This document shows positions 1-64,000 of a stretch of 64,000 nucleotides of DNA, piece by piece. Position numbers and translations under genes: made by a program. Below the pieces are notes generated by a model that made no database searches, had not been told where the DNA came from, and was given only the letters and a program-made list of their open reading frames with translations. The first letter of the stretch is position 1. Every line of letters starts with the position of its first letter. The stretch is from a bacterium. Its GTDB lineage: Bacteria > T1Sed10-126. The stretch lies in NCBI GenBank assembly GCA_003554945.1, contig PWHN01000057.1, positions 1 to 64,000 of the forward strand. The letters are read 5' to 3'.

Positions 1-130
1 CACGACAGCTTAACTGTCGTAAATAGTTCATCCACAGGACAGCCGTTTATCGTCTCCAAAAAAGGATTAAGCAATTATATTCCAGTCTGGCTATTTCTAC
101 ATAATGTAATTTTCCAGTTTTCCTGTAAAC
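1..130. other. Gene-free left edge
   Basis: No supported gene. Bases 2-20 form a small dyad (ACGACAG, 5-base spacer, CTGTCGT). The rest is AT-rich and lies downstream of the recombinase gene that ends at 261. Confidence 0.5.
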
Positions 131-220
131 AGCTGGGCTAACCCCGCCCATTCCTACGAATGGGCGGCCCTACGGGTGATTAATTCATCAGCTGATGAAT
201 TAATCAGGTTAGGGCCAGCT
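131..220. repeat. Nested palindromic structure downstream of the Xer gene
   Basis: Three dyads are nested here. The outer arms 131-143 and 207-220 are near-complementary (AGCTGGGCTAACC against GGTTAGGGCCAGCT). Inside are a perfect hairpin at 144-167 (CCGCCCATTC, CTAC loop, GAATGGGCGG) and a perfect 30-bp palindrome at 177-206 centred on CAGCTG. The RNA or cruciform would be a three-way junction. It may act as a terminator for the minus-strand operon or be a small repeat element; there is no T-run typical of an intrinsic terminator. Confidence 0.6.
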
Positions 221-260
221 TAGCTGTTTTAAATTATTGTCCGCAATAAATTGAAATTAT

Positions 261-1184
261 TCAAGTTTTCTCCCGGCCTCGCGGATGAAAAACCTCATGC
301 GCCTCCCGGACTTCATCCCTGAGATGAACATATATATCGGCCGTTGTCCGTAAATCACTGTGGCCAAGCATCTTTTGTAGACTGCGCAAATCTGCACCAC
401 GGGCGAGCATGTGAGTTGCAAAAGAGTGCCGCAACGTATGTGGGCTGACATCATTCAAACCAGCACGGGCTGCATATTTTTTGACTATTTGCCAGATTTG
501 CTGACGGCTTACTGGATCCCCGTCCGCATTAATAAATACTTCATTAACCGTCCCACGGGGGTCCCAGTCTTTTCTCACCTCACGAAAATATTTGCGCAGC
601 CATTTTAAAGCCTGACGTCCCAGGGGAACCAGTCGCTGCTTGTCCCCCTTACCGGTCACCCGCAGTTCACCACGCTCCCAGTCAATGTTTTCACTTTTCA
701 ACCCGGCCGCTTCCGAAACCCGCAGACCGGCCCCGTAAAGCGACTCCAGCAGGGCCCGGTCCCTGACTTCAGGGCCGGGTTCTTCTACTTCCGGTGCATC
801 CAGTAACTGCTCAACCTCTTTTTCATCCAGATAGTCTGGAAACTGGTCCTGCTGACGCGGTCGATCCAGTTTTTCAAGCGGATTAGAATCGACAACCTCT
901 TTTTCCTTAAGAAAGCTAAAAAAACGATTCAGCGTGGCAAGCCGCCGACTGATAGTACGCCCGGCGTATTCGCCACTCCGACAGAGCTCAAGATAATCAG
1001 TTAAAACGTATACGTCCACCTCGGACGGCGCTATTGATTTTGTCCGGACAAAATCTAAAAAATGGGACAGGTCGCTACAGTAGGAATTAACTGTATTCTC
1101 TGCGAGCCCCTCTGAAACCAGCAACTGCTGGCGAAAAAGGTCCAGATAACGACCCCAATTAGTTGCTTTATCGGAGCCACTCAA
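261..1184 (-). CDS. Tyrosine recombinase, XerC/XerD type
   Basis: Site-specific recombinase of the XerC/XerD type, 307 aa, the usual length for proteins that resolve chromosome dimers at dif. An N-terminal SAM-like core-binding domain (about residues 12-95) precedes the catalytic domain. All catalytic residues are visible: Arg155 in GAGLRVSE, Lys near 179, His249 and Arg252 in HTLRH, His275 in LGH, and the nucleophile Tyr285. The start is TTG and overlaps the DUF368 stop by 4 bases (TTGA), which suggests coupled translation. Whether it is XerC or XerD cannot be settled without a tree. Its place at the end of a housekeeping operon argues for a chromosomal Xer protein over a phage integrase. 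Confidence 0.9.
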   Translation of the reverse strand: MSGSDKATNWGRYLDLFRQQLLVSEGLAENTVNSYCSDLSHFLDFVRTKSIAPSEVDVYVLTDYLELCRSGEYAGRTISRRLATLNRFFSFLKEKEVVDSNPLEKLDRPRQQDQFPDYLDEKEVEQLLDAPEVEEPGPEVRDRALLESLYGAGLRVSEAAGLKSENIDWERGELRVTGKGDKQRLVPLGRQALKWLRKYFREVRKDWDPRGTVNEVFINADGDPVSRQQIWQIVKKYAARAGLNDVSPHTLRHSFATHMLARGADLRSLQKMLGHSDLRTTADIYVHLRDEVREAHEVFHPRGREKT

Positions 1185-2356
1185 CGGCCCGCTTGAACCG
1201 GCGCTGTCTCGCCATCTGTAAGATAATCAAGTCCCCAGACAAAAATTACCGCCAGCACCATAATCGCTAACAGACGAATACTGGCAAGAGTGGTGGCTTC
1301 CTCCGGCAGCCACCGCCAGGGCCATATACCGCGCAAACAACCGAGCATAAACCCAATCAGCCCGGCCATTGTGTAGTCGTTGTAATTGGTCAGTAAATAC
1401 TTTAAGAGACGTGAAATTGTTACGATACCGATTAACATCCCAGAGACAAAAATAATCAAATAGAGGATTTCACCGCCGGGCTGCCGACCGGCAGCCAGCC
1501 GGCTGTTGAAAAGATGGAGGAGGTTCAGGACAAAGGTGTAACTACTCAAAATCAAAAGAATATAGGCACCGCTGATGCCCGGCAAAATCATCGCTGATAT
1601 GGCCAGGGCGCCGGAAACAAAGACAAACCAGTGAGGAGAACGGGGAATTAAAACATTGTCTCCCGCCGAAACATAAGTCTCAGCAGAGGTTTTTTCATCG
1701 TCAGAAAATAAATGTTGGTTTTCTTGCCGTCCCAGAACTTCCGAAACAGTCCCTGATGAATACTGCTCAAATAATAGCTGCTCCAGGGGCTGACCGCTGG
1801 ATTCCACTTCAACCCAGATCCGTGGGCCGGCGGACCCACTGGCCCCGTGTCCCGTAACAAGCCAGCCAACTGTAAAAAGCACAATGAGAAAAACAATCGC
1901 TGGTATCAGCCGGCGAAAAGAACGGCTCTGAATGGCTCTCGCCGGCACGTGAACACTCCCCAGTATAAGTCCAAAAAAAGCAGCTCTGACGATAGCGGGA
2001 TAACTCTCCAGAACAGGTGGGATAACTGCGCCACCAATGCTCAAAGCCGTAAATATGCCGGCACCAAGAATTAAGAAAAAAATGGCCTTGAGACGCCGCA
2101 TCTCCGCCAGAACAGTTCCCGTAAAGGCTCTTGTCCCCCGCCCGATATTTCGAACACAATGAAAAACCCAGACCAGATCAAGTGAACCCAGGGCGGTTAT
2201 CAACTCACGGTAAATTCCCAGCACAAGGGCCATTGTTCCGCCGCTAACACCGGGAATTACGTCAGCAATTCCCATGCAGACCCCTTTTAAATATAGACAA
2301 ATCCAACCAGTTAAATTTCGTCGTCTCTCGGACGAACTTTTCCTCTCCTCAACCAT
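1181..2356 (-). CDS. DUF368 polytopic membrane protein
   Basis: Membrane protein of the DUF368 family, whose members have been implicated in polyprenyl-phosphate handling. The family signature lies near the N-terminus (LKGVCMGIADVIPGVSGGTM), and a second glycine-rich segment (ILPGISGAYILLIL) marks the C-terminal half. I chose ATG at 2356, which overlaps the upstream methyltransferase stop by 8 bases; the longer reading adds 20 residues unlike the family. The protein is about 391 aa, longer than the roughly 300 typical, because of a hydrophilic acidic stretch near the middle (about residues 185-255) between membrane helices. Confidence 0.85.
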   Translation of the reverse strand: MVEERKSSSERRRNLTGWICLYLKGVCMGIADVIPGVSGGTMALVLGIYRELITALGSLDLVWVFHCVRNIGRGTRAFTGTVLAEMRRLKAIFFLILGAGIFTALSIGGAVIPPVLESYPAIVRAAFFGLILGSVHVPARAIQSRSFRRLIPAIVFLIVLFTVGWLVTGHGASGSAGPRIWVEVESSGQPLEQLLFEQYSSGTVSEVLGRQENQHLFSDDEKTSAETYVSAGDNVLIPRSPHWFVFVSGALAISAMILPGISGAYILLILSSYTFVLNLLHLFNSRLAAGRQPGGEILYLIIFVSGMLIGIVTISRLLKYLLTNYNDYTMAGLIGFMLGCLRGIWPWRWLPEEATTLASIRLLAIMVLAVIFVWGLDYLTDGETAPVQAGR

Positions 2357-3020
2357 CCCAGCCAAATACTCCCACCAGTGGCACAAAAACACATGAGATA
2401 TTCTTGTGCCGTTCAAAATTGCCGGGTCCCTTCTTTATAACGACAGTCATTGTTTGCGAACGCCTCGACCCTACAGGAATTACCATCCGACCGCCGTCGG
2501 CGAGTTGTTCTTCCAACGGCAGAGGAATTTTGGGGGCGGCGGCAGTGACAATTATTCTGTCGAAGGGCGCCTCTTCTTCCCAACCCCTGGTTCCATCTCC
2601 CACCTTAAACTTCACCTGATCGGCCAGCCCCAGGTTTTCGAGCCGCTGGCGGGCAAGATTAGTTAATGATTTACTCATCTCAACTGTAAAAATTTCTGCT
2701 CCTATTTTTGCTAAAATAGCAGTCTGATAGCCGGAGCCGGTTCCAATTTCAAGAACTTTTAACCCCGCCTCAACTTTTAATTGTTGTGTCATCAGGGCGA
2801 CAATTTAGGGCTGGGAGATCGTCTGCCCTTCCCCGATAGGCAGAGCACAATCATCATAGGCCCGGTTTCGGCGGGCCTCCGGAACAAACTTTTCACGAGG
2901 AATACTGCGGAATGCTTCTAAAACCCGGGGGTCGCTTATCCCGCGACGTTCGAGATGGTAGCGCACCATCTCTTCGCGTTTCTGCCGGAGCTTATCAGGT
3001 GAATTATAACTATTGCTCAC
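2349..3020 (-). pseudogene. pcm: Protein-L-isoaspartate O-methyltransferase interrupted by an in-frame TAA
   Basis: Repair methyltransferase that uses SAM to methylate isoaspartyl residues. The N-terminal part (3020-2808, GTG start overlapping the upstream stop as GTGA) ends in [10 protein letters not shown]. An ochre codon at 2807-2805 then stands where the family has Tyr in QPYIVALM. The same frame continues through IVALMTQQLK, the SAM motif VLEIGTGSGYQTAIL and a full C-terminus to 2349. One base change from TAT or TAC to TAA explains it. An ATG eight bases downstream of the stop could restart translation, but the product would lack the N-terminal domain. The rest shows no decay, so the change is recent, a sequencing error, or read through. 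Confidence 0.85.
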
Positions 3021-5134
3021 GGCAATAAATATCTTCCGGAAAATCTAAAGATTGAATTCATGTAATGTAGCGAGAGAGCATATCGACGCCAGTCGCCCGG
3101 GCGCATGATATCTATTGGACTGCGAAATATACCCGTGTAATGGCCCCTTAAAACTTGATTGTAGTCGGACCAAGTTCTGCTGACAGAAAGTTCCGCAAGG
3201 TTCATCTGTTCGGCATCGCCAACCTCCAGCAAACTGAAATCATCCGGAATTGATTCTACTGTCGGATTTACAATAACAAAGGGCACGGCGTTGTTGCGCA
3301 AACGGTTAGCCAATCTCTGCAATTCTTCAGTTTCGGGGTAGTCAACCAGGCGGGGCGTAACAAGTATTACTCCCAGCGAACCACGACGGCGAAATCCATA
3401 ATCAAGTGCTCTATGTAGCGTCTCTTCAAAAACAGTGTCAGAACTGATAGATTGCCGGTAGGGGTGACTCCGCGCTATTGCGTTTCGGAGCAATGTCCTG
3501 TGCCGGGTCCGCGTCTGCACCGTCGGACGCGGAAACCCGTGAACTGACCATATAGATCCCTGAGAATCGGCGGGTGCTCCATTAATAACATCAAGTAAAA
3601 AATGCTGGATTTCTTCCCACTGAGTCCGGCTTTCGAAAGCATCGTCAACTACCATTACCCAGCTTGGCCCGTATTGATTCCGGGTCGGGCGCAGAAGACT
3701 TGGGAGTGCTTTACGCTCCTGGATCTCAATACCAAAGTTCTTATCTCCCAAATGTTGAAACCGGCTGCTCATAAGGGGATCACGAATTATAAAATTCATC
3801 CTCATAACCGGATAATTCAAGAAATTTATACGTCTTTCTTGAAATAAAAGGTCCGGGTCAGGCTGTTCCGGCGGTCGGTAAATCGGCAGAAGACTGCCCT
3901 CAAACAACGAGAGTATTAGCCTGTCCCCACTAAACAATATATCGGCTACGTCACCGCCGGGCAGCGATTCGCCGTCGGCTTCAAGATAAACCGGATTCAG
4001 GTCGTCATCAAATTTAAAAAAAAGCGGTCCTCCGGCGGCATACAATTCCCCCTCGCGCCAGAAGAGACGGCGAACCCCGTGATCAGGATCAAGCTGATGA
4101 GTTTGTTTTTCATTTCCCCGCCGATCTAAAATTAATATTCTATCTTCTTCACGGTCCAGGACCCAGAACTCACCGTCCGGACTGAGAGCAACGTCCTGAA
4201 CGTCAAAAAGCGGGGGAGCCTGCCAGACAGTTCCAATATATTGGCCCCGACGGGAAAATCTCACTATTTCTCTACCCCCGTCGTTATAAACATATATAGA
4301 ACCGCCGGTGGCAAAACTGCGCATTGGGGACTCAAGACCGGTATCAATAAATATTTCCGGCTGACCATCAAGATCTATCAACGTCAACCGATCGGCGGCA
4401 TATTCCGTAACTACTACCCCCCTGCCATCCAATACGGTTAAATCTGTCGGCCTCTGGAAACCACGCCAGCGATTCAACTGCTCCCCTTCCTCGGAGTAGA
4501 GAAAAATTCTCCCCAGCTTATAAGAGGCACTAAAAAAACCTCCGTTTTCTCGCGGCGCCAGAGCGACCGGATTCAGATTTTGTTTTCTACCGGCGGCTCG
4601 CCCACTTATACGTCCCTCTAAACGCCACTGCTCTCCGGGAACAGGCTGTGGAGGGTCATAATTTAACTGGTGACTATTTAATGCATTCTGGAATCTATCA
4701 CGTCCTCCGCCGGGCCTGGTTAAACCCTCTTCCCAGGTTTCCAATGCTTTTTCATTTTTTCCGAGAGCATAATAAGTTTTCCCCAACCAGTAACGAGCTT
4801 CGTCGTAACCTGGATCACCGAGCAGGGCTCGTTCCAATCGCTCTTGAGCCATTACCAGATTCCCGTCCTGGTGATAAGCGAGATAGCCAAACGTGAACTG
4901 CGTTTCAGTATCCCCGGGATCAATTTCTTCCGGTTCCTCAACCTCCTCGGGGTCTTCAATAAAATCAATGTCATCCTCAGGCATTTCTTCTTCCGGCGGT
5001 TGCTCCAGCAGCTCCATCTCTTCTTCGGTAAATTCTTGCTGCGGCTCGCCCCTTAAAGGCTGAACACCCCCCAAACCAATCAGGAAACCGACCAGTAATA
5101 TAACCAGCAGCTTCAAGGTAACTGTTCCGCCCAT
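3017..5134 (-). CDS. Exported TPR and beta-propeller protein with a vWA-like C-terminus
   Basis: About 705 aa. A signal peptide ([17 protein letters not shown]) is followed by a very acidic linker and a TPR pair (about residues 85-145, with [29 protein letters not shown] split across two helices). Next come NHL/six-blade-propeller-like repeats (about 190-420, for example [16 protein letters not shown]). The C-terminal region has a vWA-like opening ([18 protein letters not shown]) and ends near residue 670. It probably acts outside the cytoplasmic membrane as a scaffold or sensor. The start may be ATG at 5134 or TTG at 5116, which would overlap the upstream stop as TTGA. The partner at 5113-5892 is also a TPR protein. 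The exact function is unknown. Confidence 0.75.
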
Positions 5135-5892
5135 CTTGAGTCCGGATAGTCTGACAGCAGGCGCCGTCTATAACGCTGCGCTCGTTCAGATTCACCGGCT
5201 AAATTTTCTGAAATAAACCAGGCTCCATATAGAATTTCAGGGGTCCGGGGATGACCAAAAAAATTGGATAGGAAACGATCTCCCGCCTGCAGAGCCAGCT
5301 CAATTTCAGCCTGGCTTTCATAAAAGACAAACAACCTGTAGAGGGCCTCAGCACGAACTTCAGGTCTACCAGTTTCATCAATTATATGTTGGAGGAAGGA
5401 GACAATTTGAGAGGCATTACCCTGACGAGCATAATCCTGTAGGCGGGAAAAATCAGGATCGTCCACATTTACCTCAAATTCATCTGATATCTCAGCCGTA
5501 TCAGATTCAGTTTCTCTTTCAGCAACAAGGTGAAGCCCGGCAAAAGTCAACGACGCTCCAATAACAAAACCAACAACAGCGAGTAAAAAAATTGTCTTCC
5601 CCCGCCGAAAAAAAGCGACAGTCGAATTTTGAGGTTCAGATTTTTTAGGCGGGTCAACTACTTTTACCCGCCTGTCGGAATCTTTTTCATTTTTTTCAAA
5701 TTGGATTGGTTCGGGAAAGGAATTGTCCTTAGAATGTTGGCTGCAGCGGCCTTTCGCCCCCTCAACCGGCCAGCGTGAACAGGGAGTTCCAGCTTCAAGA
5801 GGAACTCCGCAAACTTCTCTCCCCAGCTCTTTTTCTAACTGTTCAATTTTTTCCTCATGTCGAGAGGACCAACCGGCCTCAATTTGAGCCAA
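5113..5892 (-). CDS. Membrane-anchored TPR protein with an N-terminal Cys/His motif
   Basis: Unrecognised 259-aa protein. Residues 27-55 hold a compact Cys/His pattern (CGVP, GTPCSRW, GRCSQH), which resembles small zinc-binding modules of the CG...GTPC...GRCxxH kind. One transmembrane helix follows at about residues 103-122 (FLLAVVGFVIGASLTFAG). The rest is an extracytoplasmic TPR-like region with repeated Ala, Tyr and Leu positions, ending in [13 protein letters not shown]. It overlaps the propeller gene by 22 bases, so the two are probably made together as an envelope complex. The metal-binding role is inferred from spacing only. Confidence 0.65.
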   Translation of the reverse strand: MAQIEAGWSSRHEEKIEQLEKELGREVCGVPLEAGTPCSRWPVEGAKGRCSQHSKDNSFPEPIQFEKNEKDSDRRVKVVDPPKKSEPQNSTVAFFRRGKTIFLLAVVGFVIGASLTFAGLHLVAERETESDTAEISDEFEVNVDDPDFSRLQDYARQGNASQIVSFLQHIIDETGRPEVRAEALYRLFVFYESQAEIELALQAGDRFLSNFFGHPRTPEILYGAWFISENLAGESERAQRYRRRLLSDYPDSRWAEQLP

Positions 5893-5897
5893 ACCTA

Positions 5898-7652
5898 TCA
5901 GCCTTTCATAGCGTTAGGCAGTTCATCCCCCAGGAGATCGCCAAAAGTTATGCCGTCACCACCGCCACCTTCTTCTTCCATATACTCCTCCATCTGCTCC
6001 TTTGCTCTTTCCTTCTCGTATTCCTTAATGCTCAGATCTATCTTACGCTCATCCTCATCAACCCCAATGACTTTCACCTTGACTTTTTCGCCTTCTGAAA
6101 TTTCTTCATAAGGGTTGACTCGTTTACCATCGGCCATCTCGCTGACGTGGACAAGGCCTTCCAGGTCTTTATCAATTTTAACAAAAGCACCAAACTGAAG
6201 AACACTCGTCACCTTGCCCTCAACTGTTGAGCCCACCGGGTATTTGCGAACTTTCTTAACCCATGGGTTAGGCAACATCTGTTTAATTCCGAGTTCAACC
6301 CGCTGCCGGTTGGGGTCCATGGCAAGCACTTTACATTTGACCTGCTGACCAATTTTGAACTGGTCAAACAGATCCACCTCTTTATCCTCCCATTGAATAT
6401 TCCTCTTTTGAATCCGTCCCCGGACATTTTCCAGCAACTGTACTTTTATGTCATTCGGAGTTATATCAACCACTGGGGCAGCAAGCACCGTTCCGACCGG
6501 GAATCGCTTCTGGAGAACCTCCCAGGGGTTCTTCTGGGTTTGCTTATGACTCAAAAGAACGTGCCGGCGCTGTTTATCAATTGAAACAATCTTCACTTCC
6601 ATCTTATCCCCTTCGGCGAACTGTTCCTCTGGATGATCCCAGGTCTTGGCCCAGGAGAGCTCATCCTCGGGCACCTTCCCTTCGACGTCCCGTTCAAGAC
6701 GTATAAATACTCCATCACTCCAGACATCAACTATCTCACCGGTGGTTATATCTCCTTCTGAATATTTTTCATCAATATTCTCCCAGGGATCCGGATATTT
6801 CTGTTTCAAACCAAGCGAGACCTTTCCTTCTTCTCTATCCATATCCAGCACTTTTACCTCAATTTTTTTCTGCATTTCAACGTAGTCACCCACGTCCCTT
6901 ACTGGACCCCAGGCGACGTCGCTTTTGTGCAAAAGTCCATCCACAGGTCCAAGGTCAACGAAGGCACCAAAATTAACAATATTTTTTACACGTCCTTCAA
7001 CCCAATCCCCTATAGAAATATCCTCAAAGAACTCTTGTTGCTCTTTTTGCCGTTCCTGTTCCAAAAATTCGCGGCGGCTGACGACAACATTTTCCTCTTC
7101 CCGATCATACTCGAGGACCTTCAGCTTGAAAGAACGATCAATGTATTTGTCGGTATTTTTCTTATGGCTCAAACTCAGGTGAGAATACGGCATAAAGGAG
7201 GTAAGATGCTCAAACAGTTGAACCAGAAAGCCCCCTTTGATCTTCTTAAATATTTTACCTTCCAGGACGTCTCCGTTCTCATGCGCCGCTTTAATTTTTG
7301 CCCATGATCGATCAGCCACTGCCTCTTTTTCACTTAAAAGCGGCAGATTATCACGGTGTTCAGTTTCAATAATTTTTACATACTTTTTGTCACCAACGGA
7401 AACCCCTCCCTCGTGAAGCTTATCAAACGGCAAAACACCATCGGCGGGACCACCAAAATCAACTAAGGCGTGATCGTCCTCCAACCGGACAACTTCGGCG
7501 CCGTATATTGCTCCTTTTTTAATTTCAGCCATCTGTAGTTCTTCTTCCTCTTCGCTTACCTCTTCCTCTTGGACTTCCTCTTCGGCTGAGACAGTCTCGT
7601 AATCGAAATCCTCGTCCTCAGGATCCAACATCGTGGGTTTGGGGTCTACCAT
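5898..7652 (-). CDS. rpsA: 30S ribosomal protein S1, six S1 domains
   Basis: RNA-binding ribosomal protein that helps load mRNA onto the 30S subunit; 584 aa, near the usual length. A strongly acidic N-terminal tail (about residues 1-40) precedes six S1 domains, beginning roughly at residues 44, 128, 213, 298, 385 and 472. Domains 3 and 6 have the most canonical sequence (NFGAFVDLG, QFGAFVKID). A short acidic, Gly-rich tail ends the protein. The ATG at 7652 has AGGAGG 12 bases upstream. Next to plsC and cmk it forms the widespread cmk-plsC-rpsA arrangement. Confidence 0.96.
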   Translation of the reverse strand: MVDPKPTMLDPEDEDFDYETVSAEEEVQEEEVSEEEEELQMAEIKKGAIYGAEVVRLEDDHALVDFGGPADGVLPFDKLHEGGVSVGDKKYVKIIETEHRDNLPLLSEKEAVADRSWAKIKAAHENGDVLEGKIFKKIKGGFLVQLFEHLTSFMPYSHLSLSHKKNTDKYIDRSFKLKVLEYDREEENVVVSRREFLEQERQKEQQEFFEDISIGDWVEGRVKNIVNFGAFVDLGPVDGLLHKSDVAWGPVRDVGDYVEMQKKIEVKVLDMDREEGKVSLGLKQKYPDPWENIDEKYSEGDITTGEIVDVWSDGVFIRLERDVEGKVPEDELSWAKTWDHPEEQFAEGDKMEVKIVSIDKQRRHVLLSHKQTQKNPWEVLQKRFPVGTVLAAPVVDITPNDIKVQLLENVRGRIQKRNIQWEDKEVDLFDQFKIGQQVKCKVLAMDPNRQRVELGIKQMLPNPWVKKVRKYPVGSTVEGKVTSVLQFGAFVKIDKDLEGLVHVSEMADGKRVNPYEEISEGEKVKVKVIGVDEDERKIDLSIKEYEKERAKEQMEEYMEEEGGGGDGITFGDLLGDELPNAMKG

Positions 7653-7683
7653 CGCCGCTTAAAACCTCCTGTTAAAAATTAAT

Positions 7684-8349
7684 TTACTCACTATTTTTGA
7701 GATTAACAACTGCAGAACGTATCCGCTCCGCCACTTTTCTATATGTTTTACGGTCCGGATTGTCCATATCCAGATCATCAAAATTTATCATTTTGCCAAA
7801 AGTCACGGTTGTTTTACGGGGCCGGGGTAACATTTTTCCCGGCGGCCAGGCTTCAAAAGTTCCATCTATGTAACCCGGCAGGACACCAACGCCGGCGTCA
7901 AGAACTATCTTCCCCACTCCCGCCTTAAAATCTTGAACACTCCCATCCCTTGTTCTCGTCCCCTCGGGAAACATTAACAATAAATTTTTCTTTTTTAGAA
8001 TTTCAACCGCTTTTTTCATTGCTCCCCGGTCAAATCCCCCTCGCTTTACAGGAAAGGAATGGTATGCCCGAATAAGTGAACCAAAAATGGGAATGTCATG
8101 AAGGGATTGCTTGGCCATATAATAGACTGGCCGGGGCAGATCAACGCCAACTAAAGGCGGGTCAAGCACACTGGCATGGTTTGTGGCTATCACAGCTCCT
8201 TCTCGCTGAGGAAGATTTTCAACACCTTTTGTTTCATGTCTGAAATAGAGGTTGAACATTGCTTTGACCGGTGGCTGGGCCCAACGATAATACCAGCGAC
8301 GCTGCGCCCTGACCGGTATCTTCATGTCATGCATCTTGTTTGGCTTCAA
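7684..8349 (-). CDS. plsC: 1-acyl-sn-glycerol-3-phosphate acyltransferase
   Basis: Acylates lysophosphatidic acid to phosphatidic acid in membrane lipid synthesis; about 220 aa. The HX4D catalytic motif is visible as NHASVLD near residue 57, the substrate motif as FPEGTRTRDG, and a PGYIDGT motif follows. The start overlaps cmk; ATG at 8349 or an internal ATG overlapping the cmk stop are both possible. It sits between cmk and rpsA in the same minus-strand operon. Confidence 0.93.
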   Translation of the reverse strand: MKPNKMHDMKIPVRAQRRWYYRWAQPPVKAMFNLYFRHETKGVENLPQREGAVIATNHASVLDPPLVGVDLPRPVYYMAKQSLHDIPIFGSLIRAYHSFPVKRGGFDRGAMKKAVEILKKKNLLLMFPEGTRTRDGSVQDFKAGVGKIVLDAGVGVLPGYIDGTFEAWPPGKMLPRPRKTTVTFGKMINFDDLDMDNPDRKTYRKVAERIRSAVVNLKNSE

Positions 8350-9007
8350 TCTTCTCCATTATTTTTTCAACTACTTCTTCAATTGTAAAATCAGAGGTGT
8401 CTATTATACAAGCATCCTCCGCTGGTTTCAAAGGCCCTGACGCCCTACCGCGGTCGGTCGCATCTCGTTCTTCAATTTCTTCTACCACAGAATTAAAGCT
8501 AACGTCTTCGCTAGCCTGCTGTAATTCATTATACCGCCTCTGAGCACGTATATCAAGCGTAGCGTCTAAATAAAATTTATAACGAGCTTGAGGAAAAACA
8601 ACGGTCCCAATATCCCTTCCGTCCATTATTACTTTGCCCTCCTCGCCAAGAGCCTGCTGTTTTTCAACTAATTTTTCCCGCACCCCTGGCAGAGCAGCCA
8701 CTTTACTTACCTGCTGGTTCACACGATTACGCCTGATATCCTTGCTTACGTCCTCGCCGTCCATAAAAACCTTCAACCCATCATCTTTAAAACTCATCCT
8801 CATCGTAGTGTCATTTAATAAGTCGACCAGACTATCCTCATCCTCGACGGAAATCGAGCTTTGAAGGGCCTTCAGACAGAGACACCTATACATCGCTCCC
8901 GTGTCAATATAGTCCCAATCAAGTCTTTTGGCTAGCTCTTTCGAAACTGTACTCTTCCCGCTGCCAGCGGGTCCATCCACAGCAATAACTTCCTGTTCTT
9001 CTGTCAA
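8327..9007 (-). CDS. cmk: Cytidylate kinase
   Basis: Phosphorylates CMP and dCMP with ATP. The P-loop lies at residues 11-19 (GPAGSGKST), followed by DYIDTGAMYR and the family motifs MDGRDIGTVVFP and RYNEL. It is 226 aa, the normal length. The start is TTG at 9007 with an AGGG about 11 bases upstream. The 3' end overlaps the plsC start, consistent with coupling. Confidence 0.95.
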   Translation of the reverse strand: MTEEQEVIAVDGPAGSGKSTVSKELAKRLDWDYIDTGAMYRCLCLKALQSSISVEDEDSLVDLLNDTTMRMSFKDDGLKVFMDGEDVSKDIRRNRVNQQVSKVAALPGVREKLVEKQQALGEEGKVIMDGRDIGTVVFPQARYKFYLDATLDIRAQRRYNELQQASEDVSFNSVVEEIEERDATDRGRASGPLKPAEDACIIDTSDFTIEEVVEKIMEKIEAKQDA

Positions 9008-9029
9008 AGTTGATCAACCCTATCTTGTG

Positions 9030-10121
9030 TTAAATTATCTTCACTCCTGTTGCTCTATCCTGCAATAACTCACGCGCTTTTGCTTGCTCCGTCTGCCGAC
9101 GAAAAGCAAGCCTGATTGTTCCTTTTTCCCCTTCCCGCACACGAAGCACCTCAATATCACATATATTAACCTCTTCCTCACCCAATATACCTGTTATTTC
9201 AGCCAGTATACCGGGACTATCCGGAGCCTGAATTCTTAGTTCATAAAGAGTCCCCACAAGACCTTTCGCTTTTTCCGGAATAAGACTTCGTATTTTGGCC
9301 GCCTGACTCAGCCAGGCGCTAACCTCCGGCCAGTCTTCCTCCTCAATCAATCGCTTCACTTTTTCAATTCGTCCCTCAAACTCTGCAAGTGCCTCCAGAA
9401 CTTTCTCCCTGTTAGTTTCCAGGATGTCACGCCAGAGAGCCGGATCACTTGAGGCTATTCGAGTGGTATCTCTAAACCCACCGGCCGCGAGCGGCAAAGC
9501 ATCTTTTTCATAATCTTCCACTCCGCCAACCGCGTGAATAAGAGCGGCGGCACCAACGTGCGGCAGGTGACTGATATGAGCGGCAACTCGATCGTGTTGG
9601 GCGGGCGACAGTTCCATAATATGAGCACCAAGTTGCTCCCATATTTGTCGCACTTCGTTAAGCTTATCACATCTGCCTGACGACGGCGTCAGCACACAGA
9701 TGGCGTTTTCAAACAGCAGCGGATCTGAGGCTTCAAGTCCCTGTTTTTCTGAACCTGCCATCGGATGAGCCCCCACAAATTCAACCGAATCCGGAAGAAT
9801 TTCAGCGGCGCGGCTGCATATCCATTCTTTGGTCGAACCAACATCAGTAACAAAACCGGGCTGGTTCCCTCCAGACGCAACCTCTTTCAGCACCTGTGGC
9901 ATAGAAGGGACAGGCAGTGCCAGCAGAAGGCCGTCTACTTCCTCTGGCAAGTCTCCCGGCTCATATGCGCTCTCAATTATCTCGTTTTTTAGAGCTAATT
10001 GCAATCGTTCACTGTCCCGATCCCAGCCGCTAACCACAATTTTTGTGTCGGATAACCCCCGGGCTATAGATCCTCCTATCAGTCCCAGACCAACGATGTG
10101 TAAATTCAATTCAGAATCCAC
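9030..10121 (-). CDS. tyrA: Prephenate dehydrogenase with ACT domain
   Basis: Converts prephenate to 4-hydroxyphenylpyruvate for tyrosine; 363 aa. The N-terminal Rossmann motif is GLGLIGGS (about residues 11-18). The TyrA signatures HPMAGSEKQG and HISHLPH are present. A C-terminal ACT domain (about residues 290-363, starting LYELRIQAPDSPGILAEITG) suggests feedback control by an amino acid. The GTG start lies inside the 3' end of hisC, with an 11-base overlap. With pheA and hisC it forms an aromatic amino-acid block. Confidence 0.95.
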   Translation of the reverse strand: MDSELNLHIVGLGLIGGSIARGLSDTKIVVSGWDRDSERLQLALKNEIIESAYEPGDLPEEVDGLLLALPVPSMPQVLKEVASGGNQPGFVTDVGSTKEWICSRAAEILPDSVEFVGAHPMAGSEKQGLEASDPLLFENAICVLTPSSGRCDKLNEVRQIWEQLGAHIMELSPAQHDRVAAHISHLPHVGAAALIHAVGGVEDYEKDALPLAAGGFRDTTRIASSDPALWRDILETNREKVLEALAEFEGRIEKVKRLIEEEDWPEVSAWLSQAAKIRSLIPEKAKGLVGTLYELRIQAPDSPGILAEITGILGEEEVNICDIEVLRVREGEKGTIRLAFRRQTEQAKARELLQDRATGVKII

Positions 10122-11241
10122 AAACCTGGTCCAGAGCTGCTAAAAATTGGTCGTTTTCTTCCCGTCTACCAACTGTCAGCCGGAAATGGTTTTTAAGACC
10201 GTAAGGGGCCATAGAACGAACTATAACCCCTTCAGGGAGCAGGTCTTCAAACAACTGCTCCCCAGTAAAATCTCCGGGTGCTTCCACTAAAATAAAATTT
10301 GCTGACGGTGGAACGTAATTGATTTGTCGCCGGTCAAATTCTTTTAACAAACGCTCACGCTCTGAAATAATTTTTTTACGGGAGGTTTCCAAAAATTCTG
10401 CCTCGTTTAGTGCTGCCTTCGCCAGCGCCTGAGCGGGCCGGTTCACATTGAAAGGTGGACGTACCTTGTGTAGCTCGGAGGCCAGCTCCGGCTCCATAAG
10501 TCCATAGCCGACCCGTAAGCCTGGCAGCGCATAAGCTTTGGAAAAAGTTCGCAATACAACAACACCGGCCTGACCGGCGTTACGAGTTTTTAGAAAATCA
10601 ATCCCGTTTGGATAGTCCGGTTGCGTCATCAACTCAAAATATGCCTCATCTATGAGCAGTAGACAGTGACCTGGTAATCGCTCATAAAACTCCTTGAATT
10701 CCTGTTTTGAAAGGTAACGGGAGGTGGGATTGTTTGGATTAGGGATACAAACCCAGCGGGTCTGCGGGCCAATCTGCTTAAGCATCGCTTCGAGGTTCAG
10801 ATCAAAATTATCGTCAACCGGCACCGGTTTGGGTTCTGCTCCCATCATCAGGGCATCCATTTGATAGATAACAAACGAGGGATCGCCGCAGACAATCTCC
10901 AGCCCCGGTTCCAGAGTCGCCTTGGCCAGGCAATCAAGAATCTCGTCACTGCCCGCACCTACTACTATACCTTCTGCCGGCCAGTCATATTTATCGGCCA
11001 GAGCTTCACGCAGGTAAAAACAACCGCCATCCGGGTAGCGATTTAACTTCGAAAACTCCTGTTCGTAAATGTTTTTCAACTGGGCCGGTGGTGAATATGG
11101 GTTTTCGTTCGAAGCCAGCTTCACCGGCAGCTCATCAAGATTGTATTTGGCCTGTATCTCTTCCATTGGTTTCCCCGGTTCATAGGCCTGTAACCTGTTC
11201 AGTGAATCCCGCACTCTGTAAGGTGATTCTTTATCCGTCAT
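10111..11241 (-). CDS. hisC: Histidinol-phosphate / aromatic aminotransferase
   Basis: PLP-dependent fold-type I aminotransferase of the HisC family, 376 aa from ATG 11241. That start has GGGAGGAG upstream and overlaps the pheA stop by 11 bases; a longer frame exists but lacks support. Visible motifs are SNENPYSPP near the N-terminus, PNPNNPTSRY, the PLP lysine in RTFSKAYALPGLRVGY, and a C-terminal RLTVGRREEN. Because it lies between pheA and tyrA it may act on phenylpyruvate and hydroxyphenylpyruvate as well as, or in place of, histidinol phosphate. No other his genes are in the window. Confidence 0.9.
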   Translation of the reverse strand: MTDKESPYRVRDSLNRLQAYEPGKPMEEIQAKYNLDELPVKLASNENPYSPPAQLKNIYEQEFSKLNRYPDGGCFYLREALADKYDWPAEGIVVGAGSDEILDCLAKATLEPGLEIVCGDPSFVIYQMDALMMGAEPKPVPVDDNFDLNLEAMLKQIGPQTRWVCIPNPNNPTSRYLSKQEFKEFYERLPGHCLLLIDEAYFELMTQPDYPNGIDFLKTRNAGQAGVVVLRTFSKAYALPGLRVGYGLMEPELASELHKVRPPFNVNRPAQALAKAALNEAEFLETSRKKIISERERLLKEFDRRQINYVPPSANFILVEAPGDFTGEQLFEDLLPEGVIVRSMAPYGLKNHFRLTVGRREENDQFLAALDQVCGF

Positions 11242-12316
11242 GAAAAGGCTCCTCCCTTGGATATGAACCAAGTATTTTGAAAAATGGTGTCTCTGATTTT
11301 AACGCGTCTAATAGTTTTTGAATTTTTTCGTCATCCTGGTGACCGATAAAATCGACAAAAAAGATGTAATCCCAGGTCTTACTTTTTGCCGGACGCGACT
11401 CTATTTTCGTCATGTTCACACTTAGCCTTCCAAACGGCTCAAGTGTATCGTAGAGTGCTCCCACTCGATCTTTAACTGAAAAAGCTATCGTTGTCTTATC
11501 CTCACCGGTTGGCTCCGGTATTTCACAACCGAGAACTAAAAAACGTGTATAGTTATCAAGACGGTCTTCAATTTTGTTGGCCAGAATCTTAAGTCCATAA
11601 ATTTCTGCCGCCACCGGGCTGGCCACAGCCGCCGTATCAGTCTCCCCGGCGGCCAGTTCAGCTGCTCGGGCGGTACTATTGACCTCACGTATTTTAACCT
11701 CAGACAAATTCTTTTCTATCCACTGTCGTGACTGAGCCAGGGCCTGGCGGTGTGAACAGAGTATTTTCACATCTTTTAGCTCTTCCATTTGTCCCAGAAG
11801 ACACAGATCAACAGCCAGGTAGCTTTCACTACAGATAAACAGGTTGGACTCCAGAAAACGATCAAGCGTATGTCGGACTGCTCCCTCTTGACTGTTTTCA
11901 ATCGGGACCACACCAAAATCAACTTCACCCCGACTGACCGCGGTAAAAACTTCGTCCACACTTTCTCTCGAATCATAACTGCTGGCCGCACCAAATCGAT
12001 CCAGAGCGGCGCAGTGAGTAAATGTTGCTTCCGGGCCAAGATAAGCTACCCGCAGAGGCTTTTCAAGATTCAAACAGGCCGCGGTAATTTCGTTGTATAT
12101 CCGTCTGAGAGACGCTTCTGGAAAGTTACCGCAGTTGAGCTCCAATATCCGCTCAACCACTTCCTTCTCCCGTTCTGGGACGTAGAGCCTGAGTCCCTGT
12201 TCTTTCTTTATTGCCCCCACCTCTTCGGCAACGCGGGCTCGTTTGTGAAGTAAATCCACCATTTGCCTGTCAATTTCGTCTATCTGACTACGATATTTGT
12301 CCAGCTCGTCACTCAT
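11231..12316 (-). CDS. pheA: Bifunctional chorismate mutase / prephenate dehydratase
   Basis: Makes phenylpyruvate from chorismate. Residues 1-85 are an AroQ-type chorismate mutase (YRSQIDEIDRQMVDLLHKRA), followed by a prephenate dehydratase domain (VAYLGPEATFTHCAA; GVVPIENSQEG) and a C-terminal ACT domain (TTIAFSVKDRVGALYDTLEPF; the ESRP motif). The true start is ATG 12316, with GGGAGG seven bases upstream, overlapping the scpB stop by 8 bases; the longer frame reads into scpB. The length of 361 aa is normal. The ACT domain suggests phenylalanine feedback. Confidence 0.95.
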   Translation of the reverse strand: MSDELDKYRSQIDEIDRQMVDLLHKRARVAEEVGAIKKEQGLRLYVPEREKEVVERILELNCGNFPEASLRRIYNEITAACLNLEKPLRVAYLGPEATFTHCAALDRFGAASSYDSRESVDEVFTAVSRGEVDFGVVPIENSQEGAVRHTLDRFLESNLFICSESYLAVDLCLLGQMEELKDVKILCSHRQALAQSRQWIEKNLSEVKIREVNSTARAAELAAGETDTAAVASPVAAEIYGLKILANKIEDRLDNYTRFLVLGCEIPEPTGEDKTTIAFSVKDRVGALYDTLEPFGRLSVNMTKIESRPAKSKTWDYIFFVDFIGHQDDEKIQKLLDALKSETPFFKILGSYPREEPFHDG

Positions 12317-12866
12317 TCTGTTCCTCCCTGCTGCGCAATGTTTCCACCTCATCCTCGTCCGGCAAATCATTAAGACTGCCGAGACCAAAATAATCTAAAA
12401 ATTTCTTGGTGGTTGAATATTCCATTGGCCGGCCAATTTCATCACGGCGTCCCTTGATTTTAATAAATCCCTTTTCCAGAAGAGTATTAATAACTGACTG
12501 CGAATTCACTCCCCGCAAAGACTCAACCTCCGCCCGGGTTACCGGCTGGTAATAAGCAACTATGACCAGTGTCTCAATAGCGGAGTCTGAAAGACGGGCC
12601 CGGGTCTGCCGCCCAAAAAGTTTCTCTAAAAACGAGTAGTGCTCCTCTCTGGTGGTCATTTTAAAACCACCAGAAATCTCCAGCAACTGCATTCCTCGCT
12701 CCTGTTCTTTATACTCCTCTTTTAATTCAAGCATAATCTGACGGATTTTACCACCGTCAACCGGAAGAATATCACTCAATTCTGCAGCCCTTATTGGTTC
12801 TTCTGAAACAAAAAGCGCCGCCTCAATAAGTGCTTTTAGATTTAACTCCTCTCCTTCTATTTCCAT
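12309..12866 (-). CDS. scpB: Segregation and condensation protein B
   Basis: Winged-helix subunit of the SMC-ScpAB condensin that compacts the chromosome; 185 aa. The N-terminus LKALIEAALFVSEEPI and the second winged-helix segment ETLVIVAYYQPVTRAEVESLRGV are typical, as is the GRPMEYSTTKKFLDYFGL end motif. It lies just downstream of scpA, as in many bacteria. The smc gene is not in the window. Confidence 0.95.
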   Translation of the reverse strand: MEIEGEELNLKALIEAALFVSEEPIRAAELSDILPVDGGKIRQIMLELKEEYKEQERGMQLLEISGGFKMTTREEHYSFLEKLFGRQTRARLSDSAIETLVIVAYYQPVTRAEVESLRGVNSQSVINTLLEKGFIKIKGRRDEIGRPMEYSTTKKFLDYFGLGSLNDLPDEDEVETLRSREEQNE

Positions 12867-12890
12867 CGGTTACTACCTTTCGATATCAAT

Positions 12891-13613
12891 CTACCCAACA
12901 TTTTGCTGACCCGGGGTTATTACAAATATTTCGTCTGTTGAAACCTGTTTTACAATCCTCAGCTCAGCCTGTTTTACAAGCTGTAAAAGCGCTACAAAGG
13001 TTACAACAATCTCTTCGCGAACCGGACGAGAACTGAGCAGCTCAGCAAAAGCGACCGGTTCACCGGGGTTGACAGAACTCTTTATCCGCTCCATCTGTTC
13101 CTCAGTATCGTAGTTGTCAGAAAATTTAAAGTGTGGTAGCTCTCGCTGATCACGTTGAGTAACAACTATATTTTGAAAAGCCTTGACTAACTCAAACAGG
13201 GTTACCTCTTTATAAACAGTTTCCCCTGACCTCACAAACTCGGGCAAATCAGGTCGAGTGTCATAAAGCCGGGCTCGTTCTTTCGCCTTCTCTTTAAGTG
13301 TCTCACCGACCTGGAGAAAAAATTGTCGTTTTTCATCGGGTAATTCTTCTTTTTCATCTTCCTCGGGTTCTTCTTCGCCTCCCGGCAAAAGCTCACGTGT
13401 TTTTATTCGCAGCAGTTCAGAAAATAGTAGAAGCAGTGAGGAGGCACCACCGACAGTCCAGTCGCTGCTGTTTCCCAGATGATTAATAAAATCCTCAACC
13501 AAGTCAGCTAGTTTTATTTCGCTGATCGGCACGTCGTGACTGCGAGCTACCTCCAGCAGTCCCTCCAGCGGCCCCTGATAATGCTCGTCGTATACCTCAT
13601 AATCAAGCTCCAT
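12891..13613 (-). CDS. scpA: Segregation and condensation protein A
   Basis: Kleisin subunit that bridges SMC heads; 240 aa. The N-terminal signature YQGPLEGLLEVARSHDVPI is clear, followed by an LLLLFSELLRIKTRELLP helix and an acidic linker. The C-terminal winged helix contains FVALLQLVKQAELRI. Its ATG overlaps the stop of the upstream nucleotidyltransferase gene by one base (TAATG). Confidence 0.95.
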   Translation of the reverse strand: MELDYEVYDEHYQGPLEGLLEVARSHDVPISEIKLADLVEDFINHLGNSSDWTVGGASSLLLLFSELLRIKTRELLPGGEEEPEEDEKEELPDEKRQFFLQVGETLKEKAKERARLYDTRPDLPEFVRSGETVYKEVTLFELVKAFQNIVVTQRDQRELPHFKFSDNYDTEEQMERIKSSVNPGEPVAFAELLSSRPVREEIVVTFVALLQLVKQAELRIVKQVSTDEIFVITPGQQNVG

Positions 13614-16216
13614 TAGTTAAATTCATATTCCTTCTTAAAAAATTCTTTTAATTCCTCTTTGTCCTCAGTTCCGGTGTCCAGTTGATAAGCAAATATATTC
13701 TCAAGCATCTCTCCCATAATCGGTCCCGGCTCAACCCCCCACTCCTTCAAATCCTCGCCGTCCACTATACGTGATACCGGGGCTATTTCCTCACGATATG
13801 TTTTTATCTTTTTCTGGATATTTTCGCTTTCACTGGCCAGCAATGCCACAAAAACTTCCGCCTCTCGAATATAATTCAGCAAATTATACAACCTTGAGGG
13901 CTGGCTTGCAAACTCAACCTCTCCCCGGATCTCTTCAAATTGTTTGAATTTGTTGACTATCCGACAGCGGCGTTGATTAAACATTAACCGTTCTGCCAGC
14001 TGCTCAATTTTTTCGGAAGGGAAGGGACGCAGAAGCAAGCAGTAATAAACCATTTCGGGGCGTTTTAAATCCTCCTCATCCAGCAGGGTATGGGCTTGCT
14101 TAAACCATAATTCCATCTCTTCTACCCACTTGAATTCAGGCATAAAATTAGAGAATACGTCACGCTCAAAAAGCCGCTTGACCACCTTTACCGGCGACGG
14201 TTCCCGAAAGACCCGGTCAATCTCATCGCGAAGCCGATCACCGCTCACCTCGGCAAAGGGATGGCCATTAAGGGCCTGCTGAAGCTGGAATCTAGTGTCT
14301 CTTGCCAGTTTGAAATCAAACCGGGCCGCAAACCGAAAGGCGCGAAATATTCTGATCGGATCGTCAAGAAAACTCATCGCATATATTATTTTTATCACGC
14401 CCTCTTCCAGATCCTGTCGTCCTCCGAAAATATCCAGCAGCTCGCCAAAATCTTCCGGAACTAGACTTACAGCCATGCTGTTAATAGTAAAATCGCGCCG
14501 CCTTAAGTCCTGTTGTACAGAAGCCTGGTCAATATTCACCCTGGGCAGCGCCGCCGGATGTGAGTAATACTCTGAACGCGCTGTGGCCAAATCTATATTA
14601 TCACTACCTGGCATATAGACTCGCGCAGTCCTGAACTTTTCGTGAGTATTATATTCATAATCATAGCGCCGAGAAATTTCTTCGGCAAAATTCACTGCAT
14701 CTTGCTCTACTACGAGATCTAATTCTCCCGGCTTAATCTCCAACAAAATGTCACGAACACTACCGCCAACAAGATAAAGTTTTTCCCCTATTCCCTCCGC
14801 CACTCTCCCCCATTCTTTAAGCAGCTTGAATTGCTCCGGCTCAAGCACTTCCTTCAATAATCTCTTCACGTTGTCGGGCTCCGGCTGTTGGGAATAGGGC
14901 GGCGACGATTCCTTAACCCGGGCGGGACTGTAACGCTCGTGTAAGATCCGAACCACGTCGGTTCTTGTAACTATACCTACTAATAAGCCGTTTTCTGTTA
15001 CCGGCAATCTACCAATCTGTTCTTCCGTCAATATGTTTTGAATCTGCTGCAGACCGGTATCAGGAGAAATTGTTACAACCTCCGGTGTCATAAACCCTTT
15101 CACCGGGGCATGAGTTAAATCGTGCTCAACCGCCTTGTCAATATCGCTACGGGTAATAATACCGCAGAGTCTGTTCTCCTTATCTGTAATTGGCAAACCA
15201 CCGTGGCCCAGCTCTAACATTATTTGATGGGCCTTTTCCACCTTCAAATCTTCTCTGATTGAGTGCGCCGGCGTCGTCATCACCTCGGCGGCAGTTAACT
15301 CCGGTTTAAGTCGCTCTTCCAGAAACCGAATCAAAGCATCCCTGGCCTCCGAAAGTGTTAACCCGGCAAGTGTTGCTGATGCCGCACGCTTGTGCCCACC
15401 ACCGCCAAACTGCCGGGCGATCGCACCGCCATCGACGTTCTGATAGCGGTTTCTTACAACCATCTGAATCCGCTGATTCATCCTTACCATCAGGATCAAC
15501 AGATTGGCATTCTCCATATCCCGCAGCTTGTGTGCGATTAAAGCCACCTCGGGAATATAACGGTCTCGCTCTGCCGTCGAAATTACCACCGGCACGTTGT
15601 TTATGGTGATTTTTTCGCTCTTGGCCAGAACCTCGTTTAATAACTCTTTCTGTTCTGAACTGAGTGGACGATTACAAAAATTTTGCACCAGATCAAGGTC
15701 AGCTCCGGCGCCAAGTAAAAACTCTCCGGCACTGTAATCAGAAGGAGTGGCAGTCCCAAACTGCAGGTTCCCGGTCTCCTGGTGCAGGCCAATCATGAAA
15801 AGCGTCGCCTCAAACGAGGTAACCCCCAGGTTTTTGTCTCGTAGTTTCTGCACCATTATGGAAATTAGCGACCCCGCCTCGCCCACAATCGTTTCCGCGG
15901 CGTCGATGTCCCCCTGTTCGGGCGGATGATGGTCGTATAAAATAATTTCGTCGGCTTTACCCAGAAATTCCGCGTAAGGACCAAGACGCTCCCTTTTGTT
16001 GGTGTCTACCACAATCATCTTATCAATCTCTTGATCCCTGTATTCTGAATAGCGAAAGAAAGAGAAATGATCCCGGTATAAGTTTAAAAATTCCAATACC
16101 CCCCCCTCCGCTGTCGGCTGTAAATATATCTTCGCCTCGGGATGCAGCTTCTTCGCCGCCACCATAGAACCAACACAATCAAAATCTAAGTTCTGGTGCC
16201 CCACAATTATATCCAT
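13613..16216 (-). CDS. DHH - CBS - tRNA nucleotidyltransferase fusion
   Basis: 867-aa fusion of the kind known from bacteria with split A-adding and CC-adding enzymes. Residues 1-190 form a DHH phosphoesterase domain (DFD at 11-13, DHH at 95-97), with a DHHA1-type GGGGHKRA at 271-278. Two CBS domains follow (about 310-365 and 372-428). The C-terminal half is a class II poly(A)/CCA polymerase (LVGGSVRDILL at 482-492, then the RRDFTINSMA motif). The usual catalytic DxD reads E498-Leu-D500, a conservative change. Whether it adds A, CC or CCA cannot be read off. It is first in a coupled run with scpA and scpB. Confidence 0.92.
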   Translation of the reverse strand: MDIIVGHQNLDFDCVGSMVAAKKLHPEAKIYLQPTAEGGVLEFLNLYRDHFSFFRYSEYRDQEIDKMIVVDTNKRERLGPYAEFLGKADEIILYDHHPPEQGDIDAAETIVGEAGSLISIMVQKLRDKNLGVTSFEATLFMIGLHQETGNLQFGTATPSDYSAGEFLLGAGADLDLVQNFCNRPLSSEQKELLNEVLAKSEKITINNVPVVISTAERDRYIPEVALIAHKLRDMENANLLILMVRMNQRIQMVVRNRYQNVDGGAIARQFGGGGHKRAASATLAGLTLSEARDALIRFLEERLKPELTAAEVMTTPAHSIREDLKVEKAHQIMLELGHGGLPITDKENRLCGIITRSDIDKAVEHDLTHAPVKGFMTPEVVTISPDTGLQQIQNILTEEQIGRLPVTENGLLVGIVTRTDVVRILHERYSPARVKESSPPYSQQPEPDNVKRLLKEVLEPEQFKLLKEWGRVAEGIGEKLYLVGGSVRDILLEIKPGELDLVVEQDAVNFAEEISRRYDYEYNTHEKFRTARVYMPGSDNIDLATARSEYYSHPAALPRVNIDQASVQQDLRRRDFTINSMAVSLVPEDFGELLDIFGGRQDLEEGVIKIIYAMSFLDDPIRIFRAFRFAARFDFKLARDTRFQLQQALNGHPFAEVSGDRLRDEIDRVFREPSPVKVVKRLFERDVFSNFMPEFKWVEEMELWFKQAHTLLDEEDLKRPEMVYYCLLLRPFPSEKIEQLAERLMFNQRRCRIVNKFKQFEEIRGEVEFASQPSRLYNLLNYIREAEVFVALLASESENIQKKIKTYREEIAPVSRIVDGEDLKEWGVEPGPIMGEMLENIFAYQLDTGTEDKEELKEFFKKEYEFN

Positions 16217-16281
16217 CTGTTTCTCCTTATCTGTCTTGTTCGAAATATTTTTTTCCTTGGCGCAGAAGAGAAAAAGAGCAA

Positions 16282-17199
16282 TTAATCGGTCCCGTCCTCC
16301 AGGTCTCCAAAATCTCCCTCAACAAGTGACATATACTTGCGTTTGACCGGTTTGCGCGTCTCCAGAGCCTCTCCCATTCCATCGGCGGCATGAATTAATG
16401 CCTGGAAAAATAATTTTAATCCGTTTCGCTTTGCGAAAGACTTAAAAAATTGTTTGCCCCAGAATAGAAAAGTCTTTCCAAACGCCAGGGGAACGCTAAA
16501 GTTGCGCCAGAAATACCAGGTTGAATTCCTGGTAACGTAATAAAAAAGTCGACTCGTCTCGCGGTTGCGGTTGGCTCGCCTGTGTAAAATGGTAATTAAC
16601 GGAAAATATCTTACCTCGGCTCCGGAATTCAGTATTCTTGTCGCAAAATCCCTCTCTTCAACATAAATGAAGTAGCGGTCCCAGAATCCACCCGTCCGTT
16701 CAAACATTTCAGGACGGATAGCCGCCGCACAGGTACGAAATGTTGGACTTAAATAACCTTCCTTCTCACTGCCTACTTTCTTCCACCGAAACCACTTATC
16801 CTCCTCACCTTCACCGTCAATAACTCTAAAACCCGCTGCCCCTAAATCAGAGTTGCGGCGAAATTTTTCAACAATTCTCGTAATCGTATTCTCCTGGAGC
16901 AATTTACTGTCGTCGTCAAGGGAAATTATCAACTCTCCAGTCGCCTCATCCGCTCCAATATTTCTCCCACCCACCCCGCGATTTTCTTCCAGTTTAATTA
17001 ACTTTACATCGGGATACTTCTCTTTGAGCGTCAGCGCAGTATCGTCCTCGCTGGCATTATCCACCACAATAATTTCAATACCTGGGAAATCCTGATTCTT
17101 AACCGAATTTATAGACTCCATCAACTGATCGCAGCGGTTTCGTGTTAATATGATAACCGAGACCAACTGAATTTCGTCCTCGCCAGCCAGGGTGGGCAT
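16282..17199 (-). CDS. Family 2 glycosyltransferase
   Basis: GT-A fold glycosyltransferase of the rhamnosyl/N-acetylglucosaminyl-transferase type, about 305 aa. The N-terminal sequence VSVIILTRNRCDQLMESI and the IIVVDNASEDDT motif are typical. The metal/nucleotide motif is DDDS, within ELIISLDDDSKLL. A later FIYVEERDFATRI matches the conserved acidic acceptor region. AGGAG lies upstream of both a TTG (17205) and an ATG (17199); the ATG is given here. It is the 5'-most gene of the minus-strand block and diverges from the catabolic cluster. The sugar donor and acceptor are unknown. Confidence 0.88.
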   Translation of the reverse strand: MPTLAGEDEIQLVSVIILTRNRCDQLMESINSVKNQDFPGIEIIVVDNASEDDTALTLKEKYPDVKLIKLEENRGVGGRNIGADEATGELIISLDDDSKLLQENTITRIVEKFRRNSDLGAAGFRVIDGEGEEDKWFRWKKVGSEKEGYLSPTFRTCAAAIRPEMFERTGGFWDRYFIYVEERDFATRILNSGAEVRYFPLITILHRRANRNRETSRLFYYVTRNSTWYFWRNFSVPLAFGKTFLFWGKQFFKSFAKRNGLKLFFQALIHAADGMGEALETRKPVKRKYMSLVEGDFGDLEDGTD

Positions 17200-17409
17200 A
17201 GACAATCACTCTCCTCTAATGTCACAACTTCTTAATAACCTGTTTACTAAAGTTTTAAATCCGTATAATCTTATCAGCTTTTCCAGCGAAGGTAAAAGGA
17301 AGCGGAACTTTACCGTCTCCTGAGAATTGTTTATAATCCTATCCTAAAATCTATCTGTTCAACAGGTAAAACAAAACAAACATACTCTAATGATTGCGAG
17401 GTAACTATA
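17200..17409. promoter_or_regulatory. Divergent intergenic region, probable promoters for both directions
   Basis: About 200 bases separate the minus-strand glycosyltransferase from the plus-strand amidase. Plus-strand -10-like hexamers TATAAT occur at 17263-17268 and 17332-17337, but neither has a convincing -35 at the right spacing. The GAGGT at about 17398-17402 is the Shine-Dalgarno of the amidase. Confidence 0.35.
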
Positions 17410-18258
17410 ATGCAAGAATTTGTCGCTGCCGCCGCTCAGATAGCAATTGAAGAGCCGGATAATTTTTCAGAAAATACCCGCAAGGTGGCCCGCTACCAGC
17501 GGCGCACCACCGACCGCTTTAACGCTCAACTTGTTGTCTACCCCGAATCAATAACAACCGGATTTACTCCCGGAGTAAAACCACCCGAACTTCACGACGT
17601 CCTCCCCCCGTCCATGGAAGAGGGTCTGGGGCCAGTCCTTGAAGCGACTCGAGAAACTAATAGCTACGCCGTTGTCTCCTCTTATGAGCCCGGCGAAGAT
17701 AAAAACACTGTCTACAACAGCGCCTTCCTCTGCGGTCCCGACGGCAAAATTGAAGGTCGGTACCGCAAAACTCACCTGTTTCCTACCGAACGGGTTGAAA
17801 ACAGTGGCTGGTCAACACCGGGCAAGGAAATTCCCGTTTTTGAGACTCGGCTTGGCAAAATTGGCATCATAATTTGTTACGACGGCGACTTCCCGGAACT
17901 CTCACGAATCCTCGCTTTGAAAGGCGCCGAAATAATTGTCCGGCCCGCCGCACTGCTGCGTAGTTTTGAAATCTGGGACATGAGCAATCGTATGCGGGCC
18001 TACGAAAATGACGTCTACTTCATCGGCGTAAACGCGATCGGCGAAGATGGTGCCGGAACTAAATTTTTCGGCCACAGCATGATTGTGTCTCCGGCTGGAC
18101 GACGTCTCCATCTGGCCAGAGCCGGTGAAGAAATTATTGCCGCAACAGTTAAACCACTAACAAAACACGAGGGAATTGAATCCAATTATCCCGTCCTGTT
18201 TGATCATCTCCAGGACCGTAATGTAGAAAGCTACCAGGATTACTTAACTGACCTGTGA
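17410..18258 (+). CDS. Nitrilase-family amidohydrolase
   Basis: Carbon-nitrogen hydrolase, 282 aa. The Glu-Lys-Cys triad is intact: Glu46 in VVYPES, Lys120 in GRYRKTHLF, and Cys156 in IIICYDGDFPE. The sequence looks most like branches acting on N-carbamoyl compounds or omega-amides rather than true nitriles. It is the first gene of the plus-strand catabolic cluster, 21 bases upstream of mdcA. In that setting it may release ammonia from an amide or ureido intermediate, which is an inference from context. Confidence 0.88.
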   Translation: MQEFVAAAAQIAIEEPDNFSENTRKVARYQRRTTDRFNAQLVVYPESITTGFTPGVKPPELHDVLPPSMEEGLGPVLEATRETNSYAVVSSYEPGEDKNTVYNSAFLCGPDGKIEGRYRKTHLFPTERVENSGWSTPGKEIPVFETRLGKIGIIICYDGDFPELSRILALKGAEIIVRPAALLRSFEIWDMSNRMRAYENDVYFIGVNAIGEDGAGTKFFGHSMIVSPAGRRLHLARAGEEIIAATVKPLTKHEGIESNYPVLFDHLQDRNVESYQDYLTDL

Positions 18259-18279
18259 AACCCAAACGGAGGGAATAAC

Positions 18280-19911
18280 ATGAGCTCTCACGATAAGCTG
18301 CTTGCCGATTACAGATTACGACGTGAAGCTGTTGCCCGTCAGCTCGACACTGAACTTTTCGTCAAACCAGAGCAAACAGTTGAACTGCTGGAAACTGCTA
18401 TCAAACCGGGCGACGTCGTCTGTCTTGAAGGCAACAACCAGAAACAGGCGGATTTTTTAGCTGAAGCACTGAGTAAAGTTAACCCGAAAGAAGTAAACAA
18501 CCTCCACATGGTTCAATCCTCGCTGGTCCTCGACGAACATGTTGAAGTTTTTGAAAAAGGTATCGCCAACCGGCTGGATTTTGCCTTCTCTGGACCCCAG
18601 GCGAAAAAGCTCTTCAAAGCAGTAAATAGCCAGCAGGTCAATGTGGGCGCCATTCACACCTACCTTGAGCTTTATGGCCGTTATTTTGTCGACCTCACGC
18701 CGCGGGTGGCCATGGTTGTCGCCGACGCCTGTGATCCATCAGGAAACCTTTACACCGGCGCTAATACCGAAGATACACCGCTGATAACTGAAGCCACTAA
18801 TTTTAAAAATGGACTTGTTATCGCCCAGGTGAGCGAGAAAAAAGATTCTCTTTCTCGGGTTGATATACCGGCCGACTGGGTGGATTACATAGTTGTCACT
18901 GAAGAACCCTACCATCACGAAGCGCTCTTCACCCGCGACCCCGCTCAGATTACCGACCTCCAGGTATTAACCGGAATGATGATAATCAAGGGGATTTATG
19001 AAGAATACAAAGTAAGCAAGTTAAACCATGGTCTGGGATTTGCCACTGCCGCTGTTGAATTACTTCTGCCCACTTACGGGCGTGAAATTGGACTTAGCGG
19101 CGAAGTCTGCTCGCACTGGGTTCTAAATCCCCACCCAACACTTATCCCGGCGATTGAGGAAGGGATCGCTCAAAAAGTTTATCCGTTTGGCGGCGAAATC
19201 GGGACTAACGAATACGTCCAGGCCCGACCCGACGTTTTCCCCACCGATAGTAACGGACTCATGCGTTCCGGCCGCTGCAACGCCCACGTTGCCGGCCTGT
19301 ATGGTATTGACTGCTTTACCGGCGCCACCCTGCAAATCGACAAATATGGTAACAGTTCCACCGCCATCGACGGCATGATCGCCGGCTTTGGAGGCGCCCC
19401 CAACCTTGGCTCAACTCCTCCCGGACGCCGGCATCAGACGGAAGCTTTCGCCAAAGCCGGCGCTGTTCATTACGACAACCACTACGGCAGGAAACTTGTC
19501 GTCCAGGTCACTCCTACCGTCAGCGAAAAGAAAAGCATACCCGTTTTCCGGGAAAAGTTAGACGCCTATGACCTCTATGAAGCCGGTCACTTCGAAGCTC
19601 CGCCTGTCATGATTGACGCTCAACAGATGACTCACATCGTCACTGAAAAAGGTATCGCCTACCTCGACCGCTGTAACTCCATGGAAGAACAGATGGCCGC
19701 TGTTCGCGCCGTCGCCGGCGACACCGAGGTGGGCGAACGTGAACGCACTGCTGAAACTGACCGGCTGCGCACAAAGGGAAAGGTTAAAACACCTGACGAC
19801 CTGGGTATAAATGTGGCTGATGCTACAACCGACAAACTTGCCGCACACAGTATTGAAGATCTGGTTGAAATTTCCAACGGCCTTTACAATCCACCGCAGT
19901 ATTTACTCTGA
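18280..19911 (+). CDS. mdcA: Malonate decarboxylase alpha-subunit-like CoA/ACP transferase
   Basis: 543 aa, the usual length of MdcA, which exchanges malonate with the acetyl group on the malonate decarboxylase acyl carrier protein; relatives act on free CoA. Strong family segments are VCLEGNNQKQADFL, GAIHTYLELYGRYFVDLTP, NTEDTPLITEA, LNPHPTLIPAIEEG, ARPDVF and SGFGGAPN-like AGFGGAPN. The C-terminus ends in YNPPQYLL as in the family. No mdcB, C, D or E genes are nearby, so it is an orphan and may be a malonate or similar acid:CoA transferase. GGAGGG stands before the ATG. Confidence 0.88.
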   Translation: MSSHDKLLADYRLRREAVARQLDTELFVKPEQTVELLETAIKPGDVVCLEGNNQKQADFLAEALSKVNPKEVNNLHMVQSSLVLDEHVEVFEKGIANRLDFAFSGPQAKKLFKAVNSQQVNVGAIHTYLELYGRYFVDLTPRVAMVVADACDPSGNLYTGANTEDTPLITEATNFKNGLVIAQVSEKKDSLSRVDIPADWVDYIVVTEEPYHHEALFTRDPAQITDLQVLTGMMIIKGIYEEYKVSKLNHGLGFATAAVELLLPTYGREIGLSGEVCSHWVLNPHPTLIPAIEEGIAQKVYPFGGEIGTNEYVQARPDVFPTDSNGLMRSGRCNAHVAGLYGIDCFTGATLQIDKYGNSSTAIDGMIAGFGGAPNLGSTPPGRRHQTEAFAKAGAVHYDNHYGRKLVVQVTPTVSEKKSIPVFREKLDAYDLYEAGHFEAPPVMIDAQQMTHIVTEKGIAYLDRCNSMEEQMAAVRAVAGDTEVGERERTAETDRLRTKGKVKTPDDLGINVADATTDKLAAHSIEDLVEISNGLYNPPQYLL

Positions 19912-20090
19912 CACTCAGAACCTATCGAAACATCTCCGTCCTTCACCCCTCTTTGTCTTTCACCCATTAAGGGAGAAAGATGCGTTGGAAGGTTCTGCTG
20001 ATACTCAAAAACCCTTGAAGCAGCAGCACAATCAAGATATATTTATTGTCAACAAACACCTATCAAGTCTTCTGGAAAGGTGATAATCCC
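19912..20090. other. Intergenic spacer with a decayed dispersed repeat
   Basis: Contains a copy of the CCCTTTGTCTTTC...AAGGG-type repeat (about 19955-19985: CACCCCTCTTTGTCTTTC then TTAAGGGAGAAAG). GGAAAGGTG just before 20091 is the ribosome-binding site of the next gene. Confidence 0.45.
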
Positions 20091-20906
20091 ATGCGCACCC
20101 CTTTTAACTATTTTGCTCCCGAGACCTTATCCGATGCCCATGAGCTGCTTGAAAAACATGGAGAACGGGCCGAAATTCTGGCCGGGGGGACCGATTTACT
20201 GGTTGATATCCGCAATGACATGAAACAACCCGACGCTGTTATTGATATAAAAAACATTGAAGAACTCAACGGTGTGGAGTTTGATTCCGACGACGGACTA
20301 ATAATAAATGCCGCCGCCACCTGCACCGAAGTTTCCAGCCACACTGTCGTCCGAGACCGGTATCCTTTCATAGTTGAGGCTACCTCGGAACTGGCCTCGC
20401 ACCAGGTCCGCAACCGGGCGACCGTTGTTGGCAATATATGCAACGCCTCACCCTGCGCTGACGCCGCACGGCCTTTACTCTGTCTCGACGCCTCAGTTGA
20501 AATCAGTTCGCTACAAAACAAGCGAACGCTACCACTTGAGGAGTTCATCACCGGCGTAAAACAAAACGACCTCGCCCCTGGCGAGCTGGTCGAACGGGTG
20601 CGCGTCCCCGTTGAAATGGCTGACGCCCGCGGCGCCAACCGTAAACTTAAACGTATCAAGGGACATGACCTTTCTCTGGCCAGCGTTACAATGGTTAAAA
20701 CAGATGCGGAAACACGAGTCTCAATTGGCGCCTGCGGTCCTACCCCGGTAGTGCTGACCGGTTTTGACGCCAGCACTGACGTTGACGAGCTTTGCAGTGC
20801 AGCCGAAGAGGCTATTTCACCAATCGACGACGTTCGCTCTACCGCCGAATACCGAAACTTCATGATTAAACAGTATATCCGAGAACTCGACGAAGAGTTG
20901 AGCTAA
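20091..20906 (+). CDS. Molybdenum hydroxylase FAD-binding subunit (xanthine dehydrogenase family)
   Basis: FAD subunit, 271 aa, that passes electrons from the Fe-S subunit to an acceptor. The FAD motifs ILAGGTDLLVDIRN and VVGNICNASPCADAARPL are present, and PFNYFAPETLSDAHELL is a typical N-terminus. I chose ATG 20091 because GGAAAGG lies just upstream; a frame from 20046 is longer but unsupported. It is followed by the 2Fe-2S and molybdopterin subunits in the common order. The substrate cannot be inferred from this subunit. Confidence 0.93.
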   Translation: MRTPFNYFAPETLSDAHELLEKHGERAEILAGGTDLLVDIRNDMKQPDAVIDIKNIEELNGVEFDSDDGLIINAAATCTEVSSHTVVRDRYPFIVEATSELASHQVRNRATVVGNICNASPCADAARPLLCLDASVEISSLQNKRTLPLEEFITGVKQNDLAPGELVERVRVPVEMADARGANRKLKRIKGHDLSLASVTMVKTDAETRVSIGACGPTPVVLTGFDASTDVDELCSAAEEAISPIDDVRSTAEYRNFMIKQYIRELDEELS

Positions 20907-20940
20907 CTCGTAATTTTACAATTCTCCACGGGAGGTTATT

Positions 20941-21426
20941 ATGCAAATAAATTTAACCATCAACGGTAATGAATATAGCCGTGAGGTCGATGAACACAGA
21001 AATCTGCTTCACTTTCTCCGCGAAGACCTCGGGCTGACCGGCACAAAAGAAGGGTGTGGCGCCGGAGAATGTGGCGCCTGCACAGTAATTATGGACGGCG
21101 AGCCGGTAAATTCCTGTCTTGTCCTGGCCGCCGAAGCCGACGGCTCTGAAATTGAAACTATCGAAGGCGAAGCAAGTGAAGGTGAGTTATCTGACTTACA
21201 GCAGGCCCTGCACGAACATCACGCCGTGCAGTGCGGCTTCTGCACTCCCGGAATGATTATGTCTCTCAAAGACCTGCTCCGCCGTAACTCAACCCCCGGT
21301 GAAAATGAAATTAGACAGGCGATTGAAGGTAACCTCTGCCGCTGCACCGGTTACGAACAAATAATCGAAGCAGTCCTCGATTTAACAGGCCAACTCGATG
21401 AAAGAGAGGAGTTAAAGTATGCGTGA
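20941..21426 (+). CDS. Molybdenum hydroxylase 2Fe-2S subunit
   Basis: Small iron-sulfur subunit, 161 aa, with all eight cluster cysteines. C39, C44, C47 and C59 form the plant-ferredoxin-like cluster (GCGAGECGACT). C98, C101, C133 and C135 form the second cluster (QCGFCTPGM and CRCTGY). GGGAGG precedes the ATG. The 3' end overlaps the large subunit by 8 bases. Confidence 0.96.
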   Translation: MQINLTINGNEYSREVDEHRNLLHFLREDLGLTGTKEGCGAGECGACTVIMDGEPVNSCLVLAAEADGSEIETIEGEASEGELSDLQQALHEHHAVQCGFCTPGMIMSLKDLLRRNSTPGENEIRQAIEGNLCRCTGYEQIIEAVLDLTGQLDEREELKYA

Positions 21427-23812
21427 AGACACTCCCCAGGAAGAACTTAACTACGTTGGTAAAGGAACTGAACGAGTTGATACAACTGAAAAATTAACTG
21501 GAAAGGCCAAATACACCGGCGATTTGCGCATGCCCGGCATGCTCCACGCCGCCGTCAAACGCAGTCCTCATGCTCGCGCAAAAATTAATAACATCGACAC
21601 CTCCGACGCTGAAGCCATCCCCGGTGTCCACGCCGTTGTAACCGGAAAAGAATTTGATTACAAACTCGGTCTCTACCTGGTCGATAAGGATGTTCTCGCC
21701 CGGGAACGTGTCCGCCACCACGGTGAGGCAGTTGCTGCCGTCGCCGCAGAATCTCCCGGTTTGGCCGAGCAAGCAGTGAAAAAAATTGACGTTGATTACG
21801 AAGTTGAAGAACCTGTTCTTGACGCCCTCGAAGCTATTGAGGATGACGACAAGCTTGTTCACCCCGAACTGGACGACTACGATTACTTTGAGCCCGCCTT
21901 CTCCCCTCAACCCGGCACTAACGTCGCCAACCACACTAAGATCCGTAAAGGCGACGTAGAACAAGGTTTTGAAGAGGCTGACCACGTAATTGAACGGGAA
22001 TACACTAATCCCAACGTCCAGCACGTACCGATGGAAACACACGTCGCCGTGGCAAGCTGGAAGGAACAGGATGAGCTTGATGTCCATACATCATGTCAGT
22101 CCCCCTTCACCGTCCGCAATCTTCTCTGCGTCGCTTTTGACCTGCCCCATACAAATGTTCATGTAGAAGTTCCTTACGTTGGTGGCGGGTTTGGTGGTAA
22201 AGCGGGAATTGGTGTCGAACCTCTGGCCGCCTGTCTGTCTAAAAAAGCTAATGGCCGGCCGGTAAAACTGGAAGCCAGCCGCGAGGAAGAGTTCAGTCTA
22301 CTTCCCTGCCGCAGCGGACTAACCTACCGGATTAAATCCGGTGTTACCGAAGACGGTGACCTCGTGGCCCAAAAAATGACAATGTTCTGGGACTCCGGCG
22401 CTTACGCCGATTATGCCGTTAATGTCACACGGGCATCGGCTTACTCGGCTTCCGGCCCCTACGAAATTCCCAACGCCCACGTCGATGCTTATACGATTTA
22501 CACAAATAAACCCTACGGCACTGCTTACCGTGGTTTCGGACACGTTGAGTTCTCCTGGGGTCTTGAACGACACATGGACTTACTTGCTGAAACTATTGAT
22601 ATGGATCCACTTGAATTTAGAAAACAAAACGCTCTCAAACCCGGTTCCATTACGATTACCGGCGAGAAGATAGTGGAAAACACCGGCAATGTAACTAAGT
22701 GCATGGAAGTGGCCGCTGAGGCCATAAATTATGGCGAACTCACGCCTGAAGAAAAAAAGCGACAGGAAGAGACGGGAATGAAGATCGCCAAATCCGTCTC
22801 CGCTCTGCACAAGGCGCCGGCTATGCCCTCCTTCACTGCAACCGCCGCCGAACTGCGCATGAACGAAGATGGCTCTATAAATGCCGATCTATCTCTAACG
22901 GAATACGGACAGGGAACTTACACCGCCCTCACCCAGATTATTGCTGAGGAACTGGGCTTCCCGCCGGAGCGTATCAACCTGAGCATTAAAGGGGATACGG
23001 ACAAGGCGCCCTACGACTGGCAGACAGTCGCTTCCAAGGGCCTGCTGATGTCCGGTAACGCCTGCATTAAGGCTGCGCGCGATCTGCTTGAGAAGGCCTA
23101 CCAGGACGCCTCTGAAGTCCTACGCGCCGACCCCTGTGACCTCGACCATAACGAAAACGAAATTTACATTAAACATCACCCCGAAGAATCCGTAACTTTC
23201 TCAGAACTTGCTGTTGGGTATGCTTATCCAACCGGCGAAGGTATCGGCGGCCCGATTATCGGTGTCGGACGCTACATGGCCCAGGGGTTGACCAATCTTG
23301 ATAAAGAGACCGGCCAGGGTGAGCCGGCCCTGGACTGGACTTACGGCTCCCACGGCGTTGTCGTTGAAGTCAACGAAATAACCGGTGAGTTTAACATCCT
23401 TAAAGTCGCCTCCGCTTTTGACGTTGGAAAAGCTATTAACCCCGCCAATATCCGCGGCCAGGTGATCGGTGGACTGATCCAGGGGTTAGGAACAACCATC
23501 TGCGAAGGTTACGCTTACGACGACGAAGGACACCTGCTTAACCCCTCCTTTACCGACAACAAAATTCCCACTTCTATGGACGTCCCCGAGGAAATTGAAG
23601 GTATAGTAATTGAAACGCCTCAAATAGACGGCCCCTACGGGGCTCGCGGCGTCGGCGAACACCCCATGATTGCTCTCTGCGGCGCTATCGGCAACGCAAT
23701 TTACTACGCCGCCGGTGCCGACCTGACCCACATGCCCATTCGCTCCGAGGACGTCTGGTGGGCCCTGCATAAGGACGAGGACCGCGATCGACCAAGATAT
23801 TCGATCTGCTGA
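21419..23812 (+). CDS. Molybdenum hydroxylase large (molybdopterin-binding) subunit
   Basis: 797 aa, the catalytic subunit of the xanthine dehydrogenase/CO dehydrogenase large-subunit family; it hydroxylates an aromatic N-heterocycle or aldehyde with water as oxygen source. Key segments are the N-terminal hammerhead domain (KLTGKAKYTGDLRMPGMLHA), GGGFGGKAG, the AYRGFG motif, and near the C-terminus GARGVGEHP with the catalytic Glu of the GVGE motif. AYRGFG lacks the Cys-containing loop of CO dehydrogenases. The substrate is unknown; context favours a purine or pyrimidine. The molybdopterin insertion genes are not in the window. Confidence 0.94.
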   Translation: MREDTPQEELNYVGKGTERVDTTEKLTGKAKYTGDLRMPGMLHAAVKRSPHARAKINNIDTSDAEAIPGVHAVVTGKEFDYKLGLYLVDKDVLARERVRHHGEAVAAVAAESPGLAEQAVKKIDVDYEVEEPVLDALEAIEDDDKLVHPELDDYDYFEPAFSPQPGTNVANHTKIRKGDVEQGFEEADHVIEREYTNPNVQHVPMETHVAVASWKEQDELDVHTSCQSPFTVRNLLCVAFDLPHTNVHVEVPYVGGGFGGKAGIGVEPLAACLSKKANGRPVKLEASREEEFSLLPCRSGLTYRIKSGVTEDGDLVAQKMTMFWDSGAYADYAVNVTRASAYSASGPYEIPNAHVDAYTIYTNKPYGTAYRGFGHVEFSWGLERHMDLLAETIDMDPLEFRKQNALKPGSITITGEKIVENTGNVTKCMEVAAEAINYGELTPEEKKRQEETGMKIAKSVSALHKAPAMPSFTATAAELRMNEDGSINADLSLTEYGQGTYTALTQIIAEELGFPPERINLSIKGDTDKAPYDWQTVASKGLLMSGNACIKAARDLLEKAYQDASEVLRADPCDLDHNENEIYIKHHPEESVTFSELAVGYAYPTGEGIGGPIIGVGRYMAQGLTNLDKETGQGEPALDWTYGSHGVVVEVNEITGEFNILKVASAFDVGKAINPANIRGQVIGGLIQGLGTTICEGYAYDDEGHLLNPSFTDNKIPTSMDVPEEIEGIVIETPQIDGPYGARGVGEHPMIALCGAIGNAIYYAAGADLTHMPIRSEDVWWALHKDEDRDRPRYSIC

Positions 23813-23864
23813 CGATTTCGTCTTAAATACTCGCAGCGACTTCTTACTCAAGGACACATCACCT

Positions 23865-24617
23865 CTGTGGGGACGTGTCTCTGCCCTCTTCGAAAACTCC
23901 TTCGATATTCTTTTGGATGATTACCTGGTAAATATCAACTCCGCTCGTCCCGCCCTACATCCGCTGGGAATACTGAGCCCCGCTTCACTTATTTCTGAAG
24001 TCCGCACTGACCAGACGGCTACACTTGAGCCCAACCAGCTTCAAATTGGGTCGCGACAATTCCAGCTTCAGACCCATTTCGAGCCACCACCTCCTCCTGC
24101 AGCAAATGAATTAAAAAATATTGATCTCTCCCCCCTGCGCAAATGTCTCAAAATCCAGGTTAATAAAAGCCGACACAGCTCTTGCCTCTTGACAAACGAT
24201 TTTGACTCTCCGCCTGAAATTATTTCCCGCGCCGGACGCGCTTTAGTCGCACAGCTGAATGAAAAACAGGTTGATTTTAACCGGCTGTTAAATTACTTTG
24301 GCGACGGTGAGGGACTTACCCCTTCTTTTGACGACATCTGCGCTGGAATGCTCTTCGTTGACCGACGGCTAAACTGCAGCAATGTTAAGCTGCCCGGCGA
24401 CCTTTTCGAACGGCTAAAAAACAAAACTACCCTGACCAGCCGCTGGCAACTTGAGTTTGCTCGGCGGGGGAAGCTCAGTCTGGCTTTCGAACAGCTATTT
24501 AACCGGCTGATAGAGGGAAAAGTAGCAATTAAAGACTGCTTCTCAGCCTGTCGCTGCGGTCATACTTCGGGTGCAGACATATTAACCGGAATTTATCTTT
24601 ATTTTGAAAATTTCTAA
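23865..24617 (+). CDS. DUF2877 / AllH-like subunit of an oxamate-type carbamoyltransferase
   Basis: DUF2877 protein, the family of E. coli YlbF/AllH, which works with AllF and AllG as oxamate carbamoyltransferase. Visible features are GLTPSFDDICAGML (the family's G-L-T-P-S-x-D-D core), FARRGKLSLAF and the C-terminal CGHTSGADILTGIYLYF. The first ATG/TTG-type start in frame is TTG 23913, but that drops the conserved WGRVSALFENSFDILL segment. The frame is open further upstream, and a CTG at 23865 has AAGGA nine bases before it, so I start there. About 250 aa. It follows the large molybdenum subunit by 52 bases. Confidence 0.8.
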   Translation: MWGRVSALFENSFDILLDDYLVNINSARPALHPLGILSPASLISEVRTDQTATLEPNQLQIGSRQFQLQTHFEPPPPPAANELKNIDLSPLRKCLKIQVNKSRHSSCLLTNDFDSPPEIISRAGRALVAQLNEKQVDFNRLLNYFGDGEGLTPSFDDICAGMLFVDRRLNCSNVKLPGDLFERLKNKTTLTSRWQLEFARRGKLSLAFEQLFNRLIEGKVAIKDCFSACRCGHTSGADILTGIYLYFENF

Positions 24618-24645
24618 CCACTCAACACTGTTCACCCAACATATA

Positions 24646-24717
24646 GTTAAATGCAAAGTTTGACCGTTTTATACCTTCCTGATCAACATAATCTGTGCCT
24701 CAAACTATGCATATAAC
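24646..24717. repeat. Imperfect inverted repeat
   Basis: Arms at 24646-24663 and 24700-24717 match at 16 of 18 positions (GTTAAATGCAAAGTTTGA against its complement). It lies just downstream of the DUF2877 gene and could be a weak terminator or part of a mobile repeat. The rest of 24618-25060 holds no supported gene. Confidence 0.5.
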
Positions 24718-25069
24718 TTAACCAACCGCGAGTTGCCTTCAAAACCACCTTTTTAACACCATATTACTCTCCCCTAACTACGCCCACGTCCGTTCAACCC
24801 CTTTAACGCACTCTTTTTAGACAGCCTTTTCCCTGCACAAAGCCTGAAAAACCCAATTTTTCCTGGTTTTTACAAAATTGAATTGGTAACTGTTTAGCGC
24901 CTATCGTCATATTTCGTTTAGTTCGTCATTTCGACCCCAGAGCTGGAAAACACCAGCTTAAAGCTCAAAGCTAATTCAAATCCATTAAGTGCTCATAATC
25001 TTGTTCTTTAACTTGAGTTTGGTTTTGGTCTTTCGCCTCTTCGCCCCGTCGCCCGCTCGCCTCTTCGAG

Positions 25070-25274
25070 CATTCCGGCCTCCGAGCCGGAATCCAGAGGC
25101 GTTGAGCTTTTGATTGTCATTCCTGCGGAAGCGGGAATCCAGCGGCGTTGAATTTGAATTAAGAAAAAGTCAATGTCAAAGTCACTGGATTGTCCGGTCA
25201 AGCCGGACAATGACGACCAATAGATCAAGCCCGTTCTTGAATTTGACGTCATTCCGGCCTCCGAGCCGGAATCC
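25070..25274. repeat. Cluster of GTCATTCC...GGAATCC palindromic repeats
   Basis: Four related dyads lie close together: 25070-25094 (ATTCCGGC/GCCGGAAT), 25116-25140 (ATTCCTGC/GCGGGAAT), 25187-25214 (ATTGTCCGG/CCGGACAAT) and 25248-25274 (ATTCCGGC/GCCGGAAT). Each is flanked by GTCATT or its complement. They resemble the ATTCCC-N8-GGGAAT dRS3-type repeats of Neisseria in design. Confidence 0.75.
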
Positions 25275-25287
25275 ATCTTGAAGAGCA

Positions 25288-25365
25288 GTAATCGGTAATC
25301 GGTAATCAGTGTTCAGTGAAGTCAAAACCGATTACCGAATACCGAACACCGTTTACTGAACTTCT
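25288..25365. repeat. Degenerate heptamer repeats in inverted orientation
   Basis: Heptamer-like units (CGGTAAT repeated, then CAGTGTT, CAGTGAA) occupy about 25288-25320. A complementary run (ACCGATT, ACCGAAT, ACCGAAC) follows at about 25328-25360. The same CGGTAAT/CGGTAGT/CGGTGAT units recur near 29231-29265. No gene overlaps them. Confidence 0.55.
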
Positions 25366-25531
25366 TGCAGGTCAAGTCCTGGGACGTTATTCGTTCCCGC
25401 AATGACGGCCGATAGAGCATACCCGTAACGGCGGCGGTGGCGCCAAATAAATACGCAAATTGCTATCAATCGAATAAAAACAAATATTGTTCTGTTATAT
25501 TCAATGAATAGATAAACGACCACACTAACTA

Positions 25532-25581
25532 CACCCCCTCAGAAAAAATTTCCTCCTTGAAGGGGGGAAAGACAAAGGGAG
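25532..25581. repeat. CCCTT/AAGGGG dispersed repeat copy
   Basis: CTCCTTGAAGGGGGGAAAG and the following GACAAAGGGAG match a repeat seen again near 26837, 33907 and 57994. It lies just before the longest reading frame of the recombinase gene. Confidence 0.55.
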
Positions 25582-25634
25582 ATGAAATATAGCCCTCGCA
25601 CGCAAGGGAAAAGGCAACTTTTTAGAAAGTCTCT

Positions 25635-25662
25635 AACTACGTCAAAGTATTTTGACGTAGTT
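25635..25662. promoter_or_regulatory. Perfect 12-bp dyad just before a recombinase start codon
   Basis: AACTACGTCAAA, a 4-base spacer GTAT, and TTTGACGTAGTT form a perfect inverted repeat that ends on the base before ATG 25663. It could be an operator for the recombinase, its attachment or binding site, or an mRNA hairpin that limits translation. Confidence 0.5.
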
Positions 25663-26667
25663 ATGGATAAATTCCACGCTGATGGGTGGTCTATCATGCA
25701 AAAAACATTGGAGGTAAGTGGCGGCTCCATGCCGACGGCACATCTGCTGGCGGAGGATTTTCAACGCATGTTGACGGAAAACGACTACAGTCAGAGCACC
25801 TGCTCCACTTACCTCCGCTTCGTCGAACCCTTCCTCAAAGAAAATCCTCATCCCGCAGAAATGGACCGTTATGACGTCGGACGGTACATCCTCAAGTGGC
25901 GCAATCAGCTCAGCAATAACTCGATGAAACTGGCCACCAGCGCCCTGATTAAATTTTACAAATACCTTAAGTTTTACCACGGTTTCCGACGGGCCGACGC
26001 AGTTATCGATCACATCCAGGATTTGAAGGGAGAATTTTTTCGCACCCCCTCTTTTCAACCGGACCCGATGAGCGAGGATGAATTAAGTACCCTCTTCCAG
26101 TACACCCTGGGGGCAAATCCCCGTCAGGTTAGGCGCCGAAATATCATTACTATACTGCTGGGCACCGGTCTGCGCGTCTCCGAATTCTGTGCCGTGCGCC
26201 GCGATCAGGTTGCGATCCACGAACCCGGCGTCCAGTCACATATTTTTGTTCCCGGGGGAAAAACAGCTTCGGCCCGGCGCAAAATTCCTCTCCACCGCGA
26301 CTTCCCCTACTCCAACTCCTGGATACTCGGCGAACGAGTCGTCGAAGCATTCGACAGCTATGAAAAAGTCCGACCCGTTCCTCGAACTGAGGAAACAGAA
26401 AATTTCTGGTTTATCTCCGAACGGGGCCAGCCCATCTCCAAACGTTCCGTCCAGGCAATGTTTACCCGTCTCTGTGAAAAATCAGGGCTGCAGAAAAAAA
26501 GGGCGGAAGCTGATGAAAACTCACTGTCGGTTCACAATCTACGTCACACTTTTGCCACTCAACTGGCCATGCAGGGAGCTAACGCCTACCAGATCAAGGC
26601 TATCCTCGGCCACGCTTCAGTCAGCACCTCCCAGGCCTACATCCGACTGCTCGATCGCGTCGGCTAA
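25663..26667 (+). CDS. Tyrosine recombinase / integrase
   Basis: Phage-integrase family recombinase, 334 aa from ATG 25663. The catalytic set is complete: Arg171 in GTGLRVSE, His291 and Arg294 in HNLRHTFAT, His317 in LGHASVSTS, and Tyr326 in QAYIR. The core-binding domain (about residues 32-110) starts AEDFQRMLTENDYSQST. The frame opens at 25582 inside a repeat copy, and ATGs at 25696 and 25729 are alternatives (GGAGG precedes the last). It sits inside the catabolic cluster among dispersed repeats, unlike the Xer gene at 261-1184, so it may move or rearrange those repeats. Confidence 0.88.
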   Translation: MDKFHADGWSIMQKTLEVSGGSMPTAHLLAEDFQRMLTENDYSQSTCSTYLRFVEPFLKENPHPAEMDRYDVGRYILKWRNQLSNNSMKLATSALIKFYKYLKFYHGFRRADAVIDHIQDLKGEFFRTPSFQPDPMSEDELSTLFQYTLGANPRQVRRRNIITILLGTGLRVSEFCAVRRDQVAIHEPGVQSHIFVPGGKTASARRKIPLHRDFPYSNSWILGERVVEAFDSYEKVRPVPRTEETENFWFISERGQPISKRSVQAMFTRLCEKSGLQKKRAEADENSLSVHNLRHTFATQLAMQGANAYQIKAILGHASVSTSQAYIRLLDRVG

Positions 26668-26803
26668 AAAACAGTCGTTACTCACTCCAAATAGCTTACC
26701 TGACCGACCGGGGATAACTAACGCCGGTCCAACCCTACGTTTTTATTTAGTTTATCAGCAATTTTCGATACACTTGTAGAAATAAGAAACTCACTCAAAA
26801 CCA

Positions 26804-26965
26804 CTCAACGTCACCCCGGACAGGTGACCCCGGAATCCCCCCTTTCTTTTTCCCCCCTTGAAGGGGGGAAAGACAAAGGGGGGTGAAGAAAATGGATTGC
26901 GGAGCGGGGTCCGCAATGACGAGCAATAGGTCACTATCTGAAAAGTTATTCGTTCCCGACAATGA
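26804..26965. repeat. Composite dispersed repeats
   Basis: In order: a GTCACCCCGG...GACCCCGGAATCC copy (26804-26837), the CCCCCCTTGAAGGGGGGAAAG unit (about 26837-26884), a GGATTGCGG...CCGCAATGAC dyad (26894-26920), and a decayed TTATTCGTTCCCGACAATGAC end (about 26945-26965). The middle two recur in the same order at 57994-58069. There is no gene in 26668-27014; the RBS of fdrA lies at its end. Confidence 0.65.
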
Positions 26966-27014
26966 CAAAAACATTGGAAGATTTTAAACCCCACAACAGA
27001 GGAGTGTAAAAACT

Positions 27015-28541
27015 ATGGAAGTAATCACTAAAATCAAGCAGGACACCTATTACGACTCAGTGACACTGATGCTGGTCAGCAGCGAAATTGAAAAAATGGA
27101 AGCTGTTGAAGAAGCGATGATCGGCATGGGAACGGATTACAACATCGAGAGCCTTCAACGGCTGGATATGTTTGGCACAGAGCACGAGGACGCAACACCG
27201 AATGACCTGATTCTCACCGTAAAAGCAGCCGACGCCAAAGCGGGCGAAAAAGCTATTGAAACGGCAGAAGAAAAGCTGAAAGAAAAATCTCAATCCAGCG
27301 GTGGCGTAAGCGCCTACAACCCTCCGACCCAGGAGAGAGCCGCCGACATGCTCCCCGGGGCCAACATGGTCTTAATTTCTGTGCCGGGTGAGCACGCAGC
27401 CAAAGAGGCCCACGAAGCACTGGACAACGACCGGCACGTCATGCTGTTTTCGGACAACGTAAGCCTGGATGAAGAACTGGAACTGAAAGAAAAAGCGGTG
27501 AAAAAAGGACTGCTTATGATGGGGCCCGACTGCGGGACCTCAATTATCAACGGCGTGCCACTCGCCTTCGCCAACGCCGTTCGCGGGGGTAATATTGGAC
27601 TGGTCGCCGCCTCGGGCACCGGCCTGCAGGAGACTACGAGCATAATTCATCAGCTTGGTGGCGGTATCAGTCAGGCTATCGGTGTCGGCGGACGCGACCT
27701 CTCTGCCCAAATTGAAGGGCGAATGACGCTACTGGCCGCCAGGGCCCTCGATCGCGACGACAATACCGATGTTATCACCCTGATTTCTAAACCACCCGAC
27801 GAGACAATCCTCGCACCTCTGCTAAAGGAGCTTAATTCACTCAGTAAACCGGTAGTCATTTATTTTATTGGTGCCGATCAGGCAAAAATTGAAGCGGAAG
27901 GATTCACCGCCGCCGGCGACCTGGAGAACGCTGCCGTACAATCCTGCCGGCTCGCTGGTGTTGATGCTGCCGACTCACTAATAAACCAGGCGGAAATTGA
28001 ACAAAAAGCGGCCAAAATACAGCTTTCCGGTCCTTATCTACGTGGTCTCTATTCCGGCGGCACTCTCTGCGATGAAGCCCAGCGAATCCTCCACGATCGG
28101 CTGGATGAAATTTACTCGAACACACCCGTTGAAGGTTGTCACGAACTCGAAGACCTCTATCAAAGCAAAGCGCACACAATCATCGACCTCGGCGAGGACG
28201 AGTTCACCCAGGGACGCGCTCACCCCATGATCGATCCTACACTGCGTAAAGAAAGAATTGTTCAAGAAATGCAAGACCCTGAAGTGGGGATAATACTGTT
28301 GGACGTCGTCCTCGGCTATGGCGCTCATCCGGACATGGCCGGTGCCCTCGTCGAAGCTATAGAAGAGGGTAAATCCGCCGCGGACAGTCCACCGCTGGTT
28401 GCCGCTTCTATCTGTGGAACCGACCAGGACCCGCAAAATTACGAACAGCAGAAAAATACCCTCGAAGAGGCTGGGGTTTATGTTTTCCCATCTAACGTCT
28501 CCATGGTAAAATTTGCATATCAGTTGTTTGAAACGACATAA
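27015..28541 (+). CDS. fdrA: FdrA / AllF-like subunit of an oxamate-type carbamoyltransferase
   Basis: 508-aa FdrA protein, related to succinyl-CoA synthetase alpha subunits by its N-terminal Rossmann part and GPDCGTSIINGVPLAF motif. E. coli FdrA is AllF of oxamate carbamoyltransferase, which makes carbamoyl phosphate and oxamate from oxalurate and phosphate. Other family segments are LVAASGTGLQETTSII, GGRDLSAQIEGRMTLLA, LYSGGTLCDEAQ and MIDPTLRKERI. GAGGAG precedes the ATG. AllH-like and AllG-like genes lie on either side in the same direction, though repeats separate them. The natural substrate here is not known. Confidence 0.92.
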   Translation: MEVITKIKQDTYYDSVTLMLVSSEIEKMEAVEEAMIGMGTDYNIESLQRLDMFGTEHEDATPNDLILTVKAADAKAGEKAIETAEEKLKEKSQSSGGVSAYNPPTQERAADMLPGANMVLISVPGEHAAKEAHEALDNDRHVMLFSDNVSLDEELELKEKAVKKGLLMMGPDCGTSIINGVPLAFANAVRGGNIGLVAASGTGLQETTSIIHQLGGGISQAIGVGGRDLSAQIEGRMTLLAARALDRDDNTDVITLISKPPDETILAPLLKELNSLSKPVVIYFIGADQAKIEAEGFTAAGDLENAAVQSCRLAGVDAADSLINQAEIEQKAAKIQLSGPYLRGLYSGGTLCDEAQRILHDRLDEIYSNTPVEGCHELEDLYQSKAHTIIDLGEDEFTQGRAHPMIDPTLRKERIVQEMQDPEVGIILLDVVLGYGAHPDMAGALVEAIEEGKSAADSPPLVAASICGTDQDPQNYEQQKNTLEEAGVYVFPSNVSMVKFAYQLFETT

Positions 28542-28547
28542 CTAAAC

Positions 28548-28928
28548 GCAAAAACGCCAAGAAATCGATTTGGAGGATGACATCAAAAACTATAACAACT
28601 TTAAGATCAAGAGCGAAAAACACTAAGTCGCAAAGACGCTAAGGAAGACAATTAATTATGGACGAGAATTATTTGAGTAATCAAATAATCAATGCTGCTA
28701 TTGAGGTTCATCAATGGCTCGGTGGACCTGGTTTGTTGGAGTCTGTGTACGAAAAATCTTTAGCAAAAGAGTTACGGGATCGTAACTTTAAAATTCAACA
28801 ACAAGTCAGCTTCCCTATTGAATATAAAGAGGAAGAACTTAATGAAAAATTCAGATAAGAAGGTATCCATCGAGTGGTTAACAATTTGTAATTAAAAACT
28901 TTGCGGCTTTGCGCCTTCGCGTTTTTGC
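28548..28928. repeat. Inverted-repeat-bounded module carrying a GxxExxY remnant
   Basis: GCAAAAACGCCAAG at 28548-28561 is matched (13 of 14) by its complement at 28915-28928. Inside, CAAAGACGCTAAGG (near 28632) and CTTTGCGGCTTTGCGCC (near 28899) form a second layer. Such arms around GxxExxY genes suggest a small non-autonomous mobile unit. It separates fdrA from the 57-aa gene. Confidence 0.55.
28658..28891 (+). pseudogene. GxxExxY-family gene with an internal deletion
   Basis: The first 65 codons match the N-terminus of GxxExxY proteins (HQWLGGPGLLESVYEKSLAKEL), a PDDEXK-like family of about 125 aa. The frame then stops at 28856. Directly after, in another frame, 28862-28891 reads GIHRVVNNL and a stop, the usual C-terminus of the family. 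The middle, including the catalytic strand, is missing with a frameshift at the join. This is a remnant, not a working gene. GGAAG precedes the ATG. Confidence 0.75.
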
Positions 28929-28969
28929 TTTTTTTCACTATGTCATTAACCTATAACAGGGTGATTTTT

Positions 28970-29143
28970 ATGAAGCCAATTGACTCGCTTTTTAACGAAG
29001 AAGTTAAAGTGATTAACCTGGGGATTCCCGCTTTTCGCGACGACCTTGACGAGCAGGGCGTGGAAGTGGTTCACGTCGACTGGAGTCCTCCGGCCGGCGG
29101 CAACAAAAAAATGCAGTCACTGCTCAACCAGCTCAAGGGGTGA
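28970..29143 (+). CDS. Small FdrA/AllG-associated protein
   Basis: 57 aa from ATG 28970, preceded by GGGTG. The sequence has a compact pattern (KVINLGIPAFRDDL, GVEVVHVDWSPPAGGNKK) that I recall as a segment fused to FdrA- or DUF1116-type proteins in other bacteria; here it stands alone between fdrA and the DUF1116 gene. That recollection needs a search. The longer frame from 28901 starts inside the repeat arm and is unlikely. It probably belongs to the carbamoyltransferase complex. Confidence 0.7.
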   Translation: MKPIDSLFNEEVKVINLGIPAFRDDLDEQGVEVVHVDWSPPAGGNKKMQSLLNQLKG

Positions 29144-29192
29144 CTATTAAAAATCATTTGAGCTTATTAGGATTATCTCAAAATTTTTCCTC

Positions 29193-29409
29193 GTCATTCC
29201 CGCGGAAGCGGGAATCAAGTTGAAGTTCAGTAACCGGTAATCGGTAGTCGGTGATCGGTAACTTCGGTAGTTCAACATCAAAGTCACTGGATTACCCGGT
29301 CGAGCCTTGGGGCGTTATTCGTTCCGGGCAATGACGTTCGGTAATGCTGAATTACGGGTCGGACCCCACAATGATGAGCGTAAGGTCTTGACTGTCATTC
29401 CCGCGGAAG
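29193..29409. repeat. GTCATTCCCGCGGAAGCGGGAATCC repeat pair with heptamers between
   Basis: Nearly identical copies lie at 29193-29216 and 29385-29409, each with an ATTCCCGC/GCGGGAAT dyad. Between them are CGGTAAT-type heptamers (about 29231-29265) and decayed copies ending in CAATGACG. There is no gene in 29144-29701. Confidence 0.75.
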
Positions 29410-29496
29410 CGGGAATCCAGCGACGTTGAACTTATGATGGTTAAGAAGCATCCGCTTTTGATATTATGATGTTAACCCGCAACACACAACACGATG

Positions 29497-29686
29497 TTAC
29501 TTTCACACTTTTTCACTTTTTAACTTTTTAACTTTGCAACTTTATAACTTTCACACTTTTAAACTTTGTAACTTTCACACTTTTAAACTTTGTAACTTTC
29601 ACACTTTTAAACTTTGTAACTTTCACACTTTTAAACTTTGTAACTTTCACACTTTTTAACTTTCACACTTTTTAACTTTCACACTC
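29497..29686. repeat. Octamer-based tandem array ending at a Shine-Dalgarno site
   Basis: An irregular opening of AACTTT units is followed by four exact 24-base copies from 29552 to 29647, each made of the octamers CACACTTT, TAAACTTT and GTAACTTT. Two 16-base units (CACACTTTTTAACTTT) then run to 29679. The last unit, CACACTCTAAGGAGG, merges into the Shine-Dalgarno site of the DUF1116 gene. The strand is almost free of G. Confidence 0.9.
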
Positions 29687-29701
29687 TAAGGAGGAAATAA
29701 A

Positions 29702-30949
29702 ATGAACGTTGACATAGAAAAAGCTAATCAGAAGGTAATCGATAAAATCCAGGCTGGTAATCCGGTACTTAAAGGTATTGGAACGGTTGGTGAAAATGTC
29801 CCGGAAGTTCACAAAAAAATGATACTTCACGCCGGCCCGCCAGTGGAATGGGAAGACATGAGTGGCCCCACCAGGGGAGCTGTAATTGGCGGTTTAATCT
29901 ACGAGGGGCTTGCCAAAGACGAGGACGAGGCGCGGGCGCTCGCCGCATCCGGTGAAATAGAGTTTGACCCCTGGCACGAACATAGTGGTGTTGGGCCGAT
30001 GGCCGGCGTCGCCACTGTCAGCATGCCGGTCTGGATTGTGGAAAATACGACTGAAGGCGGGCAAGCCTACTGCACATTCAACGAAGGGCTTGGCAAGGTC
30101 TTACGTTACGGTGCCTACGCGCCTGATGTGATTGACCATCTTAAGTGGATGGAAAATGAGCTGGCTCCAGTTTTAACTGAAACGCTGGCCCAGCTTGATA
30201 ATGAAATAAACCTGAAGAGTATTATCGCTGAAGCTCTTGAGATGGGAGATGAGGTTCACAACCGCAACCGGGCGGCCACTTCACTCTTCTACCGCCGCAT
30301 CACTCCGGCTCTTTTGGAAACCGATTTCAACGTTGATAAAAAGAAAAAGGTCCTGGAATTTATTGACTCTAACGATCATTTCTTTTTAAATCTCAGCATG
30401 CCGGCGGCCAAATCAATGATCCAGGTCGCCGAGGGAATTGAAGGCTCCTCTATCCTGACAGTTTTAGCACGAAACGGTACTGAAACGGGAATAAAAATAG
30501 CCGGACTGGGTGACCAGTGGTTCACCGCCAAAGCGCCGGTTCCCGAGGGCCTGCTCTTCTCCGGTTACGATAAAGACGACGCCTGTGCCGATATTGGCGA
30601 CAGCACGATCACTGAAACTGTCGGTCTTGGTGCCTTTTCCATGGCTGCCTCACCGGCAATTGTTAAATTTGTCGGCGGCAGCGTCGAGGACGCTTTCAAC
30701 TTCACCCGTAAAATGTATGAAATCTGTGAAGACGAGTCCGAAAACTTCAAGGTGGCCACGCTGGACTTTCGCGGCGCACCGACCGGAGTCAACTTGCTAA
30801 AAGTCTGTGAGCTTGATATCACGCCCCAGATTAATACCGGTATAGCCCACAAGGAGCCGGGCATAGGACAAATTGGGGCCGGACTTGTTCAGGCACCAAT
30901 GAAGTGTTTCGAACAGGCGCTGGAGGCGTTCGCCGCCAAATACGCATAA
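29702..30949 (+). CDS. DUF1116 / AllG-like subunit of an oxamate-type carbamoyltransferase
   Basis: 415-aa DUF1116 protein, the family of E. coli YlbE/AllG. Typical segments are LHAGPPVEWEDMSGPTRGA, FDPWHEHSGVGPMAGV, GDEVHNRNRAATSLFYR, FFLNLSMPAAKS and GAPTGVNLLKVCE near the C-terminus. Its partners are FdrA (27015-28541) and the DUF2877 protein (23865-24617). AAGGAGG lies seven bases before the ATG and is the end of the octamer array. A carbamate kinase, the usual next step, is not in the window. Confidence 0.93.
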   Translation: MNVDIEKANQKVIDKIQAGNPVLKGIGTVGENVPEVHKKMILHAGPPVEWEDMSGPTRGAVIGGLIYEGLAKDEDEARALAASGEIEFDPWHEHSGVGPMAGVATVSMPVWIVENTTEGGQAYCTFNEGLGKVLRYGAYAPDVIDHLKWMENELAPVLTETLAQLDNEINLKSIIAEALEMGDEVHNRNRAATSLFYRRITPALLETDFNVDKKKKVLEFIDSNDHFFLNLSMPAAKSMIQVAEGIEGSSILTVLARNGTETGIKIAGLGDQWFTAKAPVPEGLLFSGYDKDDACADIGDSTITETVGLGAFSMAASPAIVKFVGGSVEDAFNFTRKMYEICEDESENFKVATLDFRGAPTGVNLLKVCELDITPQINTGIAHKEPGIGQIGAGLVQAPMKCFEQALEAFAAKYA

Positions 30950-30954
30950 CTAAA

Positions 30955-31015
30955 ACTTTCACACTTTGTAACTTTCAAACTTTCACACTTTGTAACTTTC
31001 AAACTTTCACACTCT
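30955..31015. repeat. Second octamer array ending at a Shine-Dalgarno site
   Basis: Two exact 24-base units (30961-30984 and 30985-31008), built of ACACTTTG, TAACTTTC and AAACTTTC, are followed by ACACTCTAAGGAGGA and the ATG of the cyclase gene at 31030. The junction CACACTCTAAGGAGG is identical to that of the first array. Confidence 0.9.
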
Positions 31016-31029
31016 AAGGAGGAGTCACA

Positions 31030-31809
31030 ATGGTAAAACTTTATGATTTAACACAAGATCTGAGCATTCACACCCCCCCCTGGCCCAGTTACATGCCCCT
31101 GCAACTGCAGTATTTTAAACGTATTTCAGGTGCCCACATGGGACAGGGAGCCAACGGTCAGATCGTCAAGACGAGTATGCACGTCGGCACACACATAGAC
31201 GGCGAGAAACACTTTGACGCCAAGGGACGGACGATAGGCGAAGTCCCGCTTGAGGAATTTTGCGGGGAGGGAGTAGTCGTTGACATCTCTGATGATGTTG
31301 AAGATTTTTCTCTTTACTCACCCGAGATGCTGGAATCAAAGGCCGACATTCGTGAAGGAGACATTCTAATAATTAACACCGGCTACCACAGATACGCCTG
31401 GGACCAGCCCGAGAGCGACGAGCTGCGCTACATGGTCAAACACCCGGGCCCAAACCCTGACTTTCACAAGTGGGCCCTGGAGATGGATTTCAAGTGGATT
31501 GGCGTCGACTGCGGTAGTGCCGACCATCCGATGAACACTATCCTTCGTGACTGGCACCCCGGTCTGTTCGAAAAAGCCGAGGCAAAACTTAAAGAAGACT
31601 ACGGCAAGAGCTGGGACGAGATGTTCCCCTACGAGGAATACTACCAGGTCATGCACCTTGATCTATTTCCAGAGGGCCTGATCCACGCCGAAAACCTCGG
31701 CGGCGAAATTAACGAGCTCAACAACCAGCGCTCCTGGATTGGGCTTTTCCCCTGGAAAGGTATCGAAATGGAGTCCTCAATCTGCCGCATTGCTGCTTTT
31801 GAGTTTTAA
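31030..31809 (+). CDS. Cyclase-family metal-dependent hydrolase
   Basis: 259 aa, of the family that includes kynurenine formamidase and isatin hydrolase. The metal motif HxGTHxD is present as HVGTHIDGEKHF (about residues 57-68). Other conserved parts are ILIINTGYHRYAW and GVDCGSADHP. Members open cyclic or aryl amides. As the last gene of the catabolic cluster it could open the ring made by the molybdenum hydroxylase, which is inference. AAGGAGG at the end of the octamer array is its RBS, and a terminator follows at 31930. Confidence 0.88.
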   Translation: MVKLYDLTQDLSIHTPPWPSYMPLQLQYFKRISGAHMGQGANGQIVKTSMHVGTHIDGEKHFDAKGRTIGEVPLEEFCGEGVVVDISDDVEDFSLYSPEMLESKADIREGDILIINTGYHRYAWDQPESDELRYMVKHPGPNPDFHKWALEMDFKWIGVDCGSADHPMNTILRDWHPGLFEKAEAKLKEDYGKSWDEMFPYEEYYQVMHLDLFPEGLIHAENLGGEINELNNQRSWIGLFPWKGIEMESSICRIAAFEF

Positions 31810-31828
31810 ATCCTCGTTGGCTCCTTAA

Positions 31829-31917
31829 TAACTACTCATCTATCCCCTCTCCCCTGGAGGGAGAGGGTCAGAGCCTGCCCCGGACTTGATCCGGGGGGAA
31901 AAAAAGGTGAGTAGTTA
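31829..31917. repeat. 89-bp element with inverted ends
   Basis: TAACTACTCA at 31829-31838 is repeated as TGAGTAGTTA at 31908-31917. Inside are CCCTCTCCCCTGGAGGGAGAGGG and a CCCCGGA...TCCGGGG dyad. It lies between the cyclase gene and the terminator. Confidence 0.6.
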
Positions 31918-31929
31918 CGATATATTTTA

Positions 31930-31973
31930 CAGCGGCGTGGGCAATTAAGCACCCACGCCGCTGCCTTTATTTA
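31930..31973 (+). terminator. Probable intrinsic terminator of the catabolic cluster
   Basis: A perfect 12-bp stem (CAGCGGCGTGGG at 31930-31941, CCCACGCCGCTG at 31952-31963) with a 10-base loop is followed by CCTTTATTT. It closes the plus-strand cluster. The T-run is short, so efficiency is uncertain. Confidence 0.7.
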
Positions 31974-32216
31974 AAATCGGGTAATTTCTTCAGCACTTCC
32001 TTTTCAATCGGTTACTTTTTTCCCGATTTATCTTAGCTTTTCCAGGATTCATTACCAACCATTTCTATTTGTGAAATAATCCCGCCAGAAAATTTCCTCC
32101 TCTGAATACCTGCCACAATAAAATAACCCCTACAACAAGAGATTTTTTGGCATGGGTTTCCTGACAATATCATCCTCATATCAAAGAATGATTAATTTTT
32201 AGACGCAATTTGGAAA

Positions 32217-32233
32217 TTGGTATGGTAATTGCT
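32217..32233 (+). promoter_or_regulatory. Candidate sigma-54 promoter
   Basis: TTGGTATGGTAATTGCT fits the -24/-12 form TGGYAYG-N4-TTGCW, with GG at 32219-32220 and GC at 32231-32232 separated by ten bases. The start point would be near 32244, ahead of the AAAGGAGGG at 32266-32274. Otherwise 31974-32216 holds no supported feature. Confidence 0.45.
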
Positions 32234-32279
32234 TTTTAAAATAACTGAGTGCAATAATAAGTTTAAAGGAGGGTTAAAG

Positions 32280-32468
32280 ATGGTTACAAAAACAAAAGGC
32301 GTGCAAAAACGTATTCGTGAGTTAGCGCCGGGGATGGAGTTGGCCAAAGCTGCTCACAGCCGCAGTGGCTCACGTCTGTTTGACGAAGGAGTAACCTTGT
32401 CGGGAGCAGACATCGACAAGCTCAAAAACTGGAACGTGCGCAGTGTCTACGTAGTCCCGGAAACCTAA
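32280..32468 (+). CDS. Small protein like the N-terminal segment of HD-GYP proteins
   Basis: 62 aa. The pattern ELAPGMELAKAAHSRSG, GVTLSGADIDKLKNW and VRSVYVV matches the short domain that precedes the HD domain in many HD-GYP phosphodiesterases (L-x-P-G-M-x-L-A, then a glycine turn and I-x-x-L). Here it has no HD domain. AAAGGAGGG precedes the ATG. It is converging with malic enzyme, overlapping by 4 bases. It may be a free regulator or inhibitor; function unknown. Confidence 0.75.
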   Translation: MVTKTKGVQKRIRELAPGMELAKAAHSRSGSRLFDEGVTLSGADIDKLKNWNVRSVYVVPET

Positions 32469-33778
32469 GGTTCAGGCACTGGCTCAAGCTCAACAAGACT
32501 TTCAGCGCTGGAGCGAAGCTCCGCGGCTGAAAGTTGTAGCGAAGCCACCCCTTCCTCCATTGCCTTCTCCCCAACAGCAACGGCAGCATTGACAAAAGAT
32601 TCTTTATCCTCCATTGTGGGAACAATATAATCCTCCCGCAGTCCCTTTTCTTCCGCTGTTTTAGCAATTGCCTCGGCTGCTGCTATTGCCATACCGTCGG
32701 TTACCGTCCGAGCGCGTACATCGAGTGCCCCCCGAAATATAGCCGGAAAACCAAGAGAATTATTAATCTGGTTTGGGAAATCTGAACGTCCCGTGCCGAC
32801 AACTTTAGCCCCCGCCTCTTTTGCCTCCCAGGGCCATATTTCCGGCAACGGATTTGCAACCGCGAAGACAACCGGGTTTTCATTCATCTTGGCAATCCAC
32901 TCTTTTTTAACCGTTCCTGGACGCGGACAGGAGGCAGCCACCATAACATCAGTGCCTCTGATTGCTTCGCCGCTATCCCCTCGACGGTCCTCCGCATTTG
33001 ATTTTTCTACCAGCTCCCATTTATAGGGGTTTTCCTGGCGCATTTGCTCGGCATCGTCGCGATCTTTGTATAAAATACCGCGGCTGTCGGCAACATAAAA
33101 GTTACCGGGGTCAGCTCCGGCAGTTTCAAGAATTCTACACAATGCAATGTTGGCGGCACCGGCTCCAATAATACTAAATTTGGCCTCAGAGATTTTTTTG
33201 CCAACCAGTTTCAGAGCATTTATAATACCTGCCAGCTCAACGGCAGCCGTCCCCTGCTGATCATCGTGCCAGACCGGCACGTCAAGTTCCTCGCGCAACC
33301 GGTCGAGGATATAAAAACACTTGGGAGTTTCTATATCTTCAAGATTTATCCCACCAAAAGCAGGCACTATTCTTTTCACGGTCTCAACAAATTTGTCAGC
33401 ATCTTTTACCGCCAGCGGTAGCGGAAAAGCGCTAACTCCACCAAGATATTTAAATAACATTGCTTTACCTTCCATAACCGGCAAACTTGCCTCAGGGCCA
33501 ATGTCTCCCAGTCCAAGTACCCGGCTACCGTCGGTAACCACGGCAACATTGTTCCACTTGTTTGTATAGTCGTAAACCAGTTCGGGCGTCTCAGCGATCT
33601 CCTCACAGGGAGCCGCAACTCCAGGCGTATACCAGATCCCAAAATCATCCATGCTCCTGACCGGAACCTGGACCTGTCCGCCATATTTACCCCGGTATTT
33701 ACGGTGCATCCCCGGCGCTTTCTGCCTTGGTTCTTCAGCTTTTCGTAAAAATTTTTCCTTTTCACTTTCGTCCGGCAT
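32465..33778 (-). CDS. NAD(P)-dependent malic enzyme
   Basis: Oxidatively decarboxylates malate to pyruvate; 437 aa, the short bacterial form without a phosphotransacetylase tail. Motifs are GIWYTPGVAAPCEEI, VTDGSRVLGLGDIGPEASLPVMEGKAML in two adjoining parts, DIETPKCF, WHDDQQGTAAVELAG, and GAGAANIALCRIL as the Rossmann loop. GGAGG precedes the ATG. With the fumarase next door it links fumarate to pyruvate. Confidence 0.95.
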   Translation of the reverse strand: MPDESEKEKFLRKAEEPRQKAPGMHRKYRGKYGGQVQVPVRSMDDFGIWYTPGVAAPCEEIAETPELVYDYTNKWNNVAVVTDGSRVLGLGDIGPEASLPVMEGKAMLFKYLGGVSAFPLPLAVKDADKFVETVKRIVPAFGGINLEDIETPKCFYILDRLREELDVPVWHDDQQGTAAVELAGIINALKLVGKKISEAKFSIIGAGAANIALCRILETAGADPGNFYVADSRGILYKDRDDAEQMRQENPYKWELVEKSNAEDRRGDSGEAIRGTDVMVAASCPRPGTVKKEWIAKMNENPVVFAVANPLPEIWPWEAKEAGAKVVGTGRSDFPNQINNSLGFPAIFRGALDVRARTVTDGMAIAAAEAIAKTAEEKGLREDYIVPTMEDKESFVNAAVAVGEKAMEEGVASLQLSAAELRSSAESLVELEPVPEP

Positions 33779-33839
33779 CTCTAATACCTCCGCTATTTAT
33801 ATTCTTGCTGCTTATTTACATTTCTAACTTTTTTTACAG

Positions 33840-34085
33840 AACCAACCGATTCCCGTCATTGAGAGAACGACTAACGTCCCAAAACTTGACCCGCAAGACA
33901 TTTTTACCCCCCCTTTGTCTTTCCCCTCTTCAAGGGTGGAAAGGAAAGGGGGGATGGTCTTGAACTAAAGATTGTCATTGCGGGCTCCAACCCGCAATCC
34001 ATTTTTACGGGTTTGAATGATAAACACGTCAACTTCAAGATGGATCCCGGCTCGCGCTCCCTTCGGTCGCTTGGCCGGAATGACG
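33840..34085. repeat. Dispersed repeats between malic enzyme and fumarase
   Basis: Contains the CCCCCCTTTGTCTTTCCCC...GGGGGG unit (about 33907-33955), a GTCATTGCGGG...CCCGCAATCC dyad (33974-34000) and a decayed GATCCCGG...GGCCGGAATGACGG copy (about 34041-34086). There is no gene in 33779-34088. Confidence 0.65.
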
Positions 34086-34088
34086 GAG

Positions 34089-34619
34089 TTAGGTTTTGTG
34101 TTTTGCATCAATCGTTACAATTAATGGTCCAAACTTGTTCATTTCAAAAACCCAGACCGCTTCTGCCATCCCCAACTCCTCTAACCAGTAGACATCTGTA
34201 ACACGCTCTATTGCCTCCGCGGCTGCAACAGCCGCTCCGCCGGGAAATTGTGCATATATGCATCCGCATCTTTTCATGGCCTCGGCCGTCCCCTGCCCCA
34301 TACCTCCCTTGCCAATTAATACTCGTGGCGTGTATCGATTTATAAAATCAGGCGCGAAAGGCTCCATCCGCATACTGGTCGTCGGCCCGGCGGCCAGAAC
34401 TTTCCACTCGCCGGCACTGCCGGCAATAAGTGGACCGCAGTGAAAAATTGCACCGCCAACTATTCTTTGTTTCAACTCGGCAGGGACTTCCGCTTCTGCA
34501 TTCAATATATTATTATGGGCAGCATCACGAGCCGTAACTACGGTACCGGTCAAATATATCTCATTTCCGACTTTTAGCTTACGAACCTCCTCTTCCGTCA
34601 TCGGCAGTTCAAATTCCAT
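34089..34619 (-). CDS. Fumarate hydratase class I, beta subunit
   Basis: C-terminal-type subunit of the two-subunit, iron-sulfur fumarase; 176 aa. Motifs include VGNEIYLTGTVVTARDAAH, FHCGPL, AAGPTTSMRME, RVLIGKGGM and WVFEMNKFGPL. The ATG overlaps the alpha-subunit stop by one base (TAATG). A tartrate dehydratase cannot be excluded by sequence alone, but malic enzyme next door favours fumarase. Confidence 0.93.
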   Translation of the reverse strand: MEFELPMTEEEVRKLKVGNEIYLTGTVVTARDAAHNNILNAEAEVPAELKQRIVGGAIFHCGPLIAGSAGEWKVLAAGPTTSMRMEPFAPDFINRYTPRVLIGKGGMGQGTAEAMKRCGCIYAQFPGGAAVAAAEAIERVTDVYWLEELGMAEAVWVFEMNKFGPLIVTIDAKHKT

Positions 34620-35500
34620 TAGAGCCGCACCAGCCTCCAGGAGCCTTTTGGATCAAACTCAATCACAGAGTATCTATGGGCCCAGCACTGTATAACGATA
34701 CCGACGGGAAATGAAGCCGGATGGCGGGCGGACAGATTTAGATGCACCGCCAGCGCGGTCGGCTCACCGCCCAGTCCCATCGGCCCGGCTCCCCGGGCAT
34801 TAATTGCCTCCAGTATCTCTGCTTCTATCTCCGCCGCTTCAGGATCCGGATTTGGCTCGCCGATTGGCCTGAACAGACTTTTTTTAGCCTGTTTCAATGC
34901 AGAATCAGCGCTCCCGCCAACAGCAACGCCAACCAGCACCGGTGGACAGGGCTGGCCGCCGGCGGCCACTACATGCTCTACGACGACATCTTTAACAACA
35001 TTCAGACCGGTAGACGGGGCAAGCATTTTCAAAGCACAGTGATTTTCCGCACCTCCACCTTTGGGAAATATATAAATTTTACAGCTATCCCCGGCCTCAA
35101 GCTCCCAATCAACCAGAGGCATCTGCGGACCGCTGTTGTCCCCGTAGTTCTTCCCATTCAGTGGGTTAACCGTGTTTGGTCGCAGAGGGACTGCACGAGT
35201 GGCCGTTGCTACTGCCTCTTTTATCGCTGGATATATCTCTTCCTGAGCGGGGAAATCATGTCCTGCTTCAACAAAAAATGCCAGCAGACCGGTATCCTGA
35301 CAGAGCGGCAGCTGTTTCTCTTCTGCCAGTTCTATATTCTTTAAAATTGTCTGCAATTGAGTTAAAGCCGCGCCCGTGGCTGTTTTGGCCGCTTCTCGCA
35401 GACGCTCAGTAACAGCAGGTGGCAGGGTGGTTACGGCAGACTTTATCCCCGCTACCAGTCCCGCTTCCATCTCTTCGCGTATCACAGAAGAATTATTCAC
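34619..35500 (-). CDS. Fumarate hydratase class I, alpha subunit
   Basis: Binds the oxygen-sensitive 4Fe-4S cluster; 293 aa. LPLCQDTGLLAFFVE carries the first cluster Cys, and AENHCALKML and GQPCPPVLVGVAVGG the others. The start is GTG, overlapping the sulfotransferase stop by 4 bases (GTGA). The oxygen-labile class fits an anaerobe. Confidence 0.93.
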   Translation of the reverse strand: MNNSSVIREEMEAGLVAGIKSAVTTLPPAVTERLREAAKTATGAALTQLQTILKNIELAEEKQLPLCQDTGLLAFFVEAGHDFPAQEEIYPAIKEAVATATRAVPLRPNTVNPLNGKNYGDNSGPQMPLVDWELEAGDSCKIYIFPKGGGAENHCALKMLAPSTGLNVVKDVVVEHVVAAGGQPCPPVLVGVAVGGSADSALKQAKKSLFRPIGEPNPDPEAAEIEAEILEAINARGAGPMGLGGEPTALAVHLNLSARHPASFPVGIVIQCWAHRYSVIEFDPKGSWRLVRL

Positions 35501-36465
35501 CCGGCACCGTTCAACCAGTGGCTAAAGTCACGATCCAGCAGATTGCTCAGCCGCTCAACTTCTGGTTTAGTCTGCTCATTCAACTTTTGCCGCAGCTCAC
35601 GAGAAAGTGGCGGCCGGGAAAATGTCTCTACCACTGCCGGTTCAATACTGCGCCACGCCTCCATGCAGGTGCGAACCGGCACAAGATCACGAATATTTTG
35701 TTTGGTATCACCGGAAAGCTTCTGAATTAACTCCTGCACAAACTTGCTCTTAAAACGGCCGTTGGAATTATATTTCTTAAAATTAACTCTGTCCGCAAAG
35801 TCAAGTTCAAGAAAATTCAGGATCCGACAGTAAACTTCCTCCACATCCTGCTTCATCTCGTCAAGCGTTACTACCAGCACGTTCTCACGTCCAAATTCTC
35901 TAAAATAACGCTGTATCTGATCTGTGTAACGATAAACTTGAGTATATAAAAGACCGTCAGGAAAATAAGCAGCCTCAGGGACATGACGTCCTTCTTGCCG
36001 TTCAGGGACAAGCTCAAGAGCCCGCTCAAAATCTTTCTCTGTTTCATTTCCAAGAAAAAGATACTGACTGTGCAGCGAATACATGGCCTCTGGTATACTA
36101 CGAAGCATTATTATAATTTTAGCGTCGGGAGAAAAAGACTTTATCTCCCGGGCCGCCACTCGTGAGTAGAGATACCAGGTAGAAGCTTCACCAACACGCT
36201 TGTAATCTGATGAGCCTTCAAAGAAGGAGAGATACTCCATTAAATCACGGGTACGTAACTTGTGGTTGGTTAAATCCTTACAAAAATGCAGGGGCTCCTT
36301 GGGGATTGACATGAAGATATCCGGGTGCTGTTTTAAATAAAAATACATTGATGTGGTGCCACATTTTGGAGCGCCGACAATAAAAAAATTCGGCCGTTTT
36401 ACCCCCTTTTCTTTTTGCAACGACACCAAATTAGTGACTCGCCCTGTCACCGGCATAAATATCAA
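35497..36465 (-). CDS. Sulfotransferase
   Basis: PAPS-dependent sulfotransferase family, about 320 aa. The 5'-phosphosulfate loop is FFIVGAPKCGTTSMY (about residues 27-41), and the 3'-phosphate motif is IIIMLRSIPEAMYSLHSQYL. The acceptor may be an exopolysaccharide or lipid sugar. A TTG (36465) and an ATG (36456) both follow GGAG. It lies between fumarase and an AI-2E-family permease with no functional link visible. A second sulfotransferase is at 51658-52320. Confidence 0.9.
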   Translation of the reverse strand: MIFMPVTGRVTNLVSLQKEKGVKRPNFFIVGAPKCGTTSMYFYLKQHPDIFMSIPKEPLHFCKDLTNHKLRTRDLMEYLSFFEGSSDYKRVGEASTWYLYSRVAAREIKSFSPDAKIIIMLRSIPEAMYSLHSQYLFLGNETEKDFERALELVPERQEGRHVPEAAYFPDGLLYTQVYRYTDQIQRYFREFGRENVLVVTLDEMKQDVEEVYCRILNFLELDFADRVNFKKYNSNGRFKSKFVQELIQKLSGDTKQNIRDLVPVRTCMEAWRSIEPAVVETFSRPPLSRELRQKLNEQTKPEVERLSNLLDRDFSHWLNGAG

Positions 36466-36474
36466 CTCGCTCCG

Positions 36475-37590
36475 TTAAGTTTCAAAACGATAGTTCTTTA
36501 CGGCCCAGCTAAATTCGCTGATTATAACCCAGAGACTGGCTGCTACCGGGATTGCCAGGACCATGCCCAGCATGCCGGCGAGCTGGCCGCCGGCAATAAT
36601 AACTATCACCACAATTAACGGATGCATCGACATGCTCTGGGAAAAAGCGACTGGTTTGACCGCTATGTTATCAATAAGTTGGACAAGCAAAATTAGTAGC
36701 ATTACCATAATTACGGGAAGGGCCGAGCCGGTTTCAATTAATTGTACTATAATTGCCGGGAGGGCTCCCACTACAGGCCCAACATAGGGAACCACATTTG
36801 CCAGCCCCACAAATATTCCGATTGTAATCGCATAGGGCACATCGAGCAGCCAGAACCCCCCCGCGCTTAACAGAGCAATTACAACCGCTTCTATTGCAAG
36901 CCCCCGGACATACTCACCTATTTTTTGGTCGACTTTATTATATATCTGATAAATCATCTCAAAAAAAACGTTAGGCACTCCGCTCAAGAAAAAAGTTTCT
37001 ATAGCCTGTTGATCGCGAACAATAAAAAAAGCAATAAACGGAATAACTACAACGTATACCGCAACGTGAGGTAATATTCTACCAATTGTTAGCAGAAGAA
37101 GAGTAAGCTGCTGCAGACCCCAGTCATAAGCATACGAAACCTGGTCATGGAATGTGCCCTCCGGTATAAAGCCAAGCGAACGTTCCAGCTCACTCAAATA
37201 GCCCATGATCCCCAGGACTTCTTCAATTTCTCCAGGTTCTTCTTCCTCGAGCAATTCTTCCATCTCCAGTTCTCCCAGCGTCCGCCGCAGGTTAATTGCC
37301 TGGTTGTAAATATGGGGAATAAAACCACCCAGCAGAGTTACAAGTATTAAAAATAAAACTACAAAGACAAGCGCCGTCGACGTATAACGAGAAAACCCAC
37401 GATGTTCAAGCGACTCGACCGGCGGGCGCAAAAGGTACGAAAACAGAACAGCTATGAATAGCATACTGACCAGATGATACAGCTCCGGAATAAAATAGAG
37501 GGTTACTGCAAAAATTATGAGAGGCAGAAAGTAATGAATCAGCGAGACAACAAGCCTGGGAGTTGGGGCCCATGACTTAGATTCACTCAT
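36475..37590 (-). CDS. AI-2E family transporter / permease
   Basis: Integral membrane protein of the AI-2E exporter family (PF01594), 371 aa, with about eight helices in three groups. PYVGPVVGALPAIIV is the family signature. A charged loop (about residues 105-135) is rich in Glu. Family members include the autoinducer-2 exporter TqsA and Na+/H+ antiporters found in haloalkaliphiles, so the substrate is not settled. The start overlaps the upstream stop by 8 bases. Confidence 0.9.
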   Translation of the reverse strand: MSESKSWAPTPRLVVSLIHYFLPLIIFAVTLYFIPELYHLVSMLFIAVLFSYLLRPPVESLEHRGFSRYTSTALVFVVLFLILVTLLGGFIPHIYNQAINLRRTLGELEMEELLEEEEPGEIEEVLGIMGYLSELERSLGFIPEGTFHDQVSYAYDWGLQQLTLLLLTIGRILPHVAVYVVVIPFIAFFIVRDQQAIETFFLSGVPNVFFEMIYQIYNKVDQKIGEYVRGLAIEAVVIALLSAGGFWLLDVPYAITIGIFVGLANVVPYVGPVVGALPAIIVQLIETGSALPVIMVMLLILLVQLIDNIAVKPVAFSQSMSMHPLIVVIVIIAGGQLAGMLGMVLAIPVAASLWVIISEFSWAVKNYRFET

Positions 37591-38188
37591 TGACTTCAGC
37601 CTCGCTATCCTGCTGATTTAGACGCAAATTTTCTTGCCGTATCTTCAAAAACTGCTGGCCTATGTGAGCAGTTAAGTTCCCATGTACTTTCAATCCGGCC
37701 GAGGGGTTACGGTAGACAAAACGTTCCAGTCCTTTTCTGAATAGAACCAGGGTCTTTGTTGAAGCACGAGTACGAGCATCATACATACGGCGATGTTCAC
37801 AACATAAGGCTAGTTCCCCAAAGATATTTCCCGACTCGAGATAACTACCATCCATCTGCTTGACCGCCGGGCAACTTAACTCAACCCGGCCATTACAGAT
37901 TATATACATTGCAGTCGCCGGATCTCCTTCGGAAAATATGCTCTCCCCTTTGGTAAACTGTCGCTCGTGCAGATAATCAGCAAGCGCCAGATATTGAGAG
38001 CTGCGCAACCCACTAAATACCTCGATATCGGACAGCAGGTCAATTAACTCCTGAGCCTCTGGATCTTCCGGTTCATGTATTTGCTCCCACCATTCAACTA
38101 CCATCCCGCGCAGATCACACCAGTAAAGCTTTATCTTTTCTTTTATGTCGTTGAGAATCTTCTTTCCCTCCTTTGTATAACCAGGCAT
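37583..38188 (-). CDS. Cyclic nucleotide-binding domain protein
   Basis: 201 aa from ATG 38188, which has GGGAGG seven bases upstream; the longer frame runs through a tandem duplication and is unlikely. A cNMP-binding beta-roll covers about residues 78-185 (GLRSSQYLALADYL, GESIFSEGDPATAMYIICNGRVEL, GNIFGELALCCEHRRMYDARTRA). The phosphate-binding FGELAL...R pattern is only partly conserved. There is no DNA-binding domain. It may regulate the permease translated with it. Confidence 0.85.
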   Translation of the reverse strand: MPGYTKEGKKILNDIKEKIKLYWCDLRGMVVEWWEQIHEPEDPEAQELIDLLSDIEVFSGLRSSQYLALADYLHERQFTKGESIFSEGDPATAMYIICNGRVELSCPAVKQMDGSYLESGNIFGELALCCEHRRMYDARTRASTKTLVLFRKGLERFVYRNPSAGLKVHGNLTAHIGQQFLKIRQENLRLNQQDSEAEVNE

Positions 38189-38208
38189 AAAATATCCTCC
38201 CATGTTTA

Positions 38209-38258
38209 CATCTTTAAGTCCGTCACGTATTTCCATCTTTAAGTCCGTCACGTATTTC
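38209..38258. repeat. 25-bp tandem duplication
   Basis: Two exact 25-base copies (38209-38233 and 38234-38258) start CATCTTTAAGTCC and end GTATTTC, with a 5-base partial third. They lie just upstream of the cyclic-nucleotide-binding gene, in its 5' leader. Confidence 0.85.
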
Positions 38259-38446
38259 CATCTGAAACCCCGGTAACAATAGATTCCTGTTCTCGCAGAA
38301 ATGACAAAGTAGAGGGGCCTGAATTATTTTAACATATTACTTGTCTCAGTATAATATCCGACTTTCCCTTTCACGTCTCGAAAGTTATACTTAATTTCAA
38401 GAAATGAGTCTACTTTAAATCAACATCTTACTGGAGGTATGTCCTG

Positions 38447-39358
38447 ATGTTTAATGCCCTTACTTCCGTGACGTATGAGACAGTTCTCATCCTGCTGCAC
38501 GATATTATCAATTATCCGCTATTCAAGCTCCAGGACACTCCGATCACCCTGCTTGCCATTCTTTTGTTTGTGGCTGTTATCGCCGGCTCATACCTGATTT
38601 CAATCTATATTCGCAAACTATACGATCGACGTCTTACAACTCGCTTTTCCTCCGGAATTGACTTCACAGTAAAGCGGCTAATACATTACACAGTTTTAAT
38701 TATTGGATTTTTGGTAGCTTTTGAAATCGCCGGCATCGACCTCTCCAGTCTTGCGATCATCGCCGGTTTCCTCAGTGTAGGTATTGGTTTCGGGCTTCAG
38801 AATATAACTTCTAACTTCATCAGCGGACTGATCCTTCTCTTTGAAAGACCAATCGAAGTCGGAGATACCGTAACTGTCGGTGACCAGCTCGGAACCGTTA
38901 CCGGTATTAATCTTCGAGCAACGGAAGTCAACACCTGGGAGAATATCGACATTATCATCCCAAACTCCGCTTTTGTCGAGGATAACGTTATCAACTGGTC
39001 ACATGGCGAGGAATACATTCGGGTGAGCTGTCCGGTGGGGGTTGCTTACGGGGCCGACACTGAGAAAGTTCGGGATATTTTGTATGAAATCGCCCGTGAA
39101 CATCCAAAAGTATTAGATACTCCCGAGCCAAATGTACTTTTTCTTGAATTTGGCGACTCTTCCCTGGACTTCGAACTGCGTATATGGATTCGAACTCCCC
39201 GTCGCCGCAACTGGATAAAAAGTGAAATAAACTACGAAATCGACCAGCGGTTCCGTGAAGAAAATATCGAAATCCCCTTCCCGCAGAGAGACCTGCACCT
39301 GCGCAGCGCAACTGAACTCAGACTTAAGCAAGCCGATACCAATAGACAAGGAGATTAA
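38447..39358 (+). CDS. mscS: Small-conductance mechanosensitive channel
   Basis: MscS family, 303 aa. Three N-terminal helices are followed by the pore helix (LAIIAGFLSVGIGFGLQNI) and the MscS beta domain (LFERPIEVGDTVTVGDQLGTV, then IIIPNSAFVEDNVINWS). It releases solutes on hypo-osmotic shock, fitting a salty habitat. GGAGG lies upstream of the ATG. It is transcribed away from the cyclic-nucleotide-binding gene. Confidence 0.95.
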   Translation: MFNALTSVTYETVLILLHDIINYPLFKLQDTPITLLAILLFVAVIAGSYLISIYIRKLYDRRLTTRFSSGIDFTVKRLIHYTVLIIGFLVAFEIAGIDLSSLAIIAGFLSVGIGFGLQNITSNFISGLILLFERPIEVGDTVTVGDQLGTVTGINLRATEVNTWENIDIIIPNSAFVEDNVINWSHGEEYIRVSCPVGVAYGADTEKVRDILYEIAREHPKVLDTPEPNVLFLEFGDSSLDFELRIWIRTPRRRNWIKSEINYEIDQRFREENIEIPFPQRDLHLRSATELRLKQADTNRQGD

Positions 39359-39374
39359 ACTAAACTCTCCCCCC

Positions 39375-40460
39375 TCATTTTTCGATTGTAATAAAATTCT
39401 CGGCGACTGCAGTAACGCCTCCGCTGATTGAGGCGTGCTGATAGTTGCTTATCCCTTCGGGAGCCGGTTCGGCGACAACGTCTCCCCTTTTTACCCGGTT
39501 GCCCGGTTCAACCACTGGCTGGCTCGGACTCACACCCCCCGCCAGCAGCGGATTGCTAATCAACGGTACTCGCACCTCATCTGGTTCCAACCACTTGGGT
39601 TCCGGGAAGTCTTCCGTTGGGGACCAGTCCCCAGCCGCCAGAGCATTAATTCTTTCCGGCTCTCTCTTCTCTCGATACTCTTCAACAAAATCTCTACCGG
39701 CAATCATCAATCCGTTGGTTCGTTTGCTGACAACAGAGTCACTGAACGATCTCTCCACCTCACAGCACCAGCCCGGTCCACCATCCAATAATACCGGCTC
39801 TTCCAGATTGTTTAGATCCATATCTTCCGCGGCGTCCAGCAGATCAAACACGGGCGTACCTATCGGAACAACAAAATACCTGCCCGGCAACTCTGGGCCG
39901 TATAACAAAACATGTTTACGGGTCACCGGTCTACCTTCTAACAAGGCTAACAGGATGTTATAGGTTGTTTCAGCGTTCTGCACGATCCAACCGTGATTGG
40001 TCGGCAAATCTCCCCCTACACGTTCACCGGCCACTGTCCAGAGCAGTGATGACTCCTGGCTGATCTCGTAACGGTCTCTGGTGTAGGCGAGAATTAGACC
40101 CTGCCGGTCCTCAACGTCCAGCGGCAGGTCAGCCGGAAAATATACATTTTCGGCCAGCAATTTTTCCAGCTCTTCAAACCATTTTTTACGATATTTTTCT
40201 TTAGTAGCCACCACAACTGAGTCAAAGACTTCAGTGGCCAGTTTACTGAGCCCTTTCTGGTAAAATTCAGCCTGAGACGAAATTAGCCAGCAATCGCCAT
40301 AAAATGGCGGTTCCCCCTCCTGGAGATTTACCATTAAGTTCTCAATTTCGTCGAGATTCTGCCACTTGACGTAGGTTGGAAATCCGGCCCCACCGGCACC
40401 GGCGACACCACACTTCCAGATCCGCTCCGCCAGGTCAGCTCTGGCCGGCAGTTCCGTCAT
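39375..40460 (-). CDS. RnfC/PduS-like flavin- and SLBB-domain protein without Fe-S motifs
   Basis: 361 aa. GVAGAGGAGFPTYVKWQ is the FMN/NADH-binding loop of the 51-kDa complex I, RnfC and PduS families, NAETTYNILLALLEG follows, and IGTPVFDLLDAAEDM begins an SLBB-like part. The tail (about 310-361) is a barrel-sandwich domain. The CxxCxxCxxxC clusters of RnfC and PduS are absent, and the VNGAECEP loop reads VNLQEGEPPFYGD. GGAG precedes the ATG. It sits next to the Mmd Na+ pump, so a redox or flavin role tied to CoA metabolism is possible. Confidence 0.75.
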   Translation of the reverse strand: MTELPARADLAERIWKCGVAGAGGAGFPTYVKWQNLDEIENLMVNLQEGEPPFYGDCWLISSQAEFYQKGLSKLATEVFDSVVVATKEKYRKKWFEELEKLLAENVYFPADLPLDVEDRQGLILAYTRDRYEISQESSLLWTVAGERVGGDLPTNHGWIVQNAETTYNILLALLEGRPVTRKHVLLYGPELPGRYFVVPIGTPVFDLLDAAEDMDLNNLEEPVLLDGGPGWCCEVERSFSDSVVSKRTNGLMIAGRDFVEEYREKREPERINALAAGDWSPTEDFPEPKWLEPDEVRVPLISNPLLAGGVSPSQPVVEPGNRVKRGDVVAEPAPEGISNYQHASISGGVTAVAENFITIEK

Positions 40461-40509
40461 TAGTATCTCCTTTCAATTAACTAAAACTTTATTTCATTTG
40501 AACTTTAGT

Positions 40510-41628
40510 TTAAAACCAGAGAGGAACCAACTGAATAAGCACCCCGGCGGCCAGGGCTGAACCGATTACTCCGGCGACATTGGCGCCCATAGCCACCATG
40601 ATAAGCTGATTGGAGGGGTCTTCTTCCTGACCTACCTTGTGTGCAACACGGGCTGCCATGGGCACGGCACTAACCCCGGCGGCTCCAATAATAGGATTAA
40701 CTTTCCCGCCGGTTACCCAGCACATAATCTTACCGAACACAAGTCCGCAGATAGTCGCAAAAATAAAGGCACAGACGCCGAGTAGTAAAATCCCCAGAGT
40801 TTCCCAGCGCCAGAAACGCTCCGCCGGCATTGAAGCCCCAACCGCCAGACCGAGCAGTAATGTTACAATGTCCATCAGATAATCCTGGGCCGCCCGGTTA
40901 AGCCGCTCAACCACCCCACAGACACGAATAAAATTACCGAGCATTAGCATACCTACGAGCGGCGCTGCGGTCGGAATTAAAAGGATAGTGATAACCATGC
41001 AGACGGCTGGAAAAATAATTTTTACAGTGTTGTTAACCTTGACGCTGGTTCCCATCTTGATAGCTCTCTCTTTTTTAGTAGTTAACGCTTTTATAACCGG
41101 GGGCTGGATTAACGGAACAAGAGCCATGTAAGAATAAGCTGCAACGGCAATCGGTCCTACAAGATCACCGGCCAGCCTGTTAGCGGCAAAAATTGCCGTC
41201 GGTCCGTCAGCACCACCAATAATGCCAATCGCTGCCGCCTGGGCCGGTGTAAAACCCAGTAATATGGCGCCGAGCAGAGTCAAAAAGATGCCGGCCTGAG
41301 CGGCCATACCGAGCAGCATAGTATAAGGGGCCGAAAGCAGCGGAGTAAAGTCAGTCAACGCCCCCACACCAAGAAAAATCAACGGCGGTAAAATTTCATA
41401 ACTTATCCCCAGCTTAAAGAAAGAAAGCAACCCGTCCTCGGCAAGTAAATCGGTCGCCGGCATATTTGCCAGCACAATACCAAATCCTATCGGCACGAGC
41501 AGCAGTGGCTCAAACTGCTTTTTTACCCCGAGATAGACGAGGATTAAACCGACTATGATCATTCCCGCCTGTCCAAGGGAAAAATACTCTATTCCGGTCA
41601 GACCAATAATTTGTTGAATAGCTTCCAA
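40510..41628 (-). CDS. mmdB: Na+-translocating decarboxylase beta subunit
   Basis: Carboxybiotin-decarboxylating Na+ pump subunit, 372 aa with about ten helices. The pore motif GIIGGADGPTAIF carries the essential Asp, and the second half has ANVAGVIGSALAAG. The start is TTG after GGGGGAG. The operon order mmdA-mmdD-mmdC-mmdB is that of methylmalonyl-CoA decarboxylases. Confidence 0.95.
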   Translation of the reverse strand: MEAIQQIIGLTGIEYFSLGQAGMIIVGLILVYLGVKKQFEPLLLVPIGFGIVLANMPATDLLAEDGLLSFFKLGISYEILPPLIFLGVGALTDFTPLLSAPYTMLLGMAAQAGIFLTLLGAILLGFTPAQAAAIGIIGGADGPTAIFAANRLAGDLVGPIAVAAYSYMALVPLIQPPVIKALTTKKERAIKMGTSVKVNNTVKIIFPAVCMVITILLIPTAAPLVGMLMLGNFIRVCGVVERLNRAAQDYLMDIVTLLLGLAVGASMPAERFWRWETLGILLLGVCAFIFATICGLVFGKIMCWVTGGKVNPIIGAAGVSAVPMAARVAHKVGQEEDPSNQLIMVAMGANVAGVIGSALAAGVLIQLVPLWF

Positions 41629-41635
41629 CTTATTT

Positions 41636-42049
41636 CTACTCCCCCTTGAAAGTAACTAATTTGTCTTCTTCTTCGACGCTCTCGCCTTCGTTTACGTAAA
41701 CCTGATCTACAGTCCCAGCTTGAGGGGCAGGAATGACCGTTTCCAGTTTCATCGCCTCCAGCTTTACCAGATCGTCACCGGATTTTACACTATCTCCCAC
41801 ATTGACCATGACCTCCAATACCTTGCCCGAAAGCGGTGACAAAACTTCTCCTCCCTCAGCGACATTTGGCTCGCTCGCATCCTGGGCAACCGTCCCGCCC
41901 CCGGTTTGCTCACCTGAGCCCGATCCGGCTCCCTTGAGAAGCTTAAATCTCCAGCTTTTTTCGCCGATTCGTGCTTCGTAACCGTCACCGGCCCAATCAA
42001 CTTCTATCTCAATTTTTTCGCCGTCTCGCTCAAATTCATATTTTGCCAT
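41636..42049 (-). CDS. mmdC: Biotin carrier subunit of the Na+ pump
   Basis: 137 aa. A C-terminal biotinyl domain (about residues 66-136) carries the biotin Lys in EAMKLETV, after a Gly/Ser-rich hinge. AGGA precedes the ATG. It moves the carboxyl group from MmdA to MmdB. Confidence 0.93.
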   Translation of the reverse strand: MAKYEFERDGEKIEIEVDWAGDGYEARIGEKSWRFKLLKGAGSGSGEQTGGGTVAQDASEPNVAEGGEVLSPLSGKVLEVMVNVGDSVKSGDDLVKLEAMKLETVIPAPQAGTVDQVYVNEGESVEEEDKLVTFKGE

Positions 42050-42082
42050 TCTATCAGTCCTGTTTCATCACCTACCGAAGCA

Positions 42083-42110
42083 TATCCCCTCTCCCGGAAG
42101 AGCGGGGGAA
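42083..42110. repeat. CCCTCTCCC...GCGGGGGAA repeat fragment
   Basis: A short copy of the pyrimidine-rich dyad repeat seen elsewhere in the window lies in the spacer between mmdD and mmdC. Confidence 0.4.
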
Positions 42111-42148
42111 GTAATTTTCGGAAAACTTCGCTAGATTGTGATCTTGTT

Positions 42149-42433
42149 TTACTTTAAATTTTTAGATCCTTTATTTAATCGCTCGCCCAGTTTAAGCTGA
42201 CGGCGATGGTGTTCAACCGCCGCTGCAGCAAGCAGAGAGTCATCAGCTTCCTCGGCTTCTTTTTCTTCTTCCGATTCTTTAGCTGGTTCTTTTTCAACTG
42301 TACCGGTAACCGCCGGAAAAAGCACACGCAAAATTAATACAGTAAATACTAACAACAAGAGGGAGGCGGCCACAACGCTAATTCCCACAACTGATACCAG
42401 CAGAGCCGTATTGAAAATTGTCCAATCAACCAC
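42149..42433 (-). CDS. mmdD: OadG-type small subunit of the Na+ pump
   Basis: 94 aa. One N-terminal membrane helix (about residues 9-40) is followed by an acidic stretch (EKEPAKESEEEKEAEEADD) and a basic tail that should contact the carboxyltransferase. It assembles the complex. The start is GTG, a few bases after the mmdA stop. Confidence 0.88.
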   Translation of the reverse strand: MVDWTIFNTALLVSVVGISVVAASLLLLVFTVLILRVLFPAVTGTVEKEPAKESEEEKEAEEADDSLLAAAAVEHHRRQLKLGERLNKGSKNLK

Positions 42434-42447
42434 AAAAGGTCACCATG

Positions 42448-44019
42448 TTAGAGCGGAATGTTACCGTGCATTTTGTCTGGCCGCTGCTGGTTCTTGTCAA
42501 TAACCATTTCCAGGGATTCAACAAGCGACCGGCGGGTCTCGGCCGGGTTGATTATCTGGTCAACAAGACCGTCATCGGCAGCACGGTAAGGATTAGAAAA
42601 TTTTTCACGAAACTCGTCTATTTTCTCCTGTCGTTTCAGCTCAGGGTCATCGGCCTCTTCAATTTCTCTGCTGTGAATTATGTTAACCGCTCCCTGTGCC
42701 CCCATAACAGCAATTTCGGCGGTTGGATAGGCAATTACAGAGTCGTAGCCAAGATCACGACTGCACATGGCTACAAAAGCTCCTCCGTAGGACTTGCGCA
42801 CTATCAAACTGAGTTTGGGCACAGTTGCCTCCGCATAAGCGAAAAGCATCTTGGCGCCGTGTCGAATAACGCCACCGTGCTCCTGGCCGACCCCTGGTAG
42901 AAATCCGGGCACGTCTACAAAGTTGATCAACGGTATGTTAAACGAGTCACATAACCTGATAAATCGGGCAATCTTGTCGGCACTGTCGATATCCAGACAA
43001 CCGGCCAGCTTCTTGGGCTGATTACCAATAATTCCCACCGGATGACCGGCCAAACGTCCAAACCCAATAACACAGTTATCCGCAAAACCCGGTTTTAACT
43101 CCATAAACTGCTGGTCGTCCAGAACCGGCCGTATAACCTCTCGCATGTCGAAAGCCTGCTTGGGATCGGTAGGGACAACTTCCAGTATCTCGTCGGTAGA
43201 ACGATCAACCGGGTCCTCGAATTGGGCTGTCGGGGGGGACTGTCTGAAATTGTCCGGTAAAAACTTGAGCAATTTCTTTACCGCGTCCAAGCACTTACGC
43301 TCATCCGTATAAAACTGATCAGCCGTTCCTGTCTTCCTAACGTGGGTATGAGCTCCTCCGAGTTCCTGAACCCCCACCTGCTCTCCCGTGACCTCTTTTA
43401 TCACCTTGGGTCCGGTTAAAAACATGTTACTGGTCTCTTCAACCATAAAAATAAAATCTGTTATCGCCGGCGAATAAACAGCTCCCCCGGCACAAGGTCC
43501 CATTATACAGGTTATTTGAGGAATTACGCCGGAAGCAAACGTATTATTTTTAAATATCTTACCGTATCCGTTCAGGGAATGTATCCCTTCCTGAATTCGA
43601 GCGCCACCGGAGTCATTTATCTGAATGAAAGGCACACCGTTTTCACGTGCTTTTTCCTGGACCGCGGTGATTTTTTCAGCATGCATCTCACCAAGCGAAC
43701 CACCCATAACCGTAAAATCTTGCGCCATTAGAAAAACAGGCCGCGAATCTATCTGTGCCGCTCCTGTAACCACGCCGTCGCCGGCGGGACGTTTCTCCGA
43801 CATCCCAAAGTCAGTGCAGCGGTGTTTGGTAAAGGGATTTATTTCCCGGAAAGACCCCTCGTCCACGAGAAAATCTATCCGCTCACGGGCTGTCATCTTT
43901 CCCTTTTCATGCTGCTTTTCTATTCGCTCCTCACCACCACCAAGTTCTGTCTCTTCCCTTCTTTCCTCTAACTCGTCTATAAGTTCCTGCATAGCATCTC
44001 TATTCTGCTCGTTATCCAT
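42448..44019 (-). CDS. mmdA: Methylmalonyl-CoA decarboxylase / acyl-CoA carboxyltransferase alpha subunit
   Basis: 523 aa. Family segments are KGKMTARERIDFLVDEGSF, VMGGSLGEMHAEKI, INDSGGARIQEGI, GPCAGGAVYSPAI, and the C-terminal PGFLPGVGQEHGGVIRHGAKML and AVMGAQGAVNI. It transfers a carboxyl group from methylmalonyl-CoA (or a related acyl-CoA) to biotin on MmdC. GAGGAG precedes the ATG. With mmdB to mmdD it makes a complete Na+-pumping decarboxylase. Whether it takes malonyl-CoA cannot be told from sequence. Confidence 0.93.
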   Translation of the reverse strand: MDNEQNRDAMQELIDELEERREETELGGGEERIEKQHEKGKMTARERIDFLVDEGSFREINPFTKHRCTDFGMSEKRPAGDGVVTGAAQIDSRPVFLMAQDFTVMGGSLGEMHAEKITAVQEKARENGVPFIQINDSGGARIQEGIHSLNGYGKIFKNNTFASGVIPQITCIMGPCAGGAVYSPAITDFIFMVEETSNMFLTGPKVIKEVTGEQVGVQELGGAHTHVRKTGTADQFYTDERKCLDAVKKLLKFLPDNFRQSPPTAQFEDPVDRSTDEILEVVPTDPKQAFDMREVIRPVLDDQQFMELKPGFADNCVIGFGRLAGHPVGIIGNQPKKLAGCLDIDSADKIARFIRLCDSFNIPLINFVDVPGFLPGVGQEHGGVIRHGAKMLFAYAEATVPKLSLIVRKSYGGAFVAMCSRDLGYDSVIAYPTAEIAVMGAQGAVNIIHSREIEEADDPELKRQEKIDEFREKFSNPYRAADDGLVDQIINPAETRRSLVESLEMVIDKNQQRPDKMHGNIPL

Positions 44020-44151
44020 TGTGAACTCTTCTCCTCATTTTATAAAAATCATCCGCTCGTCCAAAATTAACTGTATGGTTAAATGTGCCTTTCCCCATCA
44101 ATCTGTTTTTAAATGAAGAAAACGCTTGTTATCGGATAAATTTTTTCGAGT

Positions 44152-44589
44152 TTAAGCGGGGTCTACGTAAAACAGCGTATCGTCTTTACTTACCGGCTCG
44201 GCGTCGGTTTTGCAGACTTCTTTGATCGTCCCCTTGCACTCGGCTTCAATCTCATTCATTAACTTCATCGCTTCAATGATACAGACGGTTGTCGAGTAAC
44301 TGACTTTGTCACCGGGCTGCACAAAAGGTTCGGCGTCCGGTGCCGGTGCTTCGTAGAATGTACCCACCATAGGCGCCTCAATAGCAACCCAATTCTCCGC
44401 CGGGGCTCCCTGCGCCCGGGGTTTTGCTCCCCGAACAGCCTGAGGCGCACTTTCGGCGGCGGGCGCAACAGCTCCCGGTGGGGTCGAACTAAGTTTTACC
44501 TCAAACTCTTCATCCGTCCAACCGAGTTCTGTGAGCGCGGCCTCTTCTTTCAACTGCGCTATCTCCTGTAACGTTTGCCAGGGAATCAC
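44152..44589 (-). CDS. accB: Biotin carboxyl carrier protein of acetyl-CoA carboxylase
   Basis: 145 aa. The N-terminal IAQLKEEAALTELGW and the thumb-containing domain (VGTFYEAPAPDAEPFVQPGD) mark the AccB type. The biotin Lys is in IIEAMKLMNEIEAE. It starts with GTG, overlapping the hflX stop by 4 bases. accC and accA/D are not here. It may serve acetyl-CoA carboxylase encoded elsewhere. Confidence 0.9.
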   Translation of the reverse strand: MIPWQTLQEIAQLKEEAALTELGWTDEEFEVKLSSTPPGAVAPAAESAPQAVRGAKPRAQGAPAENWVAIEAPMVGTFYEAPAPDAEPFVQPGDKVSYSTTVCIIEAMKLMNEIEAECKGTIKEVCKTDAEPVSKDDTLFYVDPA

Positions 44590-45737
44590 TGCGAGATCAT
44601 CTCCCTTAAAGGTAGATTTTTTGCATAATCTGGTCTTTCAATTAATTTGTTTTCAAGTAAATAACGGTATATTGATTCCTTTAGTTTCGTCAACCCTTCT
44701 CCGGTCCGGGCGGAAACAAAATAAGCATCAGGGAATTGTTTCTGGTAACGTTCAACCAGTCCCTCACTGGCCAGATCAATTTTGTTAAAAACTTTAAAAA
44801 TAGGTCGTTCGGCAACACCCAATTCTTCCAACAATTCCGTCACTGTGTTCATTTTTTCCTGCAACCGTGCCCCGGTAATATCAATCACGTGGAGCAGACA
44901 ATGAGCTCTGTCCAACTCCTCCAGAGTGGCAATAAAAGCATCCTTTAGCTTGGGAGGCATACGCTGAATAAATCCAACGGTATCAGTGAGAAGAAAATAG
45001 CGGTCCCCTTCAAGATGAACTCTCCGGGTCTTTGTATCCAGGGTTGCAAAAAGCATATCCTCTTCCCGCTCTTCTGAATCAGAAAATTTATTTAAAAGTG
45101 TTGTCTTGCCGCTGTTAGTATAACCAACCAGACTAATTTCAGGGATTCCCCTGCGATTTTTTCGCTGCGTTCTCCGTTTGTCTCTAATGCTCTGCAACCG
45201 CGTCTCAAGCTGGTGAATACGTTCGCGCAAATCACGCTCCTTGATTGTCATTTTTGTTTCCCCGGGACCACGTGTCCCTATCCCGGCACCGGGATTCGTC
45301 AGAGCCCACCCCCAACCCCGCTTGCGGGGCAGGTTGTGCTGAAGTTGGGCCAGCTCTACCTGCATTTTTGCGTCCTTGGTATGAGCACGCTGAGCAAAAA
45401 TATCAAGAATAAGATCCGTCCGGTCAATCACCTTGACTGGAAACTTCTCCCGCAATTTGTCGTGCTGAGCGGGCTTCAGGTTCTCATTAAATATAACCAG
45501 GTCAAAATCCTTCGATTTTTCAGCCAGTTCTTTTACTTTACCCGAACCTATCATCGTCGAAGGATCCGGTTTTGACCGTTGCTGTATTTCTATCTCTTCC
45601 AGCCTCGCGCCGGCGGTAGCAGCTAAAAGACCAAGCTCACGTAACTCCTCTTTCAGAGCACGTCCACTCGAACGCCAGCCATCAATTGCCACTCCCAGCG
45701 CCACTTCTACATCATTGGAGCTCGTATTTTTGCTCAA
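44586..45737 (-). CDS. hflX: Ribosome-associated GTPase HflX
   Basis: 383 aa. An N-terminal domain (GLLAATAGARLEEIEIQQRSKPDPSTMIGSGKVKEL in two runs) and a glycine-rich segment (GPGETKMTIKERDLRERI) precede the GTPase: VGYTNSGKTTLLNKF (G1), DTVGFIQRMP (G3) and FNKIDL (G4). It splits or rescues stalled ribosomes. The start overlaps miaA by 26 bases, the miaA-hflX order seen in many bacteria (often with hfq, absent here). Confidence 0.95.
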   Translation of the reverse strand: MSKNTSSNDVEVALGVAIDGWRSSGRALKEELRELGLLAATAGARLEEIEIQQRSKPDPSTMIGSGKVKELAEKSKDFDLVIFNENLKPAQHDKLREKFPVKVIDRTDLILDIFAQRAHTKDAKMQVELAQLQHNLPRKRGWGWALTNPGAGIGTRGPGETKMTIKERDLRERIHQLETRLQSIRDKRRTQRKNRRGIPEISLVGYTNSGKTTLLNKFSDSEEREEDMLFATLDTKTRRVHLEGDRYFLLTDTVGFIQRMPPKLKDAFIATLEELDRAHCLLHVIDITGARLQEKMNTVTELLEELGVAERPIFKVFNKIDLASEGLVERYQKQFPDAYFVSARTGEGLTKLKESIYRYLLENKLIERPDYAKNLPLREMISQ

Positions 45738-46668
45738 TTACCCGAATCAACTCCTCGCTATCCGTTTCCGGATGACCGCTGATATCCGTAGGCATCTGGT
45801 CAAACCAGCGGATCTGTTTACGTGCAAATTTTTTAGTTCGCCGTGTTATATTATCAATTGCTTCTTCTCTTGTCAGCTCCCCCTGCAAGCACCTCAGCCC
45901 TTCAGTAAAACCAATAGCCTGCTTAATATTTCGGTTCAGATCTTTACGCTGCTGCAGTTGTTCAACTTCCTCAACCAACCCTTCCTCAAACATCTGCTCC
46001 GCCCGCCTTCTAATTCGCCTGTATAGTTCCTCCCGTGGTCTTTTCAAATAGACCAGAAGCGGGTTCAGACCGTTGCGAAATTGTTTCTCGCCACTTATTA
46101 ACTCTGTCTTAGTCCGTCCGGTCTCGTGATAAATTTCTAGCGCTCTAATAATGCGCCTCAGATCATTAGGATGAATATTTTCTGCCGCCTGGGGATCAAT
46201 TTCCAGCAGTTCTTGATGCAGCACCCGGCTTCCCGCTTCTTGAGCTCGCTCACGCAACCGGGCGCGGTATTCAGGATTAGCAGCGGGCATTTCGTCGAGA
46301 CCATAAAGGTATTTTTGAATATACATCGCAGTGCCACCGACCAGGACCGGTAGCCGGGCCGATTTAACCGCTGCTTCTACCGCCTCCTCAGCCAGTTTTA
46401 GAAAAGCAGCAACGTCAAAATTTTCGGCCGGATCCAGCTCATTTACACCGCTATGCTTAATTTCGGCCAATACTCCCGCCGGCGGACTGGCGGTCGCCAC
46501 GTCAAACCCACGATAAACCTGCATCGAATCGGCAGAAATAACGTGGATTGAATAACCATTGAGATTGTTATAAACAAAGCTCGATTTACCGACAGCCGTC
46601 GGCCCAACTATTATTAAAGGTTTTTTCTTGTCCAGTTTAACTGCCTTTAAACCTCCATCCACTGCCAC
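45712..46668 (-). CDS. miaA: tRNA dimethylallyltransferase
   Basis: Adds a dimethylallyl group to A37 of tRNAs that read UNN codons; 318 aa. The P-loop is VGPTAVGKSSF (about residues 21-31), followed by ISADSMQVYRGFDVATA and the VGGTAMYIQKYLYGL motif. GFTEGLRCL and RRTKKFARKQIRWF complete the family pattern. The start is given as GTG 46668; the RBS is weak. Confidence 0.95.
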   Translation of the reverse strand: MAVDGGLKAVKLDKKKPLIIVGPTAVGKSSFVYNNLNGYSIHVISADSMQVYRGFDVATASPPAGVLAEIKHSGVNELDPAENFDVAAFLKLAEEAVEAAVKSARLPVLVGGTAMYIQKYLYGLDEMPAANPEYRARLRERAQEAGSRVLHQELLEIDPQAAENIHPNDLRRIIRALEIYHETGRTKTELISGEKQFRNGLNPLLVYLKRPREELYRRIRRRAEQMFEEGLVEEVEQLQQRKDLNRNIKQAIGFTEGLRCLQGELTREEAIDNITRRTKKFARKQIRWFDQMPTDISGHPETDSEELIRVIEQKYELQ

Positions 46669-46939
46669 TATAACGGTAAGTAAGATTTTTTGTTTGCAGC
46701 AAAATTCAGATCGCCGGGAAACACTACCGGTTCCTAAATTTGCCCTTTATTTTAACAAAAATACCCCGGTTTAAGCCAAACAATTTTTAATATCTGCTCA
46801 CCTTATCTTTCCCCCGTCAAGTAAGAAAACGAAACGTCCCCCCCTTCAAGAGTGGAAAGCTTTTCGGCGAGACTCGATTTCGTCTTTGTCGGTAGGTTTT
46901 GAACTAGGGTTGGAGGGTATTTCCGAGAAAAACTGTTAA
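46669..46939. other. Intergenic region with a decayed repeat
   Basis: AT-rich, no gene. A partial copy of the dispersed CCCCCCTTCAAG...GGAAAG repeat lies near 46837-46862. Confidence 0.4.
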
Positions 46940-47143
46940 TCAAGCCAGCTCGTCCACAAACTGCCCTTCAAAATCGAGCTCGGGCCGTTCAAGAACTTCT
47001 ACCATGATTTCTATCCTCTGCAAACGACGCCTTAAGTCAGAACTTGACGCCTGAGCGGTAGAGGCGGAAGACGAACCGGTCTGCCTGGTTACAGGCCCAC
47101 TATTTAACGAAGCACCGGCACCACTGACTACGCCCGTACTCAT
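46940..47143 (-). CDS. Small Ser/Gly/Ala-rich protein
   Basis: 67 aa from ATG 47143, with AAAGGGGAGG upstream. A low-complexity Ser, Ala and Gly N-terminal half precedes a helical LRRRLQRIEIMVEVL segment and an acidic end. I do not recognise it. The longer frame from 47209 is excluded because the promoter at 47192-47220 would start transcription downstream of that codon. Length and composition are reminiscent of small adaptor or export substrates, but nothing proves this. Confidence 0.65.
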   Translation of the reverse strand: MSTGVVSGAGASLNSGPVTRQTGSSSASTAQASSSDLRRRLQRIEIMVEVLERPELDFEGQFVDELA

Positions 47144-47191
47144 GAATCTTCTACCTCCCCTTTCAATCTCGCCCATTTTCCTACCATTTAA

Positions 47192-47220
47192 AATATAATA
47201 CAATCTCACCTCAGAGTCAA
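47192..47220 (-). promoter_or_regulatory. Sigma-70-type promoter for the small gene
   Basis: On the minus strand TTGACT (47220-47215) and TATATT (47197-47192) are separated by exactly 17 bases. Transcription would start near 47185, about 40 bases before the ATG. Confidence 0.7.
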
Positions 47221-47312
47221 CTTTTGACCCGACAAAACCAAAAATATTTTATATAATTTTGCACGAAAAAAAGTAACATCGCTGTTAATTTAAACAGGAG
47301 GCCTAATTTTTA

Positions 47313-48317
47313 ATGAAAATTTATGACACAGTAATAATTGGCTCCGGTGCCGCCGGACTGACTGCAGCCATATATACGGCAAGAGACGGCTTGAAGACCG
47401 CCGTTCTGGCCGGAAATACTCCGGGCGGCCAACTTACTCAAACCCCCGACGTCGAAAATTATCCCGGCTTTCCCGAGGGAATATCCGGCTCTGAATTAAT
47501 GCAAAGAGCACGAACACAGGCCGAAAATTTTGGTGCCGAAATATTGCCTGTGCTGGCCAGATCGGCTGATTTTTCGGATCTGCCCTACACCATAGAAACT
47601 ACTGACAATACTGTTAGAGGCCAGAGCGTAATTATTGCCAGCGGTGCCAGCGCTCGCTGGCTTGGTTTAGAATCCGAAACCAAATACCGCGGAAAAGGTG
47701 TCTCGGCCTGCGCCACCTGTGACGGTTTCTTTTTTCAGGGCGAGGAAGTTCTGGTAATTGGCGGCAGTGACGCCGCCGCAGAGGAGGCACTATTCCTCAC
47801 AAAATTCGCCCGCCGGGTTCGCATTTTACACAGACGCGATGACCTGCGCGCCTCAAATGCTCTTAAACAACGACTGAAAGCAAACGATAAAATCGAAATA
47901 CTCTGGAATACTGAGCTTATAGAGGTACTGGGAGACGGTGAGAAAGTTACCGGTGCCCGAGTTATTACACACCCTGACGGCCACCCGAAAAATAAGTTAA
48001 ACCAGGAGGATCAGTTGATCGAGGAAAAAGAACTCGAATGTGCTGGTATATTTATTGCCATTGGCCACTCCCCCAACACCGATTTTCTTGAATCAACCGC
48101 TGTAAAAACGGACAAACGTGGCTATATCATTGCAGAAAATGAAGTTTTTACCGGTGTCGAGGGGGTCTTTGCCGCCGGCGACGCAGCTGACTCTCGCTAT
48201 CAACAGGCTGTTACAGCAGCCGGTACAGGATGCAAAGCAGCCCTGGAAGTGGAAAGATTCCTGGCCGGTTGCAGAACCTACCAAAGCATCTCCCCTCCCC
48301 TGGAGGGAGGGGATTAA
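47313..48317 (+). CDS. trxB: Thioredoxin-disulfide reductase
   Basis: NADPH-dependent flavoprotein that reduces thioredoxin; 334 aa. The FAD motif is IIGSGAAGLTAAIY, the redox pair is C133-C136 in CATCDGFF, and the NADPH part has VIGGSDAAAEEALFL and HRRDDLRAS. AGGAGG precedes the ATG. The last ten residues (SISPPLEGGD) are encoded by a dispersed CCCTCCCC/GGGGAGGG repeat, so the original end was nearer residue 324. Confidence 0.95.
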   Translation: MKIYDTVIIGSGAAGLTAAIYTARDGLKTAVLAGNTPGGQLTQTPDVENYPGFPEGISGSELMQRARTQAENFGAEILPVLARSADFSDLPYTIETTDNTVRGQSVIIASGASARWLGLESETKYRGKGVSACATCDGFFFQGEEVLVIGGSDAAAEEALFLTKFARRVRILHRRDDLRASNALKQRLKANDKIEILWNTELIEVLGDGEKVTGARVITHPDGHPKNKLNQEDQLIEEKELECAGIFIAIGHSPNTDFLESTAVKTDKRGYIIAENEVFTGVEGVFAAGDAADSRYQQAVTAAGTGCKAALEVERFLAGCRTYQSISPPLEGGD

Positions 48318-48332
48318 GGGGAGGGGGGGGAA
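48288..48332. repeat. CCCTCCCC/GGGGAGGG repeat fused to the end of trxB
   Basis: TCTCCCCTCCCCTGGAGG followed by GAGGGGATTAAGGGGAGG is a copy of the dispersed pyrimidine/purine dyad repeat. It supplies the trxB stop codon (48315-48317). Confidence 0.6.
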
Positions 48333-48378
48333 GGAATTTTGGAACCTTTCGGTAGATTCTGGCCGGTTAAAAAATCTC

Positions 48379-48417
48379 TTGTTTTCTTTGATAATTTAAC
48401 TATAATGGAATTATAGT
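48379..48417 (+). promoter_or_regulatory. Candidate promoter with a dyad over the -10
   Basis: TTGTTT (48379-48384) and TATAAT (48401-48406) are 16 bases apart. ACTATAAT at 48399-48406 and ATTATAGT at 48410-48417 form a dyad that covers the -10, a possible repressor site for the gene at 48505. Confidence 0.5.
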
Positions 48418-48436
48418 AATTCTCACTTGGGCCTTC

Positions 48437-48476
48437 ACCTGTAAAGAATCAGGTGCTAATAGCTGCTTTTACAGGT
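48437..48476. repeat. Inverted repeat in the 5' leader
   Basis: ACCTGTAAA (48437-48445) and TTTACAGGT (48468-48476) are perfect 9-bp arms in the leader between the promoter and the start at 48505. It could be an mRNA hairpin or operator. Confidence 0.5.
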
Positions 48477-48504
48477 TATGCTCAGGTCATGCTGGAGTGA
48501 TAAA

Positions 48505-49035
48505 ATGAGTAAAATGAGCAACGATGACTTAGAAAAGATTATTGAGCTTGACATTGAGTCCGAGCTGCAGCCGTGGCCTGAGGACATGAGTCAAATATTT
48601 GAGGCAGTTGTAACTACTGACAAAGTCGACGAACAGACCCTCCGCGAGTATCTTTACTCAACAAGGCCTTCCCTTAAGGACATCTCCCGGGCACTTCAGA
48701 TGGTCGCTGAAAGCCAGCGCAACAATATATCAAGCGACAGCTTTGAAAAAATTAGTCAGGGCCTAGAAATATTAGGACCACAAGTTGACCTTGGACTACC
48801 GGACGAAGAACTGCAAAATGTCTACGACAGATTAATAGAGCTCCTGAAAAAAACTCAGGAAAATGGCGAAATTGATATTGATAAAGTAATTCTACACTCC
48901 ATCTTCATACTGGTGGGGACCATAGTCGCCAGCATAACCATACCACATCTGATAAAAAAACGTGACGAATACGGCGATCAGGTGGGGAAAGCCATTGACT
49001 GGCTAAAAGATATTTTCCAAAAAGAAACAGACTAA
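48505..49035 (+). CDS. Unknown protein with a C-terminal membrane anchor
   Basis: 176 aa from ATG 48505, preceded by GGAGTGATAAA. The soluble, helical and acidic N-terminal part (about residues 1-130) has no motif I recognise. One hydrophobic segment (HSIFILVGTIVASITIPHLI) near residues 132-151 is followed by a charged tail. It stands alone between trxB and cspA with its own promoter. It may be a tail-anchored membrane protein. Confidence 0.65.
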   Translation: MSKMSNDDLEKIIELDIESELQPWPEDMSQIFEAVVTTDKVDEQTLREYLYSTRPSLKDISRALQMVAESQRNNISSDSFEKISQGLEILGPQVDLGLPDEELQNVYDRLIELLKKTQENGEIDIDKVILHSIFILVGTIVASITIPHLIKKRDEYGDQVGKAIDWLKDIFQKETD

Positions 49036-49058
49036 TTTCAGTTATTAATAATTATTGT

Positions 49059-49087
49059 TTGCTACTGTAGCTTCTTTATGCTATAGT
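49059..49087 (+). promoter_or_regulatory. Promoter of the cold-shock gene
   Basis: TTGCTA (49059-49064) and TATAGT (49082-49087) are 17 bases apart. The leader is about 80 bases and can fold: AAAGC at 49108-49112 pairs with GCTTT at 49133-49137, enclosing a CCGT/ACGG stem. Structured leaders are typical of cold-shock mRNAs. Confidence 0.6.
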
Positions 49088-49174
49088 TTGGTTGAAAGCA
49101 ACAGTTTAAAGCCTGACAGACCGTTATGACGGGCTTTCAGGTTAGAATACTACGCAGCAAAGGAGGTTGTCACA

Positions 49175-49375
49175 GTGCCAACAGGGACCGTTAAATGGTT
49201 TGATGACGCCAAGGGTTACGGCTTCATTGAACAAGAAACGGGCGAGGATGTATTTGTCCACTTCTCGGACATTGAAGTCGAAGGTTACAAAACCCTCGAC
49301 GAAAACCAGGAAGTCGAGTTTGAACTCGAAGAAACTGAAAAAGGCCTCGCCGCTGTCGAAGTTACCCCGCTTTAG
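49175..49375 (+). CDS. csp: Cold-shock domain protein
   Basis: 66-aa single cold-shock domain RNA chaperone. The RNP1 motif is KGYGFIEQ and RNP2 is VFVHFSDI. The GTG start has AAAGGAGG nine bases upstream. Glu- and Asp-rich compared with most CspA proteins, in line with a salt-adapted proteome. Confidence 0.95.
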
Positions 49376-49403
49376 GTGAGGTTAAGTTCACCAAGCGTTA
49401 TAT

Positions 49404-49448
49404 AAAAGAGCTTCCTCCGGGTTAACCCGGAGGAAGCTCTTTTTTTTG
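49404..49448. terminator. Bidirectional intrinsic terminator
   Basis: A perfect 40-bp palindrome (arms 49404-49423 and 49424-49443, centre GTTAAC) has A's on one side and eight T's on the other. It ends cspA on the plus strand and the HAD gene on the minus strand. Confidence 0.92.
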
Positions 49449-49455
49449 TACTGTT

Positions 49456-50208
49456 TTAGTCCTGCAGCCAGCGCTTCATAAGCTCCAGAACACCGTAGGC
49501 CGCCTGGTTTTCCAGCAAGATTCCGTCGTTGCTTTTTACCGCTTCTCGGACGATCGGTTCAGCGTTGGCAACAGCAGCAGATAAATAGCCGTAACGCCCG
49601 TCAAGCATATCGATATCGTTGGCCGAATCACCAACACAAATAACCTCCGGTGACTCAAGCGAAGTAGTTCGCTCGAGCCGTTTCAAACAGCGTCCCTTCC
49701 CCACTTCTTTCGGGGCCAGTGTAAGATGAACACGATTACGCAGGGTCTGTTGCCCTTTTTTCAACATTTTTTTCAAAAATTCTTCGGCTTCAATAGCCTC
49801 TGCTTCCGAAGCAAAAATTAAGTGCCCGTGCTCATTATCTGGCTCCAGCTCTGCTTTGTTAAGACAACGAAGAAGCTTGGGCAGTAGCTCCTTCCAATCA
49901 CTATCAACTTCTTGAGTTCGACGCCGTAGTCTCGAATTCCACTCCTCATCAGCCTCAAATCTATCCCCTCTGTTAAAATGGATAAACCTTTCTCGAGATA
50001 TAATCGTTCCGGGACGCTGAGGCCAGTTCTCACTAAATTTACGCACCTGTTCAAAACTGCGGCCGGTCGCCACAATCCAGCGGCAGTCTTCTAATAGCTG
50101 ACTATCAAGCAGGTAAAAAAATTCCCACGGTGGGTCGGTAGTGTCGGGTAAAAATAGAGTGCTATCAAGGTCGGTTACAAATACGCTAATATCGGCAAGT
50201 CGAGTCAT
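49456..50208 (-). CDS. HAD-superfamily phosphatase (type IIB, sucrose/phosphoglycerate-phosphatase-like)
   Basis: 250 aa. The N-terminal motif DLDSTLF carries the catalytic Asp pair, VATGRSF is motif II, and GDSANDIDMLDG is the C-terminal motif. The cap is of type IIB as in Cof, sucrose-phosphatase and mannosyl-3-phosphoglycerate phosphatase. The latter two make compatible solutes, which would suit a halophile, but the substrate is not proved. The ATG abuts the stop of the exonuclease gene. Confidence 0.85.
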   Translation of the reverse strand: MTRLADISVFVTDLDSTLFLPDTTDPPWEFFYLLDSQLLEDCRWIVATGRSFEQVRKFSENWPQRPGTIISRERFIHFNRGDRFEADEEWNSRLRRRTQEVDSDWKELLPKLLRCLNKAELEPDNEHGHLIFASEAEAIEAEEFLKKMLKKGQQTLRNRVHLTLAPKEVGKGRCLKRLERTTSLESPEVICVGDSANDIDMLDGRYGYLSAAVANAEPIVREAVKSNDGILLENQAAYGVLELMKRWLQD

Positions 50209-50835
50209 CTAACCGGCTGCTTTTTCAGCTGCTGCCTCCAGCTTTGGCTCGTAAAAATTTAACAGCTCACAGTAAATACGATAATTTTTGCGGGCGCCCG
50301 ATAGACCGGTGTGAGTGGTAGGGTCATCAGCATTGTAGTGCTGCGGCTCATCGTCCAGGCCAAGCAGGTCAATAATCTCACTGGAGTGCAATTTACTTAT
50401 CCCCATTCCCCAGGCCAGTGAGGGCAAATCCATCACATAGTCGTGCACAACGTCAATATGTTTTCCCGCTTTTTGAAACATCTGATCCAGAAAAGCAGAG
50501 TCAAACGAAGAACGATAAGCACTCATCATCACCTGCTTATCGGCCGCATGTTCGTCATAAAAATCAACTATTTCTTCCACTGTTTCCTCGGCGGTTAAGG
50601 TGTCAAACTCCTCCCACTTCTCCACACTGAAGCCGTTACAACGGGCGGCTCCGGGCATCGTCCGCTCGGGATGTGCGGGCATAACGCGACGGTGATAATT
50701 GGCTATCTCACCATCCCGCGGATCAGCAAGTACTATTCCCACGTCGATAACTTCATGATAACCGGGATTGAGCCCGGTTGTTTCTACGTCGGTAAAGGCT
50801 ATCAGCCAGTCCTCTTCTTCAAATATAGCTAACAT
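50209..50835 (-). CDS. DEDD-type 3'-5' exonuclease
   Basis: 208 aa, of the RNase T/DnaQ-like fold. The first acidic motif is FTDVETTGLNPG, and the other acidic residues appear in SSFDSAFLDQM and the ALGHR-like C-terminal YNADDPTTHTG. It may act on DNA or RNA ends. AAAGGA precedes the ATG. The downstream HAD gene follows with no gap. Confidence 0.85.
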   Translation of the reverse strand: MLAIFEEEDWLIAFTDVETTGLNPGYHEVIDVGIVLADPRDGEIANYHRRVMPAHPERTMPGAARCNGFSVEKWEEFDTLTAEETVEEIVDFYDEHAADKQVMMSAYRSSFDSAFLDQMFQKAGKHIDVVHDYVMDLPSLAWGMGISKLHSSEIIDLLGLDDEPQHYNADDPTTHTGLSGARKNYRIYCELLNFYEPKLEAAAEKAAG

Positions 50836-50975
50836 GTTTTATTTTCCTTTTTTGTTATGGGATTATATTCAAAACTAAGCTGCATTATGCATCAACTGTT
50901 GTTATTTTTAAGCCTTAAAATATATCACGGGAAGAGATAGAAATCAAGTGTTTGGAAGATTTGGCAAAAAAATAA

Positions 50976-51007
50976 AAATCCGGCGGCAGTGACCCGCCAC
51001 CGGATTT
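50976..51007 (-). terminator. Intrinsic terminator of the gene at 51039
   Basis: AAATCCGG and its complement CCGGATTT flank a GGC/CGCC-type inner stem. On the minus strand the stem is followed by TTTTTATTTTTTT (50975-50963). Confidence 0.8.
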
Positions 51008-51038
51008 CAACAACTATTCCCAACTTGGCCGTCGAAGC

Positions 51039-51356
51039 TTACAGCGATGATTCCTCCGAACTACTGCAGGCTGCGCTGCAGGTGCGGACCATATCTACGG
51101 CAAAAATAATTAACGCAAAAGCACCAAGTATTGCCGGGATTATGTAAACATCGATATCACCTTCAAATTTCAGGGCCTCAAACCAGTGCCCGAATACGGG
51201 TGTTCCCAGCCAGGCACCTAACCACCCAATAATTACTTTGTTCACAAAAGAATCCCATCCACCTCTAACGCTATAGCCGCTAAAGTGTAATATCAGTGAG
51301 ACAACTACACTTATAACGAGCAGTATTAAAAAACTCAAAAAACACATGCCAATCAT
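51039..51356 (-). CDS. Small membrane protein, GlsB/YeaQ-like
   Basis: 105 aa with three hydrophobic segments (about residues 4-24, 39-60 and 72-90). The GWLGAWLGTPVFG run between them resembles the transglycosylase-associated (GlsB/YeaQ) family motif. A Cys- and Ser-rich tail follows. AGGAGGG lies before the ATG. Function unknown; monocistronic with its own terminator. Confidence 0.65.
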   Translation of the reverse strand: MIGMCFLSFLILLVISVVVSLILHFSGYSVRGGWDSFVNKVIIGWLGAWLGTPVFGHWFEALKFEGDIDVYIIPAILGAFALIIFAVDMVRTCSAACSSSEESSL

Positions 51357-51584
51357 GCTGAATCCCTCCTAAAGTGTGATTGATAACTCTTTGCCACATC
51401 GTTACAATATACAACACCAATTGTTTATTATCAAGATTAAAATTAATTATGGGGAAATTTGCCGAAGAGATCCTAAAATTGCCCACGTTGAGTGACTTTT
51501 TTCAGGGGAGCAAAAGCCAATTTCCTGGACAACGGGAAAAACAAAGTCCAAAAGCCAAAAATGGCGGGAAATGCCCCATCACAC

Positions 51585-51640
51585 TTGCGCATTTTCGCAA
51601 ATGATCATTTGATCATTTGCGCAATTGCGAAAATGTGCAA
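51585..51640. repeat. Imperfect 56-bp palindrome
   Basis: TTGCGCATTTTCGCAAATGATC (51585-51606, 22 bases, shown in two parts: TTGCGCATTTT and CGCAAATGATC) is repeated as its complement at 51611-51640 with an eight-base insert AATTGCGC. It sits in the 300-base gap between the small membrane gene and the sulfotransferase. It is probably a REP-like element or terminator. Confidence 0.7.
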
Positions 51641-51657
51641 ATGACTGGGGGATTTGG

Positions 51658-52320
51658 TTAGTTGGTACAGCTCTCTTGTTCTAACTCTTGAAGGCGACCG
51701 TAAAGTTCTTTTTCCTCTTCTCGCAGACAGATACGGCTGTTGTCCTGTGTCTGCAGGTCGCGATCCACTCTATCAAAATTTATCGACAGCCCCAGTGATT
51801 CAAAACCGTCCTTAACGTGCTGGGCGCGGTTAATTATGGACTCATAGCTAATAATTATACTATCCTCCACGTTCTCGTAAGCGGCGATCAAGGCGTTATT
51901 ATTCTTAAACCAGGATAATGAAAATTCTCCCAATCCACGTTTGAAAAGGCTGGCTTTTACGTCGGCAGGGTGACGATAAATAAGGACGAGCCGCAAATTT
52001 TTAGCGACATGACGATAGAAAAAAAGTGCCGGCACGCGCACCAGTTTCAACCCAGCGGTCCCTTGAACATCATTCAAAAGGCGAACCACCTTGTTCATCC
52101 GCCCGGTTATTTCTGGAGTCATGGCCTTCTGCAGCAGCTCTTTGGAAAGCTCCTTGGCCTGTTTTATTTCGTAATAGCCGGCACGATTGTAGTCGTCCCC
52201 CTCAAAATCAGAAGGAAAAGTAACGCCTGCACTTTCCACAAGTTGGCAGGCAAGCGAAGTTCCAGAGCGGGGATGACCGGCAACTAAAACGGCGTCGTCA
52301 AGCATTACAGCTTTTGCCAA
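51658..52320 (-). CDS. Sulfotransferase
   Basis: 220 aa, of the PAPS-dependent sulfotransferase fold. The phosphosulfate loop is VAGHPRSGTSLACQL (about residues 13-27), and the second motif LIYRHPADVKASLFKRG binds the 3' phosphate. It follows valS by six bases. Substrate unknown. With the protein at 35497-36465 it suggests sulfated surface glycans. Confidence 0.88.
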   Translation of the reverse strand: MAKAVMLDDAVLVAGHPRSGTSLACQLVESAGVTFPSDFEGDDYNRAGYYEIKQAKELSKELLQKAMTPEITGRMNKVVRLLNDVQGTAGLKLVRVPALFFYRHVAKNLRLVLIYRHPADVKASLFKRGLGEFSLSWFKNNNALIAAYENVEDSIIISYESIINRAQHVKDGFESLGLSINFDRVDRDLQTQDNSRICLREEEKELYGRLQELEQESCTN

Positions 52321-52326
52321 GACAAA

Positions 52327-54981
52327 TCACTCCTTCTGGAGCAAAGAAATAGTCTGCTCCAGCCTTTCAACCTCGTCCTCTACTTCAAGAAGCTCTTCCT
52401 TGCTTTCTTCAATAACGCCCAGCGGGGCATTCTCAAGAAATTGTGGGTTCTCCAGCCGCTGATTTAGCTCTTCAATACGCTGCTGCCGGTCGGCAAGATC
52501 AGACTGGAGACGTTCCGTTTCTTTTTGAACATCAATAACTCCGGCCAGCGGCAGGAGAATTGTTCCAAAATCAAGCACTTCGGTCGAACAGAGCTTGGGC
52601 TGTTGTCCATCCGTCAGTTCGAATGATTCCACCCCGACCAGTTTTTGCACATAAGGCTCCATTTCCAGCAGTTTTTGACTTGCCTGTTCTTCCGGGTCAA
52701 TCAGCAGACTGACGCCTGAGCTACGCTGAACGTTAAACTCTTTCTTCAAATGGCGGCCGGAGCGAATTACCTCCTGAAGCTGCTCGACAACTGCAAGTGA
52801 TTTTTGATCTAACCACTGTTCGGGCGGCGACGGCCACTCGGTATTTATAATTAGCTTACCATTGGGATTAAGCCTACCATAAAGCTCCTCCGTCAAATGC
52901 GGCATTACCGGGTGAAGAGCCTTCAGAGATTCCACAAGAACCCGGTAGAGAACTCGCTCAACGTTACGCTGTTCTTCACCGGCGCTAACATCAAGCCGTA
53001 TTTTTGAAAACTCTATATACCAGTCACAGTATTCGTGCCAGAAAAACTGATAAAGGTTGTCCGCGTAGCGGTCAAAATTATAGTTTTCCAATGCTTCCGT
53101 AGCAGCTTCCATACGCTCCTTAAAACGGCCAAGTATCCATTTTTCAATAGCAGAACAGTGTTCAATTTCAATTGGTTCGACGAGATATTGAGCAGTGGGG
53201 TCATCAAGTGCAAAATCAAGATAACGAACGGCGTTCCAGATCTTGTTGGCGAAATTCCGAAAACCTTTTACACGATCATATGAGAGCCTTATGTCGCGAC
53301 CCTGGGCGGCAAGGGCGCAGAGTGTAAAACGCAATGCATCACAGCCGTACTCATCAATCACGTCGAGCGGGTCAATAACGTTCCCCAGCGATTTACTCAT
53401 CTTCTCGCCGGACTCGGTTCTAATAAGTGCATGAATATAAACGTCGTCGAAGGGGCGCTCGTCCATGCAGTAATAACCCATCATAATCATCCGGGCAACC
53501 CAAAAATAAATTATGTCAAAGCCGGTGGAGAGTACATCGGTAGGATAAAAAGCTTCCAGATCTGCAGTATCCTCAGGCCAACCGAGAGTGGAGAAGGGCC
53601 AGAGGGCCGAAGAAAACCAGGTGTCCAGAACATCTGAATCCTGCTCCAGGTCAACCTGCTTACCATAAATTTCTTGCGCTTTTTCCTCAGCTTCCTCTTC
53701 ACTGCGAGCGACTATGGTCTCACCGTCCGGACCATACCAGACGGGAATTCGGTGGCCCCACCATATCTGACGGCTGATACACCAGTCGCGAATGTTCTCC
53801 ATCCACTCAAAATAAGTCTTTTCCCAGCGTTCAGGATAAAATTGAACCTCGTCGTCCTTGACCGCTTCGATGGCCGGTTCCGCCAGGGGTTCCATTGAAA
53901 CAAACCACTGTTTGGAAACATAGGGCTCAATCTCGGTATCACAGCGGTAGCAGTGCCCAACGTCATGGGAATAAGGTTCAATCTCTAACAAGTAATCCTG
54001 TTGTTTTAAGTCTTCAACCACTTTTTCACGAACTTCGTAGCGATCAAGCCCGGCGTAGGGCTGACCGGCATTCTGATTGTAGGTTCCGTCTTCATTCAAT
54101 AGGTTAATTAACTCCAGTCCGTGGTCCTCGCCAATTCTAAAGTCCAGGTCGTCGTGCCCCGGTGTGATTTTTACAAGACCTGAACCAAAATCGGGATCGA
54201 CACGATCGTCAGCAACAACTGGCAGCTCACGCTCAACAAGTGGGAGCAAGGCTTTCTCGCCTTCCAGATGAGTATAACGCTCATCACGGAGATGAAAAGC
54301 AACGGCGGTATCGCCAAGCATCGTCTCCGGCCGGGTGGTGGCAATGTGCAGGTAATCGTCTGAATTCAAAAGCGGATACTTTATATGATACCAGTGGCCG
54401 TCAACCTCCTGATGTTCCACTTCAACGTCAGAAAGAGCGGTATGACAGCGGGGACACCAATTTACGATGTAGTCGCCCTGGTAGATAAGTTCATCCTCGT
54501 AAAGTCTGATAAAAACTTCGGTGACAGCACGGGAAAGTCCTTCGTCAAGCGTAAAACGCTCGCGGCTCCAATCACATGAAACACCAAGAGCCTTAAGCTG
54601 ATGAATAATCTGATCCCCGTATTCCTGCTTCCACTCCCAGACACGGTCGAGAAATTTTTCTCGCCCAAGCTCCTCGCGACTACTGCCTTCTTCTGCAAGC
54701 TGTCGCTCTACCACATTCTGGGTGGCAATGCCGGCGTGGTCGGTGCCAGGCAGCCAGAGGACTTCGTATCCCTGTAAATTACGCCAGCGGGCTAAAACAT
54801 CCTGCAGAGTACAGTTGAGCGCATGTCCCATGTGAAGCGTTCCCGTAACATTTGGAGGGGGAATAACCATTGAAAATTTTTCTCGTTCTGAACTGTCCTC
54901 AGCGGCAAAAACCCCCGCTTCCAGCCATTTTTCGTAAATATCCTTTTCAAAATTTTTAGGATCGTAATCTTCTATCTTCAA
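52327..54981 (-). CDS. valS: Valyl-tRNA synthetase
   Basis: Class I aminoacyl-tRNA synthetase, 884 aa. The HIGH motif appears as HMGHALN and KMSKS as KMSKSLGN. The editing domain and the C-terminal coiled coil (about residues 815-884, DLADRQQRIEELNQRLENP) are present. TTG start with GGAGG seven bases upstream. Downstream of cimA in the same strand. Confidence 0.97.
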   Translation of the reverse strand: MKIEDYDPKNFEKDIYEKWLEAGVFAAEDSSEREKFSMVIPPPNVTGTLHMGHALNCTLQDVLARWRNLQGYEVLWLPGTDHAGIATQNVVERQLAEEGSSREELGREKFLDRVWEWKQEYGDQIIHQLKALGVSCDWSRERFTLDEGLSRAVTEVFIRLYEDELIYQGDYIVNWCPRCHTALSDVEVEHQEVDGHWYHIKYPLLNSDDYLHIATTRPETMLGDTAVAFHLRDERYTHLEGEKALLPLVERELPVVADDRVDPDFGSGLVKITPGHDDLDFRIGEDHGLELINLLNEDGTYNQNAGQPYAGLDRYEVREKVVEDLKQQDYLLEIEPYSHDVGHCYRCDTEIEPYVSKQWFVSMEPLAEPAIEAVKDDEVQFYPERWEKTYFEWMENIRDWCISRQIWWGHRIPVWYGPDGETIVARSEEEAEEKAQEIYGKQVDLEQDSDVLDTWFSSALWPFSTLGWPEDTADLEAFYPTDVLSTGFDIIYFWVARMIMMGYYCMDERPFDDVYIHALIRTESGEKMSKSLGNVIDPLDVIDEYGCDALRFTLCALAAQGRDIRLSYDRVKGFRNFANKIWNAVRYLDFALDDPTAQYLVEPIEIEHCSAIEKWILGRFKERMEAATEALENYNFDRYADNLYQFFWHEYCDWYIEFSKIRLDVSAGEEQRNVERVLYRVLVESLKALHPVMPHLTEELYGRLNPNGKLIINTEWPSPPEQWLDQKSLAVVEQLQEVIRSGRHLKKEFNVQRSSGVSLLIDPEEQASQKLLEMEPYVQKLVGVESFELTDGQQPKLCSTEVLDFGTILLPLAGVIDVQKETERLQSDLADRQQRIEELNQRLENPQFLENAPLGVIEESKEELLEVEDEVERLEQTISLLQKE

Positions 54982-55012
54982 TTATGAGCCTCCTTTTTCT
55001 TTTTCGTTATCA

Positions 55013-55073
55013 TTCTCCCCCTCTCCCTGCCCCTCTCCTCCCCCAATGGGGGAGAAAATACAAAAGAGGGGGA
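55013..55073. repeat. CCCTCTCC...GGGGGAG repeat fragment before valS
   Basis: A pyrimidine-rich copy with a CCCCCAATGGGGG dyad in the spacer between valS and cimA. No T-box pattern was seen. Confidence 0.5.
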
Positions 55074-56633
55074 CTAGTCCCGCGTTTTCATTAGCTTATA
55101 ATCCACACCATCTGTGAGAGCTTCCCAGCTCGCTTCAATTATATTCTCCGAGACACCGACCGTACTCCATGATTCCTCCTGGTCGGCCATAGTAATAAGC
55201 ACCCGTACTTTGGCGGCGGTGCCGGCACGCTCGTCAAGAACCCGCACCTTAAAATCTGTTAAATGGGCTTCCTTCAGTTCAGGATAAAAAGGGTCAAGCG
55301 CCTTACCGAGTGCTTTGTCCAGTGCATTAACAGGACCGACTCCGTCAGCGGCAGTATGCTCTATCTGATCGCCAACTCTAACTTTAATTGTCGCCTCACA
55401 AAGCCGCTGAACATCCTCCTTCTGTTCACTTATAACTCGAAATCCATCAAGACTGAAGTAAACCCTATGCTTCCCCTGCAGTTCGTTTACCAGGATTTCA
55501 AAAGAACCGTCAGCGGCTTCATACTGATAACCTTTATTCTCTAACTCTTTAACCTTTTCGACGATTTTCGTAACTTCGTCCCTGTCCTCAATGTCAAGGC
55601 CCAGCTCTTCGGCTTTCTGCAGGACATTGCTTTTACCGGAGAGCTCACTTACCAGGACCCGGCGGGAATTACCAACCAGCTCCGGCTGTAGGTGTTCATA
55701 AGTCTCGGGGTTGCGCCGAACAGCACTAACGTGAATGCCACCTTTGTGAGCGAAAGCGGAGTCACCAACGTAAGGCTTGCGGTGATCTGGAGAGATGTTC
55801 GCAACCTCGTAAACAAAACGACTGGTCCGGCGCAGATTTTTTAATTTTTCTTTGCCTACCGTTTCATACCCCATTTTAAAGGTCAGGTTGGGCAAAATTG
55901 CAGTCAAATCAGCATTACCACAGCGTTCGCCGAGGCCATTGATAGTGCCGTGAACATGAACGGCACCAGCGCGCACGGCAGCCAGGGTATTTGCAACTCC
56001 ACAGGCCGAGTCGTTGTGGGCATGAATACCCAGCGGGGTGTCTACAGCTTCAGCGGTTTTGGCGGTAATTTCATAAATCTCATGGGGTAAACGGCCGCCG
56101 TTAGTTTCACACAAACAGAGGCAGTCGGCACCCGCCTCCGCGGCGACGCGGATGGTTTTTATAGCATACTCGGGATCGTCGGCGTAGGCATCGAAGTAAT
56201 GCTCGGCGTCGTAAATGACTTCTCGCCCCGCTTCCTTGACGTGAGAGACGGAACTAAAAATCATGTCCAGGTTTTCCTCCGGTTCAACCTGCAGTGCATC
56301 CTCAACATGCAGCCTCCATGTTTTACCAAAGATAGCAACAGCCGGCGTTTCCGACTCCAACAGCGCCTGAATGTTTGGGTCTTCAGAGGGTTTATTGTTA
56401 GCGTGTCGGGTACTACCGAATGAAGTCAGGGTTGAATTTTTTAGATTCTCCTTTTTCATCTGCGCAAAATATTCCATATCCTTCGGATTTGAACCCGGCC
56501 AGCCGCCTTCTATATAATCAAGCCCCAACTCGTCAAGATGACGAGTTATGCGCAGTTTATCCTCAAGCGAAAATGAAATGTTTTCCGCCTGTGAGCCGTC
56601 ACGCAGTGTTGTATCGTAAATATCAATTTTCAT
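55074..56633 (-). CDS. cimA: Citramalate synthase
   Basis: Condenses acetyl-CoA and pyruvate to (R)-citramalate, a threonine-free route to isoleucine; 519 aa from ATG 56633, which follows AGGA better than the GTG at 56642. [34 protein letters not shown] and [11 protein letters not shown] identify the alpha-isopropylmalate synthase-like TIM barrel. The C-terminal LeuA regulatory domain (about 385-519) suggests feedback by isoleucine. Length distinguishes it from plain LeuA, but substrate assignment rests on similarity. Confidence 0.9.
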
Positions 56634-56716
56634 TATTATCACGTCCTACAATTAATAGTAGCTGTTCAACTCTATTCGCGTCCCCGCCAGATTAAATTAC
56701 GAACAACGGAAAATAT

Positions 56717-57931
56717 TCACAGTTCATAGACATCGTGCAGGATCTGGACAGCCTCATCGCTCTGCTTTTCACTGACCAGAACAGAGATTTTTATTTCCGA
56801 TGTGGAGATAGTCTCGATGTTGATCCCGGCCCCTCCAAGAGCGTTAAAAAGCTTTTGCGCCACCCCGGGGTGGTTACGCATACCGGACCCGACAACAGAA
56901 ACCTTGGAAATGGCGTCATCTGTTGTTAATTCGCTGCCACAACCGGTTTCAACCAGTTCATCCAGGATTTCCAGAGCTTCAGCCGAGTCAGTGCGCGAGA
57001 CGGTAAAAGAAATATCGTTGGCACCTTCCTTGTGGACCGGACTGCTCTGAACGATCATGTCCACATTGATATCAGCATCAGCCAGGGCACCAAATATCTT
57101 CCCTGCCATGCCCGGTTTGTCGGGTACATCAAGTACCGTAAATCGTGTCTGATCATCATCGGACGTAACTGCTCTTACCTCTACATCTTCCATATCTTCA
57201 TCACTTCCTGTAATAATTGTTCCAATTTGGTCGTTAAAACTTGATCTAACATGTAACTTTACGTTATATTTCCAGGCAAATTCAACGGCTCTTACCTGAA
57301 GCACCTCAGCACCCAGGCTGGCCAGCTCCAGCATTTCTTCAGGACTGATCCTATCAATTTTATGCGCTCCTTTTACCACCTGAGGATTAGCCGTGAAGAC
57401 ACCGTCAACATCCGTATAAATTTCACATTCGTCAGCATCAAGCGCTGCGGCCAATGCAACGGCCGTAGTATCCGAACCCCCACGGCCAAGTGTTGTCACG
57501 TCCTCCTCCTCGGTAATACCCTGAAAACCGGCGGCTATGACTATATTCCCCGCCTCCAGCTCCTGCCTCAGACGCTGGTCATCAATATTCAAAATACGGG
57601 CCTTTGTGTGGGTAAAATCCGTTTTAATACCAAGCTGATGTGCAATCAGGGCTCGAGCGTCCTTGCCTTCGTCGGCGACCGCCATGGCTAACAAAGCGCT
57701 GCTGATAACTTCACCGGTTGACATCAACAGATCCATCTCACGTTTCGGACGAATGTTGGAGACCTCCTCGGCCAACTCAATTAACTCGTCTGTAGTATCT
57801 CCAAGCGCCGATACCACGGCGACAACTTGATTGCCCTGATCTGCCGTTTCTACTATCCGGCGGGCAACATTTTTTATTTTATCAACATCGGCGACCGAAC
57901 TGCCGCCGTATTTCTGAACGTGTAATTCCAT
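56717..57931 (-). CDS. lysC: Aspartate kinase
   Basis: First step to lysine, threonine and methionine; 404 aa, single-function class. The kinase begins VQKYGGSSVADVDKI and has FQGITEEEDVTTLGRGGSD. Two ACT domains follow (about 255-325 and 335-404, FTVLDVPDKPGMAGKIFG). GGAG precedes the ATG. Feedback by an amino acid at the ACT domains is likely. Confidence 0.96.
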   Translation of the reverse strand: MELHVQKYGGSSVADVDKIKNVARRIVETADQGNQVVAVVSALGDTTDELIELAEEVSNIRPKREMDLLMSTGEVISSALLAMAVADEGKDARALIAHQLGIKTDFTHTKARILNIDDQRLRQELEAGNIVIAAGFQGITEEEDVTTLGRGGSDTTAVALAAALDADECEIYTDVDGVFTANPQVVKGAHKIDRISPEEMLELASLGAEVLQVRAVEFAWKYNVKLHVRSSFNDQIGTIITGSDEDMEDVEVRAVTSDDDQTRFTVLDVPDKPGMAGKIFGALADADINVDMIVQSSPVHKEGANDISFTVSRTDSAEALEILDELVETGCGSELTTDDAISKVSVVGSGMRNHPGVAQKLFNALGGAGINIETISTSEIKISVLVSEKQSDEAVQILHDVYEL

Positions 57932-57993
57932 TTTACATACTCCTTAAATTGATTTGTCAAAATCATACCACAGCCAAAACCTTCCGGTGTCAT

Positions 57994-58069
57994 TCCTCCT
58001 CCCCTTTTTGAAAGGGGAAAGACAACGGGGACCATAAAAAATGGATTGCGGGGCGGGGCCCGCAATAAC
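57994..58069. repeat. Composite dispersed repeat
   Basis: The CCTCCCCTTTTTGAAAGGGG unit (about 57998-58030) is followed by GGATTGCGGGG...CCCGCAATAAC (58043-58069). The same order occurs at 26837-26920. Confidence 0.65.
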
Positions 58070-58112
58070 GAACTCGTTGGAAGATTCCGTGCCACAACAA
58101 GCCATTACAGGC

Positions 58113-58390
58113 GGCTCTGTTGAAATCCTTACTGGAGTCAGGCTACTCAAAGGTGTTGGGGCTCATTCTTCCGAGCACTCAATTTAAAGCGTAAGAAGTA
58201 ATAGATGTCAAAATTTGCTTTCATATGTTTTATTGAGTGCTCGGTCCGAGGTATATCTGGCAAAAATCAGATCATCCAGGATCTATTGCCAGCTATAAAT
58301 CCGTCAAACACCTTCGAGTAGCCTAATTAAAGTTTATAGATATTTAAATCAATTGCTCTCTAAGATAGCAAAAAGGATTTCAACAGAGCC
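58113..58390. mobile_element. 278-bp MITE-like element with nested inverted repeats
   Basis: Perfect 18-bp terminal inverted repeats (GGCTCTGTTGAAATCCTT at 58113-58130, complement at 58373-58390). Inside are a second pair (58141-58157 and 58307-58323, one mismatch), a third (CCGAGCACTCAAT at 58171-58183, complement at 58232-58244) and a TGGCAA...TTGCCA hairpin near 58258-58291. No transposase is encoded. The flanks TTACAGGC and TTATAGCC match at 6 of 8 bases and may be a decayed 8-bp target duplication. The ends look like those of GGCTCTG-type insertion sequences. Confidence 0.8.
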
Positions 58391-58425
58391 TTATAGCCGC
58401 TTGCCAGTAATTATGTCATATCTGT

Positions 58426-59616
58426 TTAAAATTCTCCGTTTTCTTTATACCAGTGGGCCAACCTGTTCCAGGCGCGAGGAGCAAAAGGAGCTTCTCGTGA
58501 GCCCGACTCAGTACAAGTATATTTATTTTTGCCCCCGTCCAGGACTAAAAATGGAACCGGTTCTTTGACGTGAGTCCGCTCCTGTATTGGCGTGTAGTGA
58601 TCAGGCCCCAGGGCCAGATGAAACTTATTTTTTTGCCAGCGCTTATAAACCACTGAAAGGATTTCACTGTCAAATTTTTCAATCATCTCCAGTTTTAAAC
58701 GAGCATCACCGTCATGACCGGCTTCGTCCGGCGCCTCCAGGTGAAGGAAAACCAGACGTCCGGGTTCCAATTCAGCTATTGCTGCGTCAGCTTTAGCTCT
58801 CATATCAGTATCAAATCCACCGGTGGCTCCAGGAACATCAATTTTCTCCATTCCCAGTGCTTGACCCAGTCCATTAATCAAATCAACACCGGCAATAACG
58901 CTTCCCTGAATTCCATAACGTTCTTTCAGTCCCGGCAACCCGGACAAACGACCCGGTCCCCAGGGCCAGATCATGTTGGCAGTCGGCTCGCCGGTCTTCA
59001 GAAGAGCCCTATTTTCAGGCTGCTCGCGCAGAAAATCTTGACTGGCCCACATCAACCGAGTCAAACGTTCTGCCGCTTCACCGCGGGGTAAAAGCTCCTG
59101 CACCGGACGCCCCATTTCATCGTGAGGACGTGAACAATCTAATTCCCCTACTTCGCGAACCAACAAAATACCACGGTAACCAACACCGTGATGAAAGGTA
59201 TATTTTTCGCCGCCAAACTCTTCCTGCAGAGCTGAAAACAGAGCCGCTCCCACTTCTCCCGGCAGGCCACCAGCGGAATAATCTATCAGACGATCGTTAT
59301 TATCAACCGTCACTAGGTTACAGCGATACGCAACTTGATCGTCATCAAGCTCAAGCCCTAAGTTTAAAGCTTCCAGTGCTCCCCGCCCGAGATAATACTT
59401 TCGAGGATCGTAACCCAGCAAAGCCATGTTAGCCACACCGGAATCGGCCGGGCTTTCCGGCGGAATGTTCTGAATCCGGAAAGTTCGACCTGCTTCACAG
59501 AGCCGCTCGAGATTGGGAGTTGACGCCGCCTCCAGGGGAGTTTGTCCGTCCAACTCCTCCTGAGGCCAGTCCGCCATGCCGTCAGGAACAACCAGCAAAT
59601 AACTTGCGTCGTTCAC
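58426..59616 (-). CDS. ApgM-family phosphoglycerate mutase-like protein, possible homoserine kinase
   Basis: 396 aa, of the cofactor-independent archaeal-type phosphoglycerate mutase and alkaline phosphatase superfamily. VVPDGMADW carries the first metal Asp, DSGVANMALLGYDPRKYYLGRG the Ser nucleophile region (where the family usually reads GSDVAN), HLEAPDEAGHDGD and GPDHYTPIQERTH the other metal ligands. It overlaps hom (GTGA) and lies before lysC. Members in such contexts have been proposed as an alternative homoserine kinase, and no thrB is here. Either role is possible. Confidence 0.85.
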   Translation of the reverse strand: MNDASYLLVVPDGMADWPQEELDGQTPLEAASTPNLERLCEAGRTFRIQNIPPESPADSGVANMALLGYDPRKYYLGRGALEALNLGLELDDDQVAYRCNLVTVDNNDRLIDYSAGGLPGEVGAALFSALQEEFGGEKYTFHHGVGYRGILLVREVGELDCSRPHDEMGRPVQELLPRGEAAERLTRLMWASQDFLREQPENRALLKTGEPTANMIWPWGPGRLSGLPGLKERYGIQGSVIAGVDLINGLGQALGMEKIDVPGATGGFDTDMRAKADAAIAELEPGRLVFLHLEAPDEAGHDGDARLKLEMIEKFDSEILSVVYKRWQKNKFHLALGPDHYTPIQERTHVKEPVPFLVLDGGKNKYTCTESGSREAPFAPRAWNRLAHWYKENGEF

Positions 59617-60911
59617 TCCGACTCGAAATCCTCTTCTATGCGCAATAGCTTCGGCTTGCGGCCAATAACATCCAGTTGTGAAATTTTGTCGACAGCGTCC
59701 TGAATTGACCCCTCCCGAGCCCTGTGCGTGGTCAAGACAACGGGAACAAGCTCTCCGGCTGAGCGACCGCGCTGAAGCACAGTCTCTATACTGATTCGAT
59801 GTTCCCCCAGAATTTTTGTTACTTTAGCCAGCACGCCGGGTTTATCAGTCGCATTCAGGCGAAGATAATAACGCGTCGAAAGCTCAGACGTAGAAACCAA
59901 CCCCTCAGAGCTGTCGGAGTAATAAATCGACGGCTGTGAGTTGGGTTCCACTGTCGCCAGTGAGACAATATCCGAGACCACAGCGCCTGCCGTCGACGGC
60001 CCCCCGGCTCCTTTCCCATAGAGCATTGAGGACCCCGTGGGATCGCTCTGAATGTAGACGGCGTTGTATTCGCAGTTGACCGCCGCCAGAGCGGAGGAAT
60101 CAGGGATTAAAGTTGGATGAACGCGAACATCAACTTTTTCTCCAATTTTTTTGGCAATACCCAGCAGCTTAATGCTGTAATTCAATCTCTCAGCGTCCTC
60201 TATGATACTGGGCGTGATTAAATTTATTCCTTCCGTATGAACCTCTTCAACCGGGACGGGCATGCCAAAAGCAAGCTCAGCGAGTATCGTCATCTTATGG
60301 GCACTGTCCCGCCCTTCTACGTCGGCGGAGGGGTCAGCCTCAGCATACCCCTTATCCTGTGCCTCTTTTAGCGCTTCCCCGAAGGATAATCCCCGGCGGG
60401 CCATACTGGTGAGCATATAGTTGGTAGTGCCATTAATGATGCCATATATACACTCAAAATCAGCACCAACCATTGCCTCACGAACAGTGCGTATTATAGG
60501 AATACTTCCGCCCACTGCAGCCTCAAAACGTATCTGCGCAGAACTTCGAGAGGCATGTCCAAAAATTTTCTGGCCGTGATGTGCCAACAACTCTTTGTTG
60601 GCGGTAACAACATTAATTCCCCGGCCAAGTGCACTTTTTATCAAGTCCCCCGCCGGATTGATACCACCAATCAGCTCAACAAAGACATCCAGTTCAGTAT
60701 TGTCGAGCATTTCCTCGGCATTAGTGAATATTTCACGATCAGTAAGAAGTTTCTCCGCTCCCGATGGTAAGTCGGGGTCAGCCGCTGCAACCAGACGCAC
60801 CTCAACACCGGTTCTCCGGGCAAGTTTTTCCTCTTTGTCAATCAGTTGCCGGGCCGTGCTAAAACCAACTGTTCCCAGACCGGCGATTCCAACCTTTATC
60901 TGTCCTGTCAT
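59613..60911 (-). CDS. hom: Homoserine dehydrogenase
   Basis: Reduces aspartate semialdehyde to homoserine; 432 aa. The Rossmann loop is GIAGLGTVGFSTARQL, and the catalytic Lys region is VVTANKELLAHHG. GIINGTTNYMLTSM and GYAEADPSADVEGRDSAHK are family signatures. A C-terminal ACT domain (about residues 350-432) suggests threonine feedback. The stop overlaps the ApgM start. Confidence 0.96.
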   Translation of the reverse strand: MTGQIKVGIAGLGTVGFSTARQLIDKEEKLARRTGVEVRLVAAADPDLPSGAEKLLTDREIFTNAEEMLDNTELDVFVELIGGINPAGDLIKSALGRGINVVTANKELLAHHGQKIFGHASRSSAQIRFEAAVGGSIPIIRTVREAMVGADFECIYGIINGTTNYMLTSMARRGLSFGEALKEAQDKGYAEADPSADVEGRDSAHKMTILAELAFGMPVPVEEVHTEGINLITPSIIEDAERLNYSIKLLGIAKKIGEKVDVRVHPTLIPDSSALAAVNCEYNAVYIQSDPTGSSMLYGKGAGGPSTAGAVVSDIVSLATVEPNSQPSIYYSDSSEGLVSTSELSTRYYLRLNATDKPGVLAKVTKILGEHRISIETVLQRGRSAGELVPVVLTTHRAREGSIQDAVDKISQLDVIGRKPKLLRIEEDFESE

Positions 60912-60952
60912 ACTATCAAACTCTTTCGTCAGTATAAATTCGGTACAAAAAA

Positions 60953-61861
60953 TTACAAGTCAAAATGAGTTAGTCGAACAAATCTCTGGTAGCGTTCGTC
61001 AATATCCCATTCTTCCAGCTCCAGCAGCCGGCGGACACCAAACTCCTGGACAGTAAAGGAAGCAACAATATTGCCGTGAACCAGGGCATGTTTGAGCGCG
61101 GTAAAGTCATCGCTTTCAGTCCCGGCCAGATAACCCATAAATCCTCCGCCAAAGCTATCACCAGCTCCAGTCGGGTCTTGAACCAGACCGACAGGAAAAC
61201 CGGGAAGAACAAACTGCCAGTCGTGACCAACCATAAATACACCATGTTCCCCTTTTTTGATTATAACTATCGACGGGCCTCGTTGACGCAATTTTTGGGC
61301 AGCTGTAATCAAATTAGCTTCTCCGGTCATCATTTCCGCCTCAGACGAGTTGAGGAAAAAAATATCAATCTGTTCCAGAACTCGATTGAGCGCTTCCGGT
61401 TTGCTGTCAATCCAAAAATTCATGGTGTCACAGGCAGTTACCCGGGTATTATCCATTTGTTCAAGAACAGAGAGTTGGATTTCAGGATCAATATTTCCCA
61501 GAAAAACGTAAGGAGTCTCACAATATTCCGGGGGCAAATCCGGATCAAAATCTGCAAAGACGTTCAATTCCGTCTTTTCGGTTTGCGCCTCAAGATCAGA
61601 TTCATAATATCCTTTCCAGCGGAAAGTTTTCTCATCCTCAATTACTTTAAGTCCTTCAAGATCGATACCGGACGCTTCCATCGAGGATAGCAACCCGCTA
61701 TCAAAATCACCACCCACAACTCCAACAAGGTTAACATCGGCAAAACGACTGGCAGCCAGGCTAAAATAGGTGGCGGCACCACCAGGTTCCTCTTCAACTT
61801 CGCCGTGCGGCGTGCGGATTGAATCAAATGCAAGAGAACCGACAACAAGAACATCAGACAT
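60953..61861 (-). CDS. PfkB-family sugar kinase
   Basis: 302-aa ribokinase-like kinase. The N-terminal VVGSLAFDSIRTP and GGAATYFSLAASRF motifs and the ATP site DPTGAGDSFGGGFMGYLAG (catalytic Asp) are clear. The substrate may be adenosine or a sugar; members near this sequence are annotated only as PfkB. GGAG precedes the ATG. It lies just upstream of hom in the same operon. Confidence 0.88.
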   Translation of the reverse strand: MSDVLVVGSLAFDSIRTPHGEVEEEPGGAATYFSLAASRFADVNLVGVVGGDFDSGLLSSMEASGIDLEGLKVIEDEKTFRWKGYYESDLEAQTEKTELNVFADFDPDLPPEYCETPYVFLGNIDPEIQLSVLEQMDNTRVTACDTMNFWIDSKPEALNRVLEQIDIFFLNSSEAEMMTGEANLITAAQKLRQRGPSIVIIKKGEHGVFMVGHDWQFVLPGFPVGLVQDPTGAGDSFGGGFMGYLAGTESDDFTALKHALVHGNIVASFTVQEFGVRRLLELEEWDIDERYQRFVRLTHFDL

Positions 61862-62004
61862 ATTTCAACAACTCCATTTTGTAAGTATTTGATGTAACAA
61901 AATTAGTTGGACTGGCGTAAATAATTTGAATAAAGAGTAAGCTCTGGCGGGAGGGACAGGTCCACGGTAAAAAAATGTGGATGTCCGAAGCAACTATTTT
62001 TTTA

Positions 62005-62736
62005 TTAGTTCTCCACAGTACTTATCCAGTAGCTATCAATTTCGCCATCTTCTACCATTTCTTCAGCAAAATTTTCCGCCTGAGAACGAGTCGGAAATTC
62101 ACCGACACGAACCCGATACCAGTCAGCATCTTCAATAGTTGTTTCTTCGATTACAGCCGGATAACCTGCTGCCTCGAGCCGCTCGCGTTCGTTTTCTGCC
62201 GACTCCCTGTTTTCACTGGAAGCGACCTGAATCGTATGAAATTCACCCGCGATTTCAGGTTCTTCGGGTTCCTCAGGCTCTTCGGGTTCATCAATCTCCG
62301 GCGGTGTATCAGGTTCCTCTGGTTCTTCCGGTTCAGCATCTTCTTCCATAACAAGTCCCGGTTCCATCTCCCTTTCAACCGGGTCAACCTCTTCCGGCGG
62401 CGTCTCTTCATCAACCAGAATCGCCGGCTCATCTTCCAAAAAGTCTATATCTTCGTCTGGAATCTCCGGCTCTGCTTCAAACTCCGGTTCTTCCAGATCA
62501 AAGTCCTCCATATCAATCTCTTCTTCTTCAAGCAGAGCGGCAAGATCCTCTCCAGGCAGCTCCGGTCGTTCTTCCGCTGTTAACTCCTGCCCCTCTTCAA
62601 CCCCCCAATTGTAACCAAGATAAAATCCGGCTCCAAAAAATACCACCAGGAAAATTGCGACACCGGTTAAAGCCCACCCCAGTGCCGTGGAACTCAGCGT
62701 CCAGGCTTCGCTCTCTCGACGACTATATTTAGGCAC
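62005..62736 (-). CDS. SPOR-domain membrane protein with an acidic linker
   Basis: 243 aa. One N-terminal membrane helix (about 18-42), then a Glu/Pro-rich linker of about 110 residues and a C-terminal SPOR domain (about 168-243, FHTIQVASSENRESAEN and WYRVRVGEFPTRSQAENFAEEM), which binds denuded glycan at the septum. Likely a cell-division protein. GTG start with AAAGGAG upstream. Translated right after the HDOD gene (2-base gap). Confidence 0.92.
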   Translation of the reverse strand: MPKYSRRESEAWTLSSTALGWALTGVAIFLVVFFGAGFYLGYNWGVEEGQELTAEERPELPGEDLAALLEEEEIDMEDFDLEEPEFEAEPEIPDEDIDFLEDEPAILVDEETPPEEVDPVEREMEPGLVMEEDAEPEEPEEPDTPPEIDEPEEPEEPEEPEIAGEFHTIQVASSENRESAENERERLEAAGYPAVIEETTIEDADWYRVRVGEFPTRSQAENFAEEMVEDGEIDSYWISTVEN

Positions 62737-62738
62737 AG

Positions 62739-63635
62739 CTAATCACTCCTTTCAGAATCTATAACTAATTTAATCAATTCTTCCGCTTTGTCAATATTTT
62801 TCTCCATTTTACCGAGAAGCATTTCAATATCTTCTTCGTCTATATCAAGAACGCGCCAGACCTCTTCTTGAAAGTCCGGCGCCTTGTTATCCCCGGACCA
62901 ACCGACGTCTTTCACCCGTGCCATTACGTCACCCACGTGGATGAAGAGGGGTAACTGTCGGTATTCTTCAGGTGCTTTCATAGGCGAACGATAATACCGT
63001 ATCCCATTAACTATATTTTCGGGTAAATTCCATGTTTTCGTTAACCATGCCCCTATTTCCGGGTGACCGGTTCCAAGGGTTTCCAGCTCTGCCTCATACA
63101 TTGAACACTGATTTTCTTCAGCATATGAGAGAATTTGTCTTAACTCTCCGGGAGCAGCGAGATCAAGAAGCATCTTACCTATATTATGAAGAATCCCTGA
63201 GACTAACACCTCCTCCGGGTTGGGGTAGCGATCCCAGCGAGCAACAAGTTCAGCACCAATACCGGTGGCAATGGAATGTTTCCAGAGCCCGACCATATCA
63301 AATCCAGGAACGCTCTTTGAGCTAAATACATCAAGCACAGAGGCACTGAGAGCAAGACTTTTTATGGCATCAAACCCAAGTATAACGACCGCTTCGGTTA
63401 CAGTCGATATTTCTCTCGAAAAACCATAAAATGCACTGTTTACAATTTTCAAAACTTTCGCAGTCAACGACGGATCCTGTGTAATTATCCGGTTAACATC
63501 CTTGGCGGTGGTCTCGGGGTCCTCTACCAGACCAACCAACTGGGTAACAACCTCAGGCAGTGTTGGCAAGTTACTTACATTGCCAAACAATTCCTGGAAT
63601 TTTTCGTCGCTAAACTGCTGCTCATTATCAGTCAA
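62739..63635 (-). CDS. HDOD-domain protein
   Basis: 298 aa, mostly one HDOD domain (about 20-225): LPTLPEVVTQLVGLVEDP, ITQDPSLTAKVLKIVNSAFYGF, and VSGILHNIGKMLLDL where HD-domain proteins have His-Asp. HDOD proteins lack phosphodiesterase activity and act as signalling scaffolds. TTG start with AAGGTGAT upstream. Confidence 0.92.
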   Translation of the reverse strand: MTDNEQQFSDEKFQELFGNVSNLPTLPEVVTQLVGLVEDPETTAKDVNRIITQDPSLTAKVLKIVNSAFYGFSREISTVTEAVVILGFDAIKSLALSASVLDVFSSKSVPGFDMVGLWKHSIATGIGAELVARWDRYPNPEEVLVSGILHNIGKMLLDLAAPGELRQILSYAEENQCSMYEAELETLGTGHPEIGAWLTKTWNLPENIVNGIRYYRSPMKAPEEYRQLPLFIHVGDVMARVKDVGWSGDNKAPDFQEEVWRVLDIDEEDIEMLLGKMEKNIDKAEELIKLVIDSERSD

Positions 63636-64000
63636 TTCAGTTCATCACCTTAATCCGAATTATTTACGGCACTAAAGTTTTGCAAGCAAGATAATCTATA
63701 TCTTATTTTCTCATTTTCTCGAGCACTCAATCGAGCATACAAGGAAAAACCGTTACCAAATAGTGAAGATGTCTCTTTGGCCTCATACAGGGAGCTACCT
63801 GCAGGTGTTTTTCGGGATTATAGCCGGTTGCAGGCCACGATGGCCTGGTTTGCAACCGGCTATACCTCGGAGGTTGCCTGGACCATTTAGCAATGGAGGC
63901 TTTTTCCTGCCACGATATCTATGGAACTGTAACCTCCTGTACTCATAAAAATGTGCAAAGTAAACACACGTCCCGATAGGGACCGAGAATGAGAAAAACA
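63636..64000. other. Gene-free right edge with a structured minus-strand leader
   Basis: The leader of the HDOD gene. A strong hairpin has arms at 63819-63832 and 63851-63864 (TATAGCCGGTTGCA and complement) with a second stem GGCCA/TGGCC (63833-63845) inside. GAGCACTCAAT at 63721 repeats part of the MITE (58172-58183). No riboswitch class I know fits. A 19-codon frame at 63887-63946 has no RBS. Confidence 0.55.

Follow-up and report, generated by a model that had tools for sequence, protein, structure and literature searches.

The stretch of DNA analysed here, 64,000 nucleotides long and referred to below as the window, comes from the bacterium T1Sed10-126 and carries, at positions 17410-31809, a cluster in which all three AllFGH-type subunits (AllF, AllG and AllH) are accompanied by a molybdenum (Mo) hydroxylase, a cyclase-family metallohydrolase, a nitrilase-superfamily amidase and an MdcA-type malonate transferase. 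In E. coli, AllFGH converts oxamate and carbamoyl phosphate to oxalurate (PMC11326118), and the locus raises the question of which compound is broken down by a carbamoyltransferase in such company. The initial annotation had suggested a route from uracil to malonate, with purine or allantoin catabolism as its rival. We consider it probable (about 70%) that these genes specify an oxidative pyrimidine pathway which works anaerobically, conserves energy and leads from uracil to ammonia, CO2 and acetate. This reading is built on the gene content, on the conserved co-occurrence of the genes, on the families to which they belong and on the active-site residues kept in their products, from which we infer every substrate and the order of the steps.

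Gene content and layout of the cluster

The genes of the cluster are all encoded on the plus strand, and their reading frames are open:

17410-18258, plus strand: nitrilase-superfamily amidase (PF00795, CN_hydrolase, 1e-45)
18280-19911, plus strand: MdcA-type malonate transferase (PF16957, Mal_decarbox_Al, 752 bits)
20046-20906, plus strand: FAD-binding (medium) subunit of the Mo hydroxylase (PF00941, 5e-51)
20941-21426, plus strand: [2Fe-2S] (small) subunit of the Mo hydroxylase (PF01799, PF00111)
21419-23812, plus strand: Mo-binding (large) subunit of the Mo hydroxylase (PF02738, PF20256)
23913-24617, plus strand: AllH (DUF2877) subunit (PF11392, 9e-16; TTG start as listed)
25582-26667, plus strand: inserted tyrosine recombinase with flanking repeats (PF00589, 3.5e-28)
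27015-28541, plus strand: AllF (FdrA) subunit (NCBIfam PRK06091, 511 bits, above the cut-off of 433)
28970-29143, plus strand: small stand-alone AllF C-terminal domain of 57 aa (49% identity to E. coli AllF 509-555, 8e-13)
29702-30949, plus strand: AllG (DUF1116) subunit (PF06545, 312 bits)
31030-31809, plus strand: cyclase-family metallohydrolase (PF04199, 6e-33)

Every gene named in the initial annotation was recovered in its place by Pfam matches. The 57-aa ORF had been overlooked there; in relatives this domain either stands alone or is fused to the N-terminus of AllG. In the FAD-binding subunit an internal ATG may be the true start. The recombinase, which probably lies outside the pathway, is associated with 38-nt direct repeats (25549-25586 and 26850-26887), and together with several repeats it occupies the intervals that separate AllF from AllH on one side and from AllG on the other; the cluster is therefore not one tight operon, while its genes are intact. 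In a sister genome the set is distributed over two contigs, one with the nitrilase, MdcA and Mo hydroxylase genes, preceded by the same upstream genes as in the window, and the other with AllF, the small ORF, AllG and the cyclase.

A complete four-part Na+ pump of the (methyl)malonyl-CoA decarboxylase type is encoded at 40510-44019 on the minus strand:

42448-44019, minus strand: carboxyltransferase subunit (TIGR01117, 775 bits, below the cut-off of 999)
42149-42433, minus strand: putative small membrane-anchored subunit (position between pump genes and composition)
41636-42049, minus strand: biotin carrier (EAMKLE biotinylation motif)
40510-41628, minus strand: Na+-translocating decarboxylase beta subunit (PF03977, 9e-149; TIGR01109, 466 bits, above the cut-off of 191)

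Neither a permease nor a carbamate kinase is present in the window itself. Both occur in the window genome away from the cluster, as a single NCS2 permease (G000:C117) and a carbamate kinase scoring above the cut-off (G000:C100, 388 bits); all statements on this genome, which is 93.5% complete, come from family searches only.

Predicted steps from uracil to acetate

In the proposed pathway, the three-subunit Mo hydroxylase would use water to convert uracil, and perhaps thymine too, to barbiturate, the ring of which would be opened by the cyclase-family enzyme to yield ureidomalonate. AllFGH, together with the split-off small subunit, would then cleave ureidomalonate with phosphate into carbamoyl phosphate and malonamate. 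Carbamate kinase, encoded in the cluster itself in some relatives, would generate ATP from carbamoyl phosphate, with release of CO2 and ammonia, and the nitrilase would convert malonamate to malonate. MdcA, or CaiB in several relatives, would replace the acetyl group of acetyl-CoA by malonate, and the resulting malonyl-CoA would be decarboxylated by the biotin-dependent Na+ pump with regeneration of acetyl-CoA. By our own arithmetic, the net reaction would be uracil + 4 H2O -> acetate + 2 CO2 + 2 NH3 + 2[H], with a Na+ gradient gained in addition to one ATP. Oxalurate, on which the E. coli enzyme acts, is the homologue of ureidomalonate that is shorter by one carbon.

The large subunit of the Mo hydroxylase is the proposed uracil C6 hydroxylase. 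The signature GG[GA]FGGKAG was found in 41 of 43 cyclase-linked large subunits, and at the substrate-binding GGFGxKx position the window enzyme and these 41 possess Ala, with no acidic or amide residue, as against Gln in E. coli XdhA and XdhD and Glu in another Mo enzyme of the set. The window enzyme shares its subunit layout and fold with the xanthine dehydrogenase XdhABC, but differs from it at this position and falls below the cut-offs of all three XdhABC equivalog models (506 vs 780 bits for A, 157 vs 310 for B and 193 vs 217 for C). The open-licence literature searched yielded no Mo gene assigned to the oxidation of uracil.

The cyclase retains the metal-binding motif HxGTHxD...H and is a candidate for the barbiturate ring-opening hydrolase. 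A search of solved structures returned only distant relatives, namely kynurenine formamidases and isatin hydrolase, and an AlphaFold2 model calculated from a two-sequence alignment was discarded (mean pLDDT 38). We know of no barbiturase in the cyclase family, and the known barbiturases belong to a different one; among the cluster proteins no AtzD-like barbiturase was detected, the cyclase-family enzyme being found instead. In the nitrilase, proposed to be a malonamate amidase, the catalytic E, K and C are present in the motifs PE(S/T), YRKTH and CYDGD, and the motif RP(A/S)xxLR is also kept in the linked homologues. AllG is related to the solved structure 3clq. The window resembles the AllFGH/AllK allantoin pathway of E. 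coli (PMC11326118) in having homologues of all three subunits, in the phosphorolysis of an acyl-urea predicted for both and in the presence of a carbamate kinase in the genome, but in the window the C-terminal domain of AllF is a separate ORF, and in place of nearby allantoin genes there are the cyclase, the Mo hydroxylase, the nitrilase and MdcA. The Pfam search found no allantoinase, allantoate amidohydrolase or ureidoglycolate genes in the cluster.

At the malonate end, the window MdcA scores just below the equivalog cut-off of TIGR01110 (736 vs 789 bits) and preserves 8 of the 9 malonate-pocket residues checked (N59, Y134, R228, N258, N292, F312, R341 and G381), Q345 being replaced by His. 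We propose that it acts as an acetyl-CoA:malonate CoA-transferase. Genuine MdcA was found in only four of the 80 genomes searched, and all four carry the cyclase and AllG. In two of the relatives (G598 and G619) the cluster adjoins OAD_beta, a biotin carrier, MdcA, ACP, MdcD and MdcE, with MdcA (884 bits) and MdcD both above the cut-off; a malonate decarboxylase operon in this position suggests that the pathway probably ends in malonate, and counts against oxalate. The window resembles the malonate decarboxylases Mdc/Mad (PMC5534430) in the fold of MdcA and most residues of the malonate pocket, and their Na+-dependent type also in the biotin carrier and the Na+ pump nearby. It differs in that no malonate-decarboxylase ACP (MdcC, PF06857) was matched in the window genome (93.5% complete), and its MdcA probably uses CoA in conjunction with a separate pump of the methylmalonyl-CoA decarboxylase type. 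The methylmalonyl-CoA decarboxylase model is indeed the best match of this pump, for the carboxyltransferase of which we propose the role of a malonyl-CoA decarboxylase.

Gene context in 86 AllG loci

The initial annotation had advised searching for the same gene set in other genomes. We collected 86 AllG loci, 58 with the cyclase and 28 without it, and counted their neighbours by tblastn, which also catches genes hidden under overlapping ORFs; the set recurs across six phyla, according to the grouping of the tool. The Mo hydroxylase was found in 45 of the 58 cyclase loci and in 5 of the 28 cyclase-less ones (p 2.7e-7), and the same bias was observed for the nitrilase (17/58 vs 0/28, p 9e-4), permeases of the UraA clade (17/58 vs 1/28, p 0.005) and the Na+ pump (10/58 vs 0/28, p 0.03). 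The opposite is true for a nearby allantoinase or AllC (allantoate amidohydrolase), which accompanies none of the 58 cyclase loci and 6 of the 28 others (p 8e-4). A linked carbamate kinase is present in 15 of the cyclase loci and CaiB or MdcA in 13. The neighbours in relatives are thus far from being all allantoin or purine genes, with UraA-clade permeases, carbamate kinase, CoA-transferases and Na+ pumps recurring instead, and the carbamate kinase, permease and Mo-cofactor genes for which the initial annotation had suggested looking were all found nearby in relatives. At the level of genomes, strong carbamate kinase matches are present in 38 of 39 with AllG and in 5 of 23 without it (Fisher p 3e-10).

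Of the linked permeases, one (L160) passes the NCBI model for uracil permeases with 651 bits (cut-off 477) and shares 62% identity with UraA from E. coli. Among the 28 permease-bearing cyclase loci, 17 have a member of the UraA clade and 11 a member of another NCS2 clade nearer XanQ/UacT, which implies that a base other than uracil may be taken up in some cases. The AllG phylogeny offers weaker evidence than gene context, as the cyclase-linked and the allantoin-linked AllGs do not form one clade each; the cyclase-plus-Mo label requires 16 changes on the tree (shuffled mean 25.4), and E. coli AllG falls outside the sets that contain the cyclase-linked AllGs.

Alternative readings and relation to known pathways

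The same enzymes could in principle serve purine, allantoin or hydantoin catabolism, with the cyclase producing oxalurate, AllFGH releasing oxamate and carbamoyl phosphate, the nitrilase forming oxalate and CaiB oxalyl-CoA. Oxalurate is what the E. coli enzyme acts on (PMC11326118), the CaiB homologue finds its best NCBI model in CoA:oxalate CoA-transferase (392 bits, below the cut-off of 522), and the permeases nearer XanQ/UacT would fit as well. We nevertheless regard this as quite unlikely, given the lack of allantoinase and allantoate amidohydrolase near any cyclase locus, the indication of malonate by MdcA and the linked decarboxylase operon, the greater number of UraA-clade permeases, and the Ala that sets the Mo enzyme apart from XdhA, XdhD and their Glu-bearing relative. 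Comparative genomics thus favours the uracil-to-malonate route of the initial annotation, with its inferred substrates, over the purine or allantoin one.

A different or broader pyrimidine substrate handled by the same chemistry, such as a modified uracil, or thymine degraded via 5-methylbarbiturate to methylmalonate, with methylmalonyl-CoA taken by the pump, is also unlikely. The enzyme class of uracil/thymine dehydrogenase is described as active on both bases, and the best-matching model of the window pump agrees with a methylated product; on the other hand, the pocket of MdcA and the malonate decarboxylase operons beside the cluster in relatives point to malonate without a substituent, and the L160 permease is an above-cut-off uracil permease. 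That a xanthine dehydrogenase-type enzyme came to lie accidentally beside an unrelated amide or carbamoyl pathway seems highly improbable: the recombinase and repeats do interrupt the cluster, and Mo genes are absent from the Fuchsiella locus, but both blocks are kept in the sister genome, other phyla have the set as well, and in dozens of loci across phyla a GG[GA]FGGKAG Mo hydroxylase lies next to the cyclase and AllG.

The uracil route shares barbiturate, ureidomalonate and malonate with the oxidative pyrimidine pathway of actinobacteria, which comprises uracil/thymine dehydrogenase, barbiturase and ureidomalonase. As far as known, oxidative pyrimidine breakdown is aerobic and purely hydrolytic, and its ring-cleaving steps yield no energy, whereas in the proposed route the ring would be opened by a cyclase-family enzyme, ureidomalonate would be cleaved phosphorolytically, with conservation of energy, and the malonamate and nitrilase steps and the malonyl-CoA Na+ pump would be added. 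No published account of such a route was found in the open-licence papers searched. We find it moderately probable that a widespread, undescribed uracil fermentation exists in anaerobes, combining Mo-dependent oxidation, a cyclase-family barbiturase, an AllFGH-type ureidomalonate carbamoyltransferase through which the ureido bond is conserved in the form of carbamoyl phosphate and ATP, and finally a malonyl-CoA Na+ pump.

If this is true, anaerobes of several phyla can live on uracil, with the ureido group supplying one ATP and malonyl-CoA a sodium gradient, and functions would be found for four poorly assigned groups, namely a subfamily each of Mo hydroxylases, cyclases and nitrilases, and the non-allantoin AllFGH. 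It would also advise caution in labelling every AllFGH set as allantoin- or purine-related: a recent survey of nitrifiers assigned AllFGH genes to oxalurate degradation (PMC12625717), and in a sediment study Atribacteria with a carbamoyltransferase gene next to an allantoinase gene were taken to use allantoin (PMC6469976).

Several of these observations speak against the uracil route, namely the lack of a permease and a carbamate kinase in the window, the permeases outside the UraA clade, the best model of the CaiB homologue, the different family of the known barbiturases, and the window MdcA with its score below the cut-off, its His and no ACP match in the genome. A further one is that 28 of the 58 cyclase loci have neither a nitrilase nor a CoA-transferase and contain instead an unexplained GNAT-like protein, which, as a guess by analogy of fold, might decarboxylate a malonyl compound. 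An apparent AllG-cyclase fusion in one locus (L200) turned out to be a spurious overlapping reading frame, the two being separate genes, both present.

Organization of the cluster and its predicted chemistry

Every gene named in the initial annotation was confirmed in the window with an open frame, although its list was incomplete, having overlooked a 57-aa ORF that corresponds to the C-terminal part of AllF.

Features of the window
17410-18258, nitrilase-type hydrolase, open frame
18280-19911, MdcA, open frame
20046-23812, Mo hydroxylase (FAD, [2Fe-2S] and Mo subunits), open frames
23913-24617, AllH, open frame
25582-26667, tyrosine recombinase, lying with repeats between AllH and AllF
27015-28541, AllF, open frame
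28970-29143, 57-aa ORF, 49% identity to the C-terminal 47 residues of E. coli AllF
29702-30949, AllG, open frame
31030-31809, cyclase-family protein, open frame
40510-41628, Na+ pump beta subunit, strand opposite to the cluster
41636-42049, Na+ pump biotin carrier, opposite strand
42149-42433, Na+ pump small subunit, opposite strand
42448-44019, Na+ pump carboxyltransferase, opposite strand

In relatives the small ORF stands alone in 25 loci, whereas 46 have it joined to the AllG N-terminus as one protein. The recombinase and repeats have invaded the window cluster and spared the genes themselves: further repeats and a short unrelated ORF lie between AllF and AllG, and no pathway gene is broken. 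Within 24900-29700 the recombinase has 38-nt flanking repeats, palindrome-like repeats are dispersed, and an 8/16-bp tandem repeat (29495-29693) ends just upstream of the AllG start codon. No tRNA genes or Rfam matches were found in the window. The pump, a Na+-translocating decarboxylase of methylmalonyl-CoA decarboxylase type with all four of its genes present, lies about 9 kb downstream, beyond malic enzyme and fumarase genes.

Ureidomalonate, the expected product of barbiturate opening, is the oxalurate homologue longer by one carbon. In E. coli the three-subunit carbamoyltransferase AllFGH reversibly converts oxalurate into oxamate and carbamoyl phosphate (PMC11326118). From these relationships follows the chain put forward in the initial annotation, in which uracil would be converted to barbiturate, ring opening would yield ureidomalonate, the latter would be split into malonamate and carbamoyl phosphate, and malonamate would give malonate, to be turned into malonyl-CoA and then acetyl-CoA. 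The catalytic residues E, K and C are intact in the nitrilases, as is an RP(A/S)xxLR motif conserved beyond the cysteine, a pattern compatible with a substrate carrying a carboxylate. The cyclases retain the metal motif HxGTHxD...H of kynurenine formamidase and isatin hydrolase, their closest solved relatives.

Recurrence and gene associations

The search for AllG covered more than 800 genomes, and 86 AllG neighbourhoods were read, 58 of which contain a cyclase like that of the window; these span six phyla as grouped by the search tool (that of the window and those of genomes G050, G014, G013, G025 and G052). In the closest named relative, Fuchsiella alkaliacetigena, the order is AllH-AllF-small ORF-AllG-CaiB-cyclase-nitrilase. 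The sole other genome of the window's phylum in the set carries nitrilase-MdcA-Mo on one contig, adjoining the same upstream genes as in the window; a second contig holds AllF-small ORF-AllG-cyclase.

Counted by tblastn, independently of gene calling, the cyclase loci differ from the 28 cyclase-less ones in Mo hydroxylase (45/58 versus 5/28, p 2.7e-7), a GNAT-like protein (28/58 versus 1/28, p 2e-5), nitrilase (17/58 versus 0/28, p 9e-4), UraA-clade permease (17/58 versus 1/28, p 0.005) and Na+ pump (10/58 versus 0/28, p 0.03), and in allantoinase or allantoate amidohydrolase, found in none of the 58 and in six of the 28 (p 8e-4); all these p-values are optimistic, because related genomes are not independent.

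A nearby carbamate kinase, which the initial annotation suggested looking for, is linked to the cluster in 15 of the 58 cyclase loci, but not in the window genome, where it is encoded elsewhere (G000:C100, 388 bits). Its neighbours there (locus L193) are three YgeW-like transcarbamylase genes and a YgeX-like ammonia-lyase, an arrangement kept in the sister genome (L195), possibly another carbamoyl-phosphate-yielding pathway. Across whole genomes, carbamate kinase is strongly matched in 38/39 AllG carriers versus 5/23 others (Fisher p 3e-10), the lone exception being 75% complete.

The two ends of the proposed pathway and the oxalate alternative

Cluster-linked NCS2 permeases belong mostly to the UraA/RutG clade, and that of locus L160 exceeds the NCBI uracil permease cut-off (651 versus 477 bits; 62% identity to E. 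coli UraA). In a minority of 11 loci the permeases group apart, closer to XanQ/UacT, so these loci may import a different base. The window genome has one NCS2 permease, of the UraA/RutG clade, encoded elsewhere (364 bits against the cut-off of 477). All three subunits of the window Mo hydroxylase score well under the xanthine dehydrogenase equivalog cut-offs, and 41/43 cyclase-linked large subunits carry the active-site signature GG[GA]FGGKAG, with alanine in place of the Gln of E. coli XdhA and XdhD.

At the malonate end, genomes G598 and G619 have the cluster, one peptidase gene, and then a malonate decarboxylase operon (Na+ pump beta subunit, biotin carrier, MdcA, ACP, MdcD, MdcE), whose MdcA (884 bits) and MdcD exceed the NCBI equivalog cut-offs, MdcE falling slightly under (221 versus 237). 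Of 80 genomes searched, only four yielded genuine MdcA, all four with the AllG-cyclase set; in the window, sister, G598 and G619 its neighbours are nitrilase/Mo genes or the cluster. The Pseudomonas MdcA structure shows malonate bound by Arg341, Asn292 and Gln345 over Phe312, with Asn59, Tyr134 and Gly381 nearby and Asn258 and Arg228 also implicated (PMC5534430); the window protein aligns with all of these kept except Gln345, replaced by His. As a search of the window genome turned up no malonate-decarboxylase ACP, we infer that its MdcA acts as a CoA-transferase.

Purine or allantoin catabolism through oxalurate and oxamate to oxalate finds its main sequence-based support in the CaiB CoA-transferase that takes the place of MdcA in Fuchsiella and nine other loci, and whose best model, scoring under cut-off, is oxalate CoA-transferase. 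The allantoinase or allantoate amidohydrolase neighbours that an allantoin pathway would predict were seen in none of the 58 cyclase loci. The independent gene neighbourhoods support the uracil-to-malonate interpretation, to which we assign a probability of about 0.7; the remaining doubt concerns chiefly the exact pyrimidine, together with what the cyclase and the AllFGH set do biochemically. The literature covered (open-licence papers, few subscription papers, no preprints) yielded no description of such a pathway, so its novelty is provisional.

Variant clusters

Some observations do not fit the uracil-to-malonate interpretation. Among the 58 cyclase loci, nitrilase (17) and GNAT-like protein (28; e.g. 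L010 11751-12473 and L012 13778-14515, with 26 others) never overlap (expected 8.2, P 6e-7), and a CoA-transferase or MdcA accompanies the nitrilase in 11 of 13 cases and the GNAT-like protein in none. The latter often has a thiolase and a DUF35 protein alongside and probably provides a different means of handling the C3 product.

A further misfit is that AllG sequences fail to separate into a single cyclase clade and a single allantoin clade. L091, L102 and L190 contain a divergent cluster that pairs AllG with a cyclase sharing only about 30% identity with that of the window; L091 and L102 add a guanine-deaminase-like amidohydrolase, a Mo hydroxylase of another kind and genes for an ABC transporter. 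This cluster has the look of a distinct purine-type pathway employing AllG. In L097 (7751-9388), L094 (7443-9080) and L098 (6763-8400) AllG lies next to two cyclases fused into one protein of 545 aa, whose first half lacks the conserved metal motif in the sequence read, that of L097; in L097 and L098 there is, in addition, a single cyclase encoded separately.
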